From Rhodobacter sp. NTK016B (GTDB lineage: Bacteria; Pseudomonadota; Alphaproteobacteria; Rhodobacterales; Rhodobacteraceae): a DNA stretch of 64,000 bases. Below, in pieces: positions 1 to 64,000 of the stretch (its first letter is position 1; each line of letters starts with the position of its first letter). The notes under the pieces are model-generated. The model was not told the origin of the DNA. It searched no databases and was given only the letters and a program-made list of their open reading frames with translations. The stretch is taken from contig NZ_JAFKOK010000009.1 of the NCBI RefSeq assembly GCF_017303295.1, forward strand, positions 62,001 to 126,000, read 5' to 3'. The position numbers were made by a program, and so were the translations under genes.

Positions 1-1
1 T

Positions 2-475
2 CTCGTTCATCTGGGCTTTGCCATGGCCGGGCTTGCGGCCGTGCTGCAGACCTCGGCGCTTCTGTTCACAGCGATCAAATACGCGGGCGTCGCGTATCTT
101 CTGTGGATGGCCTGGGGCACGCTTCAGGGCACCGGCGCCTTGCAGGTCACGCCCGACACCACGCGCCACGCCCCCGCAGCGCTGGTGCGGCGCGGCGTTC
201 TGCTGAACCTCCTCAACCCGAAACTGCCGATGTTCTTCGTGGCCTTCCTGCCGCAATTTATCCCCGCCGGCGCCCCGAACGCGACCGCCCTGCTGATCGA
301 GCTGGGCTTCGGCTTCGTGGCGATGACGGCGGGCGTCTTCCTGCTCTACGCGCTGGCGGCGGGCTGGCTGCGCAGCCGCGTGCTCGGCTCGCCCCGCGCA
401 ATGACCTGGCTGCGCCGTGTCTTCGCCGCCTCCTTCGCGGGTCTCGGCGCGAAACTGGCCTTCGAGCGCGCGTGA
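2..475 (+). CDS. LysE/RhtB family amino-acid exporter, 3' part
   Basis: The reading frame is already open at base 2 and ends at 475, so the N-terminus lies outside the window. The visible 157 residues contain hydrophobic segments typical of LysE/RhtB translocators and the family motif NLLNPKLPMFFVAFLPQF, in which the NPK turn precedes a membrane helix. Members export amino acids or their derivatives across the inner membrane by proton exchange. The stop TGA overlaps the GTG start of the next gene (GTGA at 472-475), which suggests translational coupling with the methyltransferase. The substrate cannot be read from sequence. Confidence 0.85.
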   Translation, partial: LVHLGFAMAGLAAVLQTSALLFTAIKYAGVAYLLWMAWGTLQGTGALQVTPDTTRHAPAALVRRGVLLNLLNPKLPMFFVAFLPQFIPAGAPNATALLIELGFGFVAMTAGVFLLYALAAGWLRSRVLGSPRAMTWLRRVFAASFAGLGAKLAFERA

Positions 476-1086
476 CCGACTCCGAAGCTCTGCGCTTCTA
501 CGATGCCGCGGCGAAACGATTGGGCGACAGACTGCCCGACGCCCCGCCCAGCCTTGCCGCTTTCGCCGCTGCCCTGCCCGCCGGAGCCACGATCCTGGAT
601 CTGGGCTGCGGCCATGGCGTCGCGGCGGCGCATCTTGCAAAAGCCGGCTTCGACGTGACCGGGCTCGATCCGTCCGGGGGGCTGCTGGCGGTGGCGCGCA
701 AGCTTGCGCCGACCGCGCATTTCCGGGTGGGCGGGTTTGACGACCTGCCCGGCATGGGGCCTTACGACGCGATCTGGTGCCATTTTGCCCTGCTCCACGC
801 GCCACGCGCCCGGATGCCCCGCCACCTGGCCGCGATGGCGCAGGCGCTGACACCCGACGGCACGCTCGCGCTGGCAATGCTCGAAGGCGAGGGCGAGATC
901 CGCGACCCGCGTGGCCTGCCCTACACCTTCGTCACCGAAACCTTCATCACCGCGCTTCTGTCCGAGGCGGGCTTTCGCGATATCAACGCCACCCGCGCCC
1001 CTGCCCCGGCCGGGGTCGCGGGCCGCGACATCGCCCTGCATCTGCGCGCGACCCGCGCTCGGGCGGTTGACCCCGGCGCCGTTTGA
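472..1086 (+). CDS. Class I SAM-dependent methyltransferase
   Basis: A 204-residue protein starting at a GTG that overlaps the previous stop. Motif I of Rossmann methyltransferases is clear (ILDLGCGHGVAAAHL, about residues 39-53), followed by the acidic end of strand 2 (VTGLDPSGG) and a motif IV-like PYDAIWCHFALLH. The fold binds S-adenosylmethionine in the cytoplasm; the methyl acceptor is unknown, since this general Methyltransf_11/25 type covers small molecules and proteins alike. A long open frame continues upstream inside the exporter gene, but that part has no family resemblance and the GTG at the stop-start overlap is the better start. Confidence 0.85.
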   Translation: MTDSEALRFYDAAAKRLGDRLPDAPPSLAAFAAALPAGATILDLGCGHGVAAAHLAKAGFDVTGLDPSGGLLAVARKLAPTAHFRVGGFDDLPGMGPYDAIWCHFALLHAPRARMPRHLAAMAQALTPDGTLALAMLEGEGEIRDPRGLPYTFVTETFITALLSEAGFRDINATRAPAPAGVAGRDIALHLRATRARAVDPGAV

Positions 1087-1128
1087 CGGCACCCCCTGCC
1101 CCGGAAACAGCCGCAAGGACGATGCCCC

Positions 1129-1581
1129 ATGCCTGAACTCTTCGCCTGGACCGATGGCGCCTGCTCCGGGAATCCCGGCCCCGGAGGCTGGGGCGTGCTG
1201 ATGCGCGCGATGGAGGGCGAGAGCGTGCTCAAAGAGCGCACGCTCAACGGCGGTGAGCCGGACACCACCAACAACCGCATGGAACTGATGGCGGCGATCT
1301 CGGCGCTGGAAACCCTGACCCGGCCCTCGACCATCACCATCACCACCGATTCGGCCTATGTGAAGAACGGCGTCACCCAGTGGATCCACGGCTGGAAACG
1401 CAATGGCTGGAAAACCGCCGACAAAAAGCCCGTCAAGAATGCCGAACTCTGGCAGCGGCTGGACGCGGCGCAGAAAACCCATTCGGTGACGTGGAAATGG
1501 ATCAAGGGCCATGCCGGCCATGCCGAGAACGAGCGCGCCGACGAACTGGCCCGCGAAGGCATGGCGCCCTATAAGGGCTGA
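1129..1581 (+). CDS. rnhA: Ribonuclease HI
   Basis: A 150-residue protein of normal length for bacterial RNase HI, which cuts the RNA strand of RNA-DNA hybrids and clears R-loops and primers. The catalytic carboxylates are visible: Asp in [16 protein letters not shown], Glu in NRMELMAAI, Asp in TTDSAYV and the last Asp in NERADELA. The flexible-loop His sits in [13 protein letters not shown]. The basic handle segment (residues about 80-100, [17 protein letters not shown]) is present. An AAGGA ribosome binding site lies 8-12 bases before the ATG. It stands 42 bases after the methyltransferase and is probably co-transcribed with its neighbours. Confidence 0.97.
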
Positions 1582-1599
1582 TCCTGAACGGAGCGTCCT

Positions 1600-2229
1600 A
1601 TGACCGTCGTCGCCTTTCTCGAATACCTCTCGGTCTTCGTCTTCGCGCTGACCGGCGCCTTGGTCGCGTCGCGTGCGCAGCTCGACCTGCTGGGCTTTCT
1701 GTTCATCGCCTCGCTCACGGCGGTGGGTGGCGGCACCGTGCGCGACCTCGTCCTGAACCGCGAAACGATCTTCTGGATCGCCAATCCTCGCTATATCGGC
1801 GTGGCCTCGATTGCCGCCCTGCTGGTCTTTTTCACCGCCCACCTGCTTGAGAACCGTCGCCGCGCCATCGACTGGTTCGATGCGGGCGCGCTGGCGGTCG
1901 CCGTCCCGGCGGGCGTCGGGGTGGCGCTAGACCTGGGGCATGGCGCGGCGGTGGTGGTGATGATGGGCATGATGACCGGCGCGTTCGGCGGGCTGATGCG
2001 CGACGTCGTCTGCAACGAGGTGCCGCTGGTGTTGCGTCAGGGCGAGCTTTATCTCTCCGCCGCCTTCGCGGGCGCCACCGCCGCGCTGCTGATCCGCTGG
2101 GGTTTCGGCCCCACGCCGCTCGCGCTGCTGGGCTGCGCCGCCGTGACCTTCCTTTTGCGCGCGGGGTCGATGATCTATGGCTGGAAACTGCCGGTCTATA
2201 AATCGCGCCCGCCGCGCAACCGGATCTGA
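1600..2229 (+). CDS. TRIC/UPF0126 family cation channel (YicG-like)
   Basis: A 209-residue integral membrane protein with about seven hydrophobic segments. It shows the internal duplication of the UPF0126/TRIC family: each half carries a glycine motif followed by Arg-Asp, GGGTVRDLVLN near residue 48 and GGLMRDVVCN near residue 128. Bacterial homologues form trimeric potassium-permeable channels related to the intracellular cation channels of animals; the physiological role in bacteria is not settled. It starts 18 bases after rnhA with GGAG seven bases upstream of the ATG, so it is probably in the same transcript. Confidence 0.88.
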   Translation: MTVVAFLEYLSVFVFALTGALVASRAQLDLLGFLFIASLTAVGGGTVRDLVLNRETIFWIANPRYIGVASIAALLVFFTAHLLENRRRAIDWFDAGALAVAVPAGVGVALDLGHGAAVVVMMGMMTGAFGGLMRDVVCNEVPLVLRQGELYLSAAFAGATAALLIRWGFGPTPLALLGCAAVTFLLRAGSMIYGWKLPVYKSRPPRNRI

Positions 2230-2295
2230 CCCCTCTTGATTCCGCGCGCGCCCGACCCCATTTCGCATTCAACATAGTGAATACGAGGCATCGCC

Positions 2296-2742
2296 ATGGC
2301 CACCAAGATCAAGCTGACCTGCCCGGAATGCGCGCAGGTGAACCAGTTCCCCGCCGACAAGGCCGAGGCCTCGCCGAAATGCGGCATCTGCGGTCATGCG
2401 CTCAATGACGGCAAGGTCGCCAAGCTCGACCTCAAGACGCTCGAGAAGATGGCAAAGAACGACGATCTGCCCCTGCTCGTTGATTTCTGGGCGCCGTGGT
2501 GCGGACCCTGCCGACAGATGGCGCCCGAATTCGAAAAGGCCGCGCGCGAGCTGAAAGGCAAGGTGCGACTGGCCAAGATCGACACCCAGTCGAACCCCGA
2601 CGCCACCGTGCGCTTCAACATTCGCGGCATCCCGGCCTTCATCCTGTTCCATCGCGGCCGCGAAGTGGCCCGCCTCGCCGGCGCCCGCCCGGCCCGCGAT
2701 CTGCTGCGCTTCGTCGAGGAAAAGCTCGCCCTCACACGCTAG
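2296..2742 (+). CDS. trxC: Thioredoxin 2 (zinc-finger thioredoxin)
   Basis: A 148-residue TrxC-type thioredoxin. The N-terminal 40 residues carry a zinc-binding pair of CxxC motifs (CPEC at about 10-13 and CGIC at about 29-32). The thioredoxin fold follows with the active site WAPWCGPC near residue 68-75 and the cis-proline loop RGIPAF near 114. It reduces disulfides in the cytoplasm using thioredoxin reductase and is typically an oxidative-stress thioredoxin. The second CPEC cysteine and all zinc ligands are intact. A strong terminator follows directly at 2769-2803. Confidence 0.95.
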   Translation: MATKIKLTCPECAQVNQFPADKAEASPKCGICGHALNDGKVAKLDLKTLEKMAKNDDLPLLVDFWAPWCGPCRQMAPEFEKAARELKGKVRLAKIDTQSNPDATVRFNIRGIPAFILFHRGREVARLAGARPARDLLRFVEEKLALTR

Positions 2743-2768
2743 GGCGCGCAAAGCGGATCCGGACAGCA

Positions 2769-2803
2769 AAAGGGTGCCCCGTCGCGGGACACCCTTTATC
2801 TTT
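2769..2803 (+). terminator. Rho-independent terminator after trxC
   Basis: AAAGGGTG..CCCG and CGGG..CACCCTTT pair across a short loop at 2769-2797 and are followed by the T-rich ATCTTT. It ends the rnhA-TRIC-trxC transcript. Confidence 0.85.
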
Positions 2804-2848
2804 AATCCGGAAATATACTCGGGGGGTGAATTTGCCGTCAGGCAAAGA

Positions 2849-2867
2849 GGGGGGCAGACAGCCCCCC
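2849..2867 (-). terminator. Terminator of the polyamine transporter operon
   Basis: GGGGGGC (2849-2855) and GCCCCCC (2861-2867) form a seven-pair GC stem with a five-base loop, followed on the minus strand by TCTTTG. It lies eight bases beyond the last permease stop and faces the trxC terminator, separating the convergent transcripts. Confidence 0.65.
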
Positions 2868-2874
2868 TGCTTCC

Positions 2875-3726
2875 TTAACCCGGGCTCATCCCCCGCAGCC
2901 GCTCATTGCGCCGACGCAGGATTTCCAGCGTCGCGAGCAGCAGGATCGACAAGGCCACCATCAGCGAGGCCACGGCAAGGATCGTCGGCGAGATCTGCTC
3001 GCGCAGGCCGATGAACATCTGCCACGGCAGCGTCTTCTGCCCGGCCGACCCCACGAAGATCACCACCACGACTTCGTCGAACGAGGTGATGAAGGCAAAC
3101 AGTGCGCCCGAGATCACCCCCGGCAGGATCAGCGGAAGCTGAACCTTGAAGAAGGTTTTCACCGGCCCCGCCCCCATCGATGCCGCCGCCCGGGTCAGCG
3201 AGCGGTCGAAGCCCACCAGCGTCGCGGTCACGGTGATGATGACGAAGGGAATACCCAGGATCGCGTGCGCCAGCACAACGCCCCAATAGGTCCCCTGCAG
3301 GCCGATCGCCGAGAAGAAGAAATACATCCCCGCCGCCGAGATGATCAGCGGCACGATCATCGGCGAGATCAGGATCGCCATCATCGCGCGCTTGAACGGC
3401 ACATGCGTCTGGCTGAGGCCGATCGCCGCCAGCGTACCGAGGCTGACCGAAATCAGCGTCGCCATCGGTGCGATGGTCAGCGAGTTCCTCATGGCCAACT
3501 GCCAGTCGGGATTGGTGAAGAAGTCCACGTAGTGCTTGAGCGAGAACCCTGCCGGATCCAGCGCCAGCATCTCCGGCGTGAAGGTGAAGAAGTCCTCAGC
3601 GTTGAAGCTCAGCGGCAGGATCACGAGGATCGGGAACATCAGGTAGAAGAACACCAGCGCGCAGATCACGCGGAAAGCGTAGTACCAGACCCGTTGCAGC
3701 GGGGATGCGTAGCTTGGAAGCGCCAT
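2875..3726 (-). CDS. ABC transporter permease, PotC-like
   Basis: A 283-residue inner-membrane permease with about six hydrophobic segments. The EAA loop that contacts the ATPase is visible as AAASMGAGPVKTFFKVQLPL around residues 178-198, with the conserved glycine. Length and topology fit the second permease of spermidine/putrescine-type importers. It starts six bases after the other permease gene and is the last gene of the operon. The related PotABCD systems import polyamines, but related families move other small cations or acids, so the ligand is inferred from family only. Confidence 0.9.
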   Translation of the reverse strand: MALPSYASPLQRVWYYAFRVICALVFFYLMFPILVILPLSFNAEDFFTFTPEMLALDPAGFSLKHYVDFFTNPDWQLAMRNSLTIAPMATLISVSLGTLAAIGLSQTHVPFKRAMMAILISPMIVPLIISAAGMYFFFSAIGLQGTYWGVVLAHAILGIPFVIITVTATLVGFDRSLTRAAASMGAGPVKTFFKVQLPLILPGVISGALFAFITSFDEVVVVIFVGSAGQKTLPWQMFIGLREQISPTILAVASLMVALSILLLATLEILRRRNERLRGMSPG

Positions 3727-3732
3727 GTGTCG

Positions 3733-5007
3733 TTACCCCAGCTTGACGTTATCGATGCCGACCACGCGGTCGTAGACCCAGTAGAGCACCAGCACGGCCA
3801 CCAGCAGGATCGTGCCCAGAGCGCCGACCAGCCCCCAGTTGCCCGAGACGTACCATTGGTGCGCGATCCGGTTCGAGATGAACATGCCCGACGGGCCGCC
3901 CACCAGTTCGGGCGTGATGTAGTAGCCCACCGCCATGATGAAGACGAGGATTGCGCCCGCGCCGATACCGGGGATCGATTGCGGGAAATAGACCCGCCAG
4001 AACGCCGTCCAGTCATTCGCGCCAAGGCTCTTGGCCGCGCGGACATAGCTCGGCGGGATGGTTTTCATCACCGAGTACAGCGGCAGGATCATGAAGGGCA
4101 GCAGGATCTGTGTCATCGCCACGATCACGCCGAACTTGTTGTTGATCATCGTCAGCCGGTTGTCGTCGGCCACCAGTCCGATCCAGACCAGCGTCTGGTT
4201 GATCACGCCCTGTTCCTGCAACAGCACCTTCCAGGACGATGTCCGCACCAGAAGGGATGTCCAGAAGGGCAACAGAACCATGATCAGCAACAGGTTCGCG
4301 TAGCGCTCTTTCACATTCGCCAGAAGGAAGGCGATGGGATAGCCCAGAACCAGCCCCAGGAAGCAGATCAGCCCCGACATCCACGCCGTGCGCCAGAACA
4401 GCATCAGGTGGATAGACCGATCATCCGGCAGCGGCTCGATATGGCCCGAGACCATCGTGCGGTCCACGGCGGACAGGTAATACCCGATGGTCGGAGACGA
4501 GGAATACGCCTTGAGCGCGCGCCACGTTTCCAGCTCGCCCCAGCCTTCATGCGACTCGATCATCATGTCGCGGAACGGGCCGTCGGTTTCCAGATCGATC
4601 CGGCGGACCAACCGCTGGGCGCGGCGCACCATCGTGGTGAAGCCCGCCAATTCGTAATTCATCCGCCGCGCGAAGGTCAGCGCTGTGCGGTTTTCGGCAG
4701 CGACCTGCAGGTCGGCCACCAAGGCGCGGAAGGTTTCTTCCGGCGGCAATTCGGTACTGTCGACGTCCCAGCTCTCGAGCGCCGCGACGGTCTGCGGCAT
4801 GATCTCTTCGACCACTTCGTTGTCGATGGAGCGCGTGAGCATCGAGCCGATCGGCATCAGGAAGCCCAGAATAACGAACGCCAGAAGCGGCGCGATCAGC
4901 AGCAAGGCGCGGATCTTTTGTCGGCGCAATGCGCGACCGAGGCTTTTCTTGAGCGGCTCACCGTCGTGTGTCGACAGCATATCCGGTTTGGTATCGCTGG
5001 AGCTCAT
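3733..5007 (-). CDS. ABC transporter permease with large periplasmic insert, PotB-like
   Basis: A 424-residue permease. I start it at the ATG at 5005-5007, which has AGGGA seven bases upstream; the frame is open for 20 more codons but lacks a binding site there. After the first membrane segment (about residues 37-60) there is an unusually long polar stretch of about 140 residues before the remaining five segments; ordinary PotB proteins are about 285 residues. The EAA loop reads AAKSLGANDWTAFWRVYFPQ. This extended form is common in Rhodobacterales polyamine-type systems. It is separated from the binding-protein gene by a strong stem-loop. Confidence 0.88.
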   Translation of the reverse strand: MSSSDTKPDMLSTHDGEPLKKSLGRALRRQKIRALLLIAPLLAFVILGFLMPIGSMLTRSIDNEVVEEIMPQTVAALESWDVDSTELPPEETFRALVADLQVAAENRTALTFARRMNYELAGFTTMVRRAQRLVRRIDLETDGPFRDMMIESHEGWGELETWRALKAYSSSPTIGYYLSAVDRTMVSGHIEPLPDDRSIHLMLFWRTAWMSGLICFLGLVLGYPIAFLLANVKERYANLLLIMVLLPFWTSLLVRTSSWKVLLQEQGVINQTLVWIGLVADDNRLTMINNKFGVIVAMTQILLPFMILPLYSVMKTIPPSYVRAAKSLGANDWTAFWRVYFPQSIPGIGAGAILVFIMAVGYYITPELVGGPSGMFISNRIAHQWYVSGNWGLVGALGTILLVAVLVLYWVYDRVVGIDNVKLG

Positions 5008-5073
5008 CCTCGGGTCCCTGTCAGGGTCGGCGCCCGGACAAGCGAAGTCGCTCGGGCGCCGGTGCATCGGTCA

Positions 5074-5102
5074 GGTACCGGCCTCGGACCGAGGCCGGTA
5101 CC
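5074..5102 (-). promoter_or_regulatory. Intercistronic stem-loop between binding protein and permease genes
   Basis: A near-perfect palindrome with 14-base arms, GGTACCGGCCTCGG and CCGAGGCCGGTACC, around one unpaired base. No T-tract follows, so it is more likely an mRNA-stabilising or partial-termination element than a full terminator. Such a hairpin commonly keeps the binding protein more abundant than its permeases. Confidence 0.7.
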
Positions 5103-5113
5103 AGTTCACTTTA

Positions 5114-6229
5114 TTATTGGGCCAGCCAGGCCTGGAAGCGCGCGTCCATCTCGTCGCGGTAATCTGCCCACCAGGTGTAGTTGAACAGGAACGCCCCTTC
5201 GAGGTTATCCGGCGCGGTCGGCATGTGCGGACCCATCGGAATACCCAGCTCGGCGTGATCGCCAACCAGCGGCGCCGACGACGTGCGGGCCGGACCATAC
5301 GAGATATAGGCGGCCTGATCGGCCAGACGCTGGGTGTCGGTCGCGAAATAGAGGTAATCCAGCACGCGAGCGAGGTGATCTTCGGGCAGACCCTCGGGGA
5401 TCACCCAACCGTCCAGGTCGAACATCTGGTAGCCCCAGGCCATGCCGATCGGCTGGTCCTGCTCGGCAATGGCCGAGAACAGACGACCGTTATAGGTCGA
5501 CCCCATGAAGACTTCGCCATCGGCCAGAAGCTGCGGCGTTTCGGCGCCGGCGGTCCACCAGATGGTCTCATCCTTGATCGTGTCGAGCATGGCGAAAGCG
5601 CGCTCGACGCCCTCGTCGGTCTCAAGCATGTCGTAGACGTCTTCGATGGCCACGCCGTCGCACAGCAGCGCCCATTCCATGTTGCCGATCGGACGACGCT
5701 CAAGCGCGCGGCGGCCCGGATAGGTTTCCAGATCGAACACGGCGCAGGCATCGGTCGGCGCCTCGGCACCCTCGGGCACCATGTCGGTGCGGTAGCCGAA
5801 GGTGGTCGAATACACGATCTGCGGAATGAAGCATTCCGAGACGATCATGTCGCCGAAGTCTTCCGACGCCGAGGTGCCGTCCGGCGCTTCGGCCAGAACT
5901 TCGTCGGCGTCGATCGGCATCGCCAGACCTTCGTCGCACAGGCGCATCGCGTCCGAGGCAACCACGTCGACCAGATCCCAGGTCACGTTGTTGGCTTCGA
6001 ACATCGCGCGCATGCGGGCCACGGCATCAGCCGAGCTTTCGTCGGTGATGATCTGCACCTCGGGGTGCATTTCCTGATAGGGCTCGTGATAGGCGTTGAT
6101 CTGAGACTGCTGGTAAGCGCCGCCCCAGGACACGATGGTCATTTCGTTGGCCATGTCCTGAGCGAACGCGCCACCAGCGGTCAGCGCGAGGACTCCGGCG
6201 GCCCCCATCATTGTGGTCTTGAGTTTCAT
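5114..6229 (-). CDS. Periplasmic solute-binding protein, polyamine (PotD) type
   Basis: A 371-residue protein. The start at 6227-6229 has GGGAG seven bases upstream and begins a classical signal peptide (two Lys, a hydrophobic core and cleavage near AFA-QD about residue 22-23). The mature part starts MTIVSWGGAYQQSQINAY, typical of family 1 extracellular binding proteins of the spermidine/putrescine group. It delivers ligand to the two permeases encoded downstream. The long frame before 6229 has no signal-peptide character and is not used. Ligand identity, polyamine or another cation, is inferred from family. Confidence 0.9.
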   Translation of the reverse strand: MKLKTTMMGAAGVLALTAGGAFAQDMANEMTIVSWGGAYQQSQINAYHEPYQEMHPEVQIITDESSADAVARMRAMFEANNVTWDLVDVVASDAMRLCDEGLAMPIDADEVLAEAPDGTSASEDFGDMIVSECFIPQIVYSTTFGYRTDMVPEGAEAPTDACAVFDLETYPGRRALERRPIGNMEWALLCDGVAIEDVYDMLETDEGVERAFAMLDTIKDETIWWTAGAETPQLLADGEVFMGSTYNGRLFSAIAEQDQPIGMAWGYQMFDLDGWVIPEGLPEDHLARVLDYLYFATDTQRLADQAAYISYGPARTSSAPLVGDHAELGIPMGPHMPTAPDNLEGAFLFNYTWWADYRDEMDARFQAWLAQ

Positions 6230-6317
6230 TGAAGTACTCCCTAGTCGAGTTGCCCGCTGTTGTCGCAAGCCGTCCTGCGGGCAAGGAATCGGCAAGAGTT
6301 TCCCACGCGCCGCGCCG

Positions 6318-7415
6318 TCAGGCGTCGAGCGCACGGCAATCCTCGGCCTGCCATCCGATTTGAATCTTTTGACCCGGCGAATAGCGGCCCTGATCCTGAG
6401 CGTTCCGATACTTCATGATGAAGTCGTCATTCCCGGCAACGCGCAGCCGAACCCGGAATGTATCGCCCATATAGATGAATTCCAGCACTTCGGCGTCGAT
6501 CAGGTGCGCGTCGGACGCCAGACGCTCGGGATTCGATTCAACCCGCTCGGGGCGGATCGAGACCCGCGTGCGCTCGCCAGACTTGGTCACATTGACCGGC
6601 TGCGCGTCGATCACGCTGCCATCGTCAAGCCGCACCGTACAACGATTGCCGTTGATCGTTTCGATAACGCCTTCGAGCTTGTTGTTCTCGCCGATGAACT
6701 GCGCCACGAAGCTGTTTTCGGGGCGTTCGTACAGATCCTCAGGCGGGGCAAGCTGCTGGATGCGCCCGTCGTTGAACACCGCCACGCGGTCCGACATGGT
6801 CAGCGCCTCGGTCTGGTCGTGGGTGACATAGACCGTGGTGATGCCCAGCGTGTGCGCAAGGTTGGTGATCTCGAACTGCATGTGCTCGCGCAACTGCTTG
6901 TCGAGCGCGCCAAGCGGTTCGTCCATCAGCACCAACTCAGGTTCGAAAACCAGCGCCCGGGCCAGAGCGACACGCTGCTGCTGACCGCCCGAAAGCTGTG
7001 CCGGACGGCGGCTGGCGAAATCGCCCATCTGAACCATGTCCAGCGCGCGGCGGATCTTGCCCTCACGCTCGGACTTGCCCATCCCACGCACTTCAAGAGG
7101 AAAACCGAGATTCTCGGCAATCGTCATATGCGGGAACAACGCGTAGTTCTGGAAAACCATGCCAATCCCGCGTTTGTGCGGCGGGATGTTGTTGATCGGC
7201 TTGTTGTCGAGAAGGATTTCGCCATGGGTGGCGGTTTCAAAGCCCGCCAGCATCATGAGACAGGTTGTCTTCCCCGACCCGGACGGACCGAGCATCGTCA
7301 GGAATTCACCCTTCGGCATGCTCAGGTTCAGGTCTTTGACGACAAGCGTCTCACCATCATAGCTTTTTTGCACACGATCGAATACGACGAAACCGTCGGT
7401 GCGTGTTTCTGACAC
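6318..7415 (-). CDS. ABC transporter ATP-binding protein, PotA-like
   Basis: A 365-residue ATPase starting at GTG (7413-7415) with GGGGGA seven bases upstream. It has Walker A GPSGSGKTT, the Q-loop region, signature LSGGQQQRVALARAL, Walker B LVLMDEPLGALD and switch His in VTHDQTEAL. A C-terminal TOBE-like domain of about 110 residues follows, as in PotA and UgpC. It is the first gene of a four-gene operon (ATPase, binding protein, two permeases), transcribed leftwards from the region near 7458-7490, and powers solute import at the inner membrane. Confidence 0.93.
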   Translation of the reverse strand: MSETRTDGFVVFDRVQKSYDGETLVVKDLNLSMPKGEFLTMLGPSGSGKTTCLMMLAGFETATHGEILLDNKPINNIPPHKRGIGMVFQNYALFPHMTIAENLGFPLEVRGMGKSEREGKIRRALDMVQMGDFASRRPAQLSGGQQQRVALARALVFEPELVLMDEPLGALDKQLREHMQFEITNLAHTLGITTVYVTHDQTEALTMSDRVAVFNDGRIQQLAPPEDLYERPENSFVAQFIGENNKLEGVIETINGNRCTVRLDDGSVIDAQPVNVTKSGERTRVSIRPERVESNPERLASDAHLIDAEVLEFIYMGDTFRVRLRVAGNDDFIMKYRNAQDQGRYSPGQKIQIGWQAEDCRALDA

Positions 7416-7457
7416 TTAGCTTCCCCCTGTGGAAGTGCTTTTTTGTTCTTGTGATTG

Positions 7458-7487
7458 AGTAAAACGGCCCGACCACTTGAATTCAAG
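7458..7487 (-). promoter_or_regulatory. Candidate promoter and 12-bp palindrome before the polyamine-type operon
   Basis: On the minus strand a TTGAAT hexamer (7481-7486) lies 17 bases from TTTACT (7458-7463), a plausible -35/-10 pair. The -35 lies inside a perfect palindrome CTTGAATTCAAG (7476-7487), which could bind a dimeric repressor. It sits 43-72 bases before the ATPase start. Seen by eye only. Confidence 0.35.
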
Positions 7488-7650
7488 CGTTAAACCGCCC
7501 ATTCCCGCAATCGACGCCCAAAGGCGACAATAGGCGCATCATTCCCGTCATTTGCAGGAACATGGACCGAAATTGTGGCGGGATGCAGGCGAATCGACTT
7601 CCGGCATGCAGGACAAACTGCTCGGAAACCCTGATTCACAAAGGGGAAAA

Positions 7651-7737
7651 TGGTGCGGTCGAGAAGACTCGAACTTCCACGGGGGTTAGCCCACAGCGAC
7701 CTCAACGCTGCGCGTCTACCAATTCCGCCACGACCGC
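7651..7737 (-). tRNA. tRNA-Leu (anticodon GAG)
   Basis: On the minus strand an 87-base sequence folds as a class II tRNA: acceptor stem GCGGTCG paired with CGACCGC, anticodon stem CAGCG/CGCTG with loop TTGAGGT giving anticodon GAG, a long variable arm (TGGGCTAACCCCCG) and the T loop TTCGAGT. The 3' CCA is encoded. The flanking 7738-8022 stretch (285 bases) holds nothing else I can recognise apart from the ribosome binding site of the next gene. Confidence 0.96.
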
Positions 7738-8022
7738 ACTTGGATTGGTGCGCAGCGTTTAGCCGGTTCGTTCCGGGATGTGAAGAGGGAAATCGGCCCC
7801 TTTTGCGCATTTCTGCTCAACACGCGGCGCGGGGGCCTTCGCAAGCCTTTTGCGCAGGTCGCACGCCCACCTGCGCCGTGCCAAAGCGCCACATGGACGG
7901 GTCGTTGGCGGCAGCGCGGGCTTGCCATTAGGGGGCCGCGTCGTGTCTCTGGGTCCGGTCCGAAACGATATCCGCCCCGCCTGTGAATGCTCGCCGAGTC
8001 GCGTCCCTCCGGAGAAAACCAA

Positions 8023-8823
8023 GTGTCCGAAAACCCGCTGCACCTTGCCTATGACGACCTGCGCCGCGTGCTCTCGCGCCCGTCATCGCTGGTGATCATC
8101 GCGGCGGTTGTCGCGGCACTGGGTATCTCGGGGCCTTTCGGCACGATCGATTCGCTGACCTTCGTCCCGCGACTGGGCTATTGGGTGGCGATCGTCGCGA
8201 TCACGCTGCCCAGTTGCTGGCTGGCCTGCCTGACCGTCGTCTTCGCCTTGCGCGCGCGCGGGTTCGGCAGGATGGCGCTTTGGATCGCGGGCAGCGTCGT
8301 CGCGGCCCTTCTCGCCACGGCCGAGGTCGCGGTCATCAACCTGCTGGTCTACAACCAATCGATCTTCGCGGCGGGCGAGACCTCCGCCCTGTTGCTGTCG
8401 ACCGTCCCGATTGCCGTTTTGATCACCGCAGCCTTCACTTGGGGCTATCGCGACATCGACCCGGATCAAGCGGATGACAGCCCCCCTGCCCCCGCCCAGA
8501 CCGGCCCGCAAGCCCCAAGGCTGCTGGCCCGGCTGCCCCTCGATAAGCGTGGCGCGCTGATCTCGCTGTCGGTACAGGACCATTATGTCGAGATCGTCAC
8601 CGCGAAAGGCCGCGCGATGCTGTTGATGCGGCTGGGCGACGCCATCACTGAGGCCGAGGGCTGCGCCGGATTGCAGGTTCACCGCTCGCATTGGGTGGCG
8701 CTGGATCAGGTACGCGCAAGCCGCCGCGATGGCGCGCGGGGCGTGCTGACACTGTCGGACGGGCGCGAGATCCCGGTCAGCCGCACCTATCTGCCCGAAG
8801 CGAAAGAGGCCGGGCTTTTCTGA
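8023..8823 (+). CDS. Membrane-anchored LytTR-type DNA-binding protein
   Basis: A 266-residue protein starting at GTG with GGAGA about eight bases upstream; an in-frame ATG 36 bases earlier has no binding site. Residues about 20-145 contain four hydrophobic segments. A Pro-rich linker (about 155-170) leads to a C-terminal LytTR domain (about 172-264) with LISLSVQDHYVEIVT, LQVHRSHWVALDQV and REIPVSRTYLPE, the usual LytTR DNA-binding elements. It is therefore a transcription regulator tied to the membrane without a receiver domain. No partner kinase is adjacent and its target is unknown. Confidence 0.85.
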   Translation: MSENPLHLAYDDLRRVLSRPSSLVIIAAVVAALGISGPFGTIDSLTFVPRLGYWVAIVAITLPSCWLACLTVVFALRARGFGRMALWIAGSVVAALLATAEVAVINLLVYNQSIFAAGETSALLLSTVPIAVLITAAFTWGYRDIDPDQADDSPPAPAQTGPQAPRLLARLPLDKRGALISLSVQDHYVEIVTAKGRAMLLMRLGDAITEAEGCAGLQVHRSHWVALDQVRASRRDGARGVLTLSDGREIPVSRTYLPEAKEAGLF

Positions 8824-8833
8824 GCCCGGCCTC
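8806..8833. terminator. Stem-loop between convergent genes
   Basis: GAGGCCGGGCT (8806-8816) pairs with AGCCCGGCCTC (8823-8833) across a six-base loop. The stem includes the end of the LytTR gene and its stop codon. It could stop transcription from both directions, although T-tracts are weak. Confidence 0.5.
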
Positions 8834-8857
8834 GATCCGTGTTCTGAGCGTTCGGCG

Positions 8858-10543
8858 TTACTTGCCGCTGGGCGCTGCGGGGGCCGTCGGCGCCGCGGGC
8901 ACCGCCGGGGCCAGCGGCACGGCGGCGCGCATCGGTGCCGGGGTCTCGCCCGACGCGGCGGCGAGCGCCTGAAGCACAAGCTGGTTGCGCGAGGCCGGGC
9001 CGGGCTGGAACGCGACCTCGGTCGTCAGCGAAACGGGCACCGACGCGTTGAACCATTCCGACGCCAGATCACGCCGCTGCACCGCGCCGATCCCCTGCAT
9101 CAGGTGATGGGCGGGCAGCTCGCCATAGGCGGTTTCGCCCAGCGCCGACAGGACCAGAGCCGAAGCGATGGCAACATCCAGATTGTCCGCCGAATAGCCC
9201 GAGGACAGGCAGATCCGGGCATAGGTCGCCAGATCCGTGGTGCTCATGCCCGAGCCGAGCATCCATTGCGTCGTCGCGCCCAGCACGACGTCGCGCGCCT
9301 GCAGCGACAGGGCGGAAACCTGCGGTTGAAGCTCTTGTCCCAGCGTTTCGCAATCGCCGGTCACGCTGGCCGGGGTCACACCCAGCTGGGTCATCAGCGC
9401 CTCGCCATCGGCGATGGCATAGCCGCGCGCGACGCAGAACTGTTCGTTCAGGGTGAAGACCGGGTCGGTCATGTTGCCCAGATCGCTGTAGCCGCCATTG
9501 GCCGATGTCACGAGCCCCACACGGTTGCAATGCGAGGCAAGCGACGCCGATTGCGCGCGCGCGCCGCCGCCCAGAAAGCTGGGACGCGTGGGCGTCGCAG
9601 CGGCTGTCGCACCGGCCGCCGGGCTGGCGCCGGGATTGGGGACCATCGGCTGCGCGGCGGCGACCGGGGCGGCCAGCGTGCCCGCCGGGGCGGTTCCCTG
9701 CGGCATGGCCGGGGCCGAGACGGCGACTGTCGCGCCCTCGCTCAGCCGGCAGGCGGATTGCAGACAGTCAAAGGCCGCGGGCGTCGCGTCGTTCGACTGG
9801 AAGTCGTTGCGCGCATAGCCGTCGGGGGTCGAGACGAAGACCTGCACGGTGCAGGCCTGTGCGTTGCACCAGAAGGCCGAGCCGGTGACCGAGGTGTCGA
9901 TGATATAGTCGGTGCGCCCGTCGCCGTTGAGATCGCTGAGCTGGACGAAGCCCGAGCGCGTGACCAGCTGTTCTGCCGACGGGTCCGAGCTTTCGGCGAT
10001 GGTATCGACCGCATCGGCCACTTCGGGCGGCAGGCCATAGGCCCCGGCGCTGCGCGAGCCGCCGCCGCGCATCTCGTCGCGGACGGTTTCCAGAAGACCG
10101 CGCACGCCGTCGCGATGGCGCGACGAGATGCGCGACACTTCGGCCCCCCCGGCGATGGCCCGCTGGTAAGCCGTGACCAGCACGAGGCGTTCGAATTCCA
10201 GCAACTGGCCGGTAACGGGGAAATTCAGATAGGTCTGGTAATTGCGAATGCCGTTGCGCGAATTGGGCCCCAGCGAGCCATCGACGACACCGACATTCCA
10301 GCCGAAATGGTTCAGCGCGGTCTGAATCTCGCGGGCCTGTTGACGGGCCGCGCTGTCGACGACGACCGTGCGACGCACGACACGGGTGCGCTGTTGCGAC
10401 TGTGCGGCGCCTGCGATGATGGCGCCGCCGATGATCCCGCCCAGCACACCGGCGGCAAGGCTGCGTTGGGCTTCGGCGCGTTCGACGCTGGTGGCGACAA
10501 GCGCGGCGACAAGCGCTGTAGTGGTGAAAATCTTAGAGGTCAT
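8858..10543 (-). CDS. Secreted peptidoglycan-binding-like protein
   Basis: A 561-residue protein. I start it at the second ATG (10541-10543), which has GGGA eight bases upstream. The signal peptide ends near AEA-Q (about residue 25) and is followed by a glycine-zipper stretch GVLGGIIGGAIIAGAA. Residues about 65-125 resemble a peptidoglycan-binding (PG_binding_1) repeat: IQTALNHFGWNVGVVDGSLG. A DLNGDGRTDY loop near 200 looks like a calcium-binding FG-GAP/dockerin-like loop. A Pro/Ala-rich linker precedes a helical C-terminal half and a Pro-Ala tail. It probably acts at the cell envelope; enzymatic activity is not evident. Confidence 0.7.
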   Translation of the reverse strand: MTSKIFTTTALVAALVATSVERAEAQRSLAAGVLGGIIGGAIIAGAAQSQQRTRVVRRTVVVDSAARQQAREIQTALNHFGWNVGVVDGSLGPNSRNGIRNYQTYLNFPVTGQLLEFERLVLVTAYQRAIAGGAEVSRISSRHRDGVRGLLETVRDEMRGGGSRSAGAYGLPPEVADAVDTIAESSDPSAEQLVTRSGFVQLSDLNGDGRTDYIIDTSVTGSAFWCNAQACTVQVFVSTPDGYARNDFQSNDATPAAFDCLQSACRLSEGATVAVSAPAMPQGTAPAGTLAAPVAAAQPMVPNPGASPAAGATAAATPTRPSFLGGGARAQSASLASHCNRVGLVTSANGGYSDLGNMTDPVFTLNEQFCVARGYAIADGEALMTQLGVTPASVTGDCETLGQELQPQVSALSLQARDVVLGATTQWMLGSGMSTTDLATYARICLSSGYSADNLDVAIASALVLSALGETAYGELPAHHLMQGIGAVQRRDLASEWFNASVPVSLTTEVAFQPGPASRNQLVLQALAAASGETPAPMRAAVPLAPAVPAAPTAPAAPSGK

Positions 10544-10622
10544 GATAAGCATCCCGAACGAAACAACTGTATGGCGAGCAGGCTAGCACCGGCTTGCGGC
10601 TTGCGCCAAGCAATGTCTGCAG

Positions 10623-10658
10623 GGCCGGTGAATAAAATAAGGTGTATTCACACCGGCC
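10623..10658 (-). promoter_or_regulatory. Stem-loop over the end of the small membrane peptide gene
   Basis: GGCCGGTG (10623-10630) pairs with CACCGGCC (10651-10658), and the stem can extend through AATA/TATT with a two-base bulge. It covers the last codons and stop of the small gene at 10648-10737. There is no T-tract, so termination is uncertain. Confidence 0.45.
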
Positions 10659-10737
10659 ATGCGGCGATCACCGGCAACGCGGCGAGCGAGGCCACCAGAA
10701 GAACGGCGGCCAAAGTCGTCTGACTGAGTTGAAACAT
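10648..10737 (-). CDS. Small membrane peptide, 29 residues
   Basis: An ATG at 10735-10737 is preceded by an excellent Shine-Dalgarno, AAGGAGGGATC-ATG, the best in its neighbourhood. The 29-codon frame begins [14 protein letters not shown] and continues as one hydrophobic helix (residues about 8-29) ending in WPV before TGA. It would be a single-pass inner-membrane peptide. It is divergent from lipB and lies upstream of, and in the same direction as, the secreted protein gene. I do not recognise a family. Support is limited to the binding site and the hydrophobic composition. Confidence 0.55.
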
Positions 10738-10851
10738 GATCCCTCCTTGTCATGCGGGCGGCCTTTTTCGCGGCGCGCTTGCTTGATCCTTTTCCGTCTG
10801 TCGCTACTTTGCGCCCGAAGGTTCAATCGGCGATCAGGGAAAGTTCAGCGC

Positions 10852-11520
10852 ATGGAATGGACGGTGCTCGAAGGGCTTCAGCCCTATGCCGAGACGCTGG
10901 CGGCGATGGAAGAGCGTGTTGCGGCGATCGCGCGCGGTGACGCGGACGAGGCCATCTGGCTACTGGAACACCCGCCACTCTATACCGCCGGCACCTCGGC
11001 CCGCGCCGAGGATCTGACCCAACCCGACCGTTTCCCGGTCTTCACCGCCGGGCGCGGCGGGCAATACACCTATCACGGCCCCGGTCAGCGCGTGGCCTAT
11101 GTCATGCTGGACCTCAACAAGCGCGGGCGCGACGTGCGCTGCTTCGTGCACCGGCTGGAAGACTGGGTGATCGGCACGCTGGGCGAGTTCAACGTCACCG
11201 GCGAACGGCGCGAGGGGCGCGTGGGCGTCTGGGTCGAGCGCCGCGACAAGGCCCCCAATGCCGACGGCTCGGTGCGCGAAGACAAGATCGCCGCGATCGG
11301 CATCAAGCTGCGCCGCTGGATCAGCTTCCACGGTATCTCGATCAATGTCGAACCGGACCTGTCGCATTTCGACGGCATCGTGCCCTGCGGCATCCGCGAG
11401 CATGGCGTGACCAGTCTGGTGGATCTGGGCCTGCCGGTGACGATGACGGATCTGGACGTGGCGCTGAAACGGCAATTCGATCAGGTCTTTGCCGAAGACA
11501 TCGCCTGCAAGGCTGGCTGA
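10852..11520 (+). CDS. lipB: Octanoyl-[acyl carrier protein]:protein octanoyltransferase
   Basis: A 222-residue LipB, which moves octanoate from acyl carrier protein to lipoyl domains of the 2-oxo acid dehydrogenases and the glycine cleavage H protein. Family motifs are [20 protein letters not shown] (residues about 64-83), the catalytic Lys region [12 protein letters not shown] and the Cys region [18 protein letters not shown] lies 11 bases upstream of the ATG, slightly far. An in-frame extension upstream has no family resemblance. LipA is not in this window. Confidence 0.96.
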
Positions 11521-11615
11521 CGCGAGTGATCGCCGCGGCGCCGTTTATGCTAGGGCCGCCGGGCACACACCGCTACTGTACGAGCTGCCGCCTTTCGCGG
11601 CCGGGAAGCCCTTTC

Positions 11616-11984
11616 ATGACATCGTTTCAGGCCGCATCGCGGCATCTGCTCGGCCTTGCGGCCGCCTGTTGTTTTGCGGCGCTGCCGGCGCTGGCGCAGG
11701 ATCTTCACGGCGACCCGTCCGGCTTCAACCTGTTCAACGATTCCAGCCGGGTGATGATTGCCTTCGCGGTCGAACTCGACAGCGGCAATTACACCGAGAA
11801 CCTGCTGGATCAGCCGATGCAACCGGGCATCGGCCGAACCATGGATCTGCAGGGGATTCTGGACGGCGCCTGCGACCACCGGACCCGCATCGTCTGGGCG
11901 GGCGGAGAGACGCAGGATGTCCTCGTGCCCTACTGCACCATCGCGTCGCTTTCGCTGACCGATACCGAGGTGCTGTACGACTGA
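11616..11984 (+). CDS. Secreted protein of unknown function, 122 residues
   Basis: The ATG at 11616 has GGGAAG nine bases upstream and starts a clear signal peptide, hydrophobic around residues 10-25 with likely cleavage at ALA-QD. The mature protein of about 95 residues is acidic and contains GFNLFNDSSRVMIAFAVELD and two cysteines (DGACDHRT and VPYCTIAS) that could form a disulfide. I do not recognise the family. Its last 55 bases overlap tail-to-tail with the aminotransferase gene on the other strand. Confidence 0.65.
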   Translation: MTSFQAASRHLLGLAAACCFAALPALAQDLHGDPSGFNLFNDSSRVMIAFAVELDSGNYTENLLDQPMQPGIGRTMDLQGILDGACDHRTRIVWAGGETQDVLVPYCTIASLSLTDTEVLYD

Positions 11985-13189
11985 TCGGCGCGGATGAGGC
12001 GGCCCAGCCGCTTCATCCCTTCTTCGATCATCGACTCGCCCGCGCAGGAAAAGCTCAGCCGCAGCGTGTTGCCGTTCGAGCCATCGGCAAAGAAGGCGCG
12101 TCCCGGGACGAAGGCGACCTTTTCCGTCTTCAGCGACTGCGCCAGCAGATCGGCGCCGTCCATGCCCGTGGGCAAAGTGAGCCAGACGAACATGCCGCCT
12201 TCGGGTTTGGTGAAGCGCACGCCCTCGGACATGTAGCGCCTGAGCGCCGAGAGCATCGCATCGCGCCGCGCGGCATAGGTCGTGCGCAGCATCGCGACGT
12301 GATCGTCGAAGATCGCGCGGGCGACATGGTTGGTGGCGATCTGGTTAAGCGTCGGCGAATGTAGATCAGCGGCCTGCTTCATCAGCACCAGCTGCTGGAT
12401 GACCGGCCGCGCTGCCACCACCCAGCCCACCCGCAAGCCCGGCGACAGCACTTTCGAGAACGAGCCCGAATAGATCGTCCGGCATTGCTGCAGATCGCCC
12501 TTGCGCGCGAGTTCCAGCGCCAGAATCGGCGGGATCGCCGCGCCATCATAGCGCAGCGCCTGATAGGCCGCGTCCTCGATCACCGCGATATCCAGCTCTT
12601 CGGCCAGATCTAGCAGCGCCTCGCGTCCCGAGCGGTCCAGCGTCTCGCCGGTGGGATTGGCGAAATCGGCGGACAGATAGGCAAATTTCACCCGCCCTCC
12701 CCCGGCCCGCGCCGCCTGCGCGATGTCCGAACCGGGGCGGTTGCCCTTGGGGTCGAGCCGGTCATAACGCGGCTCATAAGCGTTGAAGGCCCCCAGCGCG
12801 CCCATATAGGCGGGCCATGTCACCAGCGCGGTGTCGCCGGGATCGAGCATCAGCTTGCCGAGATAATCGAGCGCCTGTTGCGACCCCGACGTGATCAGAA
12901 CGTCATCGGCGCTGCAGGGGATGCCGATCTGGCCCATCTGCCCGGCGATCCATTCGCGCAGGGGCAGATACCCCTCGGACACCGAGTATTGCAGCGCGGC
13001 ACCCGCCGCGGGGCCGGTCAGGGCCGCAGACATCGCGTCGCGGAAGGTTTCCGTGGGAAAAAGCGCCGGATCGGGGATGCCGCCCGCGAACGAGATGATG
13101 TCGGGCTGATCCAGAAGTTTCAAAAGTTCGCGGATTTCGGATGCTTTCATGCGTCCGTTGCGAGCTGCGAGCACGTTTTGCCAATCCAT
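11930..13189 (-). CDS. PLP-dependent aminotransferase (fold type I, LysN/2-aminoadipate type)
   Basis: A 419-residue enzyme; the ATG at 13187-13189 has GGAGA six bases upstream. Signature elements are the N-terminal MKASEIRELLKLL, PDIISFAGGIPDP, the substrate-loop ADFANPTGETL, DAAYQAL (Asp to the PLP ring nitrogen) and the PLP lysine in YSGSFSKVLSPGLRVGW. The group includes 2-aminoadipate, aromatic and branched-chain transaminases, related to the C-terminal part of MocR proteins, but no DNA-binding domain is present here. It transfers amino groups to a 2-oxo acid; the exact substrate cannot be fixed. Confidence 0.9.
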   Translation of the reverse strand: MDWQNVLAARNGRMKASEIRELLKLLDQPDIISFAGGIPDPALFPTETFRDAMSAALTGPAAGAALQYSVSEGYLPLREWIAGQMGQIGIPCSADDVLITSGSQQALDYLGKLMLDPGDTALVTWPAYMGALGAFNAYEPRYDRLDPKGNRPGSDIAQAARAGGGRVKFAYLSADFANPTGETLDRSGREALLDLAEELDIAVIEDAAYQALRYDGAAIPPILALELARKGDLQQCRTIYSGSFSKVLSPGLRVGWVVAARPVIQQLVLMKQAADLHSPTLNQIATNHVARAIFDDHVAMLRTTYAARRDAMLSALRRYMSEGVRFTKPEGGMFVWLTLPTGMDGADLLAQSLKTEKVAFVPGRAFFADGSNGNTLRLSFSCAGESMIEEGMKRLGRLIRADQSYSTSVSVSESDAMVQ

Positions 13190-13406
13190 CGTCATTCTCC
13201 GGCGTTGTCTGGCGGACAAGGCACCGGGCCGGGATATATGTCAATCTTGCTGACCTTAATGTTTCAGCGAAGCGCCCAATTTGTGATCGCGAACGCCGTT
13301 TCGCAGGGAATTCCGCCCGCTTGCCGCCGAATCGTGGGTGTCGCCGGGACAGAGCGTGATTCGGCCCATCCTCCCTTCGCCCCCGTCACAGCCGCGCGAG
13401 CGGTCC

Positions 13407-13420
13407 TTGACTTGCATCAA
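13407..13420. promoter_or_regulatory. FNR/FnrL-type box before ctaD
   Basis: TTGACTTGCATCAA matches the FNR consensus TTGAT-N4-ATCAA with one mismatch. It lies 142 bases before the ctaD start within the 372-base divergent region 13190-13561, which also serves the aminotransferase. In Rhodobacter, FnrL links oxygen supply to terminal oxidase expression, so oxygen-dependent control of this aa3 gene is plausible. The rest of the gap shows no other element I can defend. Confidence 0.6.
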
Positions 13421-13561
13421 ATTTTTCCACTCTGCGACATCAGGGACATTGCCGCCGCAGCACGAGCATTCTAGAACGGGACCAAGTCTTTGCCGGGGTC
13501 TTACGATTCACGGGCGAAGATTGCGTGAGAAAAAATGTTCGCAAGGGAACGGGAGCAACGA

Positions 13562-15217
<1,656 letters not shown>

Positions 15218-15237
15218 GGCAAGGCCCACCAGACATG

Positions 15238-15270
15238 AAAGGGCCCCGGAGACATCTCCGGGGCCCTTTT
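15238..15270 (+). terminator. Rho-independent terminator after ctaD
   Basis: AAAGGGCCCCGGAGA and TCTCCGGGGCCCTTT form 15-base perfect arms around CA, ending in a T run. It is symmetrical and could act in both directions. Confidence 0.92.
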
Positions 15271-15396
15271 CCGTTGAGCCCCCCACATTCGTCACCAAAG
15301 GTGATAGAGCAGACAGGCCGCCATACCCCCGGCCGCTGCCTGTCGTGACTGGCGGCAAGGGGACATCCGCGTGAAGGCGGCCAAGGGAGAAACCGA

Positions 15397-16038
15397 ATGC
15401 TGACACTCTGGGGACGCCGGGATTCGTCGAACGTGCAATCCGTGGCCTGGACGTTGGCCGAGCTGGGCCTGACCTATGAGCGCCACGATGTCGGCCACCG
15501 ATTCGGCGGCACCGATACGCCCGAATACATCGCCATGAACCCAAACCGCACCGTGCCGGTGCTGAAGGATGGCGACGGGCCTGCGCTGTGGGAATCGGCG
15601 GCGATCGTGCGCTACCTTGCCAACCGTTACGCGCCCGAGGAATTCTGGCCCGCCGACCCGCTGGCGCGCGCCGATGTCGATCGCTGGGCGGAATGGGCGA
15701 AGGTCAATGTGAACGTGCCCTTCGGGCTTTCGATCTTCTACCCGCTGACCTTCCTGCCGCCCGAAAAGCGCGACAGCGACGCTATCGCCCGCGCCATGAC
15801 CGCCATCGGCCAGAAGCTGCAGATCGCGGACGCACGGCTGCGGGATCGCGATTACATGATGGGCCCGGCCCTGACGCTGGCCGATATCCACATGGGCAAT
15901 CTGCTCTATCGCTATTACGCGATGGATCTCGACCGCCCCGACCTGCCCGCACTGGCGGCCTATTACGACCGTCTTAGCGCGCGCCCGGCCTATGCCGAGC
16001 ATGTCATGGTCTCTTTCGACGCCCTTCGCCCCCGCTGA
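15397..16038 (+). CDS. Glutathione S-transferase family protein
   Basis: A 213-residue GST. The N-terminal thioredoxin-like domain (about residues 1-80) carries GRRDSSNVQSVAWTLAEL, with the Ser/Asn glutathione-binding region at residues 8-11, and the cis-proline and ESAA glutathione contacts in NRTVPVLKD and LWESAAIVRYLA. The helical C-terminal domain has the usual LADIHMGNLLYRY Asp. It conjugates or reduces small electrophiles with glutathione; the substrate is unknown. GGGAGA lies about eight bases upstream of the ATG. Confidence 0.9.
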   Translation: MLTLWGRRDSSNVQSVAWTLAELGLTYERHDVGHRFGGTDTPEYIAMNPNRTVPVLKDGDGPALWESAAIVRYLANRYAPEEFWPADPLARADVDRWAEWAKVNVNVPFGLSIFYPLTFLPPEKRDSDAIARAMTAIGQKLQIADARLRDRDYMMGPALTLADIHMGNLLYRYYAMDLDRPDLPALAAYYDRLSARPAYAEHVMVSFDALRPR

Positions 16039-16045
16039 CTCCCCG

Positions 16046-16540
16046 ATGCCCTATACCCTGACTTATCACACCCCGACCGAGGCCTCGCTCAGCGCCCGCC
16101 CCTATAACGCGCTGAACCCGCGCGGCTTTGCCATGACCATCGGCATGACGGCGGCGACTCTGGCGCTGCCGCTGATCGCGGTGCTGGGCTCTCCGGTAAT
16201 GTGGGGGCTGTTGCCCTTTGCCGGACTGGCGCTGTGGGGGTTGTGGTTCGGGCTCGACCGCAACTGGCGCGACCGGCAGATCCTTGAGGAAATGACCCTC
16301 TCGCGCCAAGGGTTGTCGCTGGTCCGCAAGAACCCGCGCGGCCCGCAGCAGGAATGGCAGGCGGATCCGCACTGGGCGACGATCCGCATGATCCCCAAGG
16401 GCGGCCCGGTCGAGAACTACCTGATTCTGGGCGGCGGCGGGCGAGAGGTCGAGTTGGGCGCCTTCCTGACGCCCGACGAGCGCGACTCGCTGCATGAGGC
16501 GCTGGCCGCGCTGCTGATCCGGCTGAAATCCTACGCCTGA
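16046..16540 (+). CDS. DUF2244 family integral membrane protein
   Basis: A 164-residue protein with two adjacent hydrophobic segments (about residues 28-47 and 50-68) followed by a soluble beta-rich region (WQADPHWATIRM, YLILGGGGREVELGAFL). This arrangement and the conserved N-terminal YNALNPRGF match the DUF2244 family, widespread in alphaproteobacteria and often near cytochrome oxidase genes. Function is unknown. The start chosen is the ATG at 16046, just after the GST stop, rather than an in-frame ATG inside the GST gene. It converges on yqeY with a four-base gap. Confidence 0.8.
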   Translation: MPYTLTYHTPTEASLSARPYNALNPRGFAMTIGMTAATLALPLIAVLGSPVMWGLLPFAGLALWGLWFGLDRNWRDRQILEEMTLSRQGLSLVRKNPRGPQQEWQADPHWATIRMIPKGGPVENYLILGGGGREVELGAFLTPDERDSLHEALAALLIRLKSYA

Positions 16541-16544
16541 GCGG

Positions 16545-17015
16545 TCAGGACACCGCGCCGCTGAGTCGCGCTTTCACCTGCGGGCCCACCGCGCCGAAAT
16601 CCATCTGGCCGGTATAGCGCGACTTCAGCGCGTTCATCACCGGCCCCATGTCGCGAATCGATCCCGCTTCAAGCTCGGTGATTACCTCTTCGATCGCGGC
16701 GCTCACCTCGTCTGCGGACAATTGGCGCGGCAGATAGGTCTCGATCACCTTGATCTCGGCCTCTTCGCGTTCCACCAGTTCCAGCCGCCCCCCCTCTTCA
16801 TAGGCGCGCGCGCTTTCCTGACGCTGCTTGACCATCCGCGACAGGACGGCGGTAATCTCGTCATCCGACATTTCACGGTCTTCGCCGTCGCCTCGCAGCG
16901 CGATGTCGCGATCCTTGATCGCGGCATTGATCAGGCGCAGCGTGGAAAGCCGCAGCTGATCCTTGTTCTTCATCGCTTGCTTGAGGTCTTCTGAGATCCG
17001 GGCGCGAAGCGTCAT
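16545..17015 (-). CDS. GatB/YqeY domain protein
   Basis: A 156-residue stand-alone YqeY protein: MTLRARISEDLKQAMKN at the N-terminus, TLRLINAAIK, a helical bundle, and the C-terminal GatB-like segment ending in GPVMNALKSRYTGQMDFGAV. The family resembles the tRNA-binding tail domain of the GatB amidotransferase subunit, but no enzymatic role is established. It is transcribed towards the DUF2244 gene. The upstream region 17016-17187 holds its promoter; no motif is distinct. Confidence 0.92.
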   Translation of the reverse strand: MTLRARISEDLKQAMKNKDQLRLSTLRLINAAIKDRDIALRGDGEDREMSDDEITAVLSRMVKQRQESARAYEEGGRLELVEREEAEIKVIETYLPRQLSADEVSAAIEEVITELEAGSIRDMGPVMNALKSRYTGQMDFGAVGPQVKARLSGAVS

Positions 17016-17187
17016 CAGGTCTGTGTCCTGCTTGGGTCAACAGTCGCCGACCATACGCTCATGACCCCGCGAGGGCAATGTTTTCGCCGCACCTGCAAAC
17101 AGCGAAAACCGGGGTCGGGAATTCCTGTATCAGACCCGCCCGGGGGCCTTGACACGCGCGCGGCGATACCGCAAATAGCGCCGCGTG

Positions 17188-17263
<76 letters not shown>

Positions 17264-17553
17264 CTTCCTTCCACCGCTGAACCGCAATCCCGGGCCCGCC
17301 GCAACGGGCTACGGCTGACTGCGCCTATGAGCACCGGCAACCCGCGCGCGAAGCCGGGCGTTGTATACCCGCGAAACTTTTTGTTTGCGTTTCACGCACC
17401 GCGCGGGCGGTGATCGGCGAAAAATCGCCTTTACACACCGAGTTGTGGCTTTACAGTGCGTTTTAGTGAGTGGTGTGACCTATTGTTCGTGTATTCACCG
17501 TCCTTGCGTTCCCAGTAACAGAACATCGGTCAAAGCGTGTTCCGGAAGGAGCT

Positions 17554-17937
17554 ATGAAACTTCGAATTCTACAGGTCGATGACGATCCTCACGTCCTGGA
17601 AATCTCGCGGATTGCCCTGCAGGACATTGGCGGGAATGAGGTTTTTCAGTTCTCGAACGGCCGTGAAGCGATCGACAATGCGGCAGCGTTGTCACCGGAT
17701 GTGATCTTGCTTGATCTCATGATGCCCCAATTTGGGGGGCGTGATGTCTTGCAGGGATTGCGCGAGATCGAGTCATGTTCCGATACTCCGGTTCTATTTT
17801 TAACCGGGCGGACAGATTCCGCCAGTACGAGCATTGGAAGCGAACCCGGCGTGATCGGTTTTTTAAGAAAGCCTTTCGATGCGATGACTTTGTCCCAAAG
17901 CATCCTAGATGCAATGGGATTGGGAAAGGCGTCGTAG
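17554..17937 (+). CDS. Single-domain response regulator (CheY-like)
   Basis: A 127-residue receiver domain without output domain. Key residues are the acidic cluster VDDDPHV (8-14), the phospho-acceptor Asp in VILLDLMMPQFGG (about residue 52), the conserved Thr in LFLTGRTD and the Lys in FLRKPFDA. GGAAGGAG lies just upstream of the ATG. It opens a phosphorelay locus whose other members are two longer response regulators, a PAS histidine kinase and an Hpt protein, and may act as a phosphate shuttle or sink. Confidence 0.93.
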   Translation: MKLRILQVDDDPHVLEISRIALQDIGGNEVFQFSNGREAIDNAAALSPDVILLDLMMPQFGGRDVLQGLREIESCSDTPVLFLTGRTDSASTSIGSEPGVIGFLRKPFDAMTLSQSILDAMGLGKAS

Positions 17938-18018
17938 GTATTCTGTTGCAGCATTATCCTTGTTCGCCCAGCGCAGATTAAGAAAGACGGCCCCGGCGTG
18001 GATCAGAAGGATCACAGC

Positions 18019-18996
18019 ATGAAGCGAGCAACTATTGGTCTGGGCCAAGACCACGCTGCCGACACGGAAAACGACGATCAGCCCTACATGCGGATCGCGG
18101 TTGTCGATGACGACCCCTTCATTCTTGAACTGGTCGAGCTGTTCATCAACGAAATCAACCCCTGCGATGTCTTCGCCTTTGACTCGCCGCTCAAAGCGCT
18201 AGAGGCCGTGCGCGACGGAACTCAGAAATTCGACTGCCTTCTGCTCGATATCAGCATGCCGCGCATGGACGGAATTGAGCTGTGCGGCGAAATCCGCAAA
18301 GTCGAAGGATATGCCCGCGCGCCGATCATCATGCTGACGGCGATGACCGAACGCGATTATGTCGACCGGGCCTTCCGTGCGGGCGCCACCGACTATCTGA
18401 CCAAGCCCATCGACATGCTCGAATTGCGGGCGCGGCTGAAAAGCGCCGAACAGATCGTCGCGGCTCTGCGCGATGCACAGGATGGCGAGCAAGCCGCCAA
18501 GGACGACGCGACCGCCTTTGCGCGCTCTGCGCCGGTTCTGGGGATTTCCGGTCTTCTGGATTACGCCGCGCTGGTCAATTACCTGATGCAGCTGTCGCGC
18601 GGCAAGCTGGGTCAGGTGCAGGTCGCTGCGGTGGCCCTGCGCGACGCCGATCAGATCGCCCGCGACTGCGACTCCGAGGTGTTTCTCGAACTGATGGCCG
18701 AGATCGCCCAGAGCGTCAGCAAGGTCTTCGACCCGCTAGACAGCGTGCTGGCCTATTGCGGCGGCGGCAGCTTCGTCGTGATGTTCCGCGATGAGAGCAT
18801 TCGCGAATCCGCCGAGATCGAGAAACAGGTCCAAGAGGTTCTGGACCGGGCAGTCGCGCAGAACCAGGAAAAGAAATTGCCGTCGGCTTCAATCACCATC
18901 AGCAATCCGATCAACTCGGTTGCAGGGGATGCAAACCGGGTGCGCAAGATCCTCGACCGGGCGATCGAACGCGCCCATGCCAAAGCCGCAAGCTAA
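18019..18996 (+). CDS. Response regulator with degenerate GGDEF-like output domain
   Basis: A 325-residue protein; the ATG at 18019 has AAGGA seven bases upstream and is preferred over the GTG at 17998. The receiver domain (about residues 24-145) is complete: VVDDDPF, phospho-Asp in LLLDISMPRMDG, Thr in MLTAMTE and Lys in LTKPIDM. The C-terminal half (about 175-325) has the outline of a diguanylate cyclase domain, but the active loop reads AYCGGGSFVVMF in place of RYGGDEF, and the end RKILDRAIERAHAKA resembles the usual last helix. It should not make c-di-GMP. It shares this layout with the protein at 21166-22185. Confidence 0.85.
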   Translation: MKRATIGLGQDHAADTENDDQPYMRIAVVDDDPFILELVELFINEINPCDVFAFDSPLKALEAVRDGTQKFDCLLLDISMPRMDGIELCGEIRKVEGYARAPIIMLTAMTERDYVDRAFRAGATDYLTKPIDMLELRARLKSAEQIVAALRDAQDGEQAAKDDATAFARSAPVLGISGLLDYAALVNYLMQLSRGKLGQVQVAAVALRDADQIARDCDSEVFLELMAEIAQSVSKVFDPLDSVLAYCGGGSFVVMFRDESIRESAEIEKQVQEVLDRAVAQNQEKKLPSASITISNPINSVAGDANRVRKILDRAIERAHAKAAS

Positions 18997-19021
18997 GAGC
19001 CGCAGCGCTGCGGCTCTTTTT
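18995..19021 (+). terminator. Rho-independent terminator
   Basis: A perfect 24-base palindrome, AAGAGCCGCAGC/GCTGCGGCTCTT, followed by a T run, begins at the stop codon of the response regulator gene. It separates it from the convergent histidine kinase gene. Confidence 0.92.
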
Positions 19022-19058
19022 CATTTCGTCGGCAGGGTTAATTGGCCCGCATCGCTGT

Positions 19059-20891
19059 TTACTCAGCCGCCTGCGCCAGATCCGTCGGCACGGTAAACCA
19101 GAATTCGGTCTGCCCCTCCGGCTCGCTCTCGAACCCGATGGCGCCGCCCGATTGCTCGACAATTTCCTTGCAGATACTCAGGCCCAGCCCGGTTCCCCCG
19201 CGGCAGCGCTTCGATGACATCTCGGCCTGAGCGAACGGCTTGAACACGCTTTCGTGGAAGTCGTCGGGAATACCGGGGCCTTCGTTGATGACACTCACCC
19301 GCACGCTGTCCCCCGACGAGACGGCGTTCACCCGCACGGTCGAACCCGGAGTCGCGAATTTCGCGGCGTTGGACAGAAGATTGGCCATGACCTGCTGGAA
19401 TTTCTTGGGATCGCAATACGCCTGCAACGAGCGGTCCTCGACGACGATACTGCAATCCACTTCGAATTTCTTGGCGGTCGGCTCGTTGGAGAACACCGCT
19501 TCCTCGAGCAGCGGCACGATCTCGCATTTGCTGATCGAGAACGCGGCACGGCCATTCGAGAAACGCTCGAAATCGAGGATGTCGTCAATCAACGCGTGCA
19601 GTTTGTGGCCGTTTTCCTCGGCAATATAGAGCAGCCGCGCCGCCTGTTCGGGCAACGTGCCGGCGGTCATTGAATTGAGCAGCGTCATCGCGCCCAGAAT
19701 CCCCGTCAGGGGCGTGCGCAATTCATGGCTGACGGTCGCGATGAACTCGCTTTTCATGTCGGACAGGCGATGATGCTCGGACACGTCGACGATCTGCAGA
19801 ACCCATTCGATGGGCTGCCCTTCGCTGTCACGCACCACGCCCGCGATCATCAGGCCCCAGACCTCTGACCCGTCCTTGCGCACGAACTTTTTCTCGATCT
19901 GATAGGTGCCGATTTCACCGGCGATCATGCGCCTGATCCGGGCCGAGGCCTTTTCGAAATCCTCGGGACGGATGATGTCTTTGAAGCTGAGTTGCGACAA
20001 TTCCTCGGGCGTGTAACCCAGCAGATCGGCCAGCGCCTGGTTCGCCCGCAATATCCGCAGGTCGAGCCCATTGATCGCCTTGCCGATCGGCGCAGAGTCA
20101 AATGCCAACCGCAACGTTTCCTCACTGCGCCGGATTTTGTTCTCGGATTCCTTCATATTGGTCACGTCGGTCATGGCTCCGGTCAGACGGATCGGCGTGC
20201 CGTCGGTATCGCGTTCGTCCACCGAGACGCCCGCCCGTACCCAGCGCCAAGCCTCGTCTTCGGACCTGCGCACACGATAATCAGAATGCGCATGACTGGC
20301 GCGACCGTCCAGACATTTTTCGACCGGGTCTAGCGCGCGGTGCAGGTCGTCGGGATGGACCTTTCGGCGCCATTCCGCCTGAACCTCATCCGAGTCGCCG
20401 CCGAAGATGTTCATCAGTTCCCGCCAGACACGCGAGACTTTCACCGACCGGGTTTCGGGATAGTATTCGAACACTCCGATCTGTGCGCTTCGGACCGCGC
20501 TGTCCGACAGCAGCAATTCGTCGCGCAGAAGCCGCTCGGTCTTCACCTCGTTCTTGATGTCGCGGATCACGACGGAGCAGCAGGTTGAGCCATCCTGGTC
20601 GACGAAGGGACAGATATACATCGACAGGTCGAGATCCCGCCCCTTGAGATCGCGCCCGTGCACGCCCCGCATCACCGCGTCCTCGGCGGCGGGGTTCACC
20701 TGTTCGACCAGACCGGCAAGCGTGAGGCTGGGCAGGAAATCGGTAATCGGATGACCGACGATCTCGTCCGCCGTTCCGTCAAACAGCGGCTCTAGCAGGT
20801 GACAGCAATCGACGATTCGCCCATCCCCCCCGACGATCAGCATCGGCACGCCACAGTTTCGACAGTTCGGCTTTTCTTGGGCAGTGATCAT
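19059..20891 (-). CDS. PAS-domain sensor histidine kinase
   Basis: A 610-residue kinase without obvious membrane segments, so probably cytoplasmic. The ATG at 20889-20891 is my start; a GTG 51 bases upstream is possible. The first 30 residues hold CRNCGVPMLIV and DCC. Three PAS-like domains follow (about 15-125, 140-265 and 270-385, the last two ending in PAC regions). HisKA has the phospho-His in ATVSHELRTPLTG, and the ATPase domain has NLLSNAAKFA, GPGIPDD and GGTGLGLSI. There is no receiver domain, so phosphate must pass to the neighbouring response regulators or the Hpt protein. Confidence 0.92.
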   Translation of the reverse strand: MITAQEKPNCRNCGVPMLIVGGDGRIVDCCHLLEPLFDGTADEIVGHPITDFLPSLTLAGLVEQVNPAAEDAVMRGVHGRDLKGRDLDLSMYICPFVDQDGSTCCSVVIRDIKNEVKTERLLRDELLLSDSAVRSAQIGVFEYYPETRSVKVSRVWRELMNIFGGDSDEVQAEWRRKVHPDDLHRALDPVEKCLDGRASHAHSDYRVRRSEDEAWRWVRAGVSVDERDTDGTPIRLTGAMTDVTNMKESENKIRRSEETLRLAFDSAPIGKAINGLDLRILRANQALADLLGYTPEELSQLSFKDIIRPEDFEKASARIRRMIAGEIGTYQIEKKFVRKDGSEVWGLMIAGVVRDSEGQPIEWVLQIVDVSEHHRLSDMKSEFIATVSHELRTPLTGILGAMTLLNSMTAGTLPEQAARLLYIAEENGHKLHALIDDILDFERFSNGRAAFSISKCEIVPLLEEAVFSNEPTAKKFEVDCSIVVEDRSLQAYCDPKKFQQVMANLLSNAAKFATPGSTVRVNAVSSGDSVRVSVINEGPGIPDDFHESVFKPFAQAEMSSKRCRGGTGLGLSICKEIVEQSGGAIGFESEPEGQTEFWFTVPTDLAQAAE

Positions 20892-21165
20892 TCGTCGTTT
20901 ATCCGTCTTTGCCTTGTCTGTTCGCAAACATCGCTTCACCACGATTCGTCACATATTCTCGGACAAGAATGTGGCTAAACTCTGGATGGAACGGAAAAAA
21001 TACATGTTATCGACGCGTGCCTCGCACCGCCACGGTTACAGCCTGCGATAAGCGTCGCGAGTTGCGCACACAACCCAGCAGTTGTTCTAAACATTACTTA
21101 AAACACGCCAAACTTGCGCCACATTCGCCAACCAATGTTGAGTAAGCGAAGGAGAAACCGGCGCG

Positions 21166-22185
21166 ATGAAACCATATCACAGGTACGATTCCGCTCCGGA
21201 CTGGCGGGCCACAGGGCTGAGTATGCTCGTGGTAGATGACGATGAAATCGCGTGCGAGTTGCTCAAAGCCGGTCTGGACGCGTTTGGAACTTATAATATC
21301 GAGACGGTCAACAGCGCCGAAGAGGCGATGAACGCGATTGCTCAGCGCGAGCATCCGTATGATTGCTTCTTTCTCGATATCGAGATGCCCGGAACCAACG
21401 GTATCGCGTTGTGCAGCTGGATCAAGAGCCACGATCAGTACCGGGAAACCCCGGCGATCATGGTCACGGCCCGGTCCGAGCGCAGCTTTATCCGCAACGC
21501 GTTCGCTGCCGGCGCCATCGATTATGTCACCAAGCCGTTCGACATGAACGAGCTGCAGTCGCGGATGCGGATGGCCGAACGGCTGATTATCGCCAAGCGC
21601 GACGCGGCGAGCGGCGACATGCTGGACGGGACGGGGCAAAGCGCCGCGGCTCTGCGCATGGATTTCGACGAGGCCATCGCGATCGAGGGGATCCCCGGCG
21701 TGATCGACTTCGTCGCGATGAAGAACTACCTCAAGCAGCTTTCGCGCTCGCGGCTCTTTTCGACCGCGCTGGTGGCGTTCCGGCTCGACGGGCTGAACCA
21801 TGCGTACGGGCGGCTGCCGCAGGGCCAGTTCCTGTCGCTGCTGGCGCTGGCCACGCGCAAGCTGAAAGGCGCGATGCGCCATCCCGATGCGCTGATCGCC
21901 TATGCCGGCAACGGCTGCTTCATCGCCGAGCTTGAAAGTGCAACCGGCCTCGACGGCACGGACATTGCCCGCGATGCCAGCCTTGCGCTGTGGAAAGCGG
22001 GTTTCACCGGCAGCTTCGATTGCAGCACGGTCGCGTTCCATGGCGGCACGCCGCAGCGGATCGGTGTCCTGTTCTCGCATGGGGCGGTGGACCGTTCGCT
22101 CGATATCGCGTTCGCGTCGGTGCATCACCGGACAGAAAGCATGCGGCCCGCCAATGCGAATGCCCGCAGTTGGAGCATCGCATGA
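21166..22185 (+). CDS. Response regulator with degenerate GGDEF-like output domain (second copy)
   Basis: A 339-residue protein. The receiver (about residues 15-135) has VVDDDEIA, phospho-Asp in CFFLDIEMPGTNG, Thr in MVTARSE and Lys in VTKPFDM. The C-terminal part (about 175-335) parallels that of the protein at 18019-18996: a shared start (FVAMKNYLKQLSRSRLF versus ALVNYLMQLSRGKLG) and a GGDEF-like loop reduced to AYAGNGCFIAEL. The stop overlaps the Hpt gene start (ATGA at 22182), so the two are translationally coupled. It is transcribed divergently from the kinase gene; the 274-base gap 20892-21165 must hold both promoters. Confidence 0.85.
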   Translation: MKPYHRYDSAPDWRATGLSMLVVDDDEIACELLKAGLDAFGTYNIETVNSAEEAMNAIAQREHPYDCFFLDIEMPGTNGIALCSWIKSHDQYRETPAIMVTARSERSFIRNAFAAGAIDYVTKPFDMNELQSRMRMAERLIIAKRDAASGDMLDGTGQSAAALRMDFDEAIAIEGIPGVIDFVAMKNYLKQLSRSRLFSTALVAFRLDGLNHAYGRLPQGQFLSLLALATRKLKGAMRHPDALIAYAGNGCFIAELESATGLDGTDIARDASLALWKAGFTGSFDCSTVAFHGGTPQRIGVLFSHGAVDRSLDIAFASVHHRTESMRPANANARSWSIA

Positions 22186-22580
22186 GCAGGAACCTACGAA
22201 TTGTGGTTGGGAATGGATCGGACGCAATGGACAACTCGCAGCGTCAGCTAAGCGCGGCCATTGACCGCCTCAGGCCTCGCTACGTCTCGACGATGACGGA
22301 ATACAGCGAACGTCTGACTGCGGCCCTGGACGAACAGGCCCATGTCGGGCCCAACGACACGGCGCTGGAAGAGATCCGTTTCGTTGCGCATCGACTTGCG
22401 GGGACAGCCGAGTCCTTTGGTTGGGGAGAGATCGGCGCCCATGCCTCGCATGTCGATACGCTGATGGAAGGCTGCGATGCAGAAACCTGCGATTCGCACC
22501 GGCATCTGACGCCCGTGCGCAGATTGCGGGACATGTTGCTCAAGGCCATCCGGGTCGAGGCCGCGCCGCGCCGCGCCTAG
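22182..22580 (+). CDS. Hpt (histidine phosphotransfer) domain protein
   Basis: A 132-residue, mostly helical protein starting at an ATG that overlaps the previous stop. The Hpt phospho-His motif is visible as FVAHRLAGTAESFGW (His near residue 70), matching HxLxGxAxxxG. The N-terminal helices (about 20-60) and later helices complete a four-helix bundle. It probably relays phosphate between the kinase at 19059-20891 and one or more of the three response regulators. A strong terminator follows at 22645-22675. Confidence 0.85.
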   Translation: MSRNLRIVVGNGSDAMDNSQRQLSAAIDRLRPRYVSTMTEYSERLTAALDEQAHVGPNDTALEEIRFVAHRLAGTAESFGWGEIGAHASHVDTLMEGCDAETCDSHRHLTPVRRLRDMLLKAIRVEAAPRRA

Positions 22581-22644
22581 CCGCGCCGATGTGGCCGCCT
22601 TGCGGGTATCCCGCTTCCGTCCGATAACAAGCAGGCAAGACCTT

Positions 22645-22675
22645 AGCCCCCGCCCTCACCGGCGGGGGCTTTCTT
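22645..22675 (+). terminator. Rho-independent terminator after the Hpt gene
   Basis: AGCCCCCGCC and GGCGGGGGCT pair across a six-base loop and are followed by TTCTT. Confidence 0.9.
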
Positions 22676-22705
22676 GTGCGCGCGCGAACAGCCCCTCAGA
22701 TAACC

Positions 22706-22719
22706 GTTGACATAACAAC
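22706..22719. promoter_or_regulatory. Candidate MarR operator 1
   Basis: GTTGACATAACAAC, an imperfect palindrome located 103 bases before the LigM-like gene. The same motif occurs at 22742, 28601 and 28616. It contains TTGACA, which may serve as a -35 hexamer. Confidence 0.6.
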
Positions 22720-22741
22720 GTCGATACGCCATCCCTGAACC

Positions 22742-22755
22742 GTTGTCATGGCAAC
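22742..22755. promoter_or_regulatory. Candidate MarR operator 2
   Basis: GTTGTCATGGCAAC, a 14-base palindrome with two mismatched positions, starting 36 bases after the first site. It matches the reverse complement of the site at 28616 at 12 of 14 positions. Confidence 0.6.
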
Positions 22756-22821
22756 GCATTCCCGGCGTCCTCCGATTTCGCGGCGCGGGATACGCCTGTG
22801 ACCCGAGGAGGAGAAAGAACA

Positions 22822-24276
22822 ATGACGGCCCAAGACAAAGCCATGTCGCTCAGCGACCTGATGGAAACCGTTCCCAACATCACCGACCATCTGTTCAGCA
22901 ATGCCCCGAAAGCCGCGCTGACGATCTACAGCCAGATGATGCCCGGCGACGGCGTACGCCCCGAATTCACCACCTGGCGCGACGAACAATGGGCATGGCG
23001 CAACACGATCGCGGTGCATGACCAGAGCTATCACATGCAGTCGCTGCATGTGCGCGGCAAGGATGCGCTGGCCTTCACGCAATACCTGTCGGTCAACACG
23101 TTCAAGAATTTCGGCATCGGCGCGGCCAAGCAGCTGGTCTGCTGCTCGCCCGAAGGCTACCTGATCGGTGACGCGATCCTCTACCGCATGGACGAGGACG
23201 ACTACATGGTCGTGGGCAACCCGGCGACCACCGAATGGGTCGAGTTCAACGCGCAGACGCTGGATTACGACGTCACCACCGAGCTTGACCCGATGTGGAC
23301 GCTCAACAAGGCCAAGAAGCGCGAATTCTATCGTTTTCAGGTCGAAGGCCCCAAAGCTTGGGAATTGCTGGAAGAACTGAACGGCGGCCCGCTGCCCGAG
23401 ATCAAGTTCTTCAAATCGGCCGAGATCAACATGGGCCCGCACAAGGCACGCGGGATGCGCCATTCGATGGGCGGCATGCCGGGGCTGGAAATCTCGGGTC
23501 CCTGGGCCGAATACAAGGACGTCAAACGGCTGCTGCAAAAGGCGGGCAAGAAATACGGCCTGCGCATGGTCGGCTCGATTGCCTATTTCACCACCGTCAT
23601 CGAAAGCGGTTGGTGGGCCGTTCCGGTCTCGGGCGTCTATACCGGTCAGGGCACGAAACCCTATCGCGACTGGTGCTCGGCCAAGAACGCCGCGATGCGG
23701 ATGTCGCTGGGCGGCAGCCTCTATAGCGAGAATATCGAGGATTACTACGTCACGCCCTATGACGTGAATTACGGTCACATCATCAAGTTCGACCACGATT
23801 ACATCGGCCGCGAGGCGCTGGAAGCGATGGCCGACAAGCCGCATCGCCGCAAGGTGACGCTCGTGTGGAACGCCGATGACGTCCTGTCGGTGATGCAGGC
23901 CCAGTTCGAGGGCGGCGAGTCCAAGGACAAGCCGCTGGCGATCACCCTCCCGCTGGCCGCGATCGGGCGGATGCATTACGACAAGGTGACGGACAAGGAC
24001 GGCAAGATGATCGGTCTGGCCACCTATCCCGGCTATACCGAGAACGAGCGCGCGATGATGTCGCTGGCCTCGGTCGATGCCGAATTCGCCGAGCCGGGCA
24101 CCGAGGTTGTGCTGTACTGGGGCGAAGATGGCGGCGGCAGCCGCAGCGCGGGCAATATCGAGCCGCACAAGCAGGTGAAAATCCGCGCCACCGTCGCGCC
24201 CAGCCCGATCAGCCGCGCGGCACAGAGCTACCGCTCGGATATCGGCGTCAAACGCGGCTCGCTGCAGGACGTGTGA
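22822..24276 (+). CDS. Aminomethyltransferase-family demethylase, LigM-like
   Basis: A 484-residue cytoplasmic enzyme of the GcvT fold. The ATG at 22822 has GGAGGAG about nine bases upstream. Its length and the N-terminal WRDEQWAWRNTIAVHDQSYHM resemble LigM and DesA, which move the methyl group of vanillate or syringate to tetrahydrofolate, and DmdA-type demethylases are also relatives. The C-terminal part (about 360-484) has the GcvT barrel-like segment with IGLATYPGYTENERAMMSLA. It is the first gene of an operon with thiolase-like, CoA ligase and thioesterase genes, which suggests demethylation of a methoxylated or S-methylated substrate. The substrate is unproven. Confidence 0.75.
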   Translation: MTAQDKAMSLSDLMETVPNITDHLFSNAPKAALTIYSQMMPGDGVRPEFTTWRDEQWAWRNTIAVHDQSYHMQSLHVRGKDALAFTQYLSVNTFKNFGIGAAKQLVCCSPEGYLIGDAILYRMDEDDYMVVGNPATTEWVEFNAQTLDYDVTTELDPMWTLNKAKKREFYRFQVEGPKAWELLEELNGGPLPEIKFFKSAEINMGPHKARGMRHSMGGMPGLEISGPWAEYKDVKRLLQKAGKKYGLRMVGSIAYFTTVIESGWWAVPVSGVYTGQGTKPYRDWCSAKNAAMRMSLGGSLYSENIEDYYVTPYDVNYGHIIKFDHDYIGREALEAMADKPHRRKVTLVWNADDVLSVMQAQFEGGESKDKPLAITLPLAAIGRMHYDKVTDKDGKMIGLATYPGYTENERAMMSLASVDAEFAEPGTEVVLYWGEDGGGSRSAGNIEPHKQVKIRATVAPSPISRAAQSYRSDIGVKRGSLQDV

Positions 24277-24358
24277 TCCAGAATGCCCCGGCGCCGTGCT
24301 GCCGGGGCATCCGCTTGGAGCACCCTCGGTCTGAGCTCTGCAGAAGAGGAGAACACCC

Positions 24359-25558
24359 ATGCACACCTACATTCCCTACGGGGCCTATTGGTCGACACCC
24401 TTTGCCCGCTGGCAGGGGTCGCTGTCGCATCTGCATTCGATGGAATTCCTCGCCCATACGGCGAAATCCGAACTGGCGCGGCGGAATATCGACGCCGGCG
24501 TCTTCGACTTCGCCGCGCTTGGCATCACGATGATCCAGCATCACTCGTTCTATGGTCTGCCCTGGGTCACCGCGATGATGGGCATCGAACATCTGCCCGG
24601 CCCGACCATTAATCAGGTCTGCGCCACCGGCGCGCGGCTGGTGGCTACAGGCGTGGGCGAGGTGGCGGCGGGCAATAGCGAGGTGGCGCTGTTGATGTCG
24701 GGCGACCGTACCTCGAACGCGGCGCAGGTCTATTATCCCGCCCCGCACGCGCCCGGCGGCGCCGGTGTCACCGAGAACGTGATGTTCGACAACTTCATGG
24801 ACGATCCCTTCGCGAAATGCGCGATGGTCGATACCGCCGAGAATGTCGCGCGAAAATTCGGCATCACCACCGAGGAACAGCATGATGTCGCGCTGTATCG
24901 CCACGAACAATATCAGGCCGCTCTGGCCGACGACCGGGCGTTCCAGAAGCGCTATATGGCCGAGCGGTTCGACGTGCCCGATGCCAAATTCCGCAAGACG
25001 CTGAAGTCGCTCGAGGGCGACGAAGGGATCTATCCCACCAGTGCCGAGAAGATGGCGGGCCTGAAGCCCATGCGCCCCGGCGGCACCGTGACCTATGCCG
25101 GACAGACCCACCCCGCCGACGGCAATGCCGCGCTGGTGATGACCAAGAGCGCCGAGCGCGCCCGCGACCTGTCGCCGGTCAAAGACGGCCCGCTGGTCAA
25201 GGTGCTGGCGACCGGATCGGGGCGCGAAGACCCGGCTTTCATGCCCGCCGCGCCGATCCTTGCCGCAAAGCAGGCGCTGGACCGCGCGGGGCTGGACATC
25301 GCGCAGATCGACGTCATCAAGTCGCACAACCCCTTCGCGGTCAACGACATCGCCTTCGCGCGCGCCTTTCAGCTCGACTGGAAGAAAATGAACAATTTCG
25401 GCTCGTCGCTGATCTGGGGCCACCCGCAGGGTCCGACCGGCGTGCGGGCGATTATCGAGATGATCGAGGAGTTGGAAATGCGCGGGGGCGGCTATGGTCT
25501 GTTTCAGGGCTGCGCCGCGGGCGACACCGGCATGGCGGTGATCGTCGAGGTCCGCTGA
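24359..25558 (+). CDS. Thiolase family protein
   Basis: A 399-residue thiolase-fold protein. The nucleophilic Cys is at residue 88 in INQVCATGARL, the first catalytic-site His region is altered from the common NEAFA to KSHNPFAVND (His 323), the general-base His is in GHPQGPTG (His 355) and the second Cys is in CAAGDTGMA (Cys 385). Such proteins cleave or condense acyl-CoA. The loop changes suggest a substrate other than acetoacetyl-CoA. It follows the LigM-like gene by 82 bases with GGAG upstream, within the same operon. Confidence 0.85.
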   Translation: MHTYIPYGAYWSTPFARWQGSLSHLHSMEFLAHTAKSELARRNIDAGVFDFAALGITMIQHHSFYGLPWVTAMMGIEHLPGPTINQVCATGARLVATGVGEVAAGNSEVALLMSGDRTSNAAQVYYPAPHAPGGAGVTENVMFDNFMDDPFAKCAMVDTAENVARKFGITTEEQHDVALYRHEQYQAALADDRAFQKRYMAERFDVPDAKFRKTLKSLEGDEGIYPTSAEKMAGLKPMRPGGTVTYAGQTHPADGNAALVMTKSAERARDLSPVKDGPLVKVLATGSGREDPAFMPAAPILAAKQALDRAGLDIAQIDVIKSHNPFAVNDIAFARAFQLDWKKMNNFGSSLIWGHPQGPTGVRAIIEMIEELEMRGGGYGLFQGCAAGDTGMAVIVEVR

Positions 25559-25622
25559 CCGGGGTCCTTGACGGCGAAGACAGGACCGGCGGACGCTGCC
25601 GGGCAAATTGAGGGAGGGAACG

Positions 25623-27044
25623 ATGACAAAAGAACCGACGCGGGCCGAGGAAACCCGTACGGCGTGGAAAGCGGTGCTCGAAAAGTACTACGAGGACCGC
25701 AGCACGCCGCTCAACGCGCTATACTGGTCCGACAAGGATACGTGGTCGCGCGACAAGATCCGCGCCGTGCAGGACGAGAAAATCGCCGCTGTCGCGCCGT
25801 TTCTCTATGAGAACAGCGATTTCTACCGCCGCCGCTTCGACAAGCTGGGCGTGGCGCCGACCGATATCCGCGACGTCGACAGCATGGTCGCGAACTGGCC
25901 GGTGGTCACCAAGCAAGAGATGATGGAGGACGCCGTCGCGCATCCGCCCTATGGCACCTACACCACCTGCGGGCCCGAGGAATGGGCCGATCGCGGCTGG
26001 ATGCATTTCTCGTCCTCGGGCTCGACCGGTGTGCCGCGCGTCTTTCGCTACACCCATTTCGACCGCCGGTTCTGGGAACAGGCCAATGCCCGCGCACTCT
26101 ATTCCGGCGGGCTGCGCAAGGGCGACACCGCCTTTCCTATGGTCGGGTTCGGGCCGCATGTCTTTGCATGGGGCGTGCAATACACGCTGGCCAAGATGGA
26201 ACTGCCGGTCATTCCGGGCGGCGGCATGGACGGCAAGGCGCGGGTTCACCATATCGACCGGTTCAAACCGACGATTCTGGTCTGCACGCCCTCTTACGCG
26301 CTCTATCTGGGCCGGGTGATGCAGGATATGGGCCTCGACCCGGCCGCGTCTTCGGTCAAGTGGCTGGTGACCGGCGGCGAGCCCTTCTCGGGCGTCGAGG
26401 GTACGCTGGAGCGGCTGCAGGACCTCTGGGGCGCAAAGTCGCTGGAATTCTACGGCTGCACCGAGGTCTCGCCCCATTGCGGCGGCTATTCTTGCCCGGA
26501 ATATCAGGAGGGGGACGAGAATTTCATCCACCTGATGGAAGACATTCAGGTCTGGGAAACCGTCGATCCCGAGAGGCTGCAACCCGTGGCAGAGGGCGAA
26601 AAGGGCCTGACGGTCTGCACCAATCTCAACAGCGAAAGCTCGGCGCAGCTACGGTTTCTGGTGGGCGATTACACGCGCCTGTCGACCGAACCCTGCGCCT
26701 GTGGCCGCAACCATGTCCGCGCCATGGGCTGCATGACCGGGCGCTCGGACGACCTGATCAACCTGCGCGGCATCAAGTTCTTCCCGGTCCAGATCGAGGA
26801 AGCGGTGCGCGCGGTGCGCGGCACCGGCGACGAATTCCAGATCAAGCTGGTGACGCAGGAAGACGGGCTCGACGTGATGACGGTGCTGGTGGAACATACC
26901 GACCCGGCAGCGGGCGAGGCCGTCGCCAAAGAGATCCGCTCGCGCTGCGAAATCCGCTGCGCGGTCGAGGTTCTGGCCCCCGACACGCTGCCCAAATCCG
27001 AAATGAAAGCCAAACGCGTGAACGACCTGAGGAACAAGGGCTGA
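25623..27044 (+). CDS. PaaK-like AMP-dependent acyl/aryl-CoA ligase
   Basis: A 473-residue adenylate-forming enzyme; AGGGAGGG lies four bases before the ATG at 25623. Motifs are the ATP loop SSSGSTGVPRVF, YGCTEVSPHCGG and the C-terminal TGRSDDLINLRGIKFFP, which match phenylacetate-CoA ligase and related aryl-CoA ligases rather than acetyl-CoA synthetases. Four cysteines, including CACG near residue 360, resemble a metal site seen in some PaaK proteins. It would activate an aromatic or related acid to its CoA thioester. Its stop overlaps the next start (TGATG). Confidence 0.85.
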   Translation: MTKEPTRAEETRTAWKAVLEKYYEDRSTPLNALYWSDKDTWSRDKIRAVQDEKIAAVAPFLYENSDFYRRRFDKLGVAPTDIRDVDSMVANWPVVTKQEMMEDAVAHPPYGTYTTCGPEEWADRGWMHFSSSGSTGVPRVFRYTHFDRRFWEQANARALYSGGLRKGDTAFPMVGFGPHVFAWGVQYTLAKMELPVIPGGGMDGKARVHHIDRFKPTILVCTPSYALYLGRVMQDMGLDPAASSVKWLVTGGEPFSGVEGTLERLQDLWGAKSLEFYGCTEVSPHCGGYSCPEYQEGDENFIHLMEDIQVWETVDPERLQPVAEGEKGLTVCTNLNSESSAQLRFLVGDYTRLSTEPCACGRNHVRAMGCMTGRSDDLINLRGIKFFPVQIEEAVRAVRGTGDEFQIKLVTQEDGLDVMTVLVEHTDPAAGEAVAKEIRSRCEIRCAVEVLAPDTLPKSEMKAKRVNDLRNKG

Positions 27045-27460
27045 TGCTGAAATCAACACTGAACCGCCGTGTCGAATGGGGCGATTGCGACCCCGCCGGC
27101 ATCGTCTTCAACCCGCAATTCTTCCGCTGGTTCGACCACGGCACGACCATGCTGTACGAAGCGGCGGGCTGGCCCAAGCAAGAGATGCTGAAGCGCTTCG
27201 ATGCGGCGGGCTGCCCGCTGGTCGATACCCGCGCGGTGTTCAAGGCGCCCTGTCGCTATGGCGACGATGTCGAGATCACCACCGAGATCGCCGAGGTGAA
27301 GGACCGCAGCTTCGACATCCGCCACACGCTGACCCTGAACGGCAAGCTCTGTGTCGAGGGGTTCGAAACCCGCGTCTGGACCGTCAAGGACCCCGAGCGC
27401 GGCATCAAGTCGGCGCCGATCCCGGCTGAACTGGTCGCGCGCTTCAAGGGCGAGGGATGA
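27044..27460 (+). CDS. 4-hydroxybenzoyl-CoA thioesterase-type hotdog protein
   Basis: A 138-residue single hotdog domain. The active-site region VEWGDCDPAGIVFNPQFF at residues 10-27 matches the 4HBT family with the catalytic Asp (DPAG, residue 16). Members hydrolyse acyl- or aryl-CoA thioesters. It is embedded between the CoA ligase and the GFA gene with one- and four-base overlaps, so it works in the same pathway, perhaps releasing the product acid or protecting the CoA pool. Confidence 0.88.
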   Translation: MLKSTLNRRVEWGDCDPAGIVFNPQFFRWFDHGTTMLYEAAGWPKQEMLKRFDAAGCPLVDTRAVFKAPCRYGDDVEITTEIAEVKDRSFDIRHTLTLNGKLCVEGFETRVWTVKDPERGIKSAPIPAELVARFKGEG

Positions 27461-27948
27461 TGAGCGAGACGCATCAGGGGCGCTGCCTGTGCGGCGACGT
27501 GGTGTACGAGGCACAGGGGCAGCCGTCGACCGTGACGGTCTGCCATTGCCGCTTTTGCCAGCGCGCGACCGGCGGCGCCTATCTGGTCGATGCGCTCTAC
27601 AAGCGGTCGCGGTTCAGGGTGGTTCAGGGGCAACCCGCCACCTATGACCATCTGTCCGAGGGCAGCGGCAACATCGTGCATATCCGCTTCTGTCAGCGCT
27701 GCGGCACGAAGCTGTGGCTCGAATTCCAGCGTTGGCCCGAACTGGTCGGGATCTATGCCGGAACGCTGGACGATCCCAACGGCTTCGACCGCAGCCCCGC
27801 GCGTACGCATTACATCTTCGCCGATCAGGCCGCCGACTGGACGGTGATGCCCGAAGGCGCCCGCGTCTATGGCGGGGATCTGTCAACGCCCGAGGGCGCG
27901 CGCATTGCGCCGCTCTGTCTGGACGCGCCCCGGATCGCCGGAGGCTAG
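27457..27948 (+). CDS. GFA family zinc protein
   Basis: A 163-residue protein with the zinc ligands of the glutathione-dependent formaldehyde-activating (GFA/CENP-V) family: GRCLCGDV, CHCRFCQRATG and RFCQRCGTKLW. Some members were proposed to catalyse the joining of formaldehyde and glutathione, though that activity is disputed. Its place in an operon with a demethylase makes C1 handling attractive, but this is inference only. It overlaps the thioesterase gene by ATGA and faces the MarR gene with a short gap. Confidence 0.85.
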   Translation: MMSETHQGRCLCGDVVYEAQGQPSTVTVCHCRFCQRATGGAYLVDALYKRSRFRVVQGQPATYDHLSEGSGNIVHIRFCQRCGTKLWLEFQRWPELVGIYAGTLDDPNGFDRSPARTHYIFADQAADWTVMPEGARVYGGDLSTPEGARIAPLCLDAPRIAGG

Positions 27949-27959
27949 CGGGGAGACGG

Positions 27960-28499
27960 TCAGAAATCCTGACTGTCGATGGCCAGCAGGTCGGGAATGC
28001 GCTTGTGCATCCGTCGCAGAAGCGAGGCCAGCGTGGCGACCTCGTCGCGGCTGAGATCGGCCAGCATCAGCGCCTCGCGTCGCCGGGCGACGACGATGAT
28101 CCGGTCATGCAGCACCCAGCCCGCATCCGTCAGCTCGATCAGCTTGCGGTGGTTCTGCGGGTCTTCCTGCCAGCTGCGCACAAGACCGCGCGCCTCCATC
28201 GCCTTCAGCCCGCGACTGGCCGCGGCCTTGTCCAGACCGATGACCTGACACATGCGGTACGCCGTGATCCGGGGCTCGATGGCCAGCATCGCCAGCATCC
28301 GCCACTCGGTCACACCGATGCCGAATTCCTTCAGGTACAGGCCCGACGAACTGCGCGACCATTTGTTGCCGACGGCGCTGATCAGGAAAGGGATATAGCC
28401 GTCGAGATCGAGCACGGAATGCCCGTCGCGGTCCAGCGTCGGCAGGTTCGATCCGTCATCCGGGCCAGTCGGCGCCGCGCGGCTCTGGTCGCGGGTCAT
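27960..28499 (-). CDS. MarR family transcription regulator
   Basis: A 179-residue protein with the winged helix of MarR at about residues 60-150: TEWRMLAMLAIEPRITAYRM, a recognition helix DKAAASRGLKAMEARG and the wing EDPQNHRKLIELTD. GGAGA lies six bases before the ATG. MarR dimers bind palindromes and are usually released by aromatic or acyl-CoA ligands. The gene sits between two outward-reading catabolic/transport transcripts and is divergent from the importer operon. The 205-base region upstream carries two copies of the shared palindrome. Confidence 0.9.
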   Translation of the reverse strand: MTRDQSRAAPTGPDDGSNLPTLDRDGHSVLDLDGYIPFLISAVGNKWSRSSSGLYLKEFGIGVTEWRMLAMLAIEPRITAYRMCQVIGLDKAAASRGLKAMEARGLVRSWQEDPQNHRKLIELTDAGWVLHDRIIVVARRREALMLADLSRDEVATLASLLRRMHKRIPDLLAIDSQDF

Positions 28500-28600
28500 G
28501 GCGTCTCTCCACTCAACTCATGTCCCCTTCTACTGACGCAGAACGACGATGACCACTGCCGCAATGCAGCGTCTGCCGTGAATGACGTGGCATCAAAAGC

Positions 28601-28614
28601 GTTGACATGACAAA
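28601..28614. promoter_or_regulatory. Candidate MarR operator 3
   Basis: GTTGACATGACAAA lies between the divergent MarR and binding-protein genes. It differs from the 22706 site at two of 14 positions. Confidence 0.6.
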
Positions 28615-28615
28615 T

Positions 28616-28629
28616 ATTGCTATGACAAC
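28616..28629. promoter_or_regulatory. Candidate MarR operator 4
   Basis: ATTGCTATGACAAC; its reverse complement GTTGTCATAGCAAT matches the 22742 site at 12 of 14 positions. It follows operator 3 after a single base, suggesting two dimers side by side. Confidence 0.55.
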
Positions 28630-28704
28630 GTATCGCTGTCCATGGCTTTGCATGGACCGGCTGCGCAAGCAGTCCGGGGAGGAAACCGTCCAGGGGAGGA
28701 CACC

Positions 28705-29865
28705 ATGATTTCGCGGACCATCGCCCTAGCGGCGGCGGCCGGCCTTTTGGGCACGGCAGCTGGCGCGCAAGACGCCTATCGCATCGGGTTGAGCGGCGCC
28801 CTGACCGGCCCCGTTGCCGGCAGCTACGCACCGGCCATCGAGGGGCTGCAGCTTTACATCAACCGGCTCAACGACAATGGCGGCATCAACGGCCACCCGG
28901 TCGAGCTGATCGTGCTCGACGACAGCGGCGAGCCGTCGCGCGGCGCCACCAATTCGCGCCGCCTGCTGGGTCAGGAAGACGTTGTCCTGATGATCAATGC
29001 CAGCCTGTCCTCGACCTATGCGCCGATGATGGCCGATGCCCGCCGCGCGGGCGTGCCGCTGCTCTTCGCCTCGTCGGCCTGCCCGGCCGAGGTCTATCCG
29101 CCTGCCGAGCCGCTTCTTTTCTGCACCACCGCTTTCGCGGCGCGCTATGACAGTCAGGCCACGCTTGACTTCATCGAGGCGCAGGCGGGCACCGATATCT
29201 CGCTGGGCTTGTCGGCCATGGCGATCCCGCTGTCGCGCGGCGAGATCGAGGCCGCCGAGGGACTGGCCGCCGAACGCGGGATGCGCCCGCAATCCCCGAC
29301 CATCGTGCCGCCGCCGACTGCCGATTACACCCCCTTCGCCACCACGATCAGTCAGGCGGGGGCGGATTGGGTCTATTCCTGGGCGCCGTGGGTCACCGAA
29401 GTGCGCACCTTCGAGGCCCTGCGCCGTTTGGGCTGGGAGGGCGATTACATCGCCTGGGCCCATCTGGAAGCCGAGGGTGAACTCGCCCGCCTGCAGGACC
29501 CGAAATTCTACGCCATCGGCGCCAATTCGCTGTTTGCCGAGGATCTGCCGGTGCATCAGGAGATCCGCGACGCCGCCGAAGCGGCGGGCGCGACCTATGC
29601 CCCCGACCAGATGGCCGAGGGCTGGATCGCCGGGCTGGCCATCGAGGCGGCGCTGCAATCGGCGGGCTGGCCCGCGGATGCCGAGGCGGTCAACGCGGCG
29701 ATGGAAAATCTGAACGTCGATACGCAGGGCCTGCGCGGCGGGCCGATCGAATGGACCGCCGAGAACCATTTCCGCGCGACGCAATACTACCGCGTCTACC
29801 GCTGGAATGCCGATGAGGGCGATATCGACGTGGTCCAGGACTGGGCCGCCTACACCGTCGAATAA
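28705..29865 (+). CDS. Branched-chain-type ABC substrate-binding protein (LivK-like)
   Basis: A 386-residue periplasmic protein. The ATG at 28705 has GGGGAGG six bases upstream and begins a signal peptide cleaved near AGA-QD (about residue 20). The mature N-terminus YRIGLSGALTGPVAGSYAP is typical of type I periplasmic binding proteins, and NGGINGHPVELIVLDD is the family hallmark. Relatives bind aliphatic amino acids, aromatic acids, amides or urea. The catabolic operon next door suggests an aromatic or related acid. It leads the livHMFG-like genes that follow. Confidence 0.9.
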   Translation: MISRTIALAAAAGLLGTAAGAQDAYRIGLSGALTGPVAGSYAPAIEGLQLYINRLNDNGGINGHPVELIVLDDSGEPSRGATNSRRLLGQEDVVLMINASLSSTYAPMMADARRAGVPLLFASSACPAEVYPPAEPLLFCTTAFAARYDSQATLDFIEAQAGTDISLGLSAMAIPLSRGEIEAAEGLAAERGMRPQSPTIVPPPTADYTPFATTISQAGADWVYSWAPWVTEVRTFEALRRLGWEGDYIAWAHLEAEGELARLQDPKFYAIGANSLFAEDLPVHQEIRDAAEAAGATYAPDQMAEGWIAGLAIEAALQSAGWPADAEAVNAAMENLNVDTQGLRGGPIEWTAENHFRATQYYRVYRWNADEGDIDVVQDWAAYTVE

Positions 29866-29874
29866 GGACGTCCC

Positions 29875-30744
29875 ATGCAGCTGGTTGCCAATATCATCGT
29901 CCTGAGCGCGATCTATGCGCTGATTTCCTGCGGCTATGTGCTGATATACCGCGTCAGCCGCGTTCTGAACCTTGCCCATGGCGAGCTGATGATGGTGGGG
30001 GCGTATCTGCTTCTCATGACGGCCAGCTTCACCTCGAACCCGATGGTCGCGATCCCGGTCGCGGCCGTCCTCAGCCTGACGATGGGAGCGCTGGTCTATC
30101 TGCTGCTGATGCGGCGGATGACCGGCGAATCGGTGCTGGCGGCGATCCTGACGACGATCGCGCTTGGCATCCTGTTGCGCGGGCTGATCGTCATCTTTTT
30201 CTCGGCCGCGCATCAATACCCGGCTGTGCCGCTGGGCATTCATTCCAGCTCGGTGCAGGTACTGCCCGGCGCGCGGATTTCCAGCCTGTCGCTGATCCTC
30301 GTCGTGGTGACGGCGCTGGTCTATGCCTCGCTCTTCGCCTTCCTGCGGCTCAGCCGCTGGGGGCTGCGGATGCAGGCCGCGGGCCAGAACCCGCTGCTGG
30401 CCGCCCAGCGCGGCATCAACCTGCACGCCATCTATGCCATGGTCTGGGCCATTTCGATGTTCACGGGCTCGGTCGCGGGGATGCTGATCTCGCTGGATGC
30501 CGGGCTGGACCAGACGCTTATCATGATCGGGCTCAAGGCCTTTCCGGCGGCGCTGGTGGGCGGGCTCGACAGCCTGCTGGGCGCGCTGATCGGCTCGCTG
30601 ATCGTGGCCGCGGCCGAGGTACTGCTGATCCAGTACGTCAACCCGCTGCTGGCCGATGTGGTGCCCTTCCTGATCCTGATCGTGATGCTGGTCGTGCGGC
30701 CCTGGGGCCTGTTCGGCACGCGGGAGGCGCTGGACCGTGTCTGA
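29875..30744 (+). CDS. Branched-chain-type ABC permease (LivH-like)
   Basis: A 289-residue inner-membrane permease with about eight hydrophobic segments. The LivH signatures are YVLIYRVSRVLNLAHGELMM at residues about 21-40 and the C-terminal GLDSLLGALIGSL cytoplasmic loop contacting the ATPase. It starts nine bases after the binding-protein stop and ends eight bases inside the next gene, showing tight coupling. Confidence 0.92.
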   Translation: MQLVANIIVLSAIYALISCGYVLIYRVSRVLNLAHGELMMVGAYLLLMTASFTSNPMVAIPVAAVLSLTMGALVYLLLMRRMTGESVLAAILTTIALGILLRGLIVIFFSAAHQYPAVPLGIHSSSVQVLPGARISSLSLILVVVTALVYASLFAFLRLSRWGLRMQAAGQNPLLAAQRGINLHAIYAMVWAISMFTGSVAGMLISLDAGLDQTLIMIGLKAFPAALVGGLDSLLGALIGSLIVAAAEVLLIQYVNPLLADVVPFLILIVMLVVRPWGLFGTREALDRV

Positions 30745-31723
30745 CCTGTCCCCTATGCGCGTCGTGACGGCGCTGATCGCCATCGCGGCCCTGATCGCCC
30801 TGCCCTTCCTTGCCTCGGGCGCGACGCTCGACATCGCCAACCAGATCCTGCTGGCCACGATCGGCGCCATCGCACTGATGCTGCTCACGGGCTTTGCCGG
30901 GCAGATCTCGCTGGGACATGCCGGGCTTCTGGCGGCTGGGGCCTTCACCGCCGGGATCCTCGCGCAGGAAATCGCCGCGCCTTTCTGGATCGGCATCCCC
31001 GCCGCCGCGCTGACCGGCGCGCTTCTGGGCGTGATCTTCGGCCTGCCATCTCTCAGATTGCGGGGCATCTATCTGGCCGTCAGCACCTTGGCGCTGCATT
31101 TCCTCGTGGTCTATGTCGGCGGCGAATACGAGACCCGGCGCGGTTTCTCGACTGGCATCCTGATCGACCCGCCCGTGGTCTTCGGCTTCGAATTCTGGGA
31201 CCCGGTCGCGTGGTATCCGGTGCTGTTGTTCGTCGCCGTGATCGTCTGGCTTCTGGCGCGCAACCTGCTGCGCTCGCGCACCGGGCGGGCCTGGGCCGCG
31301 ATCCACGACACCGAGCCGGTCGCGGCGGCGCTGGGGATCAACGTTGCGCGCACCAAGCTGTGGGCCTTTGTCATCAGCTCGGCCATCACCGCGATGGCGG
31401 GCGCGCTGTTCGCCTATTACCGCGGCTTCGTGTCGATCGAGGCGTTCTCGCTCTTCGTCACCATCCAGTATGTCGCGATGATCATCATCGGCGGCATGGG
31501 CAGCCTGCTGGGCGCGGTGCTGGGCGCGGCCTTCGTCACCGTCCTGCCCCACGCGATCGAAGCGGCAAGCGCCCTTCTGCCGTCGAGCGGCGGTCTGGCC
31601 GGGTCGATCTTCGCCATGAACTACGCAGCTTTTGGGCTGATCATGATCGCCTTTCTGGTGTTCGAGCCGGGCGGGCTGGTCGGCATCCTGCGCCGCATCG
31701 GCGGCAAGAGGGGGACGCGATGA
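30737..31723 (+). CDS. Branched-chain-type ABC permease (LivM-like)
   Basis: A 328-residue permease with about ten hydrophobic segments. It starts at a GTG that overlaps the end of the LivH-like gene. LivM features are LLTGFAGQISLGHAGLLAAG near residues 45-64, LPSLRLRGIYLAVSTLAL and the ATPase-contact region IIGGMGSLLGAVLGA. Together with the LivH-like subunit it forms the translocation channel. Stop and next start overlap as ATGA. Confidence 0.92.
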   Translation: MSDLSPMRVVTALIAIAALIALPFLASGATLDIANQILLATIGAIALMLLTGFAGQISLGHAGLLAAGAFTAGILAQEIAAPFWIGIPAAALTGALLGVIFGLPSLRLRGIYLAVSTLALHFLVVYVGGEYETRRGFSTGILIDPPVVFGFEFWDPVAWYPVLLFVAVIVWLLARNLLRSRTGRAWAAIHDTEPVAAALGINVARTKLWAFVISSAITAMAGALFAYYRGFVSIEAFSLFVTIQYVAMIIIGGMGSLLGAVLGAAFVTVLPHAIEAASALLPSSGGLAGSIFAMNYAAFGLIMIAFLVFEPGGLVGILRRIGGKRGTR

Positions 31724-32514
31724 GCACGCTTCTGACGGTCAAGAACCTGCATGTCTCGTATCAGCGCGCGATCACGGCGCTGACCGGCGTGTCGCTTAGT
31801 GTGGATGCGGGGCAGATCGTCGCCATCCTCGGCGCGAACGGCGCGGGCAAGACGACCACCCTGCGCGCGATCTCGGGCTTCATCGGGCTGGACAATGCGC
31901 GCGTCACGCAGGGCAGCATCCGCTTCGACGGCACCGAACTGGCCCGCCGCCCGCCCTATCAGATCACCCGACAGGGCATCGCCCTTGTGCCCGAACGCGA
32001 CAAGGTTTTCCCCAATCTCAGCGTGCACGAGAATCTCGAGGTCGTCTCGTCGCGCAGCGCCGGGGCTGAACGCGCGCGGCTGCAGGATCTGGTCTATACC
32101 CATTTCCCGCGTCTGGCCGCGCTGAAGAAACGCGAGGCGGGGCTGTTATCGGGCGGCGAGCGGCAGATGCTGGCCCTTGGCAGCGCAATCGTCTGCGCCC
32201 CCCGGCTGATGCTGATCGACGAGCTGTCGCTGGGTCTGGCCCCGGTGATCGTGGAAGAGATCGTCGAGCATCTGAAATCCATCCGCACCGATCTGGGCCT
32301 GACCATCCTGCTGGTCGAGCAAAGCGCCGCCGTGGCGTTCCGTCTGGCCGAGCATGCCTTCGTGATGGAGCATGGCGAGGTGGTGCTCAGCGGCAGTTCA
32401 GCCGAGCTGGAATCGAATGACGCGGTGCGCAACGCCTATCTGGGCACCGGCAGCGAGGGGCGGCGCAGCTACCGCGATCTGGCAATGGCACGCGACAAGG
32501 AGCTGAAGGCATGA
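31720..32514 (+). CDS. Branched-chain-type ABC ATP-binding protein (LivF-like)
   Basis: A 264-residue ATPase with Walker A GANGAGKTTT, signature LLSGGERQMLALGSA, Walker B LMLIDELSLGLAP and LLVEQSAAVAF. SLGLAP after Walker B marks the LivF group. A C-terminal extension of about 25 residues (SYRDLAMARDKELKA) is longer than usual in LivF. It overlaps both neighbours by ATGA and completes the importer with the LivG-like ATPase. Confidence 0.92.
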   Translation: MSTLLTVKNLHVSYQRAITALTGVSLSVDAGQIVAILGANGAGKTTTLRAISGFIGLDNARVTQGSIRFDGTELARRPPYQITRQGIALVPERDKVFPNLSVHENLEVVSSRSAGAERARLQDLVYTHFPRLAALKKREAGLLSGGERQMLALGSAIVCAPRLMLIDELSLGLAPVIVEEIVEHLKSIRTDLGLTILLVEQSAAVAFRLAEHAFVMEHGEVVLSGSSAELESNDAVRNAYLGTGSEGRRSYRDLAMARDKELKA

Positions 32515-33269
32515 GCGAGCTGGTGGTCGACAAGATCTCGCTGTCCTTCGGCGGCTTGCAGGTCCTCAACGAGGTGTCGCTCTCGGTGGCCGAGGGCGAG
32601 CTTCTGGCGCTGATCGGCCCCAATGGCGCGGGCAAGACGACGGTGTTCAACTGTATCAGCGGGCTTTACCGGCCCACGGGCGCGGTGCGCTTTCGCGGGC
32701 AGGACATCATCGGCAAAAAGCCGCATGACGTGGCCGCCCTTGGCATCGCGCGCACGTTCCAGCATGGCGAGGTCTTCGCGCGGCTCAATGTCGCCGACAA
32801 CCTGATGGCCGCGCGGCATTTGGCGATCGGCTCGAACCCGCTATCCGAGATGCTGGGCCTGCCCGGCGCGCGGCGGCAGGAACGCGCGCACCGCGCACAG
32901 ATCGCCCGGATCCTCGATCTGTGCGATCTGACGGGACTGGCCGACACGCCCGTGACCGATCTGCCCTATGGCACCCAAAAACTGGTGGGTTTCGCACGCG
33001 CGCTGGCGCTGGGGCCGTCGCTGCTGCTGCTCGACGAACCCTCGGCCGGGCTGACCCGCGAAGAGCGCGAGGATCTGGCCTATTACATCCTGAAGACCAA
33101 GGCCGAGCTGGGCATCGCGATGATCTGGATCGAGCACGACATGCAGATGGTCGCCGACCTTGCCGACCGTATCCATGTGCTCGATTACGGTCGCTCGCTG
33201 GCCGATGGTCCGCCCGGGGCGGTGCTCAACGATCCCGAGGTGATCAAGGCCTATCTCGGGACCGTCTGA
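32511..33269 (+). CDS. Branched-chain-type ABC ATP-binding protein (LivG-like)
   Basis: A 252-residue ATPase: Walker A GPNGAGKTTVFN, the LivG form ARTFQHGEVFARLNVADNL, the modified signature LPYGTQKLVGFARAL, Walker B LLLLDEPSAGLT and switch His in WIEHDMQMV. It is the last gene of the importer operon and meets opgC tail-to-tail with only three bases between stop codons; no terminator is evident there. Confidence 0.92.
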   Translation: MSELVVDKISLSFGGLQVLNEVSLSVAEGELLALIGPNGAGKTTVFNCISGLYRPTGAVRFRGQDIIGKKPHDVAALGIARTFQHGEVFARLNVADNLMAARHLAIGSNPLSEMLGLPGARRQERAHRAQIARILDLCDLTGLADTPVTDLPYGTQKLVGFARALALGPSLLLLDEPSAGLTREEREDLAYYILKTKAELGIAMIWIEHDMQMVADLADRIHVLDYGRSLADGPPGAVLNDPEVIKAYLGTV

Positions 33270-33272
33270 GCC

Positions 33273-34520
33273 TTACTCGGCCGGCGTCTGCTGCACACGC
33301 ATCCAGTCACGGCTCACCGCCGGCTCGTCGGCCTGCACCGGCTGGGGCTTGTGGGGCAGGCGCGCCTGCCACTCGGCCAGCGCGGCGATGGCGATGCTCA
33401 GCGCGATCCCGAGGGGCGGCAGCACCCATGCCATCCATACCGGGTCGCCATAGCCGTCCATCACGACCTGAAACGCCAGCGACATCGCGGTGCCCGCCGA
33501 GAAGACCAGCAACCCCTGCCGCCCCATCAGCCGCAACGGCGCGGCCCAGTTCAGGGCGGTCAGGCGACGCACAAAGTCGAAATAGGACAGCACATAGACC
33601 ATCGACAGAACATGCAGCAGGCGGGGCAGCGACAGGAAGGTCTTGTCATGCGAAACGATATGGAACGGCACGCCAAGCCCGCCCAGCCGCGCCATCTGGT
33701 GGTTCATGAACGCGCCCAGAGCGGGGATGTATTTCCACGCCACGACCAGCAGAAGATACCCCGCCGCCAAAGCCAGAAGAACGCGGCTTTTCGGGACGAA
33801 GCGCTGTTCGCGCCGCAGCGCCATGCCGATCAGCAGCCCCACCACGAAGACCAGCTGCCATGCCACCGGGTTGAAGAACCATCCGCCCGGATTGGGAAAA
33901 TTGGGCAGGTTGAGCCGCCACCAGCCCGCCGCAAACCACAGCCCCACCGACGCCGCCGCCAGCGCCCAGGGCCGCCAATGTCCCAGCAGCATTGCGAGGG
34001 GGGCGAAGAACAGCAGCACTGCATAGGCGGGCAGGATGTTCACATAGCCCAGTTGATGCGTCATCAGCGGGATGCCGATGAGCGCCTCGGCGGTGTTGCC
34101 GAAAACCTGCCGCAGGTTGATCTTCTCAAGCAGCTCGGGAAGGTTGAACAGGATCGCCCCCGCCGCGAAGATCGCGATGGCCCAGAGGGTCAGCAGGATC
34201 TGCGCCTGATAGAGCGTCCATGCGCGCATCCACATCGGCTTGACCGCCGCCCACCATCCATTGCGCGCGCGGTTCTCGCCGGTGAAGCGCCCGCTATAGG
34301 CCAGCCCGGCGGCGATACCCGACATCACGAAGAAGGATTCCGCCGCATCCGAGAAGCCCCAATTGCGCAGCGTCAGCGTCTCGTAGGGGTTTCCCGGCAC
34401 GTGATCGACGAAGATCATCACCAGTGCCACGCCGCGAAACGCATCGATGCGCGGATCGCGCGGGCGACGGGCCGGGGCGGCGCCCGGAAACCGGACCAGC
34501 TTGGCGTCAGAGTGCGGCAT
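33273..34520 (-). CDS. opgC: OpgC family glucan-modifying membrane acyltransferase
   Basis: A 415-residue protein with about ten hydrophobic segments. It begins PRIDAFRGVALVMIFVDH (residues about 24-41), the start of the OpgC domain, and includes YSGRFTGENRA and FHIVSHDKTFLSLPRLLHVL. In Rhodobacter sphaeroides OpgC adds succinyl groups to osmoregulated periplasmic glucans. The ATG at 34518-34520 lies inside the last codons of opgH, a 14-base overlap, so opgG, opgH and opgC form one coupled operon. A longer upstream frame lies inside opgH and is not used. Confidence 0.88.
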   Translation of the reverse strand: MPHSDAKLVRFPGAAPARRPRDPRIDAFRGVALVMIFVDHVPGNPYETLTLRNWGFSDAAESFFVMSGIAAGLAYSGRFTGENRARNGWWAAVKPMWMRAWTLYQAQILLTLWAIAIFAAGAILFNLPELLEKINLRQVFGNTAEALIGIPLMTHQLGYVNILPAYAVLLFFAPLAMLLGHWRPWALAAASVGLWFAAGWWRLNLPNFPNPGGWFFNPVAWQLVFVVGLLIGMALRREQRFVPKSRVLLALAAGYLLLVVAWKYIPALGAFMNHQMARLGGLGVPFHIVSHDKTFLSLPRLLHVLSMVYVLSYFDFVRRLTALNWAAPLRLMGRQGLLVFSAGTAMSLAFQVVMDGYGDPVWMAWVLPPLGIALSIAIAALAEWQARLPHKPQPVQADEPAVSRDWMRVQQTPAE

Positions 34521-36300
34521 CGGCGACCCCGGTTTCCGGCGTCGCTTGGGGGGCTTTGCCTTGTGCGCCGCTTTGCCACGACGCATGGGTAACGGTGTAG
34601 AGCCGCACGATTTCGGGCGTGTCGCGCTCTTCGGGGATGTCGAACAGGCTGCGGCCCAGACGACGCGAAGTCAGCGTGATCAGCGCGGGCGCGGCCAGCA
34701 TCGGCAGGCAGACGGGCAGCAGCCACGGCGCCAGATCCGGCGCCACGCTCGACGCGACAAGCAGCGTGACTGCGCCCACCGCCGAGATCCACAGCCCCGC
34801 CTGAACCCCGTCGCGCCAGCGCAGCCGACCTTCGCCGCGCTGATTGGCGGGCCAGCCGCCGTCGCGGCCGGAAAGCACCTGCAGCACCGAGCGGCTCTGA
34901 TACATCAGCATCACCGGCGCGATGACCGAGCTGAGGGCGATTTCGGTCAGCACCGACAGCCCGGCTTTCAGCGTGCCGCCGAAACCCCGGTCGCGGCGCG
35001 ACAGGGCTGCCCCTGTCCAGATCGCCACCTTGGGCAGGACCAGAAGCCCCGCGATGCCGAAAACCAGCGCGGTGATCTCTTTCGACCGGTCCGAAGGAAA
35101 GACCGGGAACAGCGCATGGGGTTCGGGAAAATAATCCGGCGCGGGCGCGGTCAGCGTCGCGGCGATCGAGGCCAGCATGAACCCCGCCCAGAGCAGCGAC
35201 ACCAGATAGGCGAAGATCCCCTGCACAAAGACGAACCGGCTCCAGGCCGACAGGCCGGGCGCGGTCAGAAGACGCATGTGCTGCAGGTTGCCCTGACACC
35301 AGCGGCGGTCGCGCCGGGCATAGGCAAGCAGGTTGTCGGGCCCTTCCTCGTACGAACCTTCGATGGCGCCATCGACACGAACCGACCAGCCCGCCCGCGC
35401 CAACAGCGCGGCTTCGACATAATCGTGGCTCAGGATATGGCCGCCAAAAGGGGGCCGCCCGGTCAATTCCGGCAGCGCGCAGCTTTCGGCAAAGGCGCGG
35501 ATGCGGACGATGGCGTTATGGCCCCAGAACGGGCCGGTATGCCCCTGCATCCGGGCAAGGCCACGGGTGAAGACCGGGCCGTGGAACGCGGCGGCGAATT
35601 GCATGGCCCGCCCGAAGAGCGAGCGCGAGCCGATCACGCGCGGCAGCGTCTGCAACAGGCCCAGCTGCGGATCGGCCTGCATCCGCGCGATCATCGTGCG
35701 GATCGCGGCGCCGTCCATCAGGCTGTCGGCGTCAAGGATCACGGCGAAATCGTAGGCCCCGCCCGAGGTGCGGATGAATTCCTCGATATTGCCCGCCTTG
35801 CGTCCCCGGTTCGAATTGCGGCGGCGATAGAAGATCCGCCCCTGCCCGCCGGTTTCTTCGAGCAGGCGCACATAGGCATGACGCTCTTTCAGCGCCGCAG
35901 CCTCGTCGCGGGTATCCGACAGGATGGCGAAATCGGCGCGCACACCAGCGGCCTGAACCGACGCGTCCATCGCGGCGATACGCGCAAAGGTCGCCACCGG
36001 CTCTTCGTTGCAGATCGGCACCAGCACCACGGTCGGCGGCTGCGGCGCGGCCGGGACCTCGTCCCGCAGCCGCGCGGCGCGCCCCGGAAGCCCCGAAAAG
36101 GCCAGCGACGCGCCCCAGGCGAGCCAGGCGGTGGTGATGAAGATCAGGCCCGAACGCACCACGTCCCAAGCATCCAGCCCGTCCTGAATTGCGGCTTCGG
36201 CAAGCAGAACCGTGGCCGCCAGCGCCGCGACCACGGAAAGCGTGATGGCGAGGATGCGCACCACGAGAGTGCGGGTATCGGGGGCAAGCGGTTTACGCAT
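34507..36300 (-). CDS. opgH: Glucans biosynthesis glucosyltransferase OpgH, catalytic part
   Basis: From the ATG at 36298-36300 this is a 597-residue family 2 glycosyltransferase that polymerises UDP-glucose into the periplasmic glucan backbone at the inner membrane. Two membrane segments come first (about residues 15-60). The catalytic domain has VVLVPICNEEPVATFARI, ILDADSLMDG, LSHDYVEAALL and YARRDRRWCQGNL (the QxxRW-type region), followed by further membrane segments. The usual N-terminal tail with xMPxxx motifs is missing from this frame and appears in the next frame at 36312-36509, so the gene looks split or frameshifted. The frame remains open upstream to 36450. Confidence 0.88.
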   Translation of the reverse strand: MRKPLAPDTRTLVVRILAITLSVVAALAATVLLAEAAIQDGLDAWDVVRSGLIFITTAWLAWGASLAFSGLPGRAARLRDEVPAAPQPPTVVLVPICNEEPVATFARIAAMDASVQAAGVRADFAILSDTRDEAAALKERHAYVRLLEETGGQGRIFYRRRNSNRGRKAGNIEEFIRTSGGAYDFAVILDADSLMDGAAIRTMIARMQADPQLGLLQTLPRVIGSRSLFGRAMQFAAAFHGPVFTRGLARMQGHTGPFWGHNAIVRIRAFAESCALPELTGRPPFGGHILSHDYVEAALLARAGWSVRVDGAIEGSYEEGPDNLLAYARRDRRWCQGNLQHMRLLTAPGLSAWSRFVFVQGIFAYLVSLLWAGFMLASIAATLTAPAPDYFPEPHALFPVFPSDRSKEITALVFGIAGLLVLPKVAIWTGAALSRRDRGFGGTLKAGLSVLTEIALSSVIAPVMLMYQSRSVLQVLSGRDGGWPANQRGEGRLRWRDGVQAGLWISAVGAVTLLVASSVAPDLAPWLLPVCLPMLAAPALITLTSRRLGRSLFDIPEERDTPEIVRLYTVTHASWQSGAQGKAPQATPETGVADAAL

Positions 36301-36311
36301 GCGGCCCGACC

Positions 36312-36509
36312 TCAGACGCGCTGACGGAAGGAAAGCGAGGGCCAGAAGCGCCATCCGCGCGCGCGGGCGCGAGACCGTGCGGCGGCCCGGGCACGGGGAC
36401 GCTCGAGCTGCTGCTCGGGCATCTCCATCGGAGCATGCGGCGGCATCCAATGTGCGGCCTCGACGATATCGAGATCCGATTGCGAAGGCAGTTCAAGTTC
36501 CGGTTTCAT
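36312..36509 (-). CDS. Probable N-terminal segment of OpgH in another frame
   Basis: A 65-codon frame starting at an ATG that overlaps the opgG stop (ATGA), which is how opgH would normally be coupled. It reads WMPPHAPMEMPEQQLERP near residues 21-38, a style of sequence usual at the N-terminus of alphaproteobacterial OpgH, then an Arg/Ala-rich linker, and ends in TGA 12 bases before the OpgH ATG. The TGAGG around the stop could act as a ribosome binding site for reinitiation at 36300. Adding one base or removing two between 36312 and 36450 would join the two frames. Confidence 0.55.
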   Translation of the reverse strand: MKPELELPSQSDLDIVEAAHWMPPHAPMEMPEQQLERPRARAAARSRARARGWRFWPSLSFRQRV

Positions 36510-38164
36510 TCACGAACCCATTGATACAACCATGTCTCCGAGAGCGTCCTGTCATAACCCTTCAAGGCCGCGCGCAGTTCCACCACGGTGCCGGGTTCTG
36601 CCCTGACCTCAAGCACCAGACGCCAGGTATCGCTCCCACTGATTTTGCTCAGCACCGCATCGACCAATTCGCCGCGTCCCGTGCCGATATCCGGCTCAAC
36701 CTCGGACTCGGCGGAAAGTTCCGACAACAGGCCGCCTTTGAAATCGATGACGAATTTCCGCATGTCGGGATCGACATCCGCGCCCGCGACGCCTGCGATT
36801 CCGGCACGCGTGCGCAAGACCTGTGCAAGCTCGGTATTGACCGCCCCCCTCGGCGCCGCGCCCCAGAGCAGGCGATACCCCACCTCGAACGCGTCGCCGC
36901 GACGGGTCGGCCGATCGGGCACCCAATAGGCCACGATGTTGTCATTGCCCTCGAACGCCGAGGGGATCTCGATCAGGCGCACGGTGCCCTGCCCCCAGTC
37001 GCCGATAGGCTCGACGATCAGCGAGGGGCGGCGCTCGTAATGCGCCTCGGCATCGAGATAATCCTCGAAAGCGCGGCTGCGCTGGACCAGCCCGAAGGAC
37101 AGCGGCGATTCCATGCCCAAATAGGACGACGCCAGACGCGGCGGGTTGTTCAATGCGCGCACATTGCTCTCGCCGCTGCGCATGTTGAGCACCAGATACT
37201 CGCTGTCATGCACGGCAGGGCGGAAATCCTGCGATTCGTCGGGATCGGCGCCACCGAACATGAACATCGATGTCAGCGGCGCCACGCCCAACTGGCGCAC
37301 GTCGCGGCGCAGGAAGATCCGTGCCGTCACCTCGATCTCGGTCGTGTCGCCGGGGGCGATGACGAACCGGTAGGCGCCGGTGACCGAGCGGCTTTCAAGC
37401 CGCGCATAGACCGTCACCGGGCCGTCGCCCGCCTGTGGCCGCTCCAGCCAGAAATCGCTGAAACGCGGGAATTCCTCGCTGTCGGACAGGCCGGTATTCA
37501 CTGCAAGTCCGCGCGCCGACAGGCCATAGACATTGCCGCGACCCAGCGCCCGGAAATAGCTGGCGCCAAGGAACGAGATCACCTCGTCGAAATGATCGGC
37601 CCGGTTCAGCGCCGCCAGCAGGCGGAACCCCGCCACGCCCGGAAGCTCGGCATCGGCGGGCACTTCGCCCTCCAGCTCGCCCCGGTATTCGAAATCGGCG
37701 GTCGAGAAGGTCAGAGGCTGCGCGCGTCCGTCGGAGACTTCGAAGACATGCACCGGCTCGCGGAACAGCCAGCCCAGATGGAAGGCCTGCAGCCGCATCC
37801 GCTGCCCCGGGTCGGACCAGCGCGTGTGATCCGTGCGGAACTGGATCATCTGATAACGGTCATAGGTCAGGTCGGAAAGAAAGCCCTCGACCTGTTCGGC
37901 GGGCGCGGGATCCACAAGGCTGGCTTCGCGCACGCGCTCGGTCAGCCAATCGAAGGAAAACGGCTCGCCGGGTTCGGGCACCGGCGCGTCCGCGACGGGC
38001 TCGGGTGTCGGCGCTTCCGCCTCGGCGGCTTCCTGAGACCAAGCGGGTGTCGCGCGCAGCAAAGCTACCGAAGCAACCGTTCCCGCCAGTCCGGCGAGCA
38101 TTTGACGGCGGTTGCTGCTCAAGCGAAGGGGCACCGCCAAAGCGGCGTCAGACAAGGACTTCAA
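36506..38164 (-). CDS. opgG: Periplasmic glucan biosynthesis protein OpgG/OpgD family
   Basis: A 552-residue protein starting at TTG (38162-38164) with GGAG eight bases upstream. The N-terminus SSNRRQMLAGLAGTVASVALL looks like a twin-arginine signal peptide. The mature protein has the MdoG layout: FLSDLTYDRYQMIQF, FSTADFEYRGELEGEVP, a large beta-sandwich domain with AYRFVIAPGDTTEIEV, FMFGG, and YLGMESPLSFGLVQR. OpgG acts in the periplasm on the glucan made by OpgH, being needed for branching and release. It is the first gene of the operon opgG-opgH-opgC. Confidence 0.93.
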   Translation of the reverse strand: MKSLSDAALAVPLRLSSNRRQMLAGLAGTVASVALLRATPAWSQEAAEAEAPTPEPVADAPVPEPGEPFSFDWLTERVREASLVDPAPAEQVEGFLSDLTYDRYQMIQFRTDHTRWSDPGQRMRLQAFHLGWLFREPVHVFEVSDGRAQPLTFSTADFEYRGELEGEVPADAELPGVAGFRLLAALNRADHFDEVISFLGASYFRALGRGNVYGLSARGLAVNTGLSDSEEFPRFSDFWLERPQAGDGPVTVYARLESRSVTGAYRFVIAPGDTTEIEVTARIFLRRDVRQLGVAPLTSMFMFGGADPDESQDFRPAVHDSEYLVLNMRSGESNVRALNNPPRLASSYLGMESPLSFGLVQRSRAFEDYLDAEAHYERRPSLIVEPIGDWGQGTVRLIEIPSAFEGNDNIVAYWVPDRPTRRGDAFEVGYRLLWGAAPRGAVNTELAQVLRTRAGIAGVAGADVDPDMRKFVIDFKGGLLSELSAESEVEPDIGTGRGELVDAVLSKISGSDTWRLVLEVRAEPGTVVELRAALKGYDRTLSETWLYQWVRE

Positions 38165-38688
38165 TCCGGGACTCCGTAGAAATTCACTGACCGCAGTTGA
38201 TCATGGTTTTGCAGATGCAAAAGAAAAGAGCTGTCGAGTACCGCATGGCGAAATCCCGCCAAGCGGGAATCCGGTTCACGCTCCGTTTCCCGTCACGCGA
38301 TTCAATTCCGCTTCGAATTAAGGCGCTGCGGTGGTTTCCGCCTTGTTGCTGCGCAGGAGCTTTATGGCCTGCGGGTGGCGGACATCGGGATGTCGGAAAG
38401 GACACGGAAAGGCAGACGGCATAGAGGGCCTCGAACAAAAGATCTGCGTCGTGACCGGAGGCGCTGGCAGCACCGGCTGGCCTGCGCGCGGCAGCTGATC
38501 GCAAGGGCACGCGGCCAGCGCTCTTGAATTATGACGCGGTTGCGCCCAGTGCAATACCCCATGCGAGACCGCCGGCGGTCCTTGGCTTACGGATTGAACT
38601 TACGCGGAAAACCCGGCTGCAACGGCAGCGCCTACAATGCCGCTTGCGGGGGCATTCAGAGACCCGTCGATCCCGAGCGACAGACAGC
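38165..38688. other. 524-base intergenic stretch with no gene recognised
   Basis: It lies upstream of opgG and downstream of the GFA gene at 38689-39156 (both on the minus strand). Composition is slightly lower in GC than the flanks. Short frames exist but have no ribosome binding site or coding character. It must contain the opgG promoter; the GGAG binding site for the TTG start of opgG is at its left edge. I see no hairpin terminator, repeat or RNA gene. Confidence 0.6.
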
Positions 38689-39156
38689 CTAAAGCCCCGG
38701 CCCGCCAAGCCGCGAGGGTTGCTCGACGATGACCGGATTGTGGCTGCTCGACGTATCGAACGAGGCGATATCGGCATTCGGCGCAAGGAAAGGCGCACGC
38801 GAGCGGGCAAAGACTTCGCGGCGGATATCGTACCAGAAGGTCGGCGGATCGAAGGTTCCCCCGGCAATGCCGGTCAGGCCGGGAAAGACTTCGAGCGACC
38901 ACAGAACCGTAGTCCCGCATTGCGTGCAAAAACGCTGACTGAAGCGACGGTCCGATTCCGTCTGGAAACTGTATTCCTTCAGATCGCCGGAAACCAATTC
39001 GACGGCCTCGTCCGGGAAATAGACCGAGATTCCGAAAGCCGAGCCGGTACGCAGCTGGCAATAGCGGCAATGACAGATCGCCGCCTTGTCGGGCGCGCCG
39101 CTGACGCGGTAGCGCACAGCGCCGCAGGCGCATCCGCCCTCGTGAAACTCGCTCAT
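38689..39156 (-). CDS. GFA family zinc protein (second copy)
   Basis: A 155-residue protein with all zinc ligands of the GFA/CENP-V family: GGCACGAVRY, CHCRYCQLRTGSAFG and RFCTQCGTTVLW. GGAGGA lies close before the ATG on the minus strand. It belongs to the same family as 27457-27948 but is only distantly alike outside the cysteines. It is divergent from the IclR regulator gene. Enzymatic function is uncertain, as for most of this family. Confidence 0.88.
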   Translation of the reverse strand: MSEFHEGGCACGAVRYRVSGAPDKAAICHCRYCQLRTGSAFGISVYFPDEAVELVSGDLKEYSFQTESDRRFSQRFCTQCGTTVLWSLEVFPGLTGIAGGTFDPPTFWYDIRREVFARSRAPFLAPNADIASFDTSSSHNPVIVEQPSRLGGPGL

Positions 39157-39266
39157 GCTCGGTCCTCCTCTGCGCGCAACCTGCCGGTGATCGGGCGTTC
39201 AGGCAAGGCGCTTGTCATGGCCGGGGGCGCGCCCTAGCCTGCCCGCGCAACCGGCAGGGATGGGGT

Positions 39267-40076
39267 ATGGCCGACGGCGTCAAGACGATCCGGGCATTGG
39301 CACGCGGGCTTGAGGTGCTGCAGCTTCTGCAAAGCGCGGGCGCGCTGACCCTGCACGCGCTGCACCAGCAAACCGGGCTGCCCAAGGCCACCCTGTTGCG
39401 CATCCTCAAGACCCTTCGCGAACGCGGCATGGTCTGGCAGCGGATGGCCGACGACGCCTATGTGCCCTCGTATTCGCTTGTCGAACAGGCAGGCCGCATG
39501 GACCGTGAGCTTGCGCTGGTCGAGGTCGCCTCGCCGCTGCTCGAGGATTTGTCCGACCGCATCAAATGGCCCTCGGTTCTGGCCGTGCCGCGCCTGACGC
39601 ATATGGAGGTGATCGAGACCAACGCCTCGCGCGCTTATTTCGATCAGATCCCGCTGGGCCCGGTCGGGTTCCGGGTGAACATGCTGCGCTCGGCCTCGGG
39701 GCGGGCCTTTGTCACCTTCTGCGAACCCCCGGTGCGCGAAGCGATCCTCGACACGCTCCGGCGCTCGGAGCATCCGGGCGACGCCAAGGCGCGCAACCCC
39801 GACTATATCGACCACCTGATGCGCGAGACCCGGGCGCAGGGCTACGGGTTGCGCGATCCCGATTTCGGCGGGGATTTCGACAAAGGGCGCGCGCTGGTCG
39901 ATGACGGGCGGGAGTCGCTGGCGGTGCCGATCCGGCTGGGCGAACACGTGCCCGGAACGCTCAATATAACATGGAGCCGCCGGGTGCATGGCCGCGAAAG
40001 CGGTGCCGCGCTGTTTTCCGGCCCGGTGCGCGACGCGGCCGAGGCGGTGGCGGATCGGCTGAGCCGTCAGCGCTGA
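39267..40076 (+). CDS. IclR family transcription regulator
   Basis: A 269-residue protein with an N-terminal winged helix (about residues 6-75; LTLHALHQQTGLPKATLLRI is the helix-turn-helix) and the C-terminal GAF-like effector domain (about 85-265; HMEVIETNASRAYF and SASGRAFVTFCEPP). AGGGA lies six bases before the ATG. IclR proteins usually sense a small acid or aromatic intermediate and control an adjacent catabolic operon. It stands 86 bases before the biotin carboxylase operon in the same direction and is the likely controller of it. Confidence 0.92.
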   Translation: MADGVKTIRALARGLEVLQLLQSAGALTLHALHQQTGLPKATLLRILKTLRERGMVWQRMADDAYVPSYSLVEQAGRMDRELALVEVASPLLEDLSDRIKWPSVLAVPRLTHMEVIETNASRAYFDQIPLGPVGFRVNMLRSASGRAFVTFCEPPVREAILDTLRRSEHPGDAKARNPDYIDHLMRETRAQGYGLRDPDFGGDFDKGRALVDDGRESLAVPIRLGEHVPGTLNITWSRRVHGRESGAALFSGPVRDAAEAVADRLSRQR

Positions 40077-40162
40077 TGTTTCACCTAGTGAAACCTTGGG
40101 TCTGGCCAGATTGCCGCCCGCGCGGGCCGCGCCCTAGTCTCGGCGTGAACCGGGAGGATTCT

Positions 40163-40609
40163 ATGGCAGACCTGACACGCGCCGATATCGACGAGATTCT
40201 GAAACTGGTGGACAGCTCGGATTTCGATGAACTGAAGCTGGAAATGGGCGATCTGAAGCTGGAGCTTCGGCGCCGGGGCGCCGCCCCTGTGGCGCCCCCT
40301 GCGTCGGCCCGTGCCCCGGCCGCGAAAGCGCCCGAGGCGGTTGCCGCGCCGGTCGTGGCGTCGGGCGGTGGCTCGGAAATCCCGGCGCCTTTGCTGGGCA
40401 CCTTCTGGCACGCCCCGCGCCCCGGCGCCGACCCGTTCGTCAAGCCCGGCGACGTGGTGCAGGCCGATACGGTGATCGGCATCATAGAGGTGATGAAGCT
40501 GATGAACTCGGTCGAGGCGGGCATCGCCGGCACGGTGATCGAGATCACCGCCCCCAATGGCGAGCTGGTCGAGCATGGCCAGTGCCTGATCCGCATCCAG
40601 CCGGCCTGA
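40163..40609 (+). CDS. Biotin carboxyl carrier protein subunit
   Basis: A 148-residue protein; GGGAGGA lies four bases before the ATG. Residues 1-40 are helical and acidic, residues about 41-70 form an Ala/Pro linker and the C-terminal biotinyl domain has the target Lys 112 in IIEVMKLMNSVEAGIAG. The usual AMKM is VMKL here, as in AccB-type proteins. Its general layout resembles AccB of acetyl-CoA carboxylase, but it is followed by a biotin carboxylase and a pyruvate-type carboxyltransferase, so it carries CO2 for that enzyme. Confidence 0.92.
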   Translation: MADLTRADIDEILKLVDSSDFDELKLEMGDLKLELRRRGAAPVAPPASARAPAAKAPEAVAAPVVASGGGSEIPAPLLGTFWHAPRPGADPFVKPGDVVQADTVIGIIEVMKLMNSVEAGIAGTVIEITAPNGELVEHGQCLIRIQPA

Positions 40610-40612
40610 CCC

Positions 40613-41971
40613 ATGGCCAGCATCCGCAGGATCTTTATCGCCAATCGCGGCGAGATCGCCGTGCGCATCATCCGCACCGCGCGGGCCCTGGGCATCGAGA
40701 CAGTGCTGGGCGTCTCGGCGGCCGATGCCGACAGTCTGGGCGCGAAACTTGCCACTCGCGCGGTAGTGCTGGGACCGGCACCGTCGAAGGACAGCTATCT
40801 GCGCGTGGGAACCGTGATCGAAGCCGCCAAAGGCACCGGCTGCGACGCCGTGCATCCGGGCTATGGCTTTCTTTCGGAAAATCGCGAATTAGCGCAGGCC
40901 TGCGCCGATGAGGGCCTGATCTTCATCGGCCCCTCGCCCGACAATCTGACCGCTGTGGGCGACAAGCTGACCGCGCGCTCTCACGCGGTTGCAGCGCAGG
41001 TGCCGGTGGTGCCGGGCGGCACGGTCGAGACGCTCGACGATGCGACGGCGCTGGCCGAAGAGGTGGGCTTTCCGTTGCTCATCAAGGCCGTGTCGGGGGG
41101 CGGCGGGAAGGGGATGAAGCGCGTCGATGACGCGAAATCGCTGCCCGCCCAGCTCGACATGGCGATGGCCGAGGCCGAAGCGGCCTTTGGCGATCCGCGC
41201 GTCTATCTGGAACGCTTCGTCACTGTCGGCCGGCATGTCGAGGTGCAGATCCTGTCGGATGGCGACACGGTCCTGCATGCGGGCGAGCGCGATTGCTCGG
41301 TCCAGCGCCGCTATCAGAAGGTGGTCGAGGAAGCACCCGCGCCCAATCTGCCGGACGCGCTGCGGCAGGGTTTGCTCGACGCCGCGGTGCGCTACGCCAC
41401 GCATATCGGCTATCGCTCGCTGGGCACGGTCGAATTCCTCGTCGATGTCGAACGCTCGGAATTCTACTTTCTCGAGATGAACGCGCGGGTGCAAGTCGAG
41501 CATCCGGTGACCGAGGCGATCACCGGCCTCGACCTGATCGCCCTGCAGATCGCCATCGCTGAGGGCAACCCCCTGCCCATGACGCAAGACGACATCCACC
41601 TGAGCGGCCACGCCGTGGAATGCCGCCTGAATGCCGAAGATATCGCCCGCGACTTCATGCCCTCGCCCGGTCGGGTCACACAGGCATGGTTCCCCGCTCT
41701 GCCGGGTTTGCGGGTCGACACCCATATGCAGCCCGGCGCGATGATCCCGCCCTATTACGATTCGATGGTGGCGAAGCTGATCACATGGGGGCCTTCGCGC
41801 GACGAAGCGATTGCGCGGATGCTCACGGCGCTCGATGTCTGCGTGCTCGAAGGCATCACCACCAACGCCCCCCTGCACCGCGCGATCCTGTCGGATCCGG
41901 CCTTTTGCAAGGGCGGCGTCGATACGACCTATCTTGGCGGGCTGTTGCCCAAACTGGGAGAAAACGCATGA
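40613..41971 (+). CDS. Biotin carboxylase subunit
   Basis: A 452-residue protein with the AccC layout: RIFIANRGEIAVRIIRTA at the start, the HPGYGFLSEN motif, the ATP-grasp glycine loop KAVSGGGGKGMKRVDD, ERDCSVQRRYQKVVEEAPAP and FLEMNARVQVEHPVTE. It carboxylates the biotin of the carrier protein using ATP and bicarbonate. It starts three bases after the carrier gene and overlaps the next by ATGA, so subunits are made together. Confidence 0.93.
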   Translation: MASIRRIFIANRGEIAVRIIRTARALGIETVLGVSAADADSLGAKLATRAVVLGPAPSKDSYLRVGTVIEAAKGTGCDAVHPGYGFLSENRELAQACADEGLIFIGPSPDNLTAVGDKLTARSHAVAAQVPVVPGGTVETLDDATALAEEVGFPLLIKAVSGGGGKGMKRVDDAKSLPAQLDMAMAEAEAAFGDPRVYLERFVTVGRHVEVQILSDGDTVLHAGERDCSVQRRYQKVVEEAPAPNLPDALRQGLLDAAVRYATHIGYRSLGTVEFLVDVERSEFYFLEMNARVQVEHPVTEAITGLDLIALQIAIAEGNPLPMTQDDIHLSGHAVECRLNAEDIARDFMPSPGRVTQAWFPALPGLRVDTHMQPGAMIPPYYDSMVAKLITWGPSRDEAIARMLTALDVCVLEGITTNAPLHRAILSDPAFCKGGVDTTYLGGLLPKLGENA

Positions 41972-43431
41972 GTATCGAGCTGATCGACACGACGCTGCGC
42001 GATGGCAACCAGTCGAACTGGGGGGCCACGGGTCTCGATACCGGCATGATGCTGCAGATCGCCCCGGTAATGGAGCGCGTGGGCTTTCACGCCATCGACT
42101 TCCTTGCCTCGACCCATATGGGCGTCGCGGTGCGCTTCAAGAAGGAAAACCCGTGGGAACGCCTGCGCCTGATGGCCGAGGCCTGTCCGACCACGCCGCT
42201 GCAATTCCTGACCACCGGCATGCGCTTTATCTCGTGGGAAGTGGCGTCGGACGAGTTGATGGAATTCGCCTTCCGGCTGCTGGTTAACAACGGCATTCGC
42301 CGGTTCGCCATCATGGACCCGATGAACAACGTCCCCGCGATGCTGAATATGGCGGGCATCACCCGGCGCGCCGGCGGCAGCCAGATCGTCGCCGCGCTGA
42401 CCTTCACCCTGTCGCCGCTGCATGACGACGCCCATTTTGCCGAGGCCGCGCGCAAGCTGACCGCGACCGGGCAATTCGACCGGCTGTATCTGAAAGACCC
42501 CGGCGGGCTGGTCACGGCCGAGCGGGCGAAAACCCTGATCCCGGCCCTGAAGGCGGTGATGGGCGAGGTGCCGCTGGAATTCCATTCCCACACCACGATC
42601 GGGCTTGCGCCTTTCAGCTATCTCGAAGCGGCCCCGCTGGGCGCCACAACCCTGCACACGGCGGCCAAAGGCGCAGCCAACGGCACCGCGCAGCCTTGGG
42701 CGACCTCGGTCATCGGCAACCTGCGCGATCTGGGGCATTCGGTCGATGTCGATGACGAGGCCGTCGCGCAGATGGACGCCTATTTCGACGCGCTGGTCGC
42801 CGCCGAGGGGCTCGTTCACGGCCAACCCGGCGAATTCGACCGCGCCTATTTCCGCCACCAGATGCCGGGCGGGATGATGGGCACGATGAAGCGCCAGCTG
42901 GGGGAAATCCGCAGGCTGGACCTGCTGCCCCAGGTGCTGGACGAGGTCGAGCAGGTGCGCGCCGAGCTGGGCTATCCGATCATGGTCACGCCGTTTTCGC
43001 AGGTCGTGGGCACCATGGCGCTGATGAATGTCATGCAGGGCGAGCGTTACAAGACCATCCCCGACGAGGTGACGCGCTACGTTCTGGGCCGTTTCGGTCA
43101 GCCTGCGATGTCGATGGACAAGGATGTCGAGTCGCGGATCCGCGACACCAAGCGCGCGCGCGAATTGGAGGAAGAGCCGCATATGGGCTCGCTCGATGAA
43201 TTGCGCGCGAAGATCGGGACCGGCTATAGCGACGAGGAATTCCTCTTGCGCGCGGTCATGCCCGGCGATCAGGTGGACGCCATGGTCGCCGCCGGACCGG
43301 CGCGTCGCGGCTATGACCCCAAATCGCGGCCCGTTTTGCATCTGATGAAAGAGCTGACCGCGCGCAAGGGTCTGGGCGCGATCCGGATCGAAAAGCCGGG
43401 GCTGAAACTGGAACTGAAAGGAAGCCCGTAA
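41968..43431 (+). CDS. Divergent pyruvate/oxaloacetate-type carboxyltransferase subunit
   Basis: A 487-residue DRE-TIM-barrel protein. It starts ELIDTTLRDGNQS (metal Asp at residue 7), has the carbamylated-Lys position in LYLKDPGGL (Lys 176) and the metal His pair in EFHSHTTIGLAP (206 and 208), then QMPGGMMGTM and TPFSQVVGTMALMN as in pyruvate carboxylase, oxaloacetate decarboxylase and transcarboxylase 5S. Two substrate regions deviate: HTHDTxG is HSHTTIG, and the usual GANAVGY segment is TGMRFISW. It lacks a biotin domain. It probably carboxylates an enolisable ketone or keto acid other than pyruvate. Confidence 0.85.
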   Translation: MSIELIDTTLRDGNQSNWGATGLDTGMMLQIAPVMERVGFHAIDFLASTHMGVAVRFKKENPWERLRLMAEACPTTPLQFLTTGMRFISWEVASDELMEFAFRLLVNNGIRRFAIMDPMNNVPAMLNMAGITRRAGGSQIVAALTFTLSPLHDDAHFAEAARKLTATGQFDRLYLKDPGGLVTAERAKTLIPALKAVMGEVPLEFHSHTTIGLAPFSYLEAAPLGATTLHTAAKGAANGTAQPWATSVIGNLRDLGHSVDVDDEAVAQMDAYFDALVAAEGLVHGQPGEFDRAYFRHQMPGGMMGTMKRQLGEIRRLDLLPQVLDEVEQVRAELGYPIMVTPFSQVVGTMALMNVMQGERYKTIPDEVTRYVLGRFGQPAMSMDKDVESRIRDTKRARELEEEPHMGSLDELRAKIGTGYSDEEFLLRAVMPGDQVDAMVAAGPARRGYDPKSRPVLHLMKELTARKGLGAIRIEKPGLKLELKGSP

Positions 43432-44285
43432 TGCACACCCATCCGATCAAGGCCGTGGTCTTCGACATCGATGGCACGCTGGCGCTGATGGACAAGGAAA
43501 AGGGCACCTATACCGCCCTGCCCGGCGCCGTGCAGGCGCTGGCCGATTGCAAAGCGATGGGTCTGCCCGTCGTGGCCTATACCAACGGCACGTTCTTTCC
43601 GCCCGCGCATTACTACCCGCTGCTGGCCGAGGCCGGGCTGGTGCTTGAGCCCGGTCACATCCTGACCCCCGCTGTCGTGGCCGCCCGGGCGCTCAAGGCG
43701 ATGGGCTATACGCGCATCATGGTCATGGGCGCCGACGGCACGACGGTTCCCGTGCAAGACGCCGGGATCGAGGTGATCGCGCCCACCAAGGACGCGCCCG
43801 CCGTCGATGCCGTGCTGCTGGGCTGGAGCAAGGATTTCAACGCCGAGCAGGTTGAGGCCGTGGTGCAGGCCGTTTGGAACGGCGCCAAGCCCTTCGCGGG
43901 TTCGGTCGCGCCTTATTTCGCGGGTGCGGGCGGAAAGAAGCTGCTGGGCATTTCGGGCGCCATCGCCGCCGCGCTGACCAATGCCACCGGCGTGCCCGTC
44001 ACCGTCTTCGGCAAGCCCGAAGCGGCGGGGCTCGATATCGTCAGCGCGCTTACCGGGGCGCGCCCCGAGGAAATGGTGATCGTCGGCGACGACCCGAAGC
44101 TCGAAATCCGTATGGGCCGCAAGGCCGGGGCCTTCTGCGTGGGGGTGACCACCGGGGTGGTGGACCTTGCCGGGTTCAACGAGTACCCCTCTGCCGAACG
44201 CGCGCAAGTGGTGCTCGCGTCACTCGACGGCTTCGCAGACCAGCCCTGGTTCGCGACGCAGACAGATACCGAGGAGAGGGCATAA
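43431..44285 (+). CDS. HAD-IIA family phosphatase (NagD-like)
   Basis: A 284-residue haloacid-dehalogenase-fold protein. Motif I is VVFDIDGTLAL (nucleophile Asp 13 and Asp 15), motif II is VVAYTNGT (Thr), the large C2 cap lies between about 85 and 190 and motifs III/IV are VFGKPEAAGLDI and MVIVGDDPKLEIRMG. NagD-like enzymes remove phosphate from sugars, nucleotides, phosphoglycolate or aryl phosphates. Overlaps of one base with the carboxyltransferase and CoA ligase genes place it firmly in this pathway. Confidence 0.88.
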   Translation: MHTHPIKAVVFDIDGTLALMDKEKGTYTALPGAVQALADCKAMGLPVVAYTNGTFFPPAHYYPLLAEAGLVLEPGHILTPAVVAARALKAMGYTRIMVMGADGTTVPVQDAGIEVIAPTKDAPAVDAVLLGWSKDFNAEQVEAVVQAVWNGAKPFAGSVAPYFAGAGGKKLLGISGAIAAALTNATGVPVTVFGKPEAAGLDIVSALTGARPEEMVIVGDDPKLEIRMGRKAGAFCVGVTTGVVDLAGFNEYPSAERAQVVLASLDGFADQPWFATQTDTEERA

Positions 44286-46273
44286 TGGTCACCGAAGGCG
44301 ATATTCTCTGGCAGGCATCGGAAGAACGGCTGTCGAAAGCCGTCGTCACCGATTTTCTCGCATTCCTTGCCGAGCGCGGCCACGTATTCGACGACTACTT
44401 CGCGCTGCATCGCTGGTCGGTGACCGATCTCGACGGGTTCTGGTCGGCGCTGCGCGACTTTTTCGGCATCGAGATGGAAGGCGAGCTGCAGCAGGTCGTC
44501 ACCGACGATCCCATGCCCCGTACCCGCTGGTTCACCGGCACGCGGATGAATTTCGCCGAGCAGGTCCTGCGCCACGAGGCAACCGGCGACCCCGCGCGCA
44601 CGATGCTGCACCATTGCTCGGAAACCCGCCCCCTCGCCGCGCTGTCCTGGGCCGAGGTCGGCGGACAGGTGCGCAAGCTTGCCACCCGGCTGCGCGAGTT
44701 GGGCGTCACCAAGGGCGACCGCATTGTCGCCTATATGCCCAACATCCCCGAAACCGTGATCGCCATGCTGGCCGCGACCGCCCTTGGCGCGACATGGGCC
44801 ACGGCGGCCCCCGAATTCGGGCCGCAGACGGTGATCGACCGGTTCAGCCAGATCGAGCCCAAGCTGGTTTTCGCCGTCAACGGCTATCGCTATGGCGGCA
44901 AAGATTTCGACCGCACCGGCGATCTGACCAAGATCCTCGCGCAATTGCCGACGGCAACGACGCTGGTGATGCTCGACTACCTGCCCGGCGCGGCGAAAGC
45001 GCCCGAATTCGGCGGTGAGGTGCTCGGCTGGGACGACCTGTTCACCGGCCCGGATATCGCGCGCGAGGATTTCCACTACGAGCGCGTCGCCTCGGATCAC
45101 CCGCTCTGGACGCTGTTCTCTTCGGGCACGACCGGCCTGCCCAAACCGATCGTGCAGTCGCACCACGGCATCGTGCTCGAGCATCTGAAAAACGCGGCCT
45201 TCGCGCTCGATCTGGGCGCGGGCGATACGTATTTCTGCTATTCCACCACCGGCTGGATGGTGTGGAACACGCTGATGCACGGCCCGCTGCTGAACGGTGC
45301 GTCGACGCTCTATGACGGCCACCCCACCTATCCCGATGCCGGTGCCCTGTGGCGCATCATCGAAGCGACCAAGGTCAGCCATTTCGGCGTCTCGCCCACC
45401 TTCATGACCATGGTGCGCCAGCAGGGAATCGTGCCGGGCCGCGACTATGACCTGTCGCCGCTCAAAAGCATGTTCCTGACCGGCTCGCCCGCCACGCCCG
45501 AGATCCTCGCCTGGGTGCATGAAGGGGTGAAGGAAGATCTCTTCGCGACCACCCAATCGGGCGGGACCGAGATCTGCGCCGGCATCCTTGTGGGCACCGC
45601 CCTGCTGCCGGTACGCGCGGGCGAAATTCAGGTGCCTGCGCTGGGTTGCGATGCCTGCGCCTTCGACGATGACGGCAACGAGGTCATCAACGAGGTGGGC
45701 GAACTGGTGATCCGCAAGCCGATGCCCTCGATGCCGCTGTTCCTGTGGGGCGACGACGATTTCTCGCGCTACGAGGACAGCTATTTCGACACCTATCCCG
45801 GCATCTGGCGCCACGGCGACCGCGTGCGATTCAACGAGCGCGGCGGCAGCTACGTGCTGGGCCGCTCGGACGCGACGCTCAACCGCTTCGGCGTGCGCAT
45901 CGGCTCGGCCGAGATCTACCGTACGATGGAGGGTATCGACGGGATCGCTGACAGCCTCATCATCTGCATCGAGGACGGCAAGGGCGGCTATTACATGCCA
46001 CTCTTCGTGCAGATGCAGCCGGATGTCGCGCTCGACGACGCCAAGCGCGCCGAGATCGTAAAGCGCCTGCGCTCCGAACGCAGCCCGCGCCACGTCCCCG
46101 ACGAGATCGTCGAGACGCCCGAGATCCCGACCACCCTGACCGGCAAGAAGATGGAAGTTCCGGTGCGCAAGCTGCTGCTGGGCCAGCCGGTCGGCAAGGT
46201 CGCCAGCCGCGACGCGACGAAGAACCCCGACGCGCTGGACTGGTTCGCGGATTTCGCGGCGAAACGCGGATGA
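44285..46273 (+). CDS. Acetoacetate-CoA ligase (acetoacetyl-CoA synthetase)
   Basis: A 662-residue adenylate-forming enzyme, the full length of acetoacetyl-CoA synthetases. The N-terminal cap FWSALRDFFGIEMEG and RMNFAEQVL are typical; core motifs are LFSSGTTGLPKPIVQSHHG, YSTTGWMVWNT, TQSGGTEICAG, WRHGDRVRF and the acetylation-type Lys in TLTGKKMEVPVRKLL. It converts acetoacetate, or a close 3-keto acid, with ATP and CoA to the thioester. Its place after carboxylase genes suggests activation of the carboxylation product. Confidence 0.9.
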   Translation: MVTEGDILWQASEERLSKAVVTDFLAFLAERGHVFDDYFALHRWSVTDLDGFWSALRDFFGIEMEGELQQVVTDDPMPRTRWFTGTRMNFAEQVLRHEATGDPARTMLHHCSETRPLAALSWAEVGGQVRKLATRLRELGVTKGDRIVAYMPNIPETVIAMLAATALGATWATAAPEFGPQTVIDRFSQIEPKLVFAVNGYRYGGKDFDRTGDLTKILAQLPTATTLVMLDYLPGAAKAPEFGGEVLGWDDLFTGPDIAREDFHYERVASDHPLWTLFSSGTTGLPKPIVQSHHGIVLEHLKNAAFALDLGAGDTYFCYSTTGWMVWNTLMHGPLLNGASTLYDGHPTYPDAGALWRIIEATKVSHFGVSPTFMTMVRQQGIVPGRDYDLSPLKSMFLTGSPATPEILAWVHEGVKEDLFATTQSGGTEICAGILVGTALLPVRAGEIQVPALGCDACAFDDDGNEVINEVGELVIRKPMPSMPLFLWGDDDFSRYEDSYFDTYPGIWRHGDRVRFNERGGSYVLGRSDATLNRFGVRIGSAEIYRTMEGIDGIADSLIICIEDGKGGYYMPLFVQMQPDVALDDAKRAEIVKRLRSERSPRHVPDEIVETPEIPTTLTGKKMEVPVRKLLLGQPVGKVASRDATKNPDALDWFADFAAKRG

Positions 46274-47043
46274 GCCTGACGCGGCTCTTCTCGGTCGATG
46301 GCAAGGCGGCGCTGGTCACCGGCGCCGCCTCGGGCCTCGGCCGTGCTATGGCCGAGGCACTCGCCGAAAACGGTGCGCGCGTGGTGCTGGTCGACCGCGA
46401 TAACGCGGCTCTGGCCGACATCGTGGCGCGGATGAACGGCGCGGGCAGGCAGGTTCTGGGCGTCGAGGCCGACGTGACAGACCTGCCGTCGGTCGAAGAC
46501 GCCGTCGCGCAGAGCGAGGCGGCCTTTGGCGGGCTCGATATCTGCGTGGCGAATGCCGGGATCTCGGATCCCGACCGCGCGCGGCTGCACGAAAGCAGCA
46601 CTGAAAGCTGGCGGGCCACGATCGACGTCAATCTGAACGGCGTCTTCCACACCAACCGCGCGGCGCTTCGGGTCATGGTGCGACAGGGCCACGGCAAGAT
46701 CATCAACGTCGCGTCGATGTGGGGCCATGTCGGCCCCGCCGGCCTGTTTCCGCGCCCGGCCTATGCCGCGTCAAAGGGCGCGGTCGTCAACCTGACGCGC
46801 GAACTGGCGCTGGAATACGCAGGTTCCGGCATTCAGGTGAACGCGATCTGCCCGGGTTTCTTTCGCACCGAAGGCCGCCCGCGCAGCGAGGACGCCGCGC
46901 GTCTCATGGCCGATTACACGCCGATGAAACGGCTGGCCGAGGCCGACGAGATCAAGGGCACGCTGCTGTATCTCGCCTCTGCCGCGTCCGATTTCGTCAC
47001 CGGCACAAGCCTCGTGATCGACGGCGGGGTCCTCGCGCGCTGA
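46270..47043 (+). CDS. Short-chain dehydrogenase/reductase
   Basis: A 257-residue SDR. Cofactor motif VTGAASGLGRAMAEAL, VDRD after strand 2 (favouring NAD), VANAGIS, and the catalytic Ser-Tyr-Lys in NVASMWG and YAASKGAVV. The C-terminus GTSLVIDGGVLAR is normal. It oxidises or reduces an alcohol/ketone, or a 3-hydroxyacyl compound. It overlaps the CoA ligase gene by ATGA and is last in the plus-strand operon. Confidence 0.9.
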   Translation: MSLTRLFSVDGKAALVTGAASGLGRAMAEALAENGARVVLVDRDNAALADIVARMNGAGRQVLGVEADVTDLPSVEDAVAQSEAAFGGLDICVANAGISDPDRARLHESSTESWRATIDVNLNGVFHTNRAALRVMVRQGHGKIINVASMWGHVGPAGLFPRPAYAASKGAVVNLTRELALEYAGSGIQVNAICPGFFRTEGRPRSEDAARLMADYTPMKRLAEADEIKGTLLYLASAASDFVTGTSLVIDGGVLAR

Positions 47044-47123
47044 CAGCCGCAGGCCTCCGCCCTTTCACTTTGCTCCAAATACTCAATTCCGACCGCGCCC
47101 ACCGGCCACGACGCCAGACACAC

Positions 47124-47172
47124 GAGGCCGGGCACACTGGGCCAGACACACTGGGCCAGTGTGCCCGGCCTC
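47124..47172. terminator. Bidirectional terminator between the convergent operons
   Basis: GAGGCCGGGCACACTGG (47124-47140) and its exact reverse complement CCAGTGTGCCCGGCCTC (47156-47172) form 17-base perfect arms. The loop region holds a second copy of ACACTGGGCC. The right arm includes part of the ferredoxin stop codon. No strong T-tract is present. Confidence 0.7.
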
Positions 47173-47491
47173 AGCGCCCCGTTGCCACGTGGAAGACCGC
47201 GCCTTCAAGCGCCTCGGTCACGGTGATCTGACAGGTCAGCCGCGACGCGTCGCGCGGCTCGTTGGCCATGAATTCCAGCGTGTCGGCCTCGCTGGGCTGG
47301 GGTTCGGGCAAGGGACCGTTCGGCGCCTCGACCAGATAGCAATGGCAGGTCGCGCACATCGCCGAGCCGCCGCATTCGGCGATAATCCCCTCGATCCCCG
47401 CGTCGCGGGCCGAATACATCAGCGGATCGCCGGGCACGGCGTCGATTTCGCGCCGGGTGCCGTTTTCTTCGATAAAGGTGACTTTGACCAT
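47171..47491 (-). CDS. [2Fe-2S] ferredoxin, adrenodoxin/putidaredoxin type
   Basis: A 106-residue ferredoxin with the cluster ligands Cys 40, Cys 46, Cys 49 (CGGSAMCATC) and Cys 87 (RLTCQI), in the adrenodoxin-type C-x5-C-x2-C spacing. An extra Cys 51 follows. Such ferredoxins pass electrons to bacterial P450 enzymes, and a P450 gene is at the other end of this operon. A ferredoxin reductase gene is not in the window. Confidence 0.93.
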   Translation of the reverse strand: MVKVTFIEENGTRREIDAVPGDPLMYSARDAGIEGIIAECGGSAMCATCHCYLVEAPNGPLPEPQPSEADTLEFMANEPRDASRLTCQITVTEALEGAVFHVATGR

Positions 47492-47500
47492 GCTGCCCTC

Positions 47501-48262
47501 TCAGATGAATTGTTTTCCGCCGTCGATCACCAGCGTCTGGCCGGTCACGAAAGACGACAGGGTCGATGCAAGATACAACGCGCCGCCGGTAATGTCGTCG
47601 GTGGACGCGTTGCGTTTCAGCGCGGCGCGATCCACCCCGTAGCCCGCCGCGTTCTCGATCAGCGCAAGGCTTGCCTCGGTCAGCGTGAAGCCCGGCGCGA
47701 TGACATTGACGCGGATCCCGTCCTGCCCCATCTCGCGCGCCATGGTGCGGGTCATGGCGATGACCGCGCCTTTCGAGGCGACGTAATGCAGCCACATCGG
47801 CGAGCCCGAGAAAACCGTCGCCGAGGCGATGTTGATGATCGAGCCGCCCCCGCCCCCGCGCATCGCGCCCGAGACCGCGCGTGTCATCTGCCAGACGCCC
47901 TTGATGTTCACCGCCATCACGCTGTCCCAGACCTCTTCCTCGATCTCTTCGAAGGGACGGCGTTCCAGCCCGGCATAGAGCGCGGCGTTGTTGACCAGCG
48001 TGTCTATCCCGCCCAGCGCGGTCTGCGCCGTGTCCACCAGCGCCCGGCACGAGGCGGTCTTGGTCACATCGACCTCGGCAGCGAAGGCTTCGCCGCCCTG
48101 CCCGACGATGAGGGCGGCGGTTTCCTCGGCCCCGGCACGGTTGATGTCGGCCGCCACGACCCGGGCACCGGCCCCGGCAAAGGCCTGCGCAAAGGCCCGG
48201 CCCAGCCCACCGCCCGCGCCGGTGACGATGACGCGGTTTCCGTTCAGTGCGATCTCGCTCAC
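47501..48262 (-). CDS. Short-chain dehydrogenase/reductase (second)
   Basis: A 253-residue SDR starting at GTG (48260-48262), two bases after the HD gene stop. Motifs are VTGAGGGLGRAFAQAF, VAADINRAG, VNNAALYAG, IINIASAT and the catalytic YVASKGAV; the end is GQTLVIDGGKQFI. It differs from the SDR at 46270 in detail and is likely another alcohol or hydroxyacyl dehydrogenase of the same pathway. Confidence 0.9.
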   Translation of the reverse strand: MSEIALNGNRVIVTGAGGGLGRAFAQAFAGAGARVVAADINRAGAEETAALIVGQGGEAFAAEVDVTKTASCRALVDTAQTALGGIDTLVNNAALYAGLERRPFEEIEEEVWDSVMAVNIKGVWQMTRAVSGAMRGGGGGSIINIASATVFSGSPMWLHYVASKGAVIAMTRTMAREMGQDGIRVNVIAPGFTLTEASLALIENAAGYGVDRAALKRNASTDDITGGALYLASTLSSFVTGQTLVIDGGKQFI

Positions 48263-48264
48263 GT

Positions 48265-48915
48265 TCAGGTTCCTTCGCTGGGTTTCAGGGTGGTGTAGGT
48301 CGGGCCGTGGCCCAGATAGCGGTGGATCGACTCCTCAGCCCAGACGGCGGCGGTGTTCGCCTCGGCCATGGCGCGGCCCTGCGGGGTCAGCATCAGCGGG
48401 TTCGAGCGCTCGCGCAGCATGTGCAGGATCTCGGTCACCGGCACATCGTACCAGCCCGCGATGGTGCGCATTCCGTGCGGCGTGGTGCGCCAGCCCTTGT
48501 CGGCATCCTTCATCACCGCGTCGTTAATGTTCTTGGCCTCTTTCACCGTGTCGTGGCCGTCGATCACCGCCAGAACCGCGTCGATATCCACCCCGTCGGG
48601 CCGGTGCTTTTCAAGGATCTCGCGCGCGATTTCGACCGAGTGCAGCTCGTGCTCGCGGACCAGATCCTTGCGTGTGGGGTTGCGCCCGATGGCCAGCAGC
48701 AGCAGATCCTCGGGGATGCGCTTCCAGCCCACGTCATGCAGCACGATGGCGGGCAGGACGACGCTGTCATCGGCCTCGGGGATCTGCGCCAGCAGCGCGC
48801 GCGCAAGGCCATAGGCGACGATCGTGTGCTCGTCATTGTTGCGCACGTCGAGATAGGGCCGCGCGTCGTGCCAGAGCGGCAGATCGCGGGGCAGGAATGT
48901 CTCGTCGGGGGTCAC
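48265..48915 (-). CDS. HD-domain metalloprotein (first of two paralogues)
   Basis: A 216-residue protein starting at GTG in a GTGA overlap with the aldehyde dehydrogenase gene. It has the full set of HD-domain metal ligands: His 30 (NNDEHT), His 60-Asp 61 (LHDVGW), His 89/92, His 121 (VIDGHDT) and Asp 137/139 (KDADKGWR). The extra histidines fit a two-metal HD site, as in HD phosphohydrolases and the diiron oxygenases PhnZ and TmpB. It shares the order of motifs, GHDT and D-x-DK-x-WR with the HD protein at 50359-50955. Its reaction is unknown. Confidence 0.8.
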   Translation of the reverse strand: MTPDETFLPRDLPLWHDARPYLDVRNNDEHTIVAYGLARALLAQIPEADDSVVLPAIVLHDVGWKRIPEDLLLLAIGRNPTRKDLVREHELHSVEIAREILEKHRPDGVDIDAVLAVIDGHDTVKEAKNINDAVMKDADKGWRTTPHGMRTIAGWYDVPVTEILHMLRERSNPLMLTPQGRAMAEANTAAVWAEESIHRYLGHGPTYTTLKPSEGT

Positions 48916-50348
48916 AGCGCCTCCTCCCAGCTCAGATACATCGTCTTGTATTCAAGGTAGCTTTCGACACCGTAGCGGCCCTTTTCCCGGCCCAGCCCGC
49001 TTTCCTTCATGCCACCGAAGGGCACGTAATGGCTCGAGCGCTGGATATCGTTGAGCCAGACCGAGCCCGCCTCGATCCCCTCGCACAGCGCCAGCCCCGT
49101 CGCGAGATCGCGGGTGAAGACGAACCCGGCGAGCCCGAAGCGCGAGTCATTGGCGAGCCGCAGCGCCTCGGCTGGATTATCGACCGGCGACAGGCCGATG
49201 ACCGGGCCGAAGGTCTCTTCGCGCATGACCAGCATCTCGGGCGTGGCGTCGGCGATCAGCGTGGGCGGCAGGTAATGCCCCTGCGCAAAGCCGGGACCCG
49301 AGGCGCGCGTACCGCCGGTCAGAATCCGCGCGCCCTTGGCACGGGCGTCGGCGATCTGCCTTTCGCTGTTGGCGAAGATGCGGTCGTTGACGAGCGGGCC
49401 CAGATCCCCCTGCCCGCCAGCCGGGGCCAGTGTCAGCCCCTCGGCCCCAGTGGCGAGCCGTTCCAGCATCGCGTCGTAGACCGTGCGCTCGATATAGACC
49501 CGGTTGACGCGGTAGCAGAACTGCCCGGAATTGGCGAAGCCGTGCCGGGTGATGGCGGCCGCGGCGCGGTCCAGATCGGCATCGGCGCAGACGATGGCCG
49601 CCGAATGCCCGCCCAGCTCCAGCGTGACGCGCTTCATCGTGCCCGCGCAGGCGGCGGCGATGGCCTTGCCCGCCGGAACCGAGCCGGTGAACGCCACCTT
49701 GCGCGGCACCGGATGCGCGACCAGCGCCTCGCCCAGCGCGCGGTCGCCGGTGACGACGTTGAACAGGCCCGCGGGCAGGCCGGTGGCGTGGAACAGTTCG
49801 GCCAGCAAGATCGTGGACAGGGGCGTGTCCTCGCTGGGTTTGACCACCACAGGACAGCCCGCGATCAGCGCCGCGCCGAGTTTGAACATCAACAGCGTGA
49901 TCGGATAGTTGAAGGGCGTGATCGCCACCACCACCCCCACCGGGTCGCGGGTGACCACGGTCCGCTCTCCGGGGGCCGCGCCCAGCGCCATCGTGGCCTG
50001 CAGGCGCAAGCCTTCCTCGGCATAGATGTCCAGCAGATCGGCCGAGCGTGCGATTTCGCCCACGCATCCGGCGAGCGGACGGCCCAGTTCGCGATGCAGC
50101 ACGGTGCCGATCCGCTCGGCATTGTCGCGCATCGCCTGCGCGCAGGCTTTCTGCAGGCGCACGCGCTCGCTCATCGGTATGCGCTTCCAACTCTCGAAAG
50201 CCCGCGCGGCCGAGGCGATGGCGATCCCGGCATCCTCGGCCCCGCCCAGCGGTACGCTGTCAAAGGCCTCCCCCGTTGCGGGGTCGGTGACGCTCAGACG
50301 CTGGCCCGACTGCGCGGGAACGGAATGGCCGTCGATAAACATATCCAT
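48912..50348 (-). CDS. Aldehyde dehydrogenase (NAD(P)+)
   Basis: A 478-residue ALDH; AGGGG lies seven bases before the ATG at 50346-50348. Motifs are PFNYPITLLMFKLGAAL, TGSVPAGKAIA, the catalytic Glu in LELGGHSAAIV, the catalytic Cys in NSGQFCYRVNRV and EETFGPVIGL near the end. It oxidises an aldehyde to the acid with NAD(P)+. The phenylalanine before the Cys (GQFC) is also seen in relatives of lactaldehyde/succinate-semialdehyde dehydrogenases. It sits between the two HD genes. Confidence 0.92.
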   Translation of the reverse strand: MDMFIDGHSVPAQSGQRLSVTDPATGEAFDSVPLGGAEDAGIAIASAARAFESWKRIPMSERVRLQKACAQAMRDNAERIGTVLHRELGRPLAGCVGEIARSADLLDIYAEEGLRLQATMALGAAPGERTVVTRDPVGVVVAITPFNYPITLLMFKLGAALIAGCPVVVKPSEDTPLSTILLAELFHATGLPAGLFNVVTGDRALGEALVAHPVPRKVAFTGSVPAGKAIAAACAGTMKRVTLELGGHSAAIVCADADLDRAAAAITRHGFANSGQFCYRVNRVYIERTVYDAMLERLATGAEGLTLAPAGGQGDLGPLVNDRIFANSERQIADARAKGARILTGGTRASGPGFAQGHYLPPTLIADATPEMLVMREETFGPVIGLSPVDNPAEALRLANDSRFGLAGFVFTRDLATGLALCEGIEAGSVWLNDIQRSSHYVPFGGMKESGLGREKGRYGVESYLEYKTMYLSWEEAL

Positions 50349-50358
50349 CCGCCGCCCC

Positions 50359-50955
50359 CTAAAGCAGATGCGCCAGCAACAGCGCGCGGGTCTTGGCCAG
50401 CTCCGCCTCGGCCATGGCGCGGCCCGGTTCGGTTTCGAATTTCGGCAGGATCTTTTCGTTGCGGTCGCAGTTCTGAACCGGCGTTTCACCGAACCAGTCG
50501 CAGCCCACAGCGGTGCCCGTCACCTCGTAGCGCCACAGCTTGTCGCTGTCGCGCACGATCCGGTCGTTCAGATGGCGCGGCTCGGGGCGGGTGTCGTGGC
50601 CGTCGATGATCTCGCAGACCTGCGCGATCACATCCCCGGACCAGCCGGTCTGTTGCAAAACCTGCGCGCCCAGTCGCACGCCTTCGGCCTCGTGCCGGTA
50701 GCGGACATCGGATTGCAGGATGTTTTCCGAGCGAAAGCCCTGTTCGAGGATCTCGTCCATGTCGATGGCCCACCAGCCGATATCGTGCAGCAGGATCGCC
50801 AGCAGGCAGACATCGCGGTCGGCCTCGGGGAAATGGTCGAGCAATTTCACGCACCACGCGAAAGACAACGGGATATGCACGTCGTTCTTGCGCGCGCGCA
50901 TGTAGGGTTCGGCGGCGCGCCAGACAGGATCGTAGCGCGACAGGTCGGCAGACAT
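50359..50955 (-). CDS. HD-domain metalloprotein (second paralogue)
   Basis: A 198-residue protein with His 27 (KNDVHIPL), His 57-Asp 58 (LLHDIGWW), His 88 (YRHEAEG), His 120 (IIDGHDTR) and Asp 136/138 (RDSDKLWRY). These match the ligand order of the HD protein at 48265-48915, so the pair arose by duplication. GGAG lies about seven bases before the ATG. Upstream, between this gene and the kinase subunit gene, GGGGGGCC/GGCCCCCC (50980-51000) forms an eight-base hairpin without T-tract. Phosphohydrolase or oxygenase activity is possible. Confidence 0.8.
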   Translation of the reverse strand: MSADLSRYDPVWRAAEPYMRARKNDVHIPLSFAWCVKLLDHFPEADRDVCLLAILLHDIGWWAIDMDEILEQGFRSENILQSDVRYRHEAEGVRLGAQVLQQTGWSGDVIAQVCEIIDGHDTRPEPRHLNDRIVRDSDKLWRYEVTGTAVGCDWFGETPVQNCDRNEKILPKFETEPGRAMAEAELAKTRALLLAHLL

Positions 50956-51006
50956 CGCAAACTCCGCGAAGAGGAAATCGGGGGGCCGGGGCGGCCCCCC
51001 TTGCGT

Positions 51007-52818
51007 TCATTCGAGGATCGTCACGGTGCCGGCATTGCCATCCACCCGCACCCGCATCCCCGTCTTGATCTTCGACGAGGCATTGCCGGTGCCGGTCACG
51101 GCGGGCAGCCCGTATTCCCGGCAGACAATGGCCGCGTGGCTCATCATCCCGCCGATATCCGTGACCGCCGCACCGATCTTGCCAAAGACCGGAGCCCAGG
51201 ACGGCGCGGTGACCGGCGTGACAAGGATCTCGCCCTTTTTCAGCTCGCCCAGCTGGTCGGGCGAGCGCAGCACGCGCGCGACGCCCTCGACCACACCGGG
51301 CGACCCGGCCATGCCGTGCAGTGCGCCATCCGTCGAGCCCTCGCCGGCCCATCGCTTGATCGAGTCGCTGGTGATGCCCCACAGCATGATGGTGAAGGGC
51401 TCGGTAATGACCTCGGGCGGGTTGTTGAGCGCGGGCTGCGGCGATTCCGAGGCGAGCGCCTCGACAATGGCCCGGCGGCGCCGGATCTCTTCAGGCCAGT
51501 GCGTGGTGCCCTGCAACGTCGTGCCGATGGCCCAGGCAGCAGAATAGTCCCACAGCACGTCGCGGACCTCGTTGCGCGACAGGAAGAACATGCCGTCCTC
51601 GGTCTCCCACAGGCCCTGATCCATGAGCAGCTTGGACAATTGCCGCATCTTGCGCCAGAACACACCAAGCGCCCAATGTTCGATGTAGAAGTTGTGGTCC
51701 TCTACATAGGGGAAGACAGTGCGCGACAGGCCCAGCTTCTGATCGAAGACCGCCTGCGCTTCCTCATCCATCATCTCGCGGTATTCGGCGGTGATGCGGT
51801 CACGCTCGGCCAGCAGCCTTTCGGTGGGGCGCATGATCTCGTCGCCCGCCTCGACCCGTTTGATGTAATCCTTGAGATAGGTCATCGGGATGTCGAGATG
51901 GTCGATCCAGTACTTGTCGGTCGAATAGAACCCGTTGCCGGACGTGAAGTTGAACCACGGGTCCTTGGCTTCATCCCATGCGGCCAGCCATTCCTTGCCG
52001 CCCGGCTTGGTCGCCAGATCGGCAAGGATCACATCGACATGGTCGCTTTCAAAGACCGGCGAAAGGCCCTTTTCGACCGCCAGCTTCGCCAGCTTCTTCA
52101 GCTCGTCATCGGGGCGGAACAATTCGCTGTCGACGCCCTGAACCATCTTCGCGATGGCCTGATCGGGGATCTGCGGGAACTCGCCTTTCATGAAGCCGAA
52201 GAAGTCGAGATAGGCCGCATAGCCGAGATTCAGGAACTCGAAATGGTACTGCCAGATCTTGTAGCAGAGCCGGATCGCATCGTCGTAGCGGTTGAACAGG
52301 TCATAGGTGTTGTCGAGCCCCTTGCCCTCTTTCACCCAGTCGACATCGACGACCTCGGGCAGTTCCTCGAATTCGATCGCGTCGAGCTCGCCGATCGTGG
52401 CCATGACCTTGGTCTTCCAGTTGGCCAGCAACGAATCCCAGTTCATGTAGTAATGGCCCGCGCGGTCCAGGAATTGCGGGATCCGGGCCTCGATATCCTC
52501 GGGTGCCACGCCGATGGGCGAGAAATAGACATACCCGTTCAGGATCCGGTAATCGACGCCATTGGCCGGCGGCACCAGCAGGTGACGGGTGTTGTACTGG
52601 CCCAGCCCCTTGGTGGCGAAATCGACCATGATCGTGTCGAAGGGCCGGAAAGGCGTCGGCCAGTGCTGCGAGTTGCAGAACCAGAACTTGCCGTCCTCCT
52701 CGGCGCGTTTCTCGGGTCTGAACAGCACGTAATAGGGATAAATGCTTTCCCAGCCTTCGGCCCCGGCGGGGGCCTTCACGTCATAGGCGCTGGGAAACAG
52801 CGGTGTTTGAGCGTCCAT
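51007..52818 (-). CDS. PEP-utilising (phosphohistidine) subunit of a split PEP-synthase-like kinase
   Basis: A 603-residue protein. The C-terminal 80 residues are a PEP-synthase mobile domain: GEILVTPVTAPSWAPVF, then the phosphohistidine motif GGMMSHAAIVCREYGLPAV with His 561. The remaining 500 residues form a helical substrate-binding region with no PEP-binding TIM barrel. The size and His position recall the 70-kDa subunit of phenylphosphate synthase, which phosphorylates phenol. The ATP-grasp half is the next gene upstream. It probably transfers phosphate from His 561 to an alcohol, phenol or enol. Confidence 0.8.
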   Translation of the reverse strand: MDAQTPLFPSAYDVKAPAGAEGWESIYPYYVLFRPEKRAEEDGKFWFCNSQHWPTPFRPFDTIMVDFATKGLGQYNTRHLLVPPANGVDYRILNGYVYFSPIGVAPEDIEARIPQFLDRAGHYYMNWDSLLANWKTKVMATIGELDAIEFEELPEVVDVDWVKEGKGLDNTYDLFNRYDDAIRLCYKIWQYHFEFLNLGYAAYLDFFGFMKGEFPQIPDQAIAKMVQGVDSELFRPDDELKKLAKLAVEKGLSPVFESDHVDVILADLATKPGGKEWLAAWDEAKDPWFNFTSGNGFYSTDKYWIDHLDIPMTYLKDYIKRVEAGDEIMRPTERLLAERDRITAEYREMMDEEAQAVFDQKLGLSRTVFPYVEDHNFYIEHWALGVFWRKMRQLSKLLMDQGLWETEDGMFFLSRNEVRDVLWDYSAAWAIGTTLQGTTHWPEEIRRRRAIVEALASESPQPALNNPPEVITEPFTIMLWGITSDSIKRWAGEGSTDGALHGMAGSPGVVEGVARVLRSPDQLGELKKGEILVTPVTAPSWAPVFGKIGAAVTDIGGMMSHAAIVCREYGLPAVTGTGNASSKIKTGMRVRVDGNAGTVTILE

Positions 52819-52866
52819 TCTTGATCCTCCCTGAATGGCACAGATACTTGCCCCTTCGGCTCGTGC

Positions 52867-53937
52867 TTAGCGCTTCGAGCCGTAGGGGTTGTTCAAGGTT
52901 CCGACGATACTCATCATCCCGGTCGCGTAAGGGTTCTTGGGTTTGTCCTTTTTCTTCTGCGACCAGATGGTTTCGGGACGCGATTGCAGCGCCAGCAGGT
53001 TCTCGCCATCGGGCAGATCGGCGTCGATGGCCCATTCCACGTCCTGCGGACAGCCATTCTGTTTCTCAAGCCGCTTGGCGAGCTGCGCGACGGCGATCAC
53101 CTGCGCATCGGTCAGGCTGGGTGTCTTGCGGCGCGCGTCGTCGACCTCCCGTTCGACGGTCTCGCCCCGCTCGGCATCGCCGATCAACTCGACATGCTTG
53201 TCGCTGATCTTGCGGTCGATGATCTCCATCAGCACCTTCTCGACGCTGTAATTGTCGGGAGTCACCACGCCCGAAACGACCATCTCGCCCAACCCCCAGC
53301 TGGCGTCGATGACGATCCGCGTACGGTCGCCATTGAGCGGGTCAAGCGACATCGCCACCCCGGCGGCGCGGGCATTAACCATCTTCTGCACGCCCACACT
53401 CATATTCACATCGGCATGGGGGATCTTGTTCTTCTCGCGGTAGGCCACGGCGCGGGTCGCAAACAGCGAAGCCCAACAATCGCGCACCTTCTCGACGACA
53501 GCGTCTGCGCCACGCACCCACAGATAGGTGTCCTGCTGGCCCGCGAAGCTGGCATCGGGCAGGTCTTCGGCTGTGGCCGACGAGCGCACCGCGACGGGCA
53601 TGTCGTCGCCCATCGAGGCATAGGCTTCGCGGATCGCGGCTTCGACCTCGACCGGGATCTTGTGGCCGCGCATACGGATGCGGATCGCCTGCGCGGCGCG
53701 GTCGAGCGCGTCGAAATCCTCGGGATCGACACCCTGCAGATGGCGCTCGATCTCGGCCCTGAGGCCCGTCTGCTGAAGCATCGCCAGATAGCCGTCAGTG
53801 GTCACCGCGAAGCCCGGCGGCACCGCGACCCCGGCCTGCGTCATCTCGCCCAGCGACGAGCATTTGCCGCCCACCCGCGCCAGATCGTGCTTGCCGATCT
53901 GATCGAAACTCAGCGTATAGGTTCCGTCGGTTTTCAT
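52867..53937 (-). CDS. ATP-binding subunit of a split PEP-synthase-like kinase
   Basis: A 356-residue protein corresponding to the ATP-grasp part of PEP synthase (PPDK_N domain). Visible motifs are ARVGGKCSSLGEM, VPPGFAVTTDGY, VAVRSSATAEDLPDASFAGQQ, VGVQKMVNARAAGVAM, DASWGLGEMVVSG and LALQSRPETIW. It would use ATP to phosphorylate the catalytic His of the companion subunit, releasing AMP and phosphate. It starts at an ATG that overlaps the P450 stop (ATGA). A similar 40-kDa partner is known in phenylphosphate synthase. Confidence 0.85.
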   Translation of the reverse strand: MKTDGTYTLSFDQIGKHDLARVGGKCSSLGEMTQAGVAVPPGFAVTTDGYLAMLQQTGLRAEIERHLQGVDPEDFDALDRAAQAIRIRMRGHKIPVEVEAAIREAYASMGDDMPVAVRSSATAEDLPDASFAGQQDTYLWVRGADAVVEKVRDCWASLFATRAVAYREKNKIPHADVNMSVGVQKMVNARAAGVAMSLDPLNGDRTRIVIDASWGLGEMVVSGVVTPDNYSVEKVLMEIIDRKISDKHVELIGDAERGETVEREVDDARRKTPSLTDAQVIAVAQLAKRLEKQNGCPQDVEWAIDADLPDGENLLALQSRPETIWSQKKKDKPKNPYATGMMSIVGTLNNPYGSKR

Positions 53938-55184
53938 GCAGAAGCACCCAGTTCCACCATGACCGACGTCGGAACGCGGAAGGTGATGTTGCGATGGTAT
54001 TCGGCCTCGAATCCGGGGGCGAGGCGCAGGTCGGGGAAACGCTCGGACAGCTGGCGCAGCAGTACCGCGCCTTCCATCTTCGCAAGCTGGAAGCCGAGGC
54101 AATAATGAATGCCGTAGCCGAAGCTCAGATGCGTCCGCGCGTTCTTGCGGGTGATGTCAAGCTTTTCGCCCTCGGGGAATTGCGTCTCGTCGCGGTTGGC
54201 AGAGCCGGTAATCATCAGCACCTCGGCGCCCGCAGGCAGCGTCACGCCGCCGACCACCGCTTCGGTCCGCGCCTTGCGCCGCCAGCCCACGACCGAGGGC
54301 ATGTAGCGCAGCATTTCCTCGACCGCGTTGGGGATCAGCGCGGAATCGGCCTTGATCGCATCCCACGCATCGGGGTTCTGCATCATCGCGATGACGTAGT
54401 TGCCCATGAAAGTCGAGGTCGTCTCGTGGCCCGCGAACAGAGTCGAGTACAGGACGCCCGCGATTTCCTCGTTGGTGATATCGGCGCCTTCGGCCTGCAG
54501 CCGCAGCAGGTCCGAGGGGAAATCGTCGCCCGGTTCTTCGCGGCGCATGTCCAGAAGATCGTGGATGTATTTCCAATAGGCGACCATGTCATGCGCGACC
54601 GGGATCATCTCTTCGTCCGACAGGTCCGACCACGTCATCTTGCCCCGGCTGGCGCCGTATTGCTTGATCTTCGGCACGTCCTTGTCAGGGATGCCCATCA
54701 GCGTGAACAGCACATGCGCGGGCACCGGATAGGCGACGATATCCCAGAAATCGACGGGCTTGCCGCTGCGACCGGCATCTTCCAGCTTGTCGAGATGGGT
54801 TTTCACGATCTCTTCGATCTGCGGCTCGATCGACTTGAAGCGGCGCGGACCGAAGCACGATTGCGCAACCTTGCGGATGCGGGTGTGATCGGGGGGCACG
54901 CGGGCAGTCAGGCCCGAATAGGCCGTGAAGCCGCCATCCTTCAGGATCTGGCGACCGGCCTCGGACATCGGCCGCATCGGTTTTTGCGCGTTTTCCGAGC
55001 TGAAGGTTTTCCAGTCGTCAAAGATCGCCTTGATGTCGTCGAAGCGGGACACGACCCAGTAACCGCTGGGTTCGTGATAAAAAATCGGTTCTTCCTTGCG
55101 GAACTGTTCCCACCGGGCGTGAGGCCGGTTCAGGTCGAACGGATCAAAGCCGTCCGACGGCAAAATGCCGTCCATCGTTTCCAT
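53934..55184 (-). CDS. Cytochrome P450
   Basis: A 416-residue soluble bacterial P450; GGGAGG lies eight bases before the ATG at 55182-55184. The I-helix has FAGHETTSTFMG, the K-helix ExxR is EEMLRY, and the heme-binding loop is LSFGYGIHYCLGFQLAKME with the Cys ligand. It hydroxylates a substrate using oxygen and electrons from a ferredoxin, probably the one at 47171-47491. It is coupled to the kinase subunit gene and lies 62 bases after the regulator gene. Confidence 0.95.
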   Translation of the reverse strand: METMDGILPSDGFDPFDLNRPHARWEQFRKEEPIFYHEPSGYWVVSRFDDIKAIFDDWKTFSSENAQKPMRPMSEAGRQILKDGGFTAYSGLTARVPPDHTRIRKVAQSCFGPRRFKSIEPQIEEIVKTHLDKLEDAGRSGKPVDFWDIVAYPVPAHVLFTLMGIPDKDVPKIKQYGASRGKMTWSDLSDEEMIPVAHDMVAYWKYIHDLLDMRREEPGDDFPSDLLRLQAEGADITNEEIAGVLYSTLFAGHETTSTFMGNYVIAMMQNPDAWDAIKADSALIPNAVEEMLRYMPSVVGWRRKARTEAVVGGVTLPAGAEVLMITGSANRDETQFPEGEKLDITRKNARTHLSFGYGIHYCLGFQLAKMEGAVLLRQLSERFPDLRLAPGFEAEYHRNITFRVPTSVMVELGASA

Positions 55185-55246
55185 GTCGATATCCTCCCAA
55201 GCTCGCCAAACCTGACACCGATCCCGGCATGGGGCGAGCATGAGAA

Positions 55247-56746
55247 TCAGCGTAGGACCAATTCTTTGGTTTTTCTTTGGCCCGGCGTCAGACGGTCCAA
55301 AGAGCGGCACAGCTCGTCATAAACTGCCCTGATTTCAATGCCTTCGTGCTCTTCTCCGAAATTGGACATCGCCTTGCGGTATTGCCGGTACTGCCGATGC
55401 ATCGCGTCCGGGCGCCCCATCGCGTGGAAGACGCGCATGGCCTCGGCATTGGCGGCCTCGCTGGTCGGGTCGATAGCGATGGCGCGCTGCGACCATTCCA
55501 GCGCCTCGGCATAGCGGCGATAGCGGCGCAGAAGTTTCGACAGGTCGTAATGCACCCGCATCGCCATCTCGCGCAGCCATGTGCGGCGGGGCATGATCCA
55601 GTCTTCGGTCTCGGTGGCGAGGTATTCGAGCGGAAGGTCTTCGAACAGATCGCCCGCATAGAGCCGCTCGGCCTCGAAATACACGACCAGCGCGGCATCC
55701 TCCTTGCCGTGGCGGGCCAGCGACAGCGCGCGGCGGCAGAGCTGTTCGAACGTGGTGATATCGACAAGGCTGCCGGGCGGCGCGTTCAGCCGGTAGTAAT
55801 CGCCGGTGCGGATGACCGACTCTCGGCTTCCCAGCACCTTGCGCAGCATTGCGACCGTGTGGTGCAGCCGTGCGCGCTTGGTCTTTTCCGTCTCGTCGCC
55901 CTGCCAGAGCAATTCCCCGATCTGGTCGGCATGCGCGCCCTTCTCGCCCGCGTTCAGCAGATAGGCAAAGAGTGTCTTGGTCTTCTTGGGGGCGCCGCCG
56001 GCGATGCGCCAGTCTACCTCGTGCTGACCCGCGACGAAGACGCGCAGCTGCCCGAGGCAATGGATATGCCAGCGCTCGCTATTCCCTTGCGTGACCAGCG
56101 GCGGCGCCGCGTCGTCCAGCCAGTCGGGCGAGGCGCCGCGCGCGGCGGCCTTGTCAAACGTGCGAAAAAAGCTCTGCCCCGCAAAGTCGGGCACCACCCG
56201 GCCCAGCATGAAGCCAAGTTGCTCATCCAGCGTCGATTCGTGCAGCAATTCGCGGGGCATCCAGTACGGATTTTCGTAGAGCCCGCTCGGCGCGAGGAAA
56301 TGCTGATGCGCCCGGAACGCAGAGAGAAGCTGCTCTTCGATCAGCCGTTGCCGGTTGTAGAGCGAGATCACCGAAAGCCCGGTTTCGGCGCTGATACGCT
56401 CGGCCACATTGCCCCATTGCTCGATCGCCGCGACGCCCATCATCGCCATCGACGCCCAGGTCATATCGACCAGAACCGCCTGCAAACCGTCCTGCCCGGC
56501 CAGCAGATCGCGCAGGCGCTGAATCGTGTCCTCGGGGTCGAAGGGCAGGATCTGCAGCCCCGGCTTCGCATAGCCCGTGCGATGCGAGGCCGGGATCTCG
56601 GGCAGCAAAGCGGGATCATCGCTGATCAGAAGCCGCCCCTCGGGCCAGCTTACCAGCGCGTCGGCCATGAAGTCATGATCGGCGAACCCACAAAACAGGG
56701 CGGCGTTGATTTCCTGAACATGTGTCGAATCAGGCGTCGTGTTCAT
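55247..56746 (-). CDS. MEDS-SARP/BTAD transcription regulator
   Basis: A 499-residue protein. The N-terminal 190 residues resemble the MEDS (DcmR-type) sensory domain: a strand start NAALFCGFADHDFMADALVS, VDMTWAS, VISLYNRQRLIEEQLLSAFR and NPYWMPREL. A winged-helix of OmpR/SARP type follows (about 245-345; LFAYLLNAGEKGAHADQIGE and RLHHTVAMLRKVL), then a helical BTAD domain (about 350-490) with repeats of the TPR kind. Such SARP-like proteins activate nearby operons. As first gene of the minus-strand operon it probably senses the substrate and turns on the P450 operon and the divergent GMC gene. Confidence 0.75.
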   Translation of the reverse strand: MNTTPDSTHVQEINAALFCGFADHDFMADALVSWPEGRLLISDDPALLPEIPASHRTGYAKPGLQILPFDPEDTIQRLRDLLAGQDGLQAVLVDMTWASMAMMGVAAIEQWGNVAERISAETGLSVISLYNRQRLIEEQLLSAFRAHQHFLAPSGLYENPYWMPRELLHESTLDEQLGFMLGRVVPDFAGQSFFRTFDKAAARGASPDWLDDAAPPLVTQGNSERWHIHCLGQLRVFVAGQHEVDWRIAGGAPKKTKTLFAYLLNAGEKGAHADQIGELLWQGDETEKTKRARLHHTVAMLRKVLGSRESVIRTGDYYRLNAPPGSLVDITTFEQLCRRALSLARHGKEDAALVVYFEAERLYAGDLFEDLPLEYLATETEDWIMPRRTWLREMAMRVHYDLSKLLRRYRRYAEALEWSQRAIAIDPTSEAANAEAMRVFHAMGRPDAMHRQYRQYRKAMSNFGEEHEGIEIRAVYDELCRSLDRLTPGQRKTKELVLR

Positions 56747-56979
56747 GGCCCCTCCCCCCGAACCGTTGAAACGTCTTGCGTATCAGCATCTTACTTCACG
56801 AAGCAATTTTTGCCAAAGAGAAACCAAAGCGTCCGCCTCTAGCCTCTGCCTGCCGACATACTGCGCGGCAGGGAGGAATTCGCAAATCACGTCACCGCCG
56901 ACCCCGCATTCGGGCGTCGATCGGAAGCGTATGTGCGAAACAAGGCACCGCGTGCCGGTGCCGAACGGAGGCCGACCCA
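56747..56979. promoter_or_regulatory. Divergent promoter region between the regulator and GMC oxidoreductase genes
   Basis: A 233-base region that must hold promoters for both transcripts. The ribosome binding sites are GGGAGG (before 56746, minus) and GGAG (56967-56970, before the TTG start at 56980). SARP proteins often bind direct repeats; I could not identify a convincing pair by eye. Confidence 0.45.
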
Positions 56980-58614
56980 TTGGCGGGTGAAAAGTCACAG
57001 TTCGATTATGTGATCGTGGGCGCGGGGTCGTCGGGCGCCGTGCTGGCGCACCGGCTCAGCGAGGACCCCGCCATCCGCGTCTGCCTGATCGAGGCCGGAC
57101 CGAAAGACCGCAGCCCGCTGATCCGCGTGCCGTTGGGGGTAATGGTCCTGTCGAAGGACAAGCGCCACAACTGGCTCTATGCCTCGACCCCGCAGGACGG
57201 GCTGGACGGGCGCCGCGTCTCGATCCCGCGCGGTCGGGTTCTGGGCGGTTCCTCGGCGATCAACGGGATGATCTATATCCGGGGCCACCGGGCGGATTAC
57301 GACAACTGGGCGGCGATGGGTTGCACCGGCTGGGATTACGCATCGGTCCTGCCCTATTTCCGCAAGTCCGAAGACAATACCGACCCGTCGCTGGATGACG
57401 CCCATCACGGGCGCGGCGGCCCGCTATCGGTGTCCAACCTGCGCGATGCCTCGCCCATCGACCATGATTTTCTTGCCGCCGCCGGGCAGATGCAGCTGCG
57501 CGGATGCGCCGATTTCAACGCGCCCGAGCCCGAAGGCATGGGCCTGTATCAGGTAACTCAGAAAGATGGCAAGCGGCACTCGACCGGCGCGGCCTTTCTC
57601 AATCCCGTGCGCAACCGCGCCAATCTGCACATCGAGACCGGGCTGGAAGTCGAGCGTATCGCCCTCGTCGGGCAGCGCGCGACGGGTGTCATCGGACGCA
57701 GAGCCGATGGCACGCCGGTCCGGATCGACGCGGCGGGCGAGATCATCCTGTCAGCCGGGGCAATCGGCTCGCCCGACATCCTGCTGCGCTCGGGCATCGG
57801 GCCTGCGGACGAGATCGCGGGCTGGGGCGGGACACCGCTGCACGATCTGCCGGGCGTCGGTCGCAACCTGCAGGACCATGTGGATTGCATGGTGATCTGC
57901 CGCACCCGGACCCGCGCGGCCTATGGCATTTCGCTGCCCGCCCTGCCGCGCCGGGCGATGGACCTGCTCAACTGGGTGACGCGGTCGCGGGGCATGTTTT
58001 CGTCCAACATGGTCGAGGCGGGCGGCTTCGTGCGCAGCTCGCCGTCCGAGCCGCGCCCCGACATCCAGTTCCACATCATCCCCGGCCTGAAAAGCCACCG
58101 GGGCCGGATGATGGAATGGGGTCACGGCGTGTCGCTGCATACCTGCGTGCTGCGCCCCGACAGCCGGGGCTCGGTCACGCGCTCAGGGACCGAAGGGCGC
58201 CCGAATGTCGATCTGGGCCTGCTGCGCGAGGAAAGCGATGTCGCGCGGCTGGCAAAGGGCGTCACCCTTGCGCGCCAGATCCTGCAACAGGAACCGATGG
58301 CGCGCCACGGCCTGACCGAGGTGATCCCCGGTGCGCAGGTCACCGATGACGCGGACCTGCGCGCCTATCTGCGCCAGCATGCCCGCACCGTTTACCACCC
58401 GGTCGGCACCTGCGCGATGGGCACCGGGTCTGACGCCGTGGTCGATCCGGCCCTGCGCGTGCGCGGCATCTCGGGGCTGAGGGTCGTCGATGCGTCGATC
58501 ATGCCGCGCATCGTGTCGGGCAATACCAACGCGCCCGCGATCATGATCGCCGAGAAAGCCGCCGACATGATCCGCGCCGACCGGTCGGCGCGGCAATCCC
58601 ATGCTGCGGAGTGA
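56980..58614 (+). CDS. GMC family FAD-dependent alcohol oxidoreductase
   Basis: A 544-residue flavoprotein. I start it at TTG (56980) with GGAG nine bases upstream, since the FAD domain begins eight residues later; the frame extends further up without any family character. Motifs are the dinucleotide fold YVIVGAGSSGAVLAHRLSE, GMC signature 1 RGRVLGGSSAINGMIYIRG, signature 2 ILSAGAIGSPDILLRSGIGP and the C-terminal active site YHPVGTCAMG and VSGNTNAPAIM. It resembles choline and alkan-1-ol dehydrogenases and would oxidise an alcohol to the aldehyde for the ALDH. Confidence 0.92.
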   Translation: MAGEKSQFDYVIVGAGSSGAVLAHRLSEDPAIRVCLIEAGPKDRSPLIRVPLGVMVLSKDKRHNWLYASTPQDGLDGRRVSIPRGRVLGGSSAINGMIYIRGHRADYDNWAAMGCTGWDYASVLPYFRKSEDNTDPSLDDAHHGRGGPLSVSNLRDASPIDHDFLAAAGQMQLRGCADFNAPEPEGMGLYQVTQKDGKRHSTGAAFLNPVRNRANLHIETGLEVERIALVGQRATGVIGRRADGTPVRIDAAGEIILSAGAIGSPDILLRSGIGPADEIAGWGGTPLHDLPGVGRNLQDHVDCMVICRTRTRAAYGISLPALPRRAMDLLNWVTRSRGMFSSNMVEAGGFVRSSPSEPRPDIQFHIIPGLKSHRGRMMEWGHGVSLHTCVLRPDSRGSVTRSGTEGRPNVDLGLLREESDVARLAKGVTLARQILQQEPMARHGLTEVIPGAQVTDDADLRAYLRQHARTVYHPVGTCAMGTGSDAVVDPALRVRGISGLRVVDASIMPRIVSGNTNAPAIMIAEKAADMIRADRSARQSHAAE

Positions 58615-58687
58615 TGCCATGACGGCGATCCTTCGCCCCGCTCCTTTGTTCCGCGTCGTTCGCAAGCCGCGCGGGACGAAGCCAAGG

Positions 58688-58710
58688 CCCCGGATGATGG
58701 GAGCATCCGG
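58688..58710 (+). promoter_or_regulatory. Stem-loop in the leader of the second importer operon
   Basis: CCCGGATG (58688-58695) and CATCCGGG (58703-58710) form an eight-base stem with a seven-base loop between the GMC stop and the binding-protein gene. No T-tract follows. It may be a weak terminator or attenuator, or protect the downstream mRNA. Confidence 0.45.
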
Positions 58711-58766
58711 GACCGTATAAGAAGACCCGACAAAATCCCGCTGCACGTCCACGGAGGAGGAGAGAC

Positions 58767-60020
58767 ATGCGCTACGGAAAGACCTTGGGGGTGGCCACAG
58801 CCCTCGTGACCCTGACTATGGCCGGACAGGCCATGGCCGAGGCAAGCTGCGGCATGAATACCGGCGAAGCGGCGACCGGCGATCCGATCATCGTCGGCGG
58901 CATCTACGGCGACGCGGCGCCGGGCGACTGGTCGTCGTCCACCGATTCCGCCGCCGCCTATTTCGCCTGCGTCAACGCCAATGGCGGCATCAATGGCCGT
59001 CCTATCGATTACCGCGTCGAGAACGATCAGTGGAACCCGGAATCCGCCGCGCAGGCCGCAGCCCTTCTGGTCAACGACACGCCTACCGTGGCGATGGTCG
59101 GCAATGGCAGCTTCATCGAGATGGCCGTCAACGCCAATACCTATGAAGAGGCCGGGATCATGGTCATGGCCTCGGCCTGCGCCATTTCCGAGTGTTTCGA
59201 GACGCCCAATATCGTCTCGACCAATCAGGGGCCGCTGCCCTCGAATCTGGGGGCCGCGCAATACGCGGTCGAAGAGCTGGGCGCGACGCATACCGCCTGT
59301 ATCGGTCTCAACATCCCCAATAACGGGATCTGGTCATGCGGCGCAGTCAACGACTTCATGGAGTCGCGCGGGCTGCAGGGAACCTCGGTCCTGATCAATC
59401 CGGGCGCGCCGGACGTGAACTCGGCGCTGCTGGAAGCGATGGCCTCGGGCGCGGACACGATCCTCATCAACCAGCCTGCGGGCATCGCGCTGGCGATCCT
59501 GTCGGCAGCCGAGGAACAGGATCTGCGCGACCAGTTCATCTGGATCGCCCCGACGCCGCTTTACGACCTGTCGGTCCCCGAAGCGGTGGGCGATTACTGG
59601 GACGGCCATGTCTACGTCAATGCCGAGCTGGCGCCGCTGAACCTTGAAGGTCCCGACGCGCAGAACTGGGTCGCGGTGCTGGACGAATACGGCAATGACG
59701 ACGACCCGCGCGATACGTTCGGGCAGGCGGGCTATCTGTCGGCGCGCTTTTTCGTCGATGCCATGCTCGAGATGGATCCCGCGCAGCTTGACGACCGCGC
59801 GGCGGTATCGGACGCGATCCGTGGCATTTCGGGCTATACGTCGGACCTGATGTGCGGGCCGTATTATGTCGGCGATGCCGATTTCCACATGCCCAACCAT
59901 GCCGGCTACATGGTGCAGATCACCGGCGGCAGCTTCGAGATCGTGCGCGAATGCTACGAATACGACAGCCCGTATTTCGAACCGCACCGCGCGCTTGAAG
60001 CCGAGCTCGGCCTGAACTGA
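58767..60020 (+). CDS. Branched-chain-type ABC substrate-binding protein (second system)
   Basis: A 417-residue periplasmic protein with GGAGGAG seven bases upstream. The signal peptide ends near AMA-EA (about residue 24). The mature part has DPIIVGGIYGDAAPGDW, NANGGINGRPIDYRVENDQ and seven or more cysteines, unusual for the family and suggesting disulfides (ASCGMN, FACVNA, ASACAISECF, WSCGAV, LMCGPY, RECYEY). It probably captures the substrate of the P450/kinase pathway encoded next to it. Confidence 0.88.
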   Translation: MRYGKTLGVATALVTLTMAGQAMAEASCGMNTGEAATGDPIIVGGIYGDAAPGDWSSSTDSAAAYFACVNANGGINGRPIDYRVENDQWNPESAAQAAALLVNDTPTVAMVGNGSFIEMAVNANTYEEAGIMVMASACAISECFETPNIVSTNQGPLPSNLGAAQYAVEELGATHTACIGLNIPNNGIWSCGAVNDFMESRGLQGTSVLINPGAPDVNSALLEAMASGADTILINQPAGIALAILSAAEEQDLRDQFIWIAPTPLYDLSVPEAVGDYWDGHVYVNAELAPLNLEGPDAQNWVAVLDEYGNDDDPRDTFGQAGYLSARFFVDAMLEMDPAQLDDRAAVSDAIRGISGYTSDLMCGPYYVGDADFHMPNHAGYMVQITGGSFEIVRECYEYDSPYFEPHRALEAELGLN

Positions 60021-60028
60021 GTGCCTGT

Positions 60029-60053
60029 CCCCGCCGCGTGACCCGCGGCGGGG
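60029..60053 (+). promoter_or_regulatory. Intercistronic stem-loop between binding protein and permease genes
   Basis: CCCCGCCGCG and CGCGGCGGGG form a ten-base perfect stem with a five-base loop, followed by ATCCTTTT. It could partly terminate or stabilise the binding-protein message. It sits in the same place relative to its genes as the hairpin at 5074-5102. Confidence 0.7.
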
Positions 60054-60078
60054 ATCCTTTTGACCGGGCAGGATTTCT

Positions 60079-61035
60079 ATGACGATCGCACGATTTGGCA
60101 ACTGGATTCTCTGGGCCGTGCTGATGGCGCTGATCATCGGCTGGTTCGGCTGGGGCGGACGCCCGCAGATGATCGGGCTGTTCATCGCCTCGGGCCTCGC
60201 GGTGGGCTCGCTTTATGCCCTCGGCGGCATCGGCATCGTCGTGCTCTACCGCGCCACGGGTGTCTTGAACTTCGCGGGCGGGGCGGCGGGCGCGGCCGGG
60301 GCGATGACCGCGTGGCAATTGACCGATTGGGGCGTCTGGGATCCGATCAGCTGGATCGCCTGCCTTGCCGTCGCGCTGGCAATCACGCTGTTTTATGGCC
60401 GCCTGATCGCGCCGCGTCTGGCGTGGCGGGAAACGGTGGTCAAGGCAGTCGCCACGCTGGGCTTCGCGCTGATCATCCTCGGGGCGGTGAGCTTTCTGTG
60501 GGTGGACGATCCGCGCTCGATCTCGTTGCCGACCGATGCCATCGGCGTGCGCATTCTGGGCATGCGCGTGACCGCGACGCGGCTGCTGGTCTTCTTCGCC
60601 TCGATCGGCATCGTCGTCGGCATCTGGCTGTTCCTTGCCCGCACGCAGATCGGCCTGCAGATGCGCGCGCTGGCCAATGACCGCGACCTCGCCGCGCTGA
60701 TGGGCATCCCGATCCTGCGGGTCGAGACCATCGCCTGGGGGATCTCGGGGCTTCTGGCAGGGTTCACCGGGCTGATGTTTGCCGACCTGATCCGGCTTGA
60801 GCCCACAATCATCACCTTCATGGTCATCCCGTCCATCGCCGCGGCGATCTGCGGTCGGCTTGAGAACCTGACCGTGGTGCTGCTGGGCGGGCTGTCGATG
60901 GGCGTGATCGAGAACATGCTGACAATGTCACCGATGCTGCGCGGGGTCCGTCCCATCGCGCCCTTCGTGATCGCCGCTCTGGTCCTGCTCTGGTACCAGC
61001 GCGGGTCGCGGCTGACCTTCGGCGGGAGGGACTGA
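60079..61035 (+). CDS. Branched-chain-type ABC permease (LivH-like, second system)
   Basis: A 318-residue inner-membrane protein with about nine hydrophobic segments. LivH-type features are SLYALGGIGIVVLYRATGVLNFAGG split across the first helices (about residues 45-68) and the ATPase-contact loop ICGRLENLTVVLLGGL. There is an extra N-terminal membrane segment compared with the LivH-like protein at 29875. It ends two bases before the next permease gene. Confidence 0.9.
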   Translation: MTIARFGNWILWAVLMALIIGWFGWGGRPQMIGLFIASGLAVGSLYALGGIGIVVLYRATGVLNFAGGAAGAAGAMTAWQLTDWGVWDPISWIACLAVALAITLFYGRLIAPRLAWRETVVKAVATLGFALIILGAVSFLWVDDPRSISLPTDAIGVRILGMRVTATRLLVFFASIGIVVGIWLFLARTQIGLQMRALANDRDLAALMGIPILRVETIAWGISGLLAGFTGLMFADLIRLEPTIITFMVIPSIAAAICGRLENLTVVLLGGLSMGVIENMLTMSPMLRGVRPIAPFVIAALVLLWYQRGSRLTFGGRD

Positions 61036-61036
61036 C

Positions 61037-62032
61037 ATGGACAGAAGCCTTTTTCGCATCACCCGGTCTGGCTGGGCGGGGCTGGCGCTCGCGGCCTTCG
61101 CGATCGTGATCCTGCCGTCGATTTCGTCGCGCTTCTGGCTGTCGGTCTTTACCTCGGCCGGGTGCTTTACCATCGCCATCGCGGGTGTCGCCTTCATGTA
61201 TGCGCGCCTCGGCATGGTATCGCTGACGCAGGTGGGGCTGATGGGCGTGGGCGGCTGGGTCGCGCTACGCCTGAACTACGCGTTCGATTTCCCGTTTGAG
61301 GTGAACATGGCGCTGGCCGCGCTGACGACGATGGTCTTCGGTTGGATCCTCGCCCTGCCCGCGCTCCGGATGCGGGGGCTTTATCTGGCGCTTGTGACAC
61401 TGATGGCGGCGGGCGGGCTGGAGATCATCTTTGCCACGTTTCAGTTCCCCAATGGCGGCGACGGGTTCTGGGGCGTCCAGACCGGATCGGGCGAGGCGTT
61501 CCGCCGCCCGTGGATCGCGCAATCGCCCGAGGCCTATCTGCGCTATGTCATCGCCTGCGCGGTGCTGGGCTTCCTGCTGATCGAACTGCACCGCCGCCTG
61601 CAACCGGGCCGCGCCTGGGCGCTGATCCGGCGCTCGGAAGCAGCGGCAATGGCGGCGGGCGTCAATGTCACGCTCTACAAGACATGGGCCTTCGGCATCG
61701 CGGGCCTGCTGGGCGGCGGCGCGGGCGCGCTGCTTGCGGGGTCGCTCGGGCTGCTCGATGACGGCACGTTCCGGGCCTCTGAAAGCGTGCTGGTCTTCGC
61801 GCTCGCCGTAGTGGGGGGCGCGCGCTACTGGCAGGGGGCGGTCGTGGCGGCGCTTCTCTACAAGGTACTGCCGCCCCTGCTGAACAATTGGGGCGTCGAT
61901 GCCGATCTTGCCTATATCATCTTCGGCGCCGGCCTGCTGCACGCGGTCATCACCGCACCCGACGGCATCGCCGGTCAGATCATGGGCGCGGTCAAGGGCC
62001 TTTCCCGGCGCAAGGAGCGGGCCGATGCTTGA
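61037..62032 (+). CDS. Branched-chain-type ABC permease (LivM-like, second system)
   Basis: A 331-residue permease with about ten hydrophobic segments. LivM features are GMVSLTQVGLMGVGGWVALR near residues 55-75, LPALRMRGLYLALVTLMAAG and FALAVVGGARYWQGAVVAALL. It pairs with the LivH-like protein. The stop lies eight bases inside the next ATPase gene. Confidence 0.9.
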   Translation: MDRSLFRITRSGWAGLALAAFAIVILPSISSRFWLSVFTSAGCFTIAIAGVAFMYARLGMVSLTQVGLMGVGGWVALRLNYAFDFPFEVNMALAALTTMVFGWILALPALRMRGLYLALVTLMAAGGLEIIFATFQFPNGGDGFWGVQTGSGEAFRRPWIAQSPEAYLRYVIACAVLGFLLIELHRRLQPGRAWALIRRSEAAAMAAGVNVTLYKTWAFGIAGLLGGGAGALLAGSLGLLDDGTFRASESVLVFALAVVGGARYWQGAVVAALLYKVLPPLLNNWGVDADLAYIIFGAGLLHAVITAPDGIAGQIMGAVKGLSRRKERADA

Positions 62033-62738
62033 GATATCCTCGATAACCGTGCGCTTCGGCGGTGTGGTTGCGCTCAACGATGTCTCGGCCCGGTTCGACA
62101 AACCGGTCAACGGTATCATCGGCCCCAACGGCGCAGGCAAGACCACGCTGATGAACGTGCTGTCGGGCTTCGTGCAGCCCTCGGGCGGCAGTGTCTCGCG
62201 CGACGGGCAGGATCTGCTGCGGCTCGCCCCGCACCGGCGCGCGCATTGGGGGCTGCGGCGCAGTTTCCAGAAGGAAGAGATCGCCGACGACCTGACCGTC
62301 TTCGAAAACGTGCTGGTGCAGATCGACAATTCCCGCACGCCCATGGCCGAAAAGCGCGCCGAGGTCGAGCGGATGCTCGATCTGGTCGGCATGGCAGGGC
62401 GCGCAGGCAAGATCGGCGCGGATCTGTCGGGCTTCGAGCGGCGGCTGACCGATGTGGCGAAATGCATGGTGGGCAAGCCGCGCGTGGTGATGTTCGACGA
62501 ACCGGCGGGCGGGATGTCGGTCGATGAATCGCGTGAACTGGGCGCGCTGATCCGGCGGATTCACGCGGCGACGGGCGCACAGACGCTGGTCATCGACCAC
62601 GATGTCGAGCTGATCCGCGAGGTCTGCGAGGACACGCTGGTGCTGGATTTCGGTCGCCGCATCGCCTTTGGCCCCACGGCCGATGTGCTGGCCGACCCGA
62701 AGGTCAAAGCCGCGTATCTGGGAACCGAGGAGGTGTGA
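62025..62738 (+). CDS. Branched-chain-type ABC ATP-binding protein (LivG-like, second system)
   Basis: A 237-residue ATPase with Walker A GPNGAGKTTLMN, Q-loop RRSFQKEEIADDLTVFENV, Walker B VVMFDEPAGGMS and switch His VIDHDVEL. The ABC signature is unusual: LSGFERRLTDVAKCM in place of LPYGxQRRLEIARAL or LSGGQ. The start overlaps the permease gene. It works with the LivF-like ATPase encoded next. Confidence 0.9.
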   Translation: MLEISSITVRFGGVVALNDVSARFDKPVNGIIGPNGAGKTTLMNVLSGFVQPSGGSVSRDGQDLLRLAPHRRAHWGLRRSFQKEEIADDLTVFENVLVQIDNSRTPMAEKRAEVERMLDLVGMAGRAGKIGADLSGFERRLTDVAKCMVGKPRVVMFDEPAGGMSVDESRELGALIRRIHAATGAQTLVIDHDVELIREVCEDTLVLDFGRRIAFGPTADVLADPKVKAAYLGTEEV

Positions 62739-62740
62739 GC

Positions 62741-63457
62741 ATGGCACTTGAGGTCCGATCACTCGATGTCTCGTCGGGCAGTCGCAAAGTGGTGCGGGAT
62801 GCGTCTTTCACCATCGAGCCGGGCAAGGCCGTGGCGGTGCTGGGTGCCAACGGCGCGGGTAAGTCCGAGCTGGTTCTCGGACTGGCGGGGATGATGCCGG
62901 TGACGGCGGGCCGCTTCAGCGCCGATGGCACCGATCTGACCGGCGCCGGGCCCGATGTGATCCGCCGGGCGGGCGTGGCGGCGGTGCCCGAGGGGCATCG
63001 CGTGCTCACAAGGCTCAGCGTCGACGACAATCTGCGCGCGGCCGGGTCGATCCTGCCGGACGGGCTGGCGCAGACGCTGGCCGATACCTATGCGCTGTTT
63101 CCCGAACTGGCCGAACGCAAGGGCCAGCTTGCCGGAACCATGTCGGGCGGGCAGCAACAGATGCTGGCGCTGGGTCACGCCATGATGTGCCGCCCGCGCT
63201 ATCTGCTGATCGACGAGATGTCGCTGGGACTGGCGCCGCTGGTGGTCAAGCGGCTGATGGGCTTCGTTGCGGATCTGAAAACGCGCGGCGTGGGCATCCT
63301 GCTGATCGAGCAATTCACCGACATGGCGCTGTCAGTCTGCGAGGATGCGGTGATCCTGCGCAGCGGAACAACGCGCTTTTCGGGTCCCTCGGCCCGGCTG
63401 GTCGAGGATCCGAAGCTGTTGGATCAGGCCTATTTCGGCGCCGAAACGGCGGGGTAA
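62741..63457 (+). CDS. Branched-chain-type ABC ATP-binding protein (LivF-like, second system)
   Basis: A 238-residue ATPase. I choose the ATG at 62741, which has AGGAGG seven bases upstream, over the GTG at 62735 that overlaps the previous stop. Motifs are Walker A GANGAGKSELVLGL (Ser-Glu in place of the usual Thr-Thr), signature MSGGQQQMLALGHAM, Walker B LLIDEMSLGLAP and LLIEQFTDMAL. It ends the second importer operon. Confidence 0.9.
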   Translation: MALEVRSLDVSSGSRKVVRDASFTIEPGKAVAVLGANGAGKSELVLGLAGMMPVTAGRFSADGTDLTGAGPDVIRRAGVAAVPEGHRVLTRLSVDDNLRAAGSILPDGLAQTLADTYALFPELAERKGQLAGTMSGGQQQMLALGHAMMCRPRYLLIDEMSLGLAPLVVKRLMGFVADLKTRGVGILLIEQFTDMALSVCEDAVILRSGTTRFSGPSARLVEDPKLLDQAYFGAETAG

Positions 63458-63568
63458 GCGCCTGACATCACGCCGCCCGCGCGACGCATCCGAAGGCCGC
63501 AACGCGGAGCCCGGCCGGCACAGATGTCGCCTTCGCGCTATGGTGTCGCGAAATCGGCTGCTGCTGCC

Positions 63569-63596
63569 TTGACTTGTTTCACATGCAAACGATATT
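63569..63596 (+). promoter_or_regulatory. Candidate promoter of the MFS gene
   Basis: TTGACT (63569-63574) and GATATT (63591-63596) with a 16-base spacer lie 69 bases before the MFS start, within the 207-base gap after the importer operon. The rest of the gap shows no clear element. Confidence 0.4.
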
Positions 63597-63664
63597 CCCC
63601 GGACCCTTGCCCGGGCGCCCTCGCGCGCGGGTTTCCCTATTTTGACAGATCCACAGGTTTCCCG

Positions 63665-64000
63665 ATGCGCGATCCCCGTTTCCGCATGGCCCTTTTGCTT
63701 GGCCTTCTCGCCGCTGTCGGTCCCTTTGCGATCGACATGTACCTGCCTGCCCTGCCGCAGGTCGCCACCGATCTCGGCACGACCGAAGCCGGGGCCGCGC
63801 TGACGCTGACCGCGTACTTCCTGGTCTTCGGGATCGCGCAGATGATCTATGGCCCGATGTCCGACGCGCTGGGTCGCAAGCGCCCGCTGGTGATCGGCGT
63901 GTCGATCTTCCTCGTGGCCTCGGTCCTTGCGGCGATGGCCCCCAATATCGGCACGCTGATCGGCGCGCGCGCGCTGCAGGCGCTGGGGGCGGCGACGCTG
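63665..64000 (+). CDS. Bcr/CflA-type MFS drug exporter, 5' part
   Basis: The first 112 codons of a major facilitator protein, cut by the window end. The start MRDPRFRMALLLGLLAAVGP leads into AIDMYLPALPQVATDLG, the typical first-helix region of Bcr/CflA exporters, followed by MIYGPMSDALGRKRPLVIGV, the MFS loop 2-3 motif. These proton-driven exporters remove drugs or metabolites. The ATG is at 63665 and lies beyond the catabolic cluster with its own promoter candidate. Confidence 0.88.
   Translation, partial: MRDPRFRMALLLGLLAAVGPFAIDMYLPALPQVATDLGTTEAGAALTLTAYFLVFGIAQMIYGPMSDALGRKRPLVIGVSIFLVASVLAAMAPNIGTLIGARALQALGAATL

Follow-up and report, generated by a model that had tools for sequence, protein, structure and literature searches.

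The minus-strand operon near the end of the window (the whole 64,000-nucleotide stretch of DNA that was analysed) is almost certainly a Cre-type cluster, and a Cre-type core with an Hpe-type extension is very probably the best overall explanation of the region. In the Cre pathway the P450 CreJ acts second, on the aryl phosphate, whose side chain it hydroxylates. This is the reverse of the order proposed in an earlier sequence-only reading of this DNA, in which the substrate was oxidised and then phosphorylated. That reading had also suggested an undescribed pathway, but the combination is already described as the Cre pathway (available portions of PMC12167813 and PMC9618137), and in the C. glutamicum 4-cresol pathway CreHI phosphorylates the phenol first (Du et al. 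2016, as cited in the same portions). Our finding assigns a known pathway to a cluster whose largest subunit NCBIfam (PRK08296 family) still names hypothetical. Possible novelty lies in a second operon that the sequence-only reading overlooked, at 39267-47043, which is convergent with the first and 127 bp away (Table 1). Together with a second HD paralogue in the Cre-type operon, it exceeds the Cre pathway as described in the available literature. In the accessible part of the open-licence PMC literature we found no description of a Cre cluster in Alphaproteobacteria or of a Cre-Hpe hybrid; one may exist in print.

Table 1. Genes of the two convergent operons, with window coordinates and the basis of each assignment
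Feature	Coordinates	Strand	Basis
Regulator upstream of carboxylase operon, presumably IclR-type	39267..40076	+	PRK09834-type models 137 bits, below cut-off 251; 54% to regulator beside L035 hpe-type cluster
HpeC-like biotin carboxyl carrier protein	40163..40609	+	BCCP 111 bits (cut-off 115); 50% to L035
HpeA-like biotin carboxylase	40613..41971	+	64% to L035
HpeB-like carboxyltransferase	41968..43431	+	Pyruvate carboxylase B / OadA models below cut-off; 64% to L035
HpeD-like HAD-IIA phosphatase	43431..44285	+	HAD-SF-IIA 84.7 bits (cut-off 100); 41% to L035
HpeE-like acetoacetate-CoA-ligase-family CoA synthetase	44285..46273	+	TIGR01217 702 bits, above cut-off 520.9; 55% to L035
Second SDR, candidate 1-(4-phosphophenyl)ethanol dehydrogenase	46270..47043	+	62% and 58% homologues, same place at L041 and L043
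2Fe-2S ferredoxin, CreF role	47171..47491	-	Fer2 8.6e-10; 40% to C. glutamicum-like ferredoxin
Short-chain dehydrogenase (SDR), candidate CreG role	47501..48262	-	adh_short; 53% to SDR of C. glutamicum-like cluster
HD2, second HD paralogue	48265..48915	-	HD family; HD tree
Aldehyde dehydrogenase (ALDH), candidate CreC role	48912..50348	-	Aldedh 1.1e-146; 36% to ALDH of C. glutamicum-like cluster
HD1, presumed aryl-phosphate phosphohydrolase	50359..50955	-	CreD side of HD tree
CreH, phenol-binding and swivel half of dikinase	51007..52818	-	PEP-utilizers at residues 527-597 of 603; 57% to CreH of close C. glutamicum relative
CreI, ATP-grasp half of phenol dikinase	52867..53937	-	PPDK_N E 4.3e-113
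Cytochrome P450, CreJ homologue of divergent subtype	53934..55184	-	PDB 5xjn/5gwe E about 1e-126
Regulator, BTAD (SARP-type), weak MEDS	55247..56746	-	BTAD 7.9e-14; MEDS 24.7 bits, below cut-off 29.8

Gene content and conservation of the Cre-type operon

All eight genes run in one direction on the minus strand, and the regulator gene that precedes them, 62 bases from the P450 gene, falls inside the interval originally taken as the operon (47171-56746). The P450 and CreI genes overlap by 4 bases, as do the ALDH and HD2 genes; the gaps are 48 bases from CreI to CreH, 51 from CreH to HD1, 10 from HD1 to ALDH, 2 from HD2 to SDR and 9 from SDR to ferredoxin. Pfam matches across the operon were, by ascending position, Fer2, adh_short, HD, Aldedh, HD, PEP-utilizers, PPDK_N and p450, with BTAD in the regulator. 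In a 292-genome gene order sample, full-length CreH (at least 69%) was present in four further genomes, all of which kept the identical order regulator-P450-CreI-CreH-HD1-ALDH-HD2-SDR, indicating that the operon is no chance juxtaposition. Coordinates, domain matches and this conserved order bear out the one-direction, eight-gene operon of the sequence-only reading. Promoter and terminator scans returned about as many sites as in shuffled sequence.

Of 520 confirmed CreH relatives the best 80 were kept, and the counts therefore describe close relatives; two of these loci (L040 and L045) are one genome, and genes were scored at identity thresholds of our choosing. P450, CreI and HD genes occurred together at 74 of the 80 loci, and singly P450 was found at 78, CreI at 76, HD at 79, ALDH at 75 and SDR at 75, so that the wide co-occurrence of kinase, HD and P450 genes anticipated earlier was observed. 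Locus L064 carried CreH and CreI with no P450 or HD gene in 21.8 kb, and L046, L062, L080, L093 and L107 were each without one core gene at the chosen thresholds. At 21 of the 80 loci no CreE-type ferredoxin reductase was found; CreE is also absent among the genes of the present operon, and a candidate with 39% identity lies elsewhere in the genome (G000:C13:39490). A toluene-4-monooxygenase gene was present at 4 of the 80 loci, and on two Rhodococcus plasmids the cre cluster lies near such genes, neighbours that fit a supply of p-cresol. CreH-family records were named as Alphaproteobacteria, Bacteroidota, a Chloroflexi MAG and Actinomycetota.

The best PDB matches of the P450 were 5xjn (with 7ccf) and 5gwe. 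Its identity to 5xjn, which we take to be CreJ, is 47.4%, with 15 subtype-specific positions in an alignment made without L062. The query included one codon 5' of the start (53934-55187), which is most likely the ATG at 55184, with GGGAGG upstream, and not an upstream GTG. The C. glutamicum comparison used genomes with similar P450s, not C. glutamicum itself, and one of them, with a P450 91% identical to 5xjn, has the order regulator-J-I-H-G-F-E-D-C and the content of the C. glutamicum cre genes cg0637-cg0645 (PMC7764795, available portion). These PDB matches, the C. glutamicum-like gene content and the co-occurrence at 80 loci (best 80 of 520) support the Cre-type core; counted against were the ALDH, only 36% like its C. 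glutamicum-like counterpart, and the lack of CreE in the operon. The names of the PDB matches of the SDR were not diagnostic of its specificity. The regulator occupies the position held by an IclR regulator in actinobacterial cre clusters. Among the 80 loci (best 80 of 520 relatives) a BTAD regulator was found at 27 and an IclR regulator at 45, and the two never occurred together in the 53 long loci.

In HD1, residues H27, H57, D58, H88, H120 and D138 are kept in 134-135 of 135 alignment rows, and the predicted model has a pLDDT of 94.3. HD2 is an ancient paralogue with conserved metal-site residues, as seen in the HD tree and alignment. At least two HD genes occur at 52 of the 80 loci (best 80 of 520), and the second HD protein represents an enzyme without an assigned role. 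By its clade and its position, the latter compared with C. glutamicum-like loci rather than with C. glutamicum, one of the two HD proteins is the predicted CreD phosphohydrolase; the role earlier given to the HD pair was incomplete. A PhnZ/MIOX-type diiron oxygenase is an unlikely alternative for an HD protein, because both models best matched HD hydrolases (weakly, with E no better than 1e-3) and neither PhnZ nor MIOX appeared among the best 50 of 276 and best 50 of 212 structure matches of the two models.

The convergent carboxylase operon

The convergent operon has an HpeCBA-D-E-like gene set but no kinase gene of its own, and no gene for an HpeF beta-ketoacyl-CoA hydrolase was recognised within 39267-47043. 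The search that found homologues of the second SDR at L041 and L043 returned none at L138. In one relative (loci L061/L184; genome G712), kinase, P450, SDR and carboxylase lie within a single operon. Genome G246 combines carboxylase, HAD, CoA ligase and SDR genes (carboxyltransferase 74%) but has neither CreHI nor any PPDK_N, so a kinase of this sort is not a necessary companion of the carboxylase module.

We surveyed carboxyltransferase and kinase genes in 55 genomes, comprising 50 of the 80 loci and 5 further genomes. A carboxyltransferase match at 1e-60 was absent in 39 of these 55 genomes, so that most cre clusters lack the carboxylase. A carboxyltransferase homologue (at least 44%) occurred in 15 cre genomes, of which 10 had only Cre-type CreH genes and 5 had an extra kinase beside the carboxylase, called Hpe-type from that place and from identity to L035, not from a tree. 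The carboxyltransferase lay at most 10 kb from the cre CreH gene in 8 of the 15 (7 of the Cre-kinase-only 10 and 1 of the other 5). CreI is the single PPDK_N gene found in the present genome, which has one CreH-type match (E<=1e-60), and no second PPDK_N was found in G000, G187, G693, G695, G697, G724 or G726. Three of the 10 genomes counted as sharing the kinase (G694, G712 and G721) also encode another PPDK_N protein, in a long frame of 807-856 residues; it is probably a PEP synthase or PPDK, with a single-component kinase as the alternative.

In the P450 tree, one divergent clade (100/100, 0.74 stem) holds 6 of the 7 carboxylase-bearing alphaproteobacteria, and this subtype was found in none of 17 carboxylase-negative rows. 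It also occurs at L088, a locus not scored for carboxylase. G712 bears the carboxylase, yet its P450 is not of this operon's subtype. The six clade-mates may reflect one ancestral event.

Proposed pathway and alternatives

The substrates, the reactions and the link between the operons that we propose are all predictions from homology, gene order, co-occurrence and the finding of no second PPDK_N gene. CreI would bind ATP and CreH would carry the phosphohistidine, and together they would phosphorylate the hydroxyl group of a para-alkylphenol, in agreement with the phosphorylation at oxygen suggested earlier, which suits the homologues of the kinase. The CreJ-like P450, with electrons from the ferredoxin and from a reductase whose gene lies elsewhere, may then hydroxylate the aryl phosphate on its alkyl side chain; SDR and ALDH would oxidise the resulting alcohol further, and one or both HD phosphohydrolases would take off the phosphate. 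A methyl side chain would lead to 4-hydroxybenzoate and on to PobA and the genome-encoded protocatechuate 4,5-dioxygenase; the genome has two PobA matches above cut-off, one of them lying some 2 kb from a match to LigA.

We give about even chances to the proposal that the convergent operon is an Hpe-type module and that the single Cre kinase serves both branches in a 4-ethylphenol pathway. With an ethyl side chain, P450 and then SDR would yield 4-phosphoacetophenone, which the biotin-dependent carboxylase would carboxylate before the HAD enzyme dephosphorylates the product; the CoA synthetase would activate this so that it can be split into acetyl-CoA and a 4-hydroxybenzoyl product. In such a hybrid aerobic route the phosphate would be a handle kept through oxidation and carboxylation and removed only afterwards, an arrangement that would have more than one origin (the alphaproteobacterial clade of this operon, the G712 single operon and Microbacteriaceae); this fuller proposal falls just short of an even chance. 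If true, it would be an aerobic, ring-sparing 4-ethylphenol route linking Cre and Hpe pathways that we found described only separately in the available portions of the literature, and why ATP is spent on the phenol ahead of oxidation would be directly testable. HpeCBA carboxylated phosphorylated ketones, and not free ones, among the ketones tested (PMC9618137, available portion).

The extension is contested by a plain Cre pathway acting on p-cresol only, in which the Hpe-like operon would be independent and serve 4-hydroxyacetophenone or some other ketone, using a kinase of its own that escaped recognition; this is plausible, at somewhat below even chances. It gains from the 39 of 55 genomes without a carboxyltransferase match at 1e-60, from the kinase-free set of G246 and from the existence of MarK, a single-component kinase described in the available portion of PMC13101465, which also gives kinase and carboxylase genes as clustered in only 52 of 836 cases. 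The extra kinases in 5 of 15 genomes, the further PPDK_N frames of G694, G712 and G721, the possible single ancestral event behind the six P450s and the P450 subtype of G712 likewise count against the extension. Supporting the extension are the C-A-B-D-E-like set with its SDR, the lone PPDK_N here and in the six other genomes named above, the 10/15 and 8/15 counts, the single operon at L061/L184 and the tracking of the carboxylase by the P450 subtype.

Two further alternatives concern the kinase itself. The sequence-only reading rightly recognised, next to a P450, a split dikinase of PEP-synthase type with kinship to phenylphosphate synthase, and homologous subunits were indeed found: those of the operon are 47-50% identical to an Azoarcus KH32C pair adjoining ppc genes. 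Phenylphosphate synthase proper, making phenylphosphate from phenol, is nevertheless very improbable and was rejected, because in the CreH tree the operon's kinase belongs to the Cre clade and phenylphosphate synthase branches elsewhere, PpcA and PpsC-like genes were found at 0 of 80 loci (best 80 of 520), and P450 and HD genes stand where phenylphosphate carboxylase would. The likeness to that enzyme holds for the homologous dikinase and not for its clade. We likewise rejected a split PEP synthase of gluconeogenesis, which is more improbable still. The ATP-grasp half of the operon's kinase is similar to PEP synthase and is the genome's single PPDK_N found, but neither half matched a PEP-binding barrel family (Pfam, E<=0.001), as the sequence-only reading had noted, the CreH profile matched PDB chains (E<=0.001) in the swivel region only, and the conserved neighbours are P450, HD, ALDH and SDR genes. 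In the Cre-type kinase, His561 of CreH, named earlier as the phosphohistidine, is by homology that predicted residue; it sits in the motif GGMMSHAAIV and is invariant across a 10-sequence alignment.

Comparison with known pathways

Like the C. glutamicum Cre system (creC-creJ), the operon has a CreHI two-component kinase, a CreJ-type P450, a 2Fe-2S ferredoxin and a CreD-side HD protein, with an SDR and an ALDH as candidate counterparts of CreG and CreC. It differs in having a second HD paralogue, which neither of the two C. glutamicum-like loci inspected contains, in a BTAD regulator instead of IclR, in having no CreE reductase in the operon, and in its diverged P450 and convergent carboxylase operon. 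Phenylphosphate synthase of Thauera/Azoarcus (PpsAB plus PpsC) shares the homologous two-component dikinase, but here the clade differs, the chemistry involves a P450, and there is neither a phenylphosphate carboxylase nor a third (CBS) subunit, no CBS family match being found among the operon proteins in Pfam.

The p-ethylphenol pathway of Aromatoleum aromaticum EbN1 (XccBCA) resembles the convergent operon in ketone carboxylation by a homologous carboxylase. That pathway is anaerobic and its first oxidation is O2-independent, whereas a P450 is proposed here. The EbN1 carboxylase genes are clustered with hpeHI homologues (PMC9618137, available portion). With the Hpe (hpeHICBADEF, Rhodococcus rhodochrous GD02) and Acv (strain SYK-6) systems the region shares a three-part biotin-dependent carboxylase, a HAD phosphatase and a CoA synthetase, and the genome likewise encodes a kinase of the CreHI family; GD02 is reported not to grow on 4-ethylphenol (PMC9618137, available portion). 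Unlike either, the carboxylase operon here has no kinase gene and no recognised HpeF, its biotin carboxylase and carboxyltransferase genes are swapped in order, it contains an extra SDR, and the sole kinase found belongs to the Cre operon with its P450.

The cluster as a Cre pathway

The sequence-only reading had described eight tightly packed genes in one direction, and gene calls bear out the coordinates and the packing and place the genes on the - strand; a BTAD-type regulator gene lies upstream. The proposed division of a PEP-synthase-like kinase also held, as Pfam families place PPDK_N in the 356-residue protein (CreI, the ATP-grasp half) and the swivel (PEP-utilizers) domain in a separate 603-residue protein (CreH, the phosphohistidine half), confined to residues 527-597, with His561 within GGMMSHAAIV. 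Neither half matched a PEP-binding barrel family, again as proposed, and the operon's PPDK_N was the only one found by search of its own genome (G000).

The suggestion that these genes form an undescribed catabolic pathway was not borne out. The best PDB matches of the window P450 were 5xjn (also 7ccf) and 5gwe, with E about 1e-126 (next best 6e-73). The PDB listing labels 5xjn and 5gwe as 'Cytochrome P450' only, and we take all three entries to be CreJ (CYP288A2) of Corynebacterium glutamicum. CreJ takes the phenol in its phosphorylated form; oxidation by SDR and ALDH and removal of the phosphate follow as later Cre steps. A 3.2-Mb genome whose P450 is 91% identical to 5xjn carries a cluster ordered regulator-P450-CreI-CreH-SDR-ferredoxin-reductase-HD-ALDH, matching the C. 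glutamicum order from cg0637 (creC) to cg0645 (creJ) in a table of PMC7764795. Window proteins are 57% (CreH), 52% (CreI), 48% (P450), 53% (SDR), 42% (HD1), 40% (ferredoxin) and 36% (ALDH) identical to that cluster. CreJ is CYP288A2 of C. glutamicum (PMC9357085), alkylphenols are oxidized by a CreH-CreI-CreJ-CreD system (PMC9549646), and 4-cresol catabolism is initiated by CreHI, which phosphorylates the phenol (PMC12167813). According to the same source, the swivel histidine of HpeH is essential, and HpeHI has no equivalent of the second substrate domain found in PEP synthase. By its CreJ match and gene content, the eight-gene cluster is this known pathway, plus a second HD gene and a different regulator. 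The NCBIfam family matched by CreH (PRK08296.1-2, 993 bits, over cut-off) is titled 'hypothetical protein', so the pathway is hidden in public annotation.

Coordinates of features in the window and at compared loci
Feature	Location	Strand	Content
Window	G000:C86:62001-126000		own-genome coordinates
Eight-gene cluster	window 47171-56746 (upstream regulator gene included)	-	
HD2	window 48265-48915	-	paralogue of HD1
HD1	window 50359-50955	-	CreD side
CreH	window 51007-52818	-	
Hpe-like operon	window 39267-47043	+	IclR-type regulator, biotin carboxyl carrier, biotin carboxylase, carboxyltransferase, HAD-IIA hydrolase, acetoacetate-CoA-ligase-family synthetase, SDR
Genes divergent from regulator	window 56776-60020		GMC oxidoreductase, Peripla_BP_6 substrate-binding protein
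ABC-type ATPase	window 62537-63454		beyond the GMC oxidoreductase and Peripla_BP_6 genes
Best CreE candidate	G000:C13:39490-40692		39% identity; Pyr_redox_2 and Reductase_C
L035	Rhizobium leguminosarum (legume symbiont) plasmid pRlBT01c, 10001-19160		hpe-type cluster: own CreHI-family kinase, carboxylase, HAD, CoA ligase
L036	Thermomicrobium roseum plasmid, 9992-18468		CreHI-like pair adjoining biotin carboxylase gene and xanthine-dehydrogenase-type genes
L037	Natrinema plasmid, 6492-12954		haloarchaeal CreHI-like two-component kinase near metallophosphoesterase, dioxygenase-subunit and aldehyde dehydrogenase genes

The CreE reductase is absent from the window operon. In G000, two PobA genes and four LigA matches exceeded their cut-offs and no PcaH did; a LigA match lies about 2 kb from a pobA. 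4-Hydroxybenzoate would therefore take 4,5-cleavage. Two Rhodococcus plasmids carry a cre cluster near toluene-4-monooxygenase genes, and such a gene occurs at 4/80 loci (best 80 of 520), making toluene to p-cresol to Cre a plausible chain. These neighborhoods, in Rhodococcus plasmids and alphaproteobacteria (L032, L033; L055-L058), may represent a toluene-to-4-hydroxybenzoate unit mobile in plasmids.

Conservation and the second HD protein

Full-length CreH at ≥69% identity was found in 5/292 genomes of the order sample, G000 included. All four others keep the order regulator-P450-CreI-CreH-HD1-ALDH-HD2-SDR, with ferredoxin in three and reductase in three. A single scan across species genomes supplied a second sample, the best 80 of 520 confirmed CreH relatives, with gene counts resting on identity thresholds that we chose: P450 was present at 78 loci, CreI at 76, HD at 79, ALDH at 75, SDR at 75, ferredoxin at 64 and reductase at 59. 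The expected co-occurrence of the kinase pair with P450 and HD was confirmed, with P450, CreI and HD together at 74. By the same thresholds, regulators were BTAD at 27 and IclR at 45, and both together at none of the 53 long loci (≥21 kb).

In the CreH tree the window falls in an alphaproteobacterial group within a 90-row Cre side (SH-aLRT 98). Outside lie L034 (an Azoarcus kinase beside phenylphosphate carboxylase genes), L035 and L038 (both carboxylase-linked), L036 and L037; the tree was built by a quick method, and long branches meet among these outgroups. Phenol, alkylphenol and hydroxyphenylethanone kinases are reported as distinct clades (PMC9618137).

At least two HD genes occurred at 52/80 of these best loci, and at 36/53 of the long ones. 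A midpoint-rooted tree of 135 HD proteins separated HD1 and the CreD-position group (82 rows) from the HD2 group (53 rows) with support of 96/87, and six presumed metal-binding residues are kept in 134-135/135 rows, both groups pooled. AlphaFold models are confident (pLDDT 94.3 for HD1, 93.8 for HD2) and weakly resemble HD hydrolases in PDB fold comparison. At L061, where neither HD1 nor ALDH was found, the only HD protein groups with HD2 and has a long branch. The window has two HD genes, whereas both C. glutamicum-like loci extending past creD (n=2) have one, and the Cre enzyme list in a figure legend of PMC8796525 includes no second HD enzyme. Over half of the Cre clusters examined (best 80 of 520) thus have a second HD enzyme, apparently active, that is missing from this list.

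Possible coupling to the Hpe-like carboxylase operon

The Hpe-like operon is convergent with the Cre cluster, 127 bp past the ferredoxin gene. A single Cre kinase could serve both the P450 branch and this carboxylase, with 4-ethylphenol as substrate. Searches with the window carboxyltransferase and the L035 kinase covered 55 genomes that carry cre clusters, 50 from the set of 80 loci and 5 others. Carboxyltransferase matches at E<=1e-60 were found in 16/55, 15 of them at ≥44% identity. Ten of these 15 have Cre-type CreH genes only (G000, G187, G693, G694 with two, G695, G697, G712, G721, G724, G726), and five have an extra kinase beside the carboxylase (G722, G725, G729, G730, G740). The carboxyltransferase lies <10 kb from the cre CreH in eight (G000, G187, G695, G697, G712, G721, G724, and G730 from the group with an extra kinase). 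Of the ten, seven have the Cre PPDK_N and no other, and three (G694, G712, G721) each carry another in a long frame. In G712 (L061/L184) one strand reads regulator-P450-CreI-CreH-HD-SDR-BCCP-BC-CT, with no ALDH up to the contig end.

In the P450 tree, one clade (100/100; long stem, 0.74) holds 6/7 alphaproteobacterial carboxylase-bearing rows, none of the 17 carboxylase-negative rows, and L088, which lay outside the carboxylase search set. The carboxylase label requires 2 changes on this tree against a shuffled mean of 6.2 (0/500 shuffles as low), and 15 positions conserved elsewhere are changed in the window-type clade. The CreH tree does not separate these genomes from carboxylase-lacking L042, L044, L047 and L048, so presence of the carboxylase goes with the P450 rather than with the kinase. 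A Maritimibacter MAG, which may be mixed, carries two cre loci (L040, L045), one of the window type and one ordinary; their P450s differ in subtype and are 85% and 62% identical to that of the window.

However, this P450 clustering may be one single event, and the G712 P450 falls outside the window-type clade. The carboxyltransferase is present at ≥74% in 3/292 order-sample genomes (G000, G187, G246), with matches at 37-41% in four more. G246 (L180) has the whole carboxylase-HAD-CoA ligase-SDR set, and neither CreHI nor PPDK_N was found in its genome, so the module does not depend on this kinase everywhere. Beyond this set, L180 continues with another SDR gene, a gene for a UPF0261 protein and an amidohydrolase-family match. 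Novosphingobium has a single-component kinase, MarK (PMC13101465). Given these points, we consider coupling of the Cre and Hpe modules through one kinase about evenly balanced; the extra PPDK_N genes of G694, G712 and G721 also count against it but do not alter this balance, since G000 and six others have none. If true, such coupling would be an advance, giving an aerobic 4-ethylphenol route, of which we found no description in the open-licence papers searched.

The carboxylase parts, HAD and synthetase of the window are 41-64% identical to those of L035, where the equivalent genes come after a CreHI-type kinase; the window operon has none. HpeCBA acts on phosphorylated rather than free ketones, and HpeD removes phosphate from the HpeCBA product (PMC9618137). 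Compared with the Hpe pathway as described in that source, the window operon lacks the kinase but contains counterparts of hpeC, A, B, D and E.
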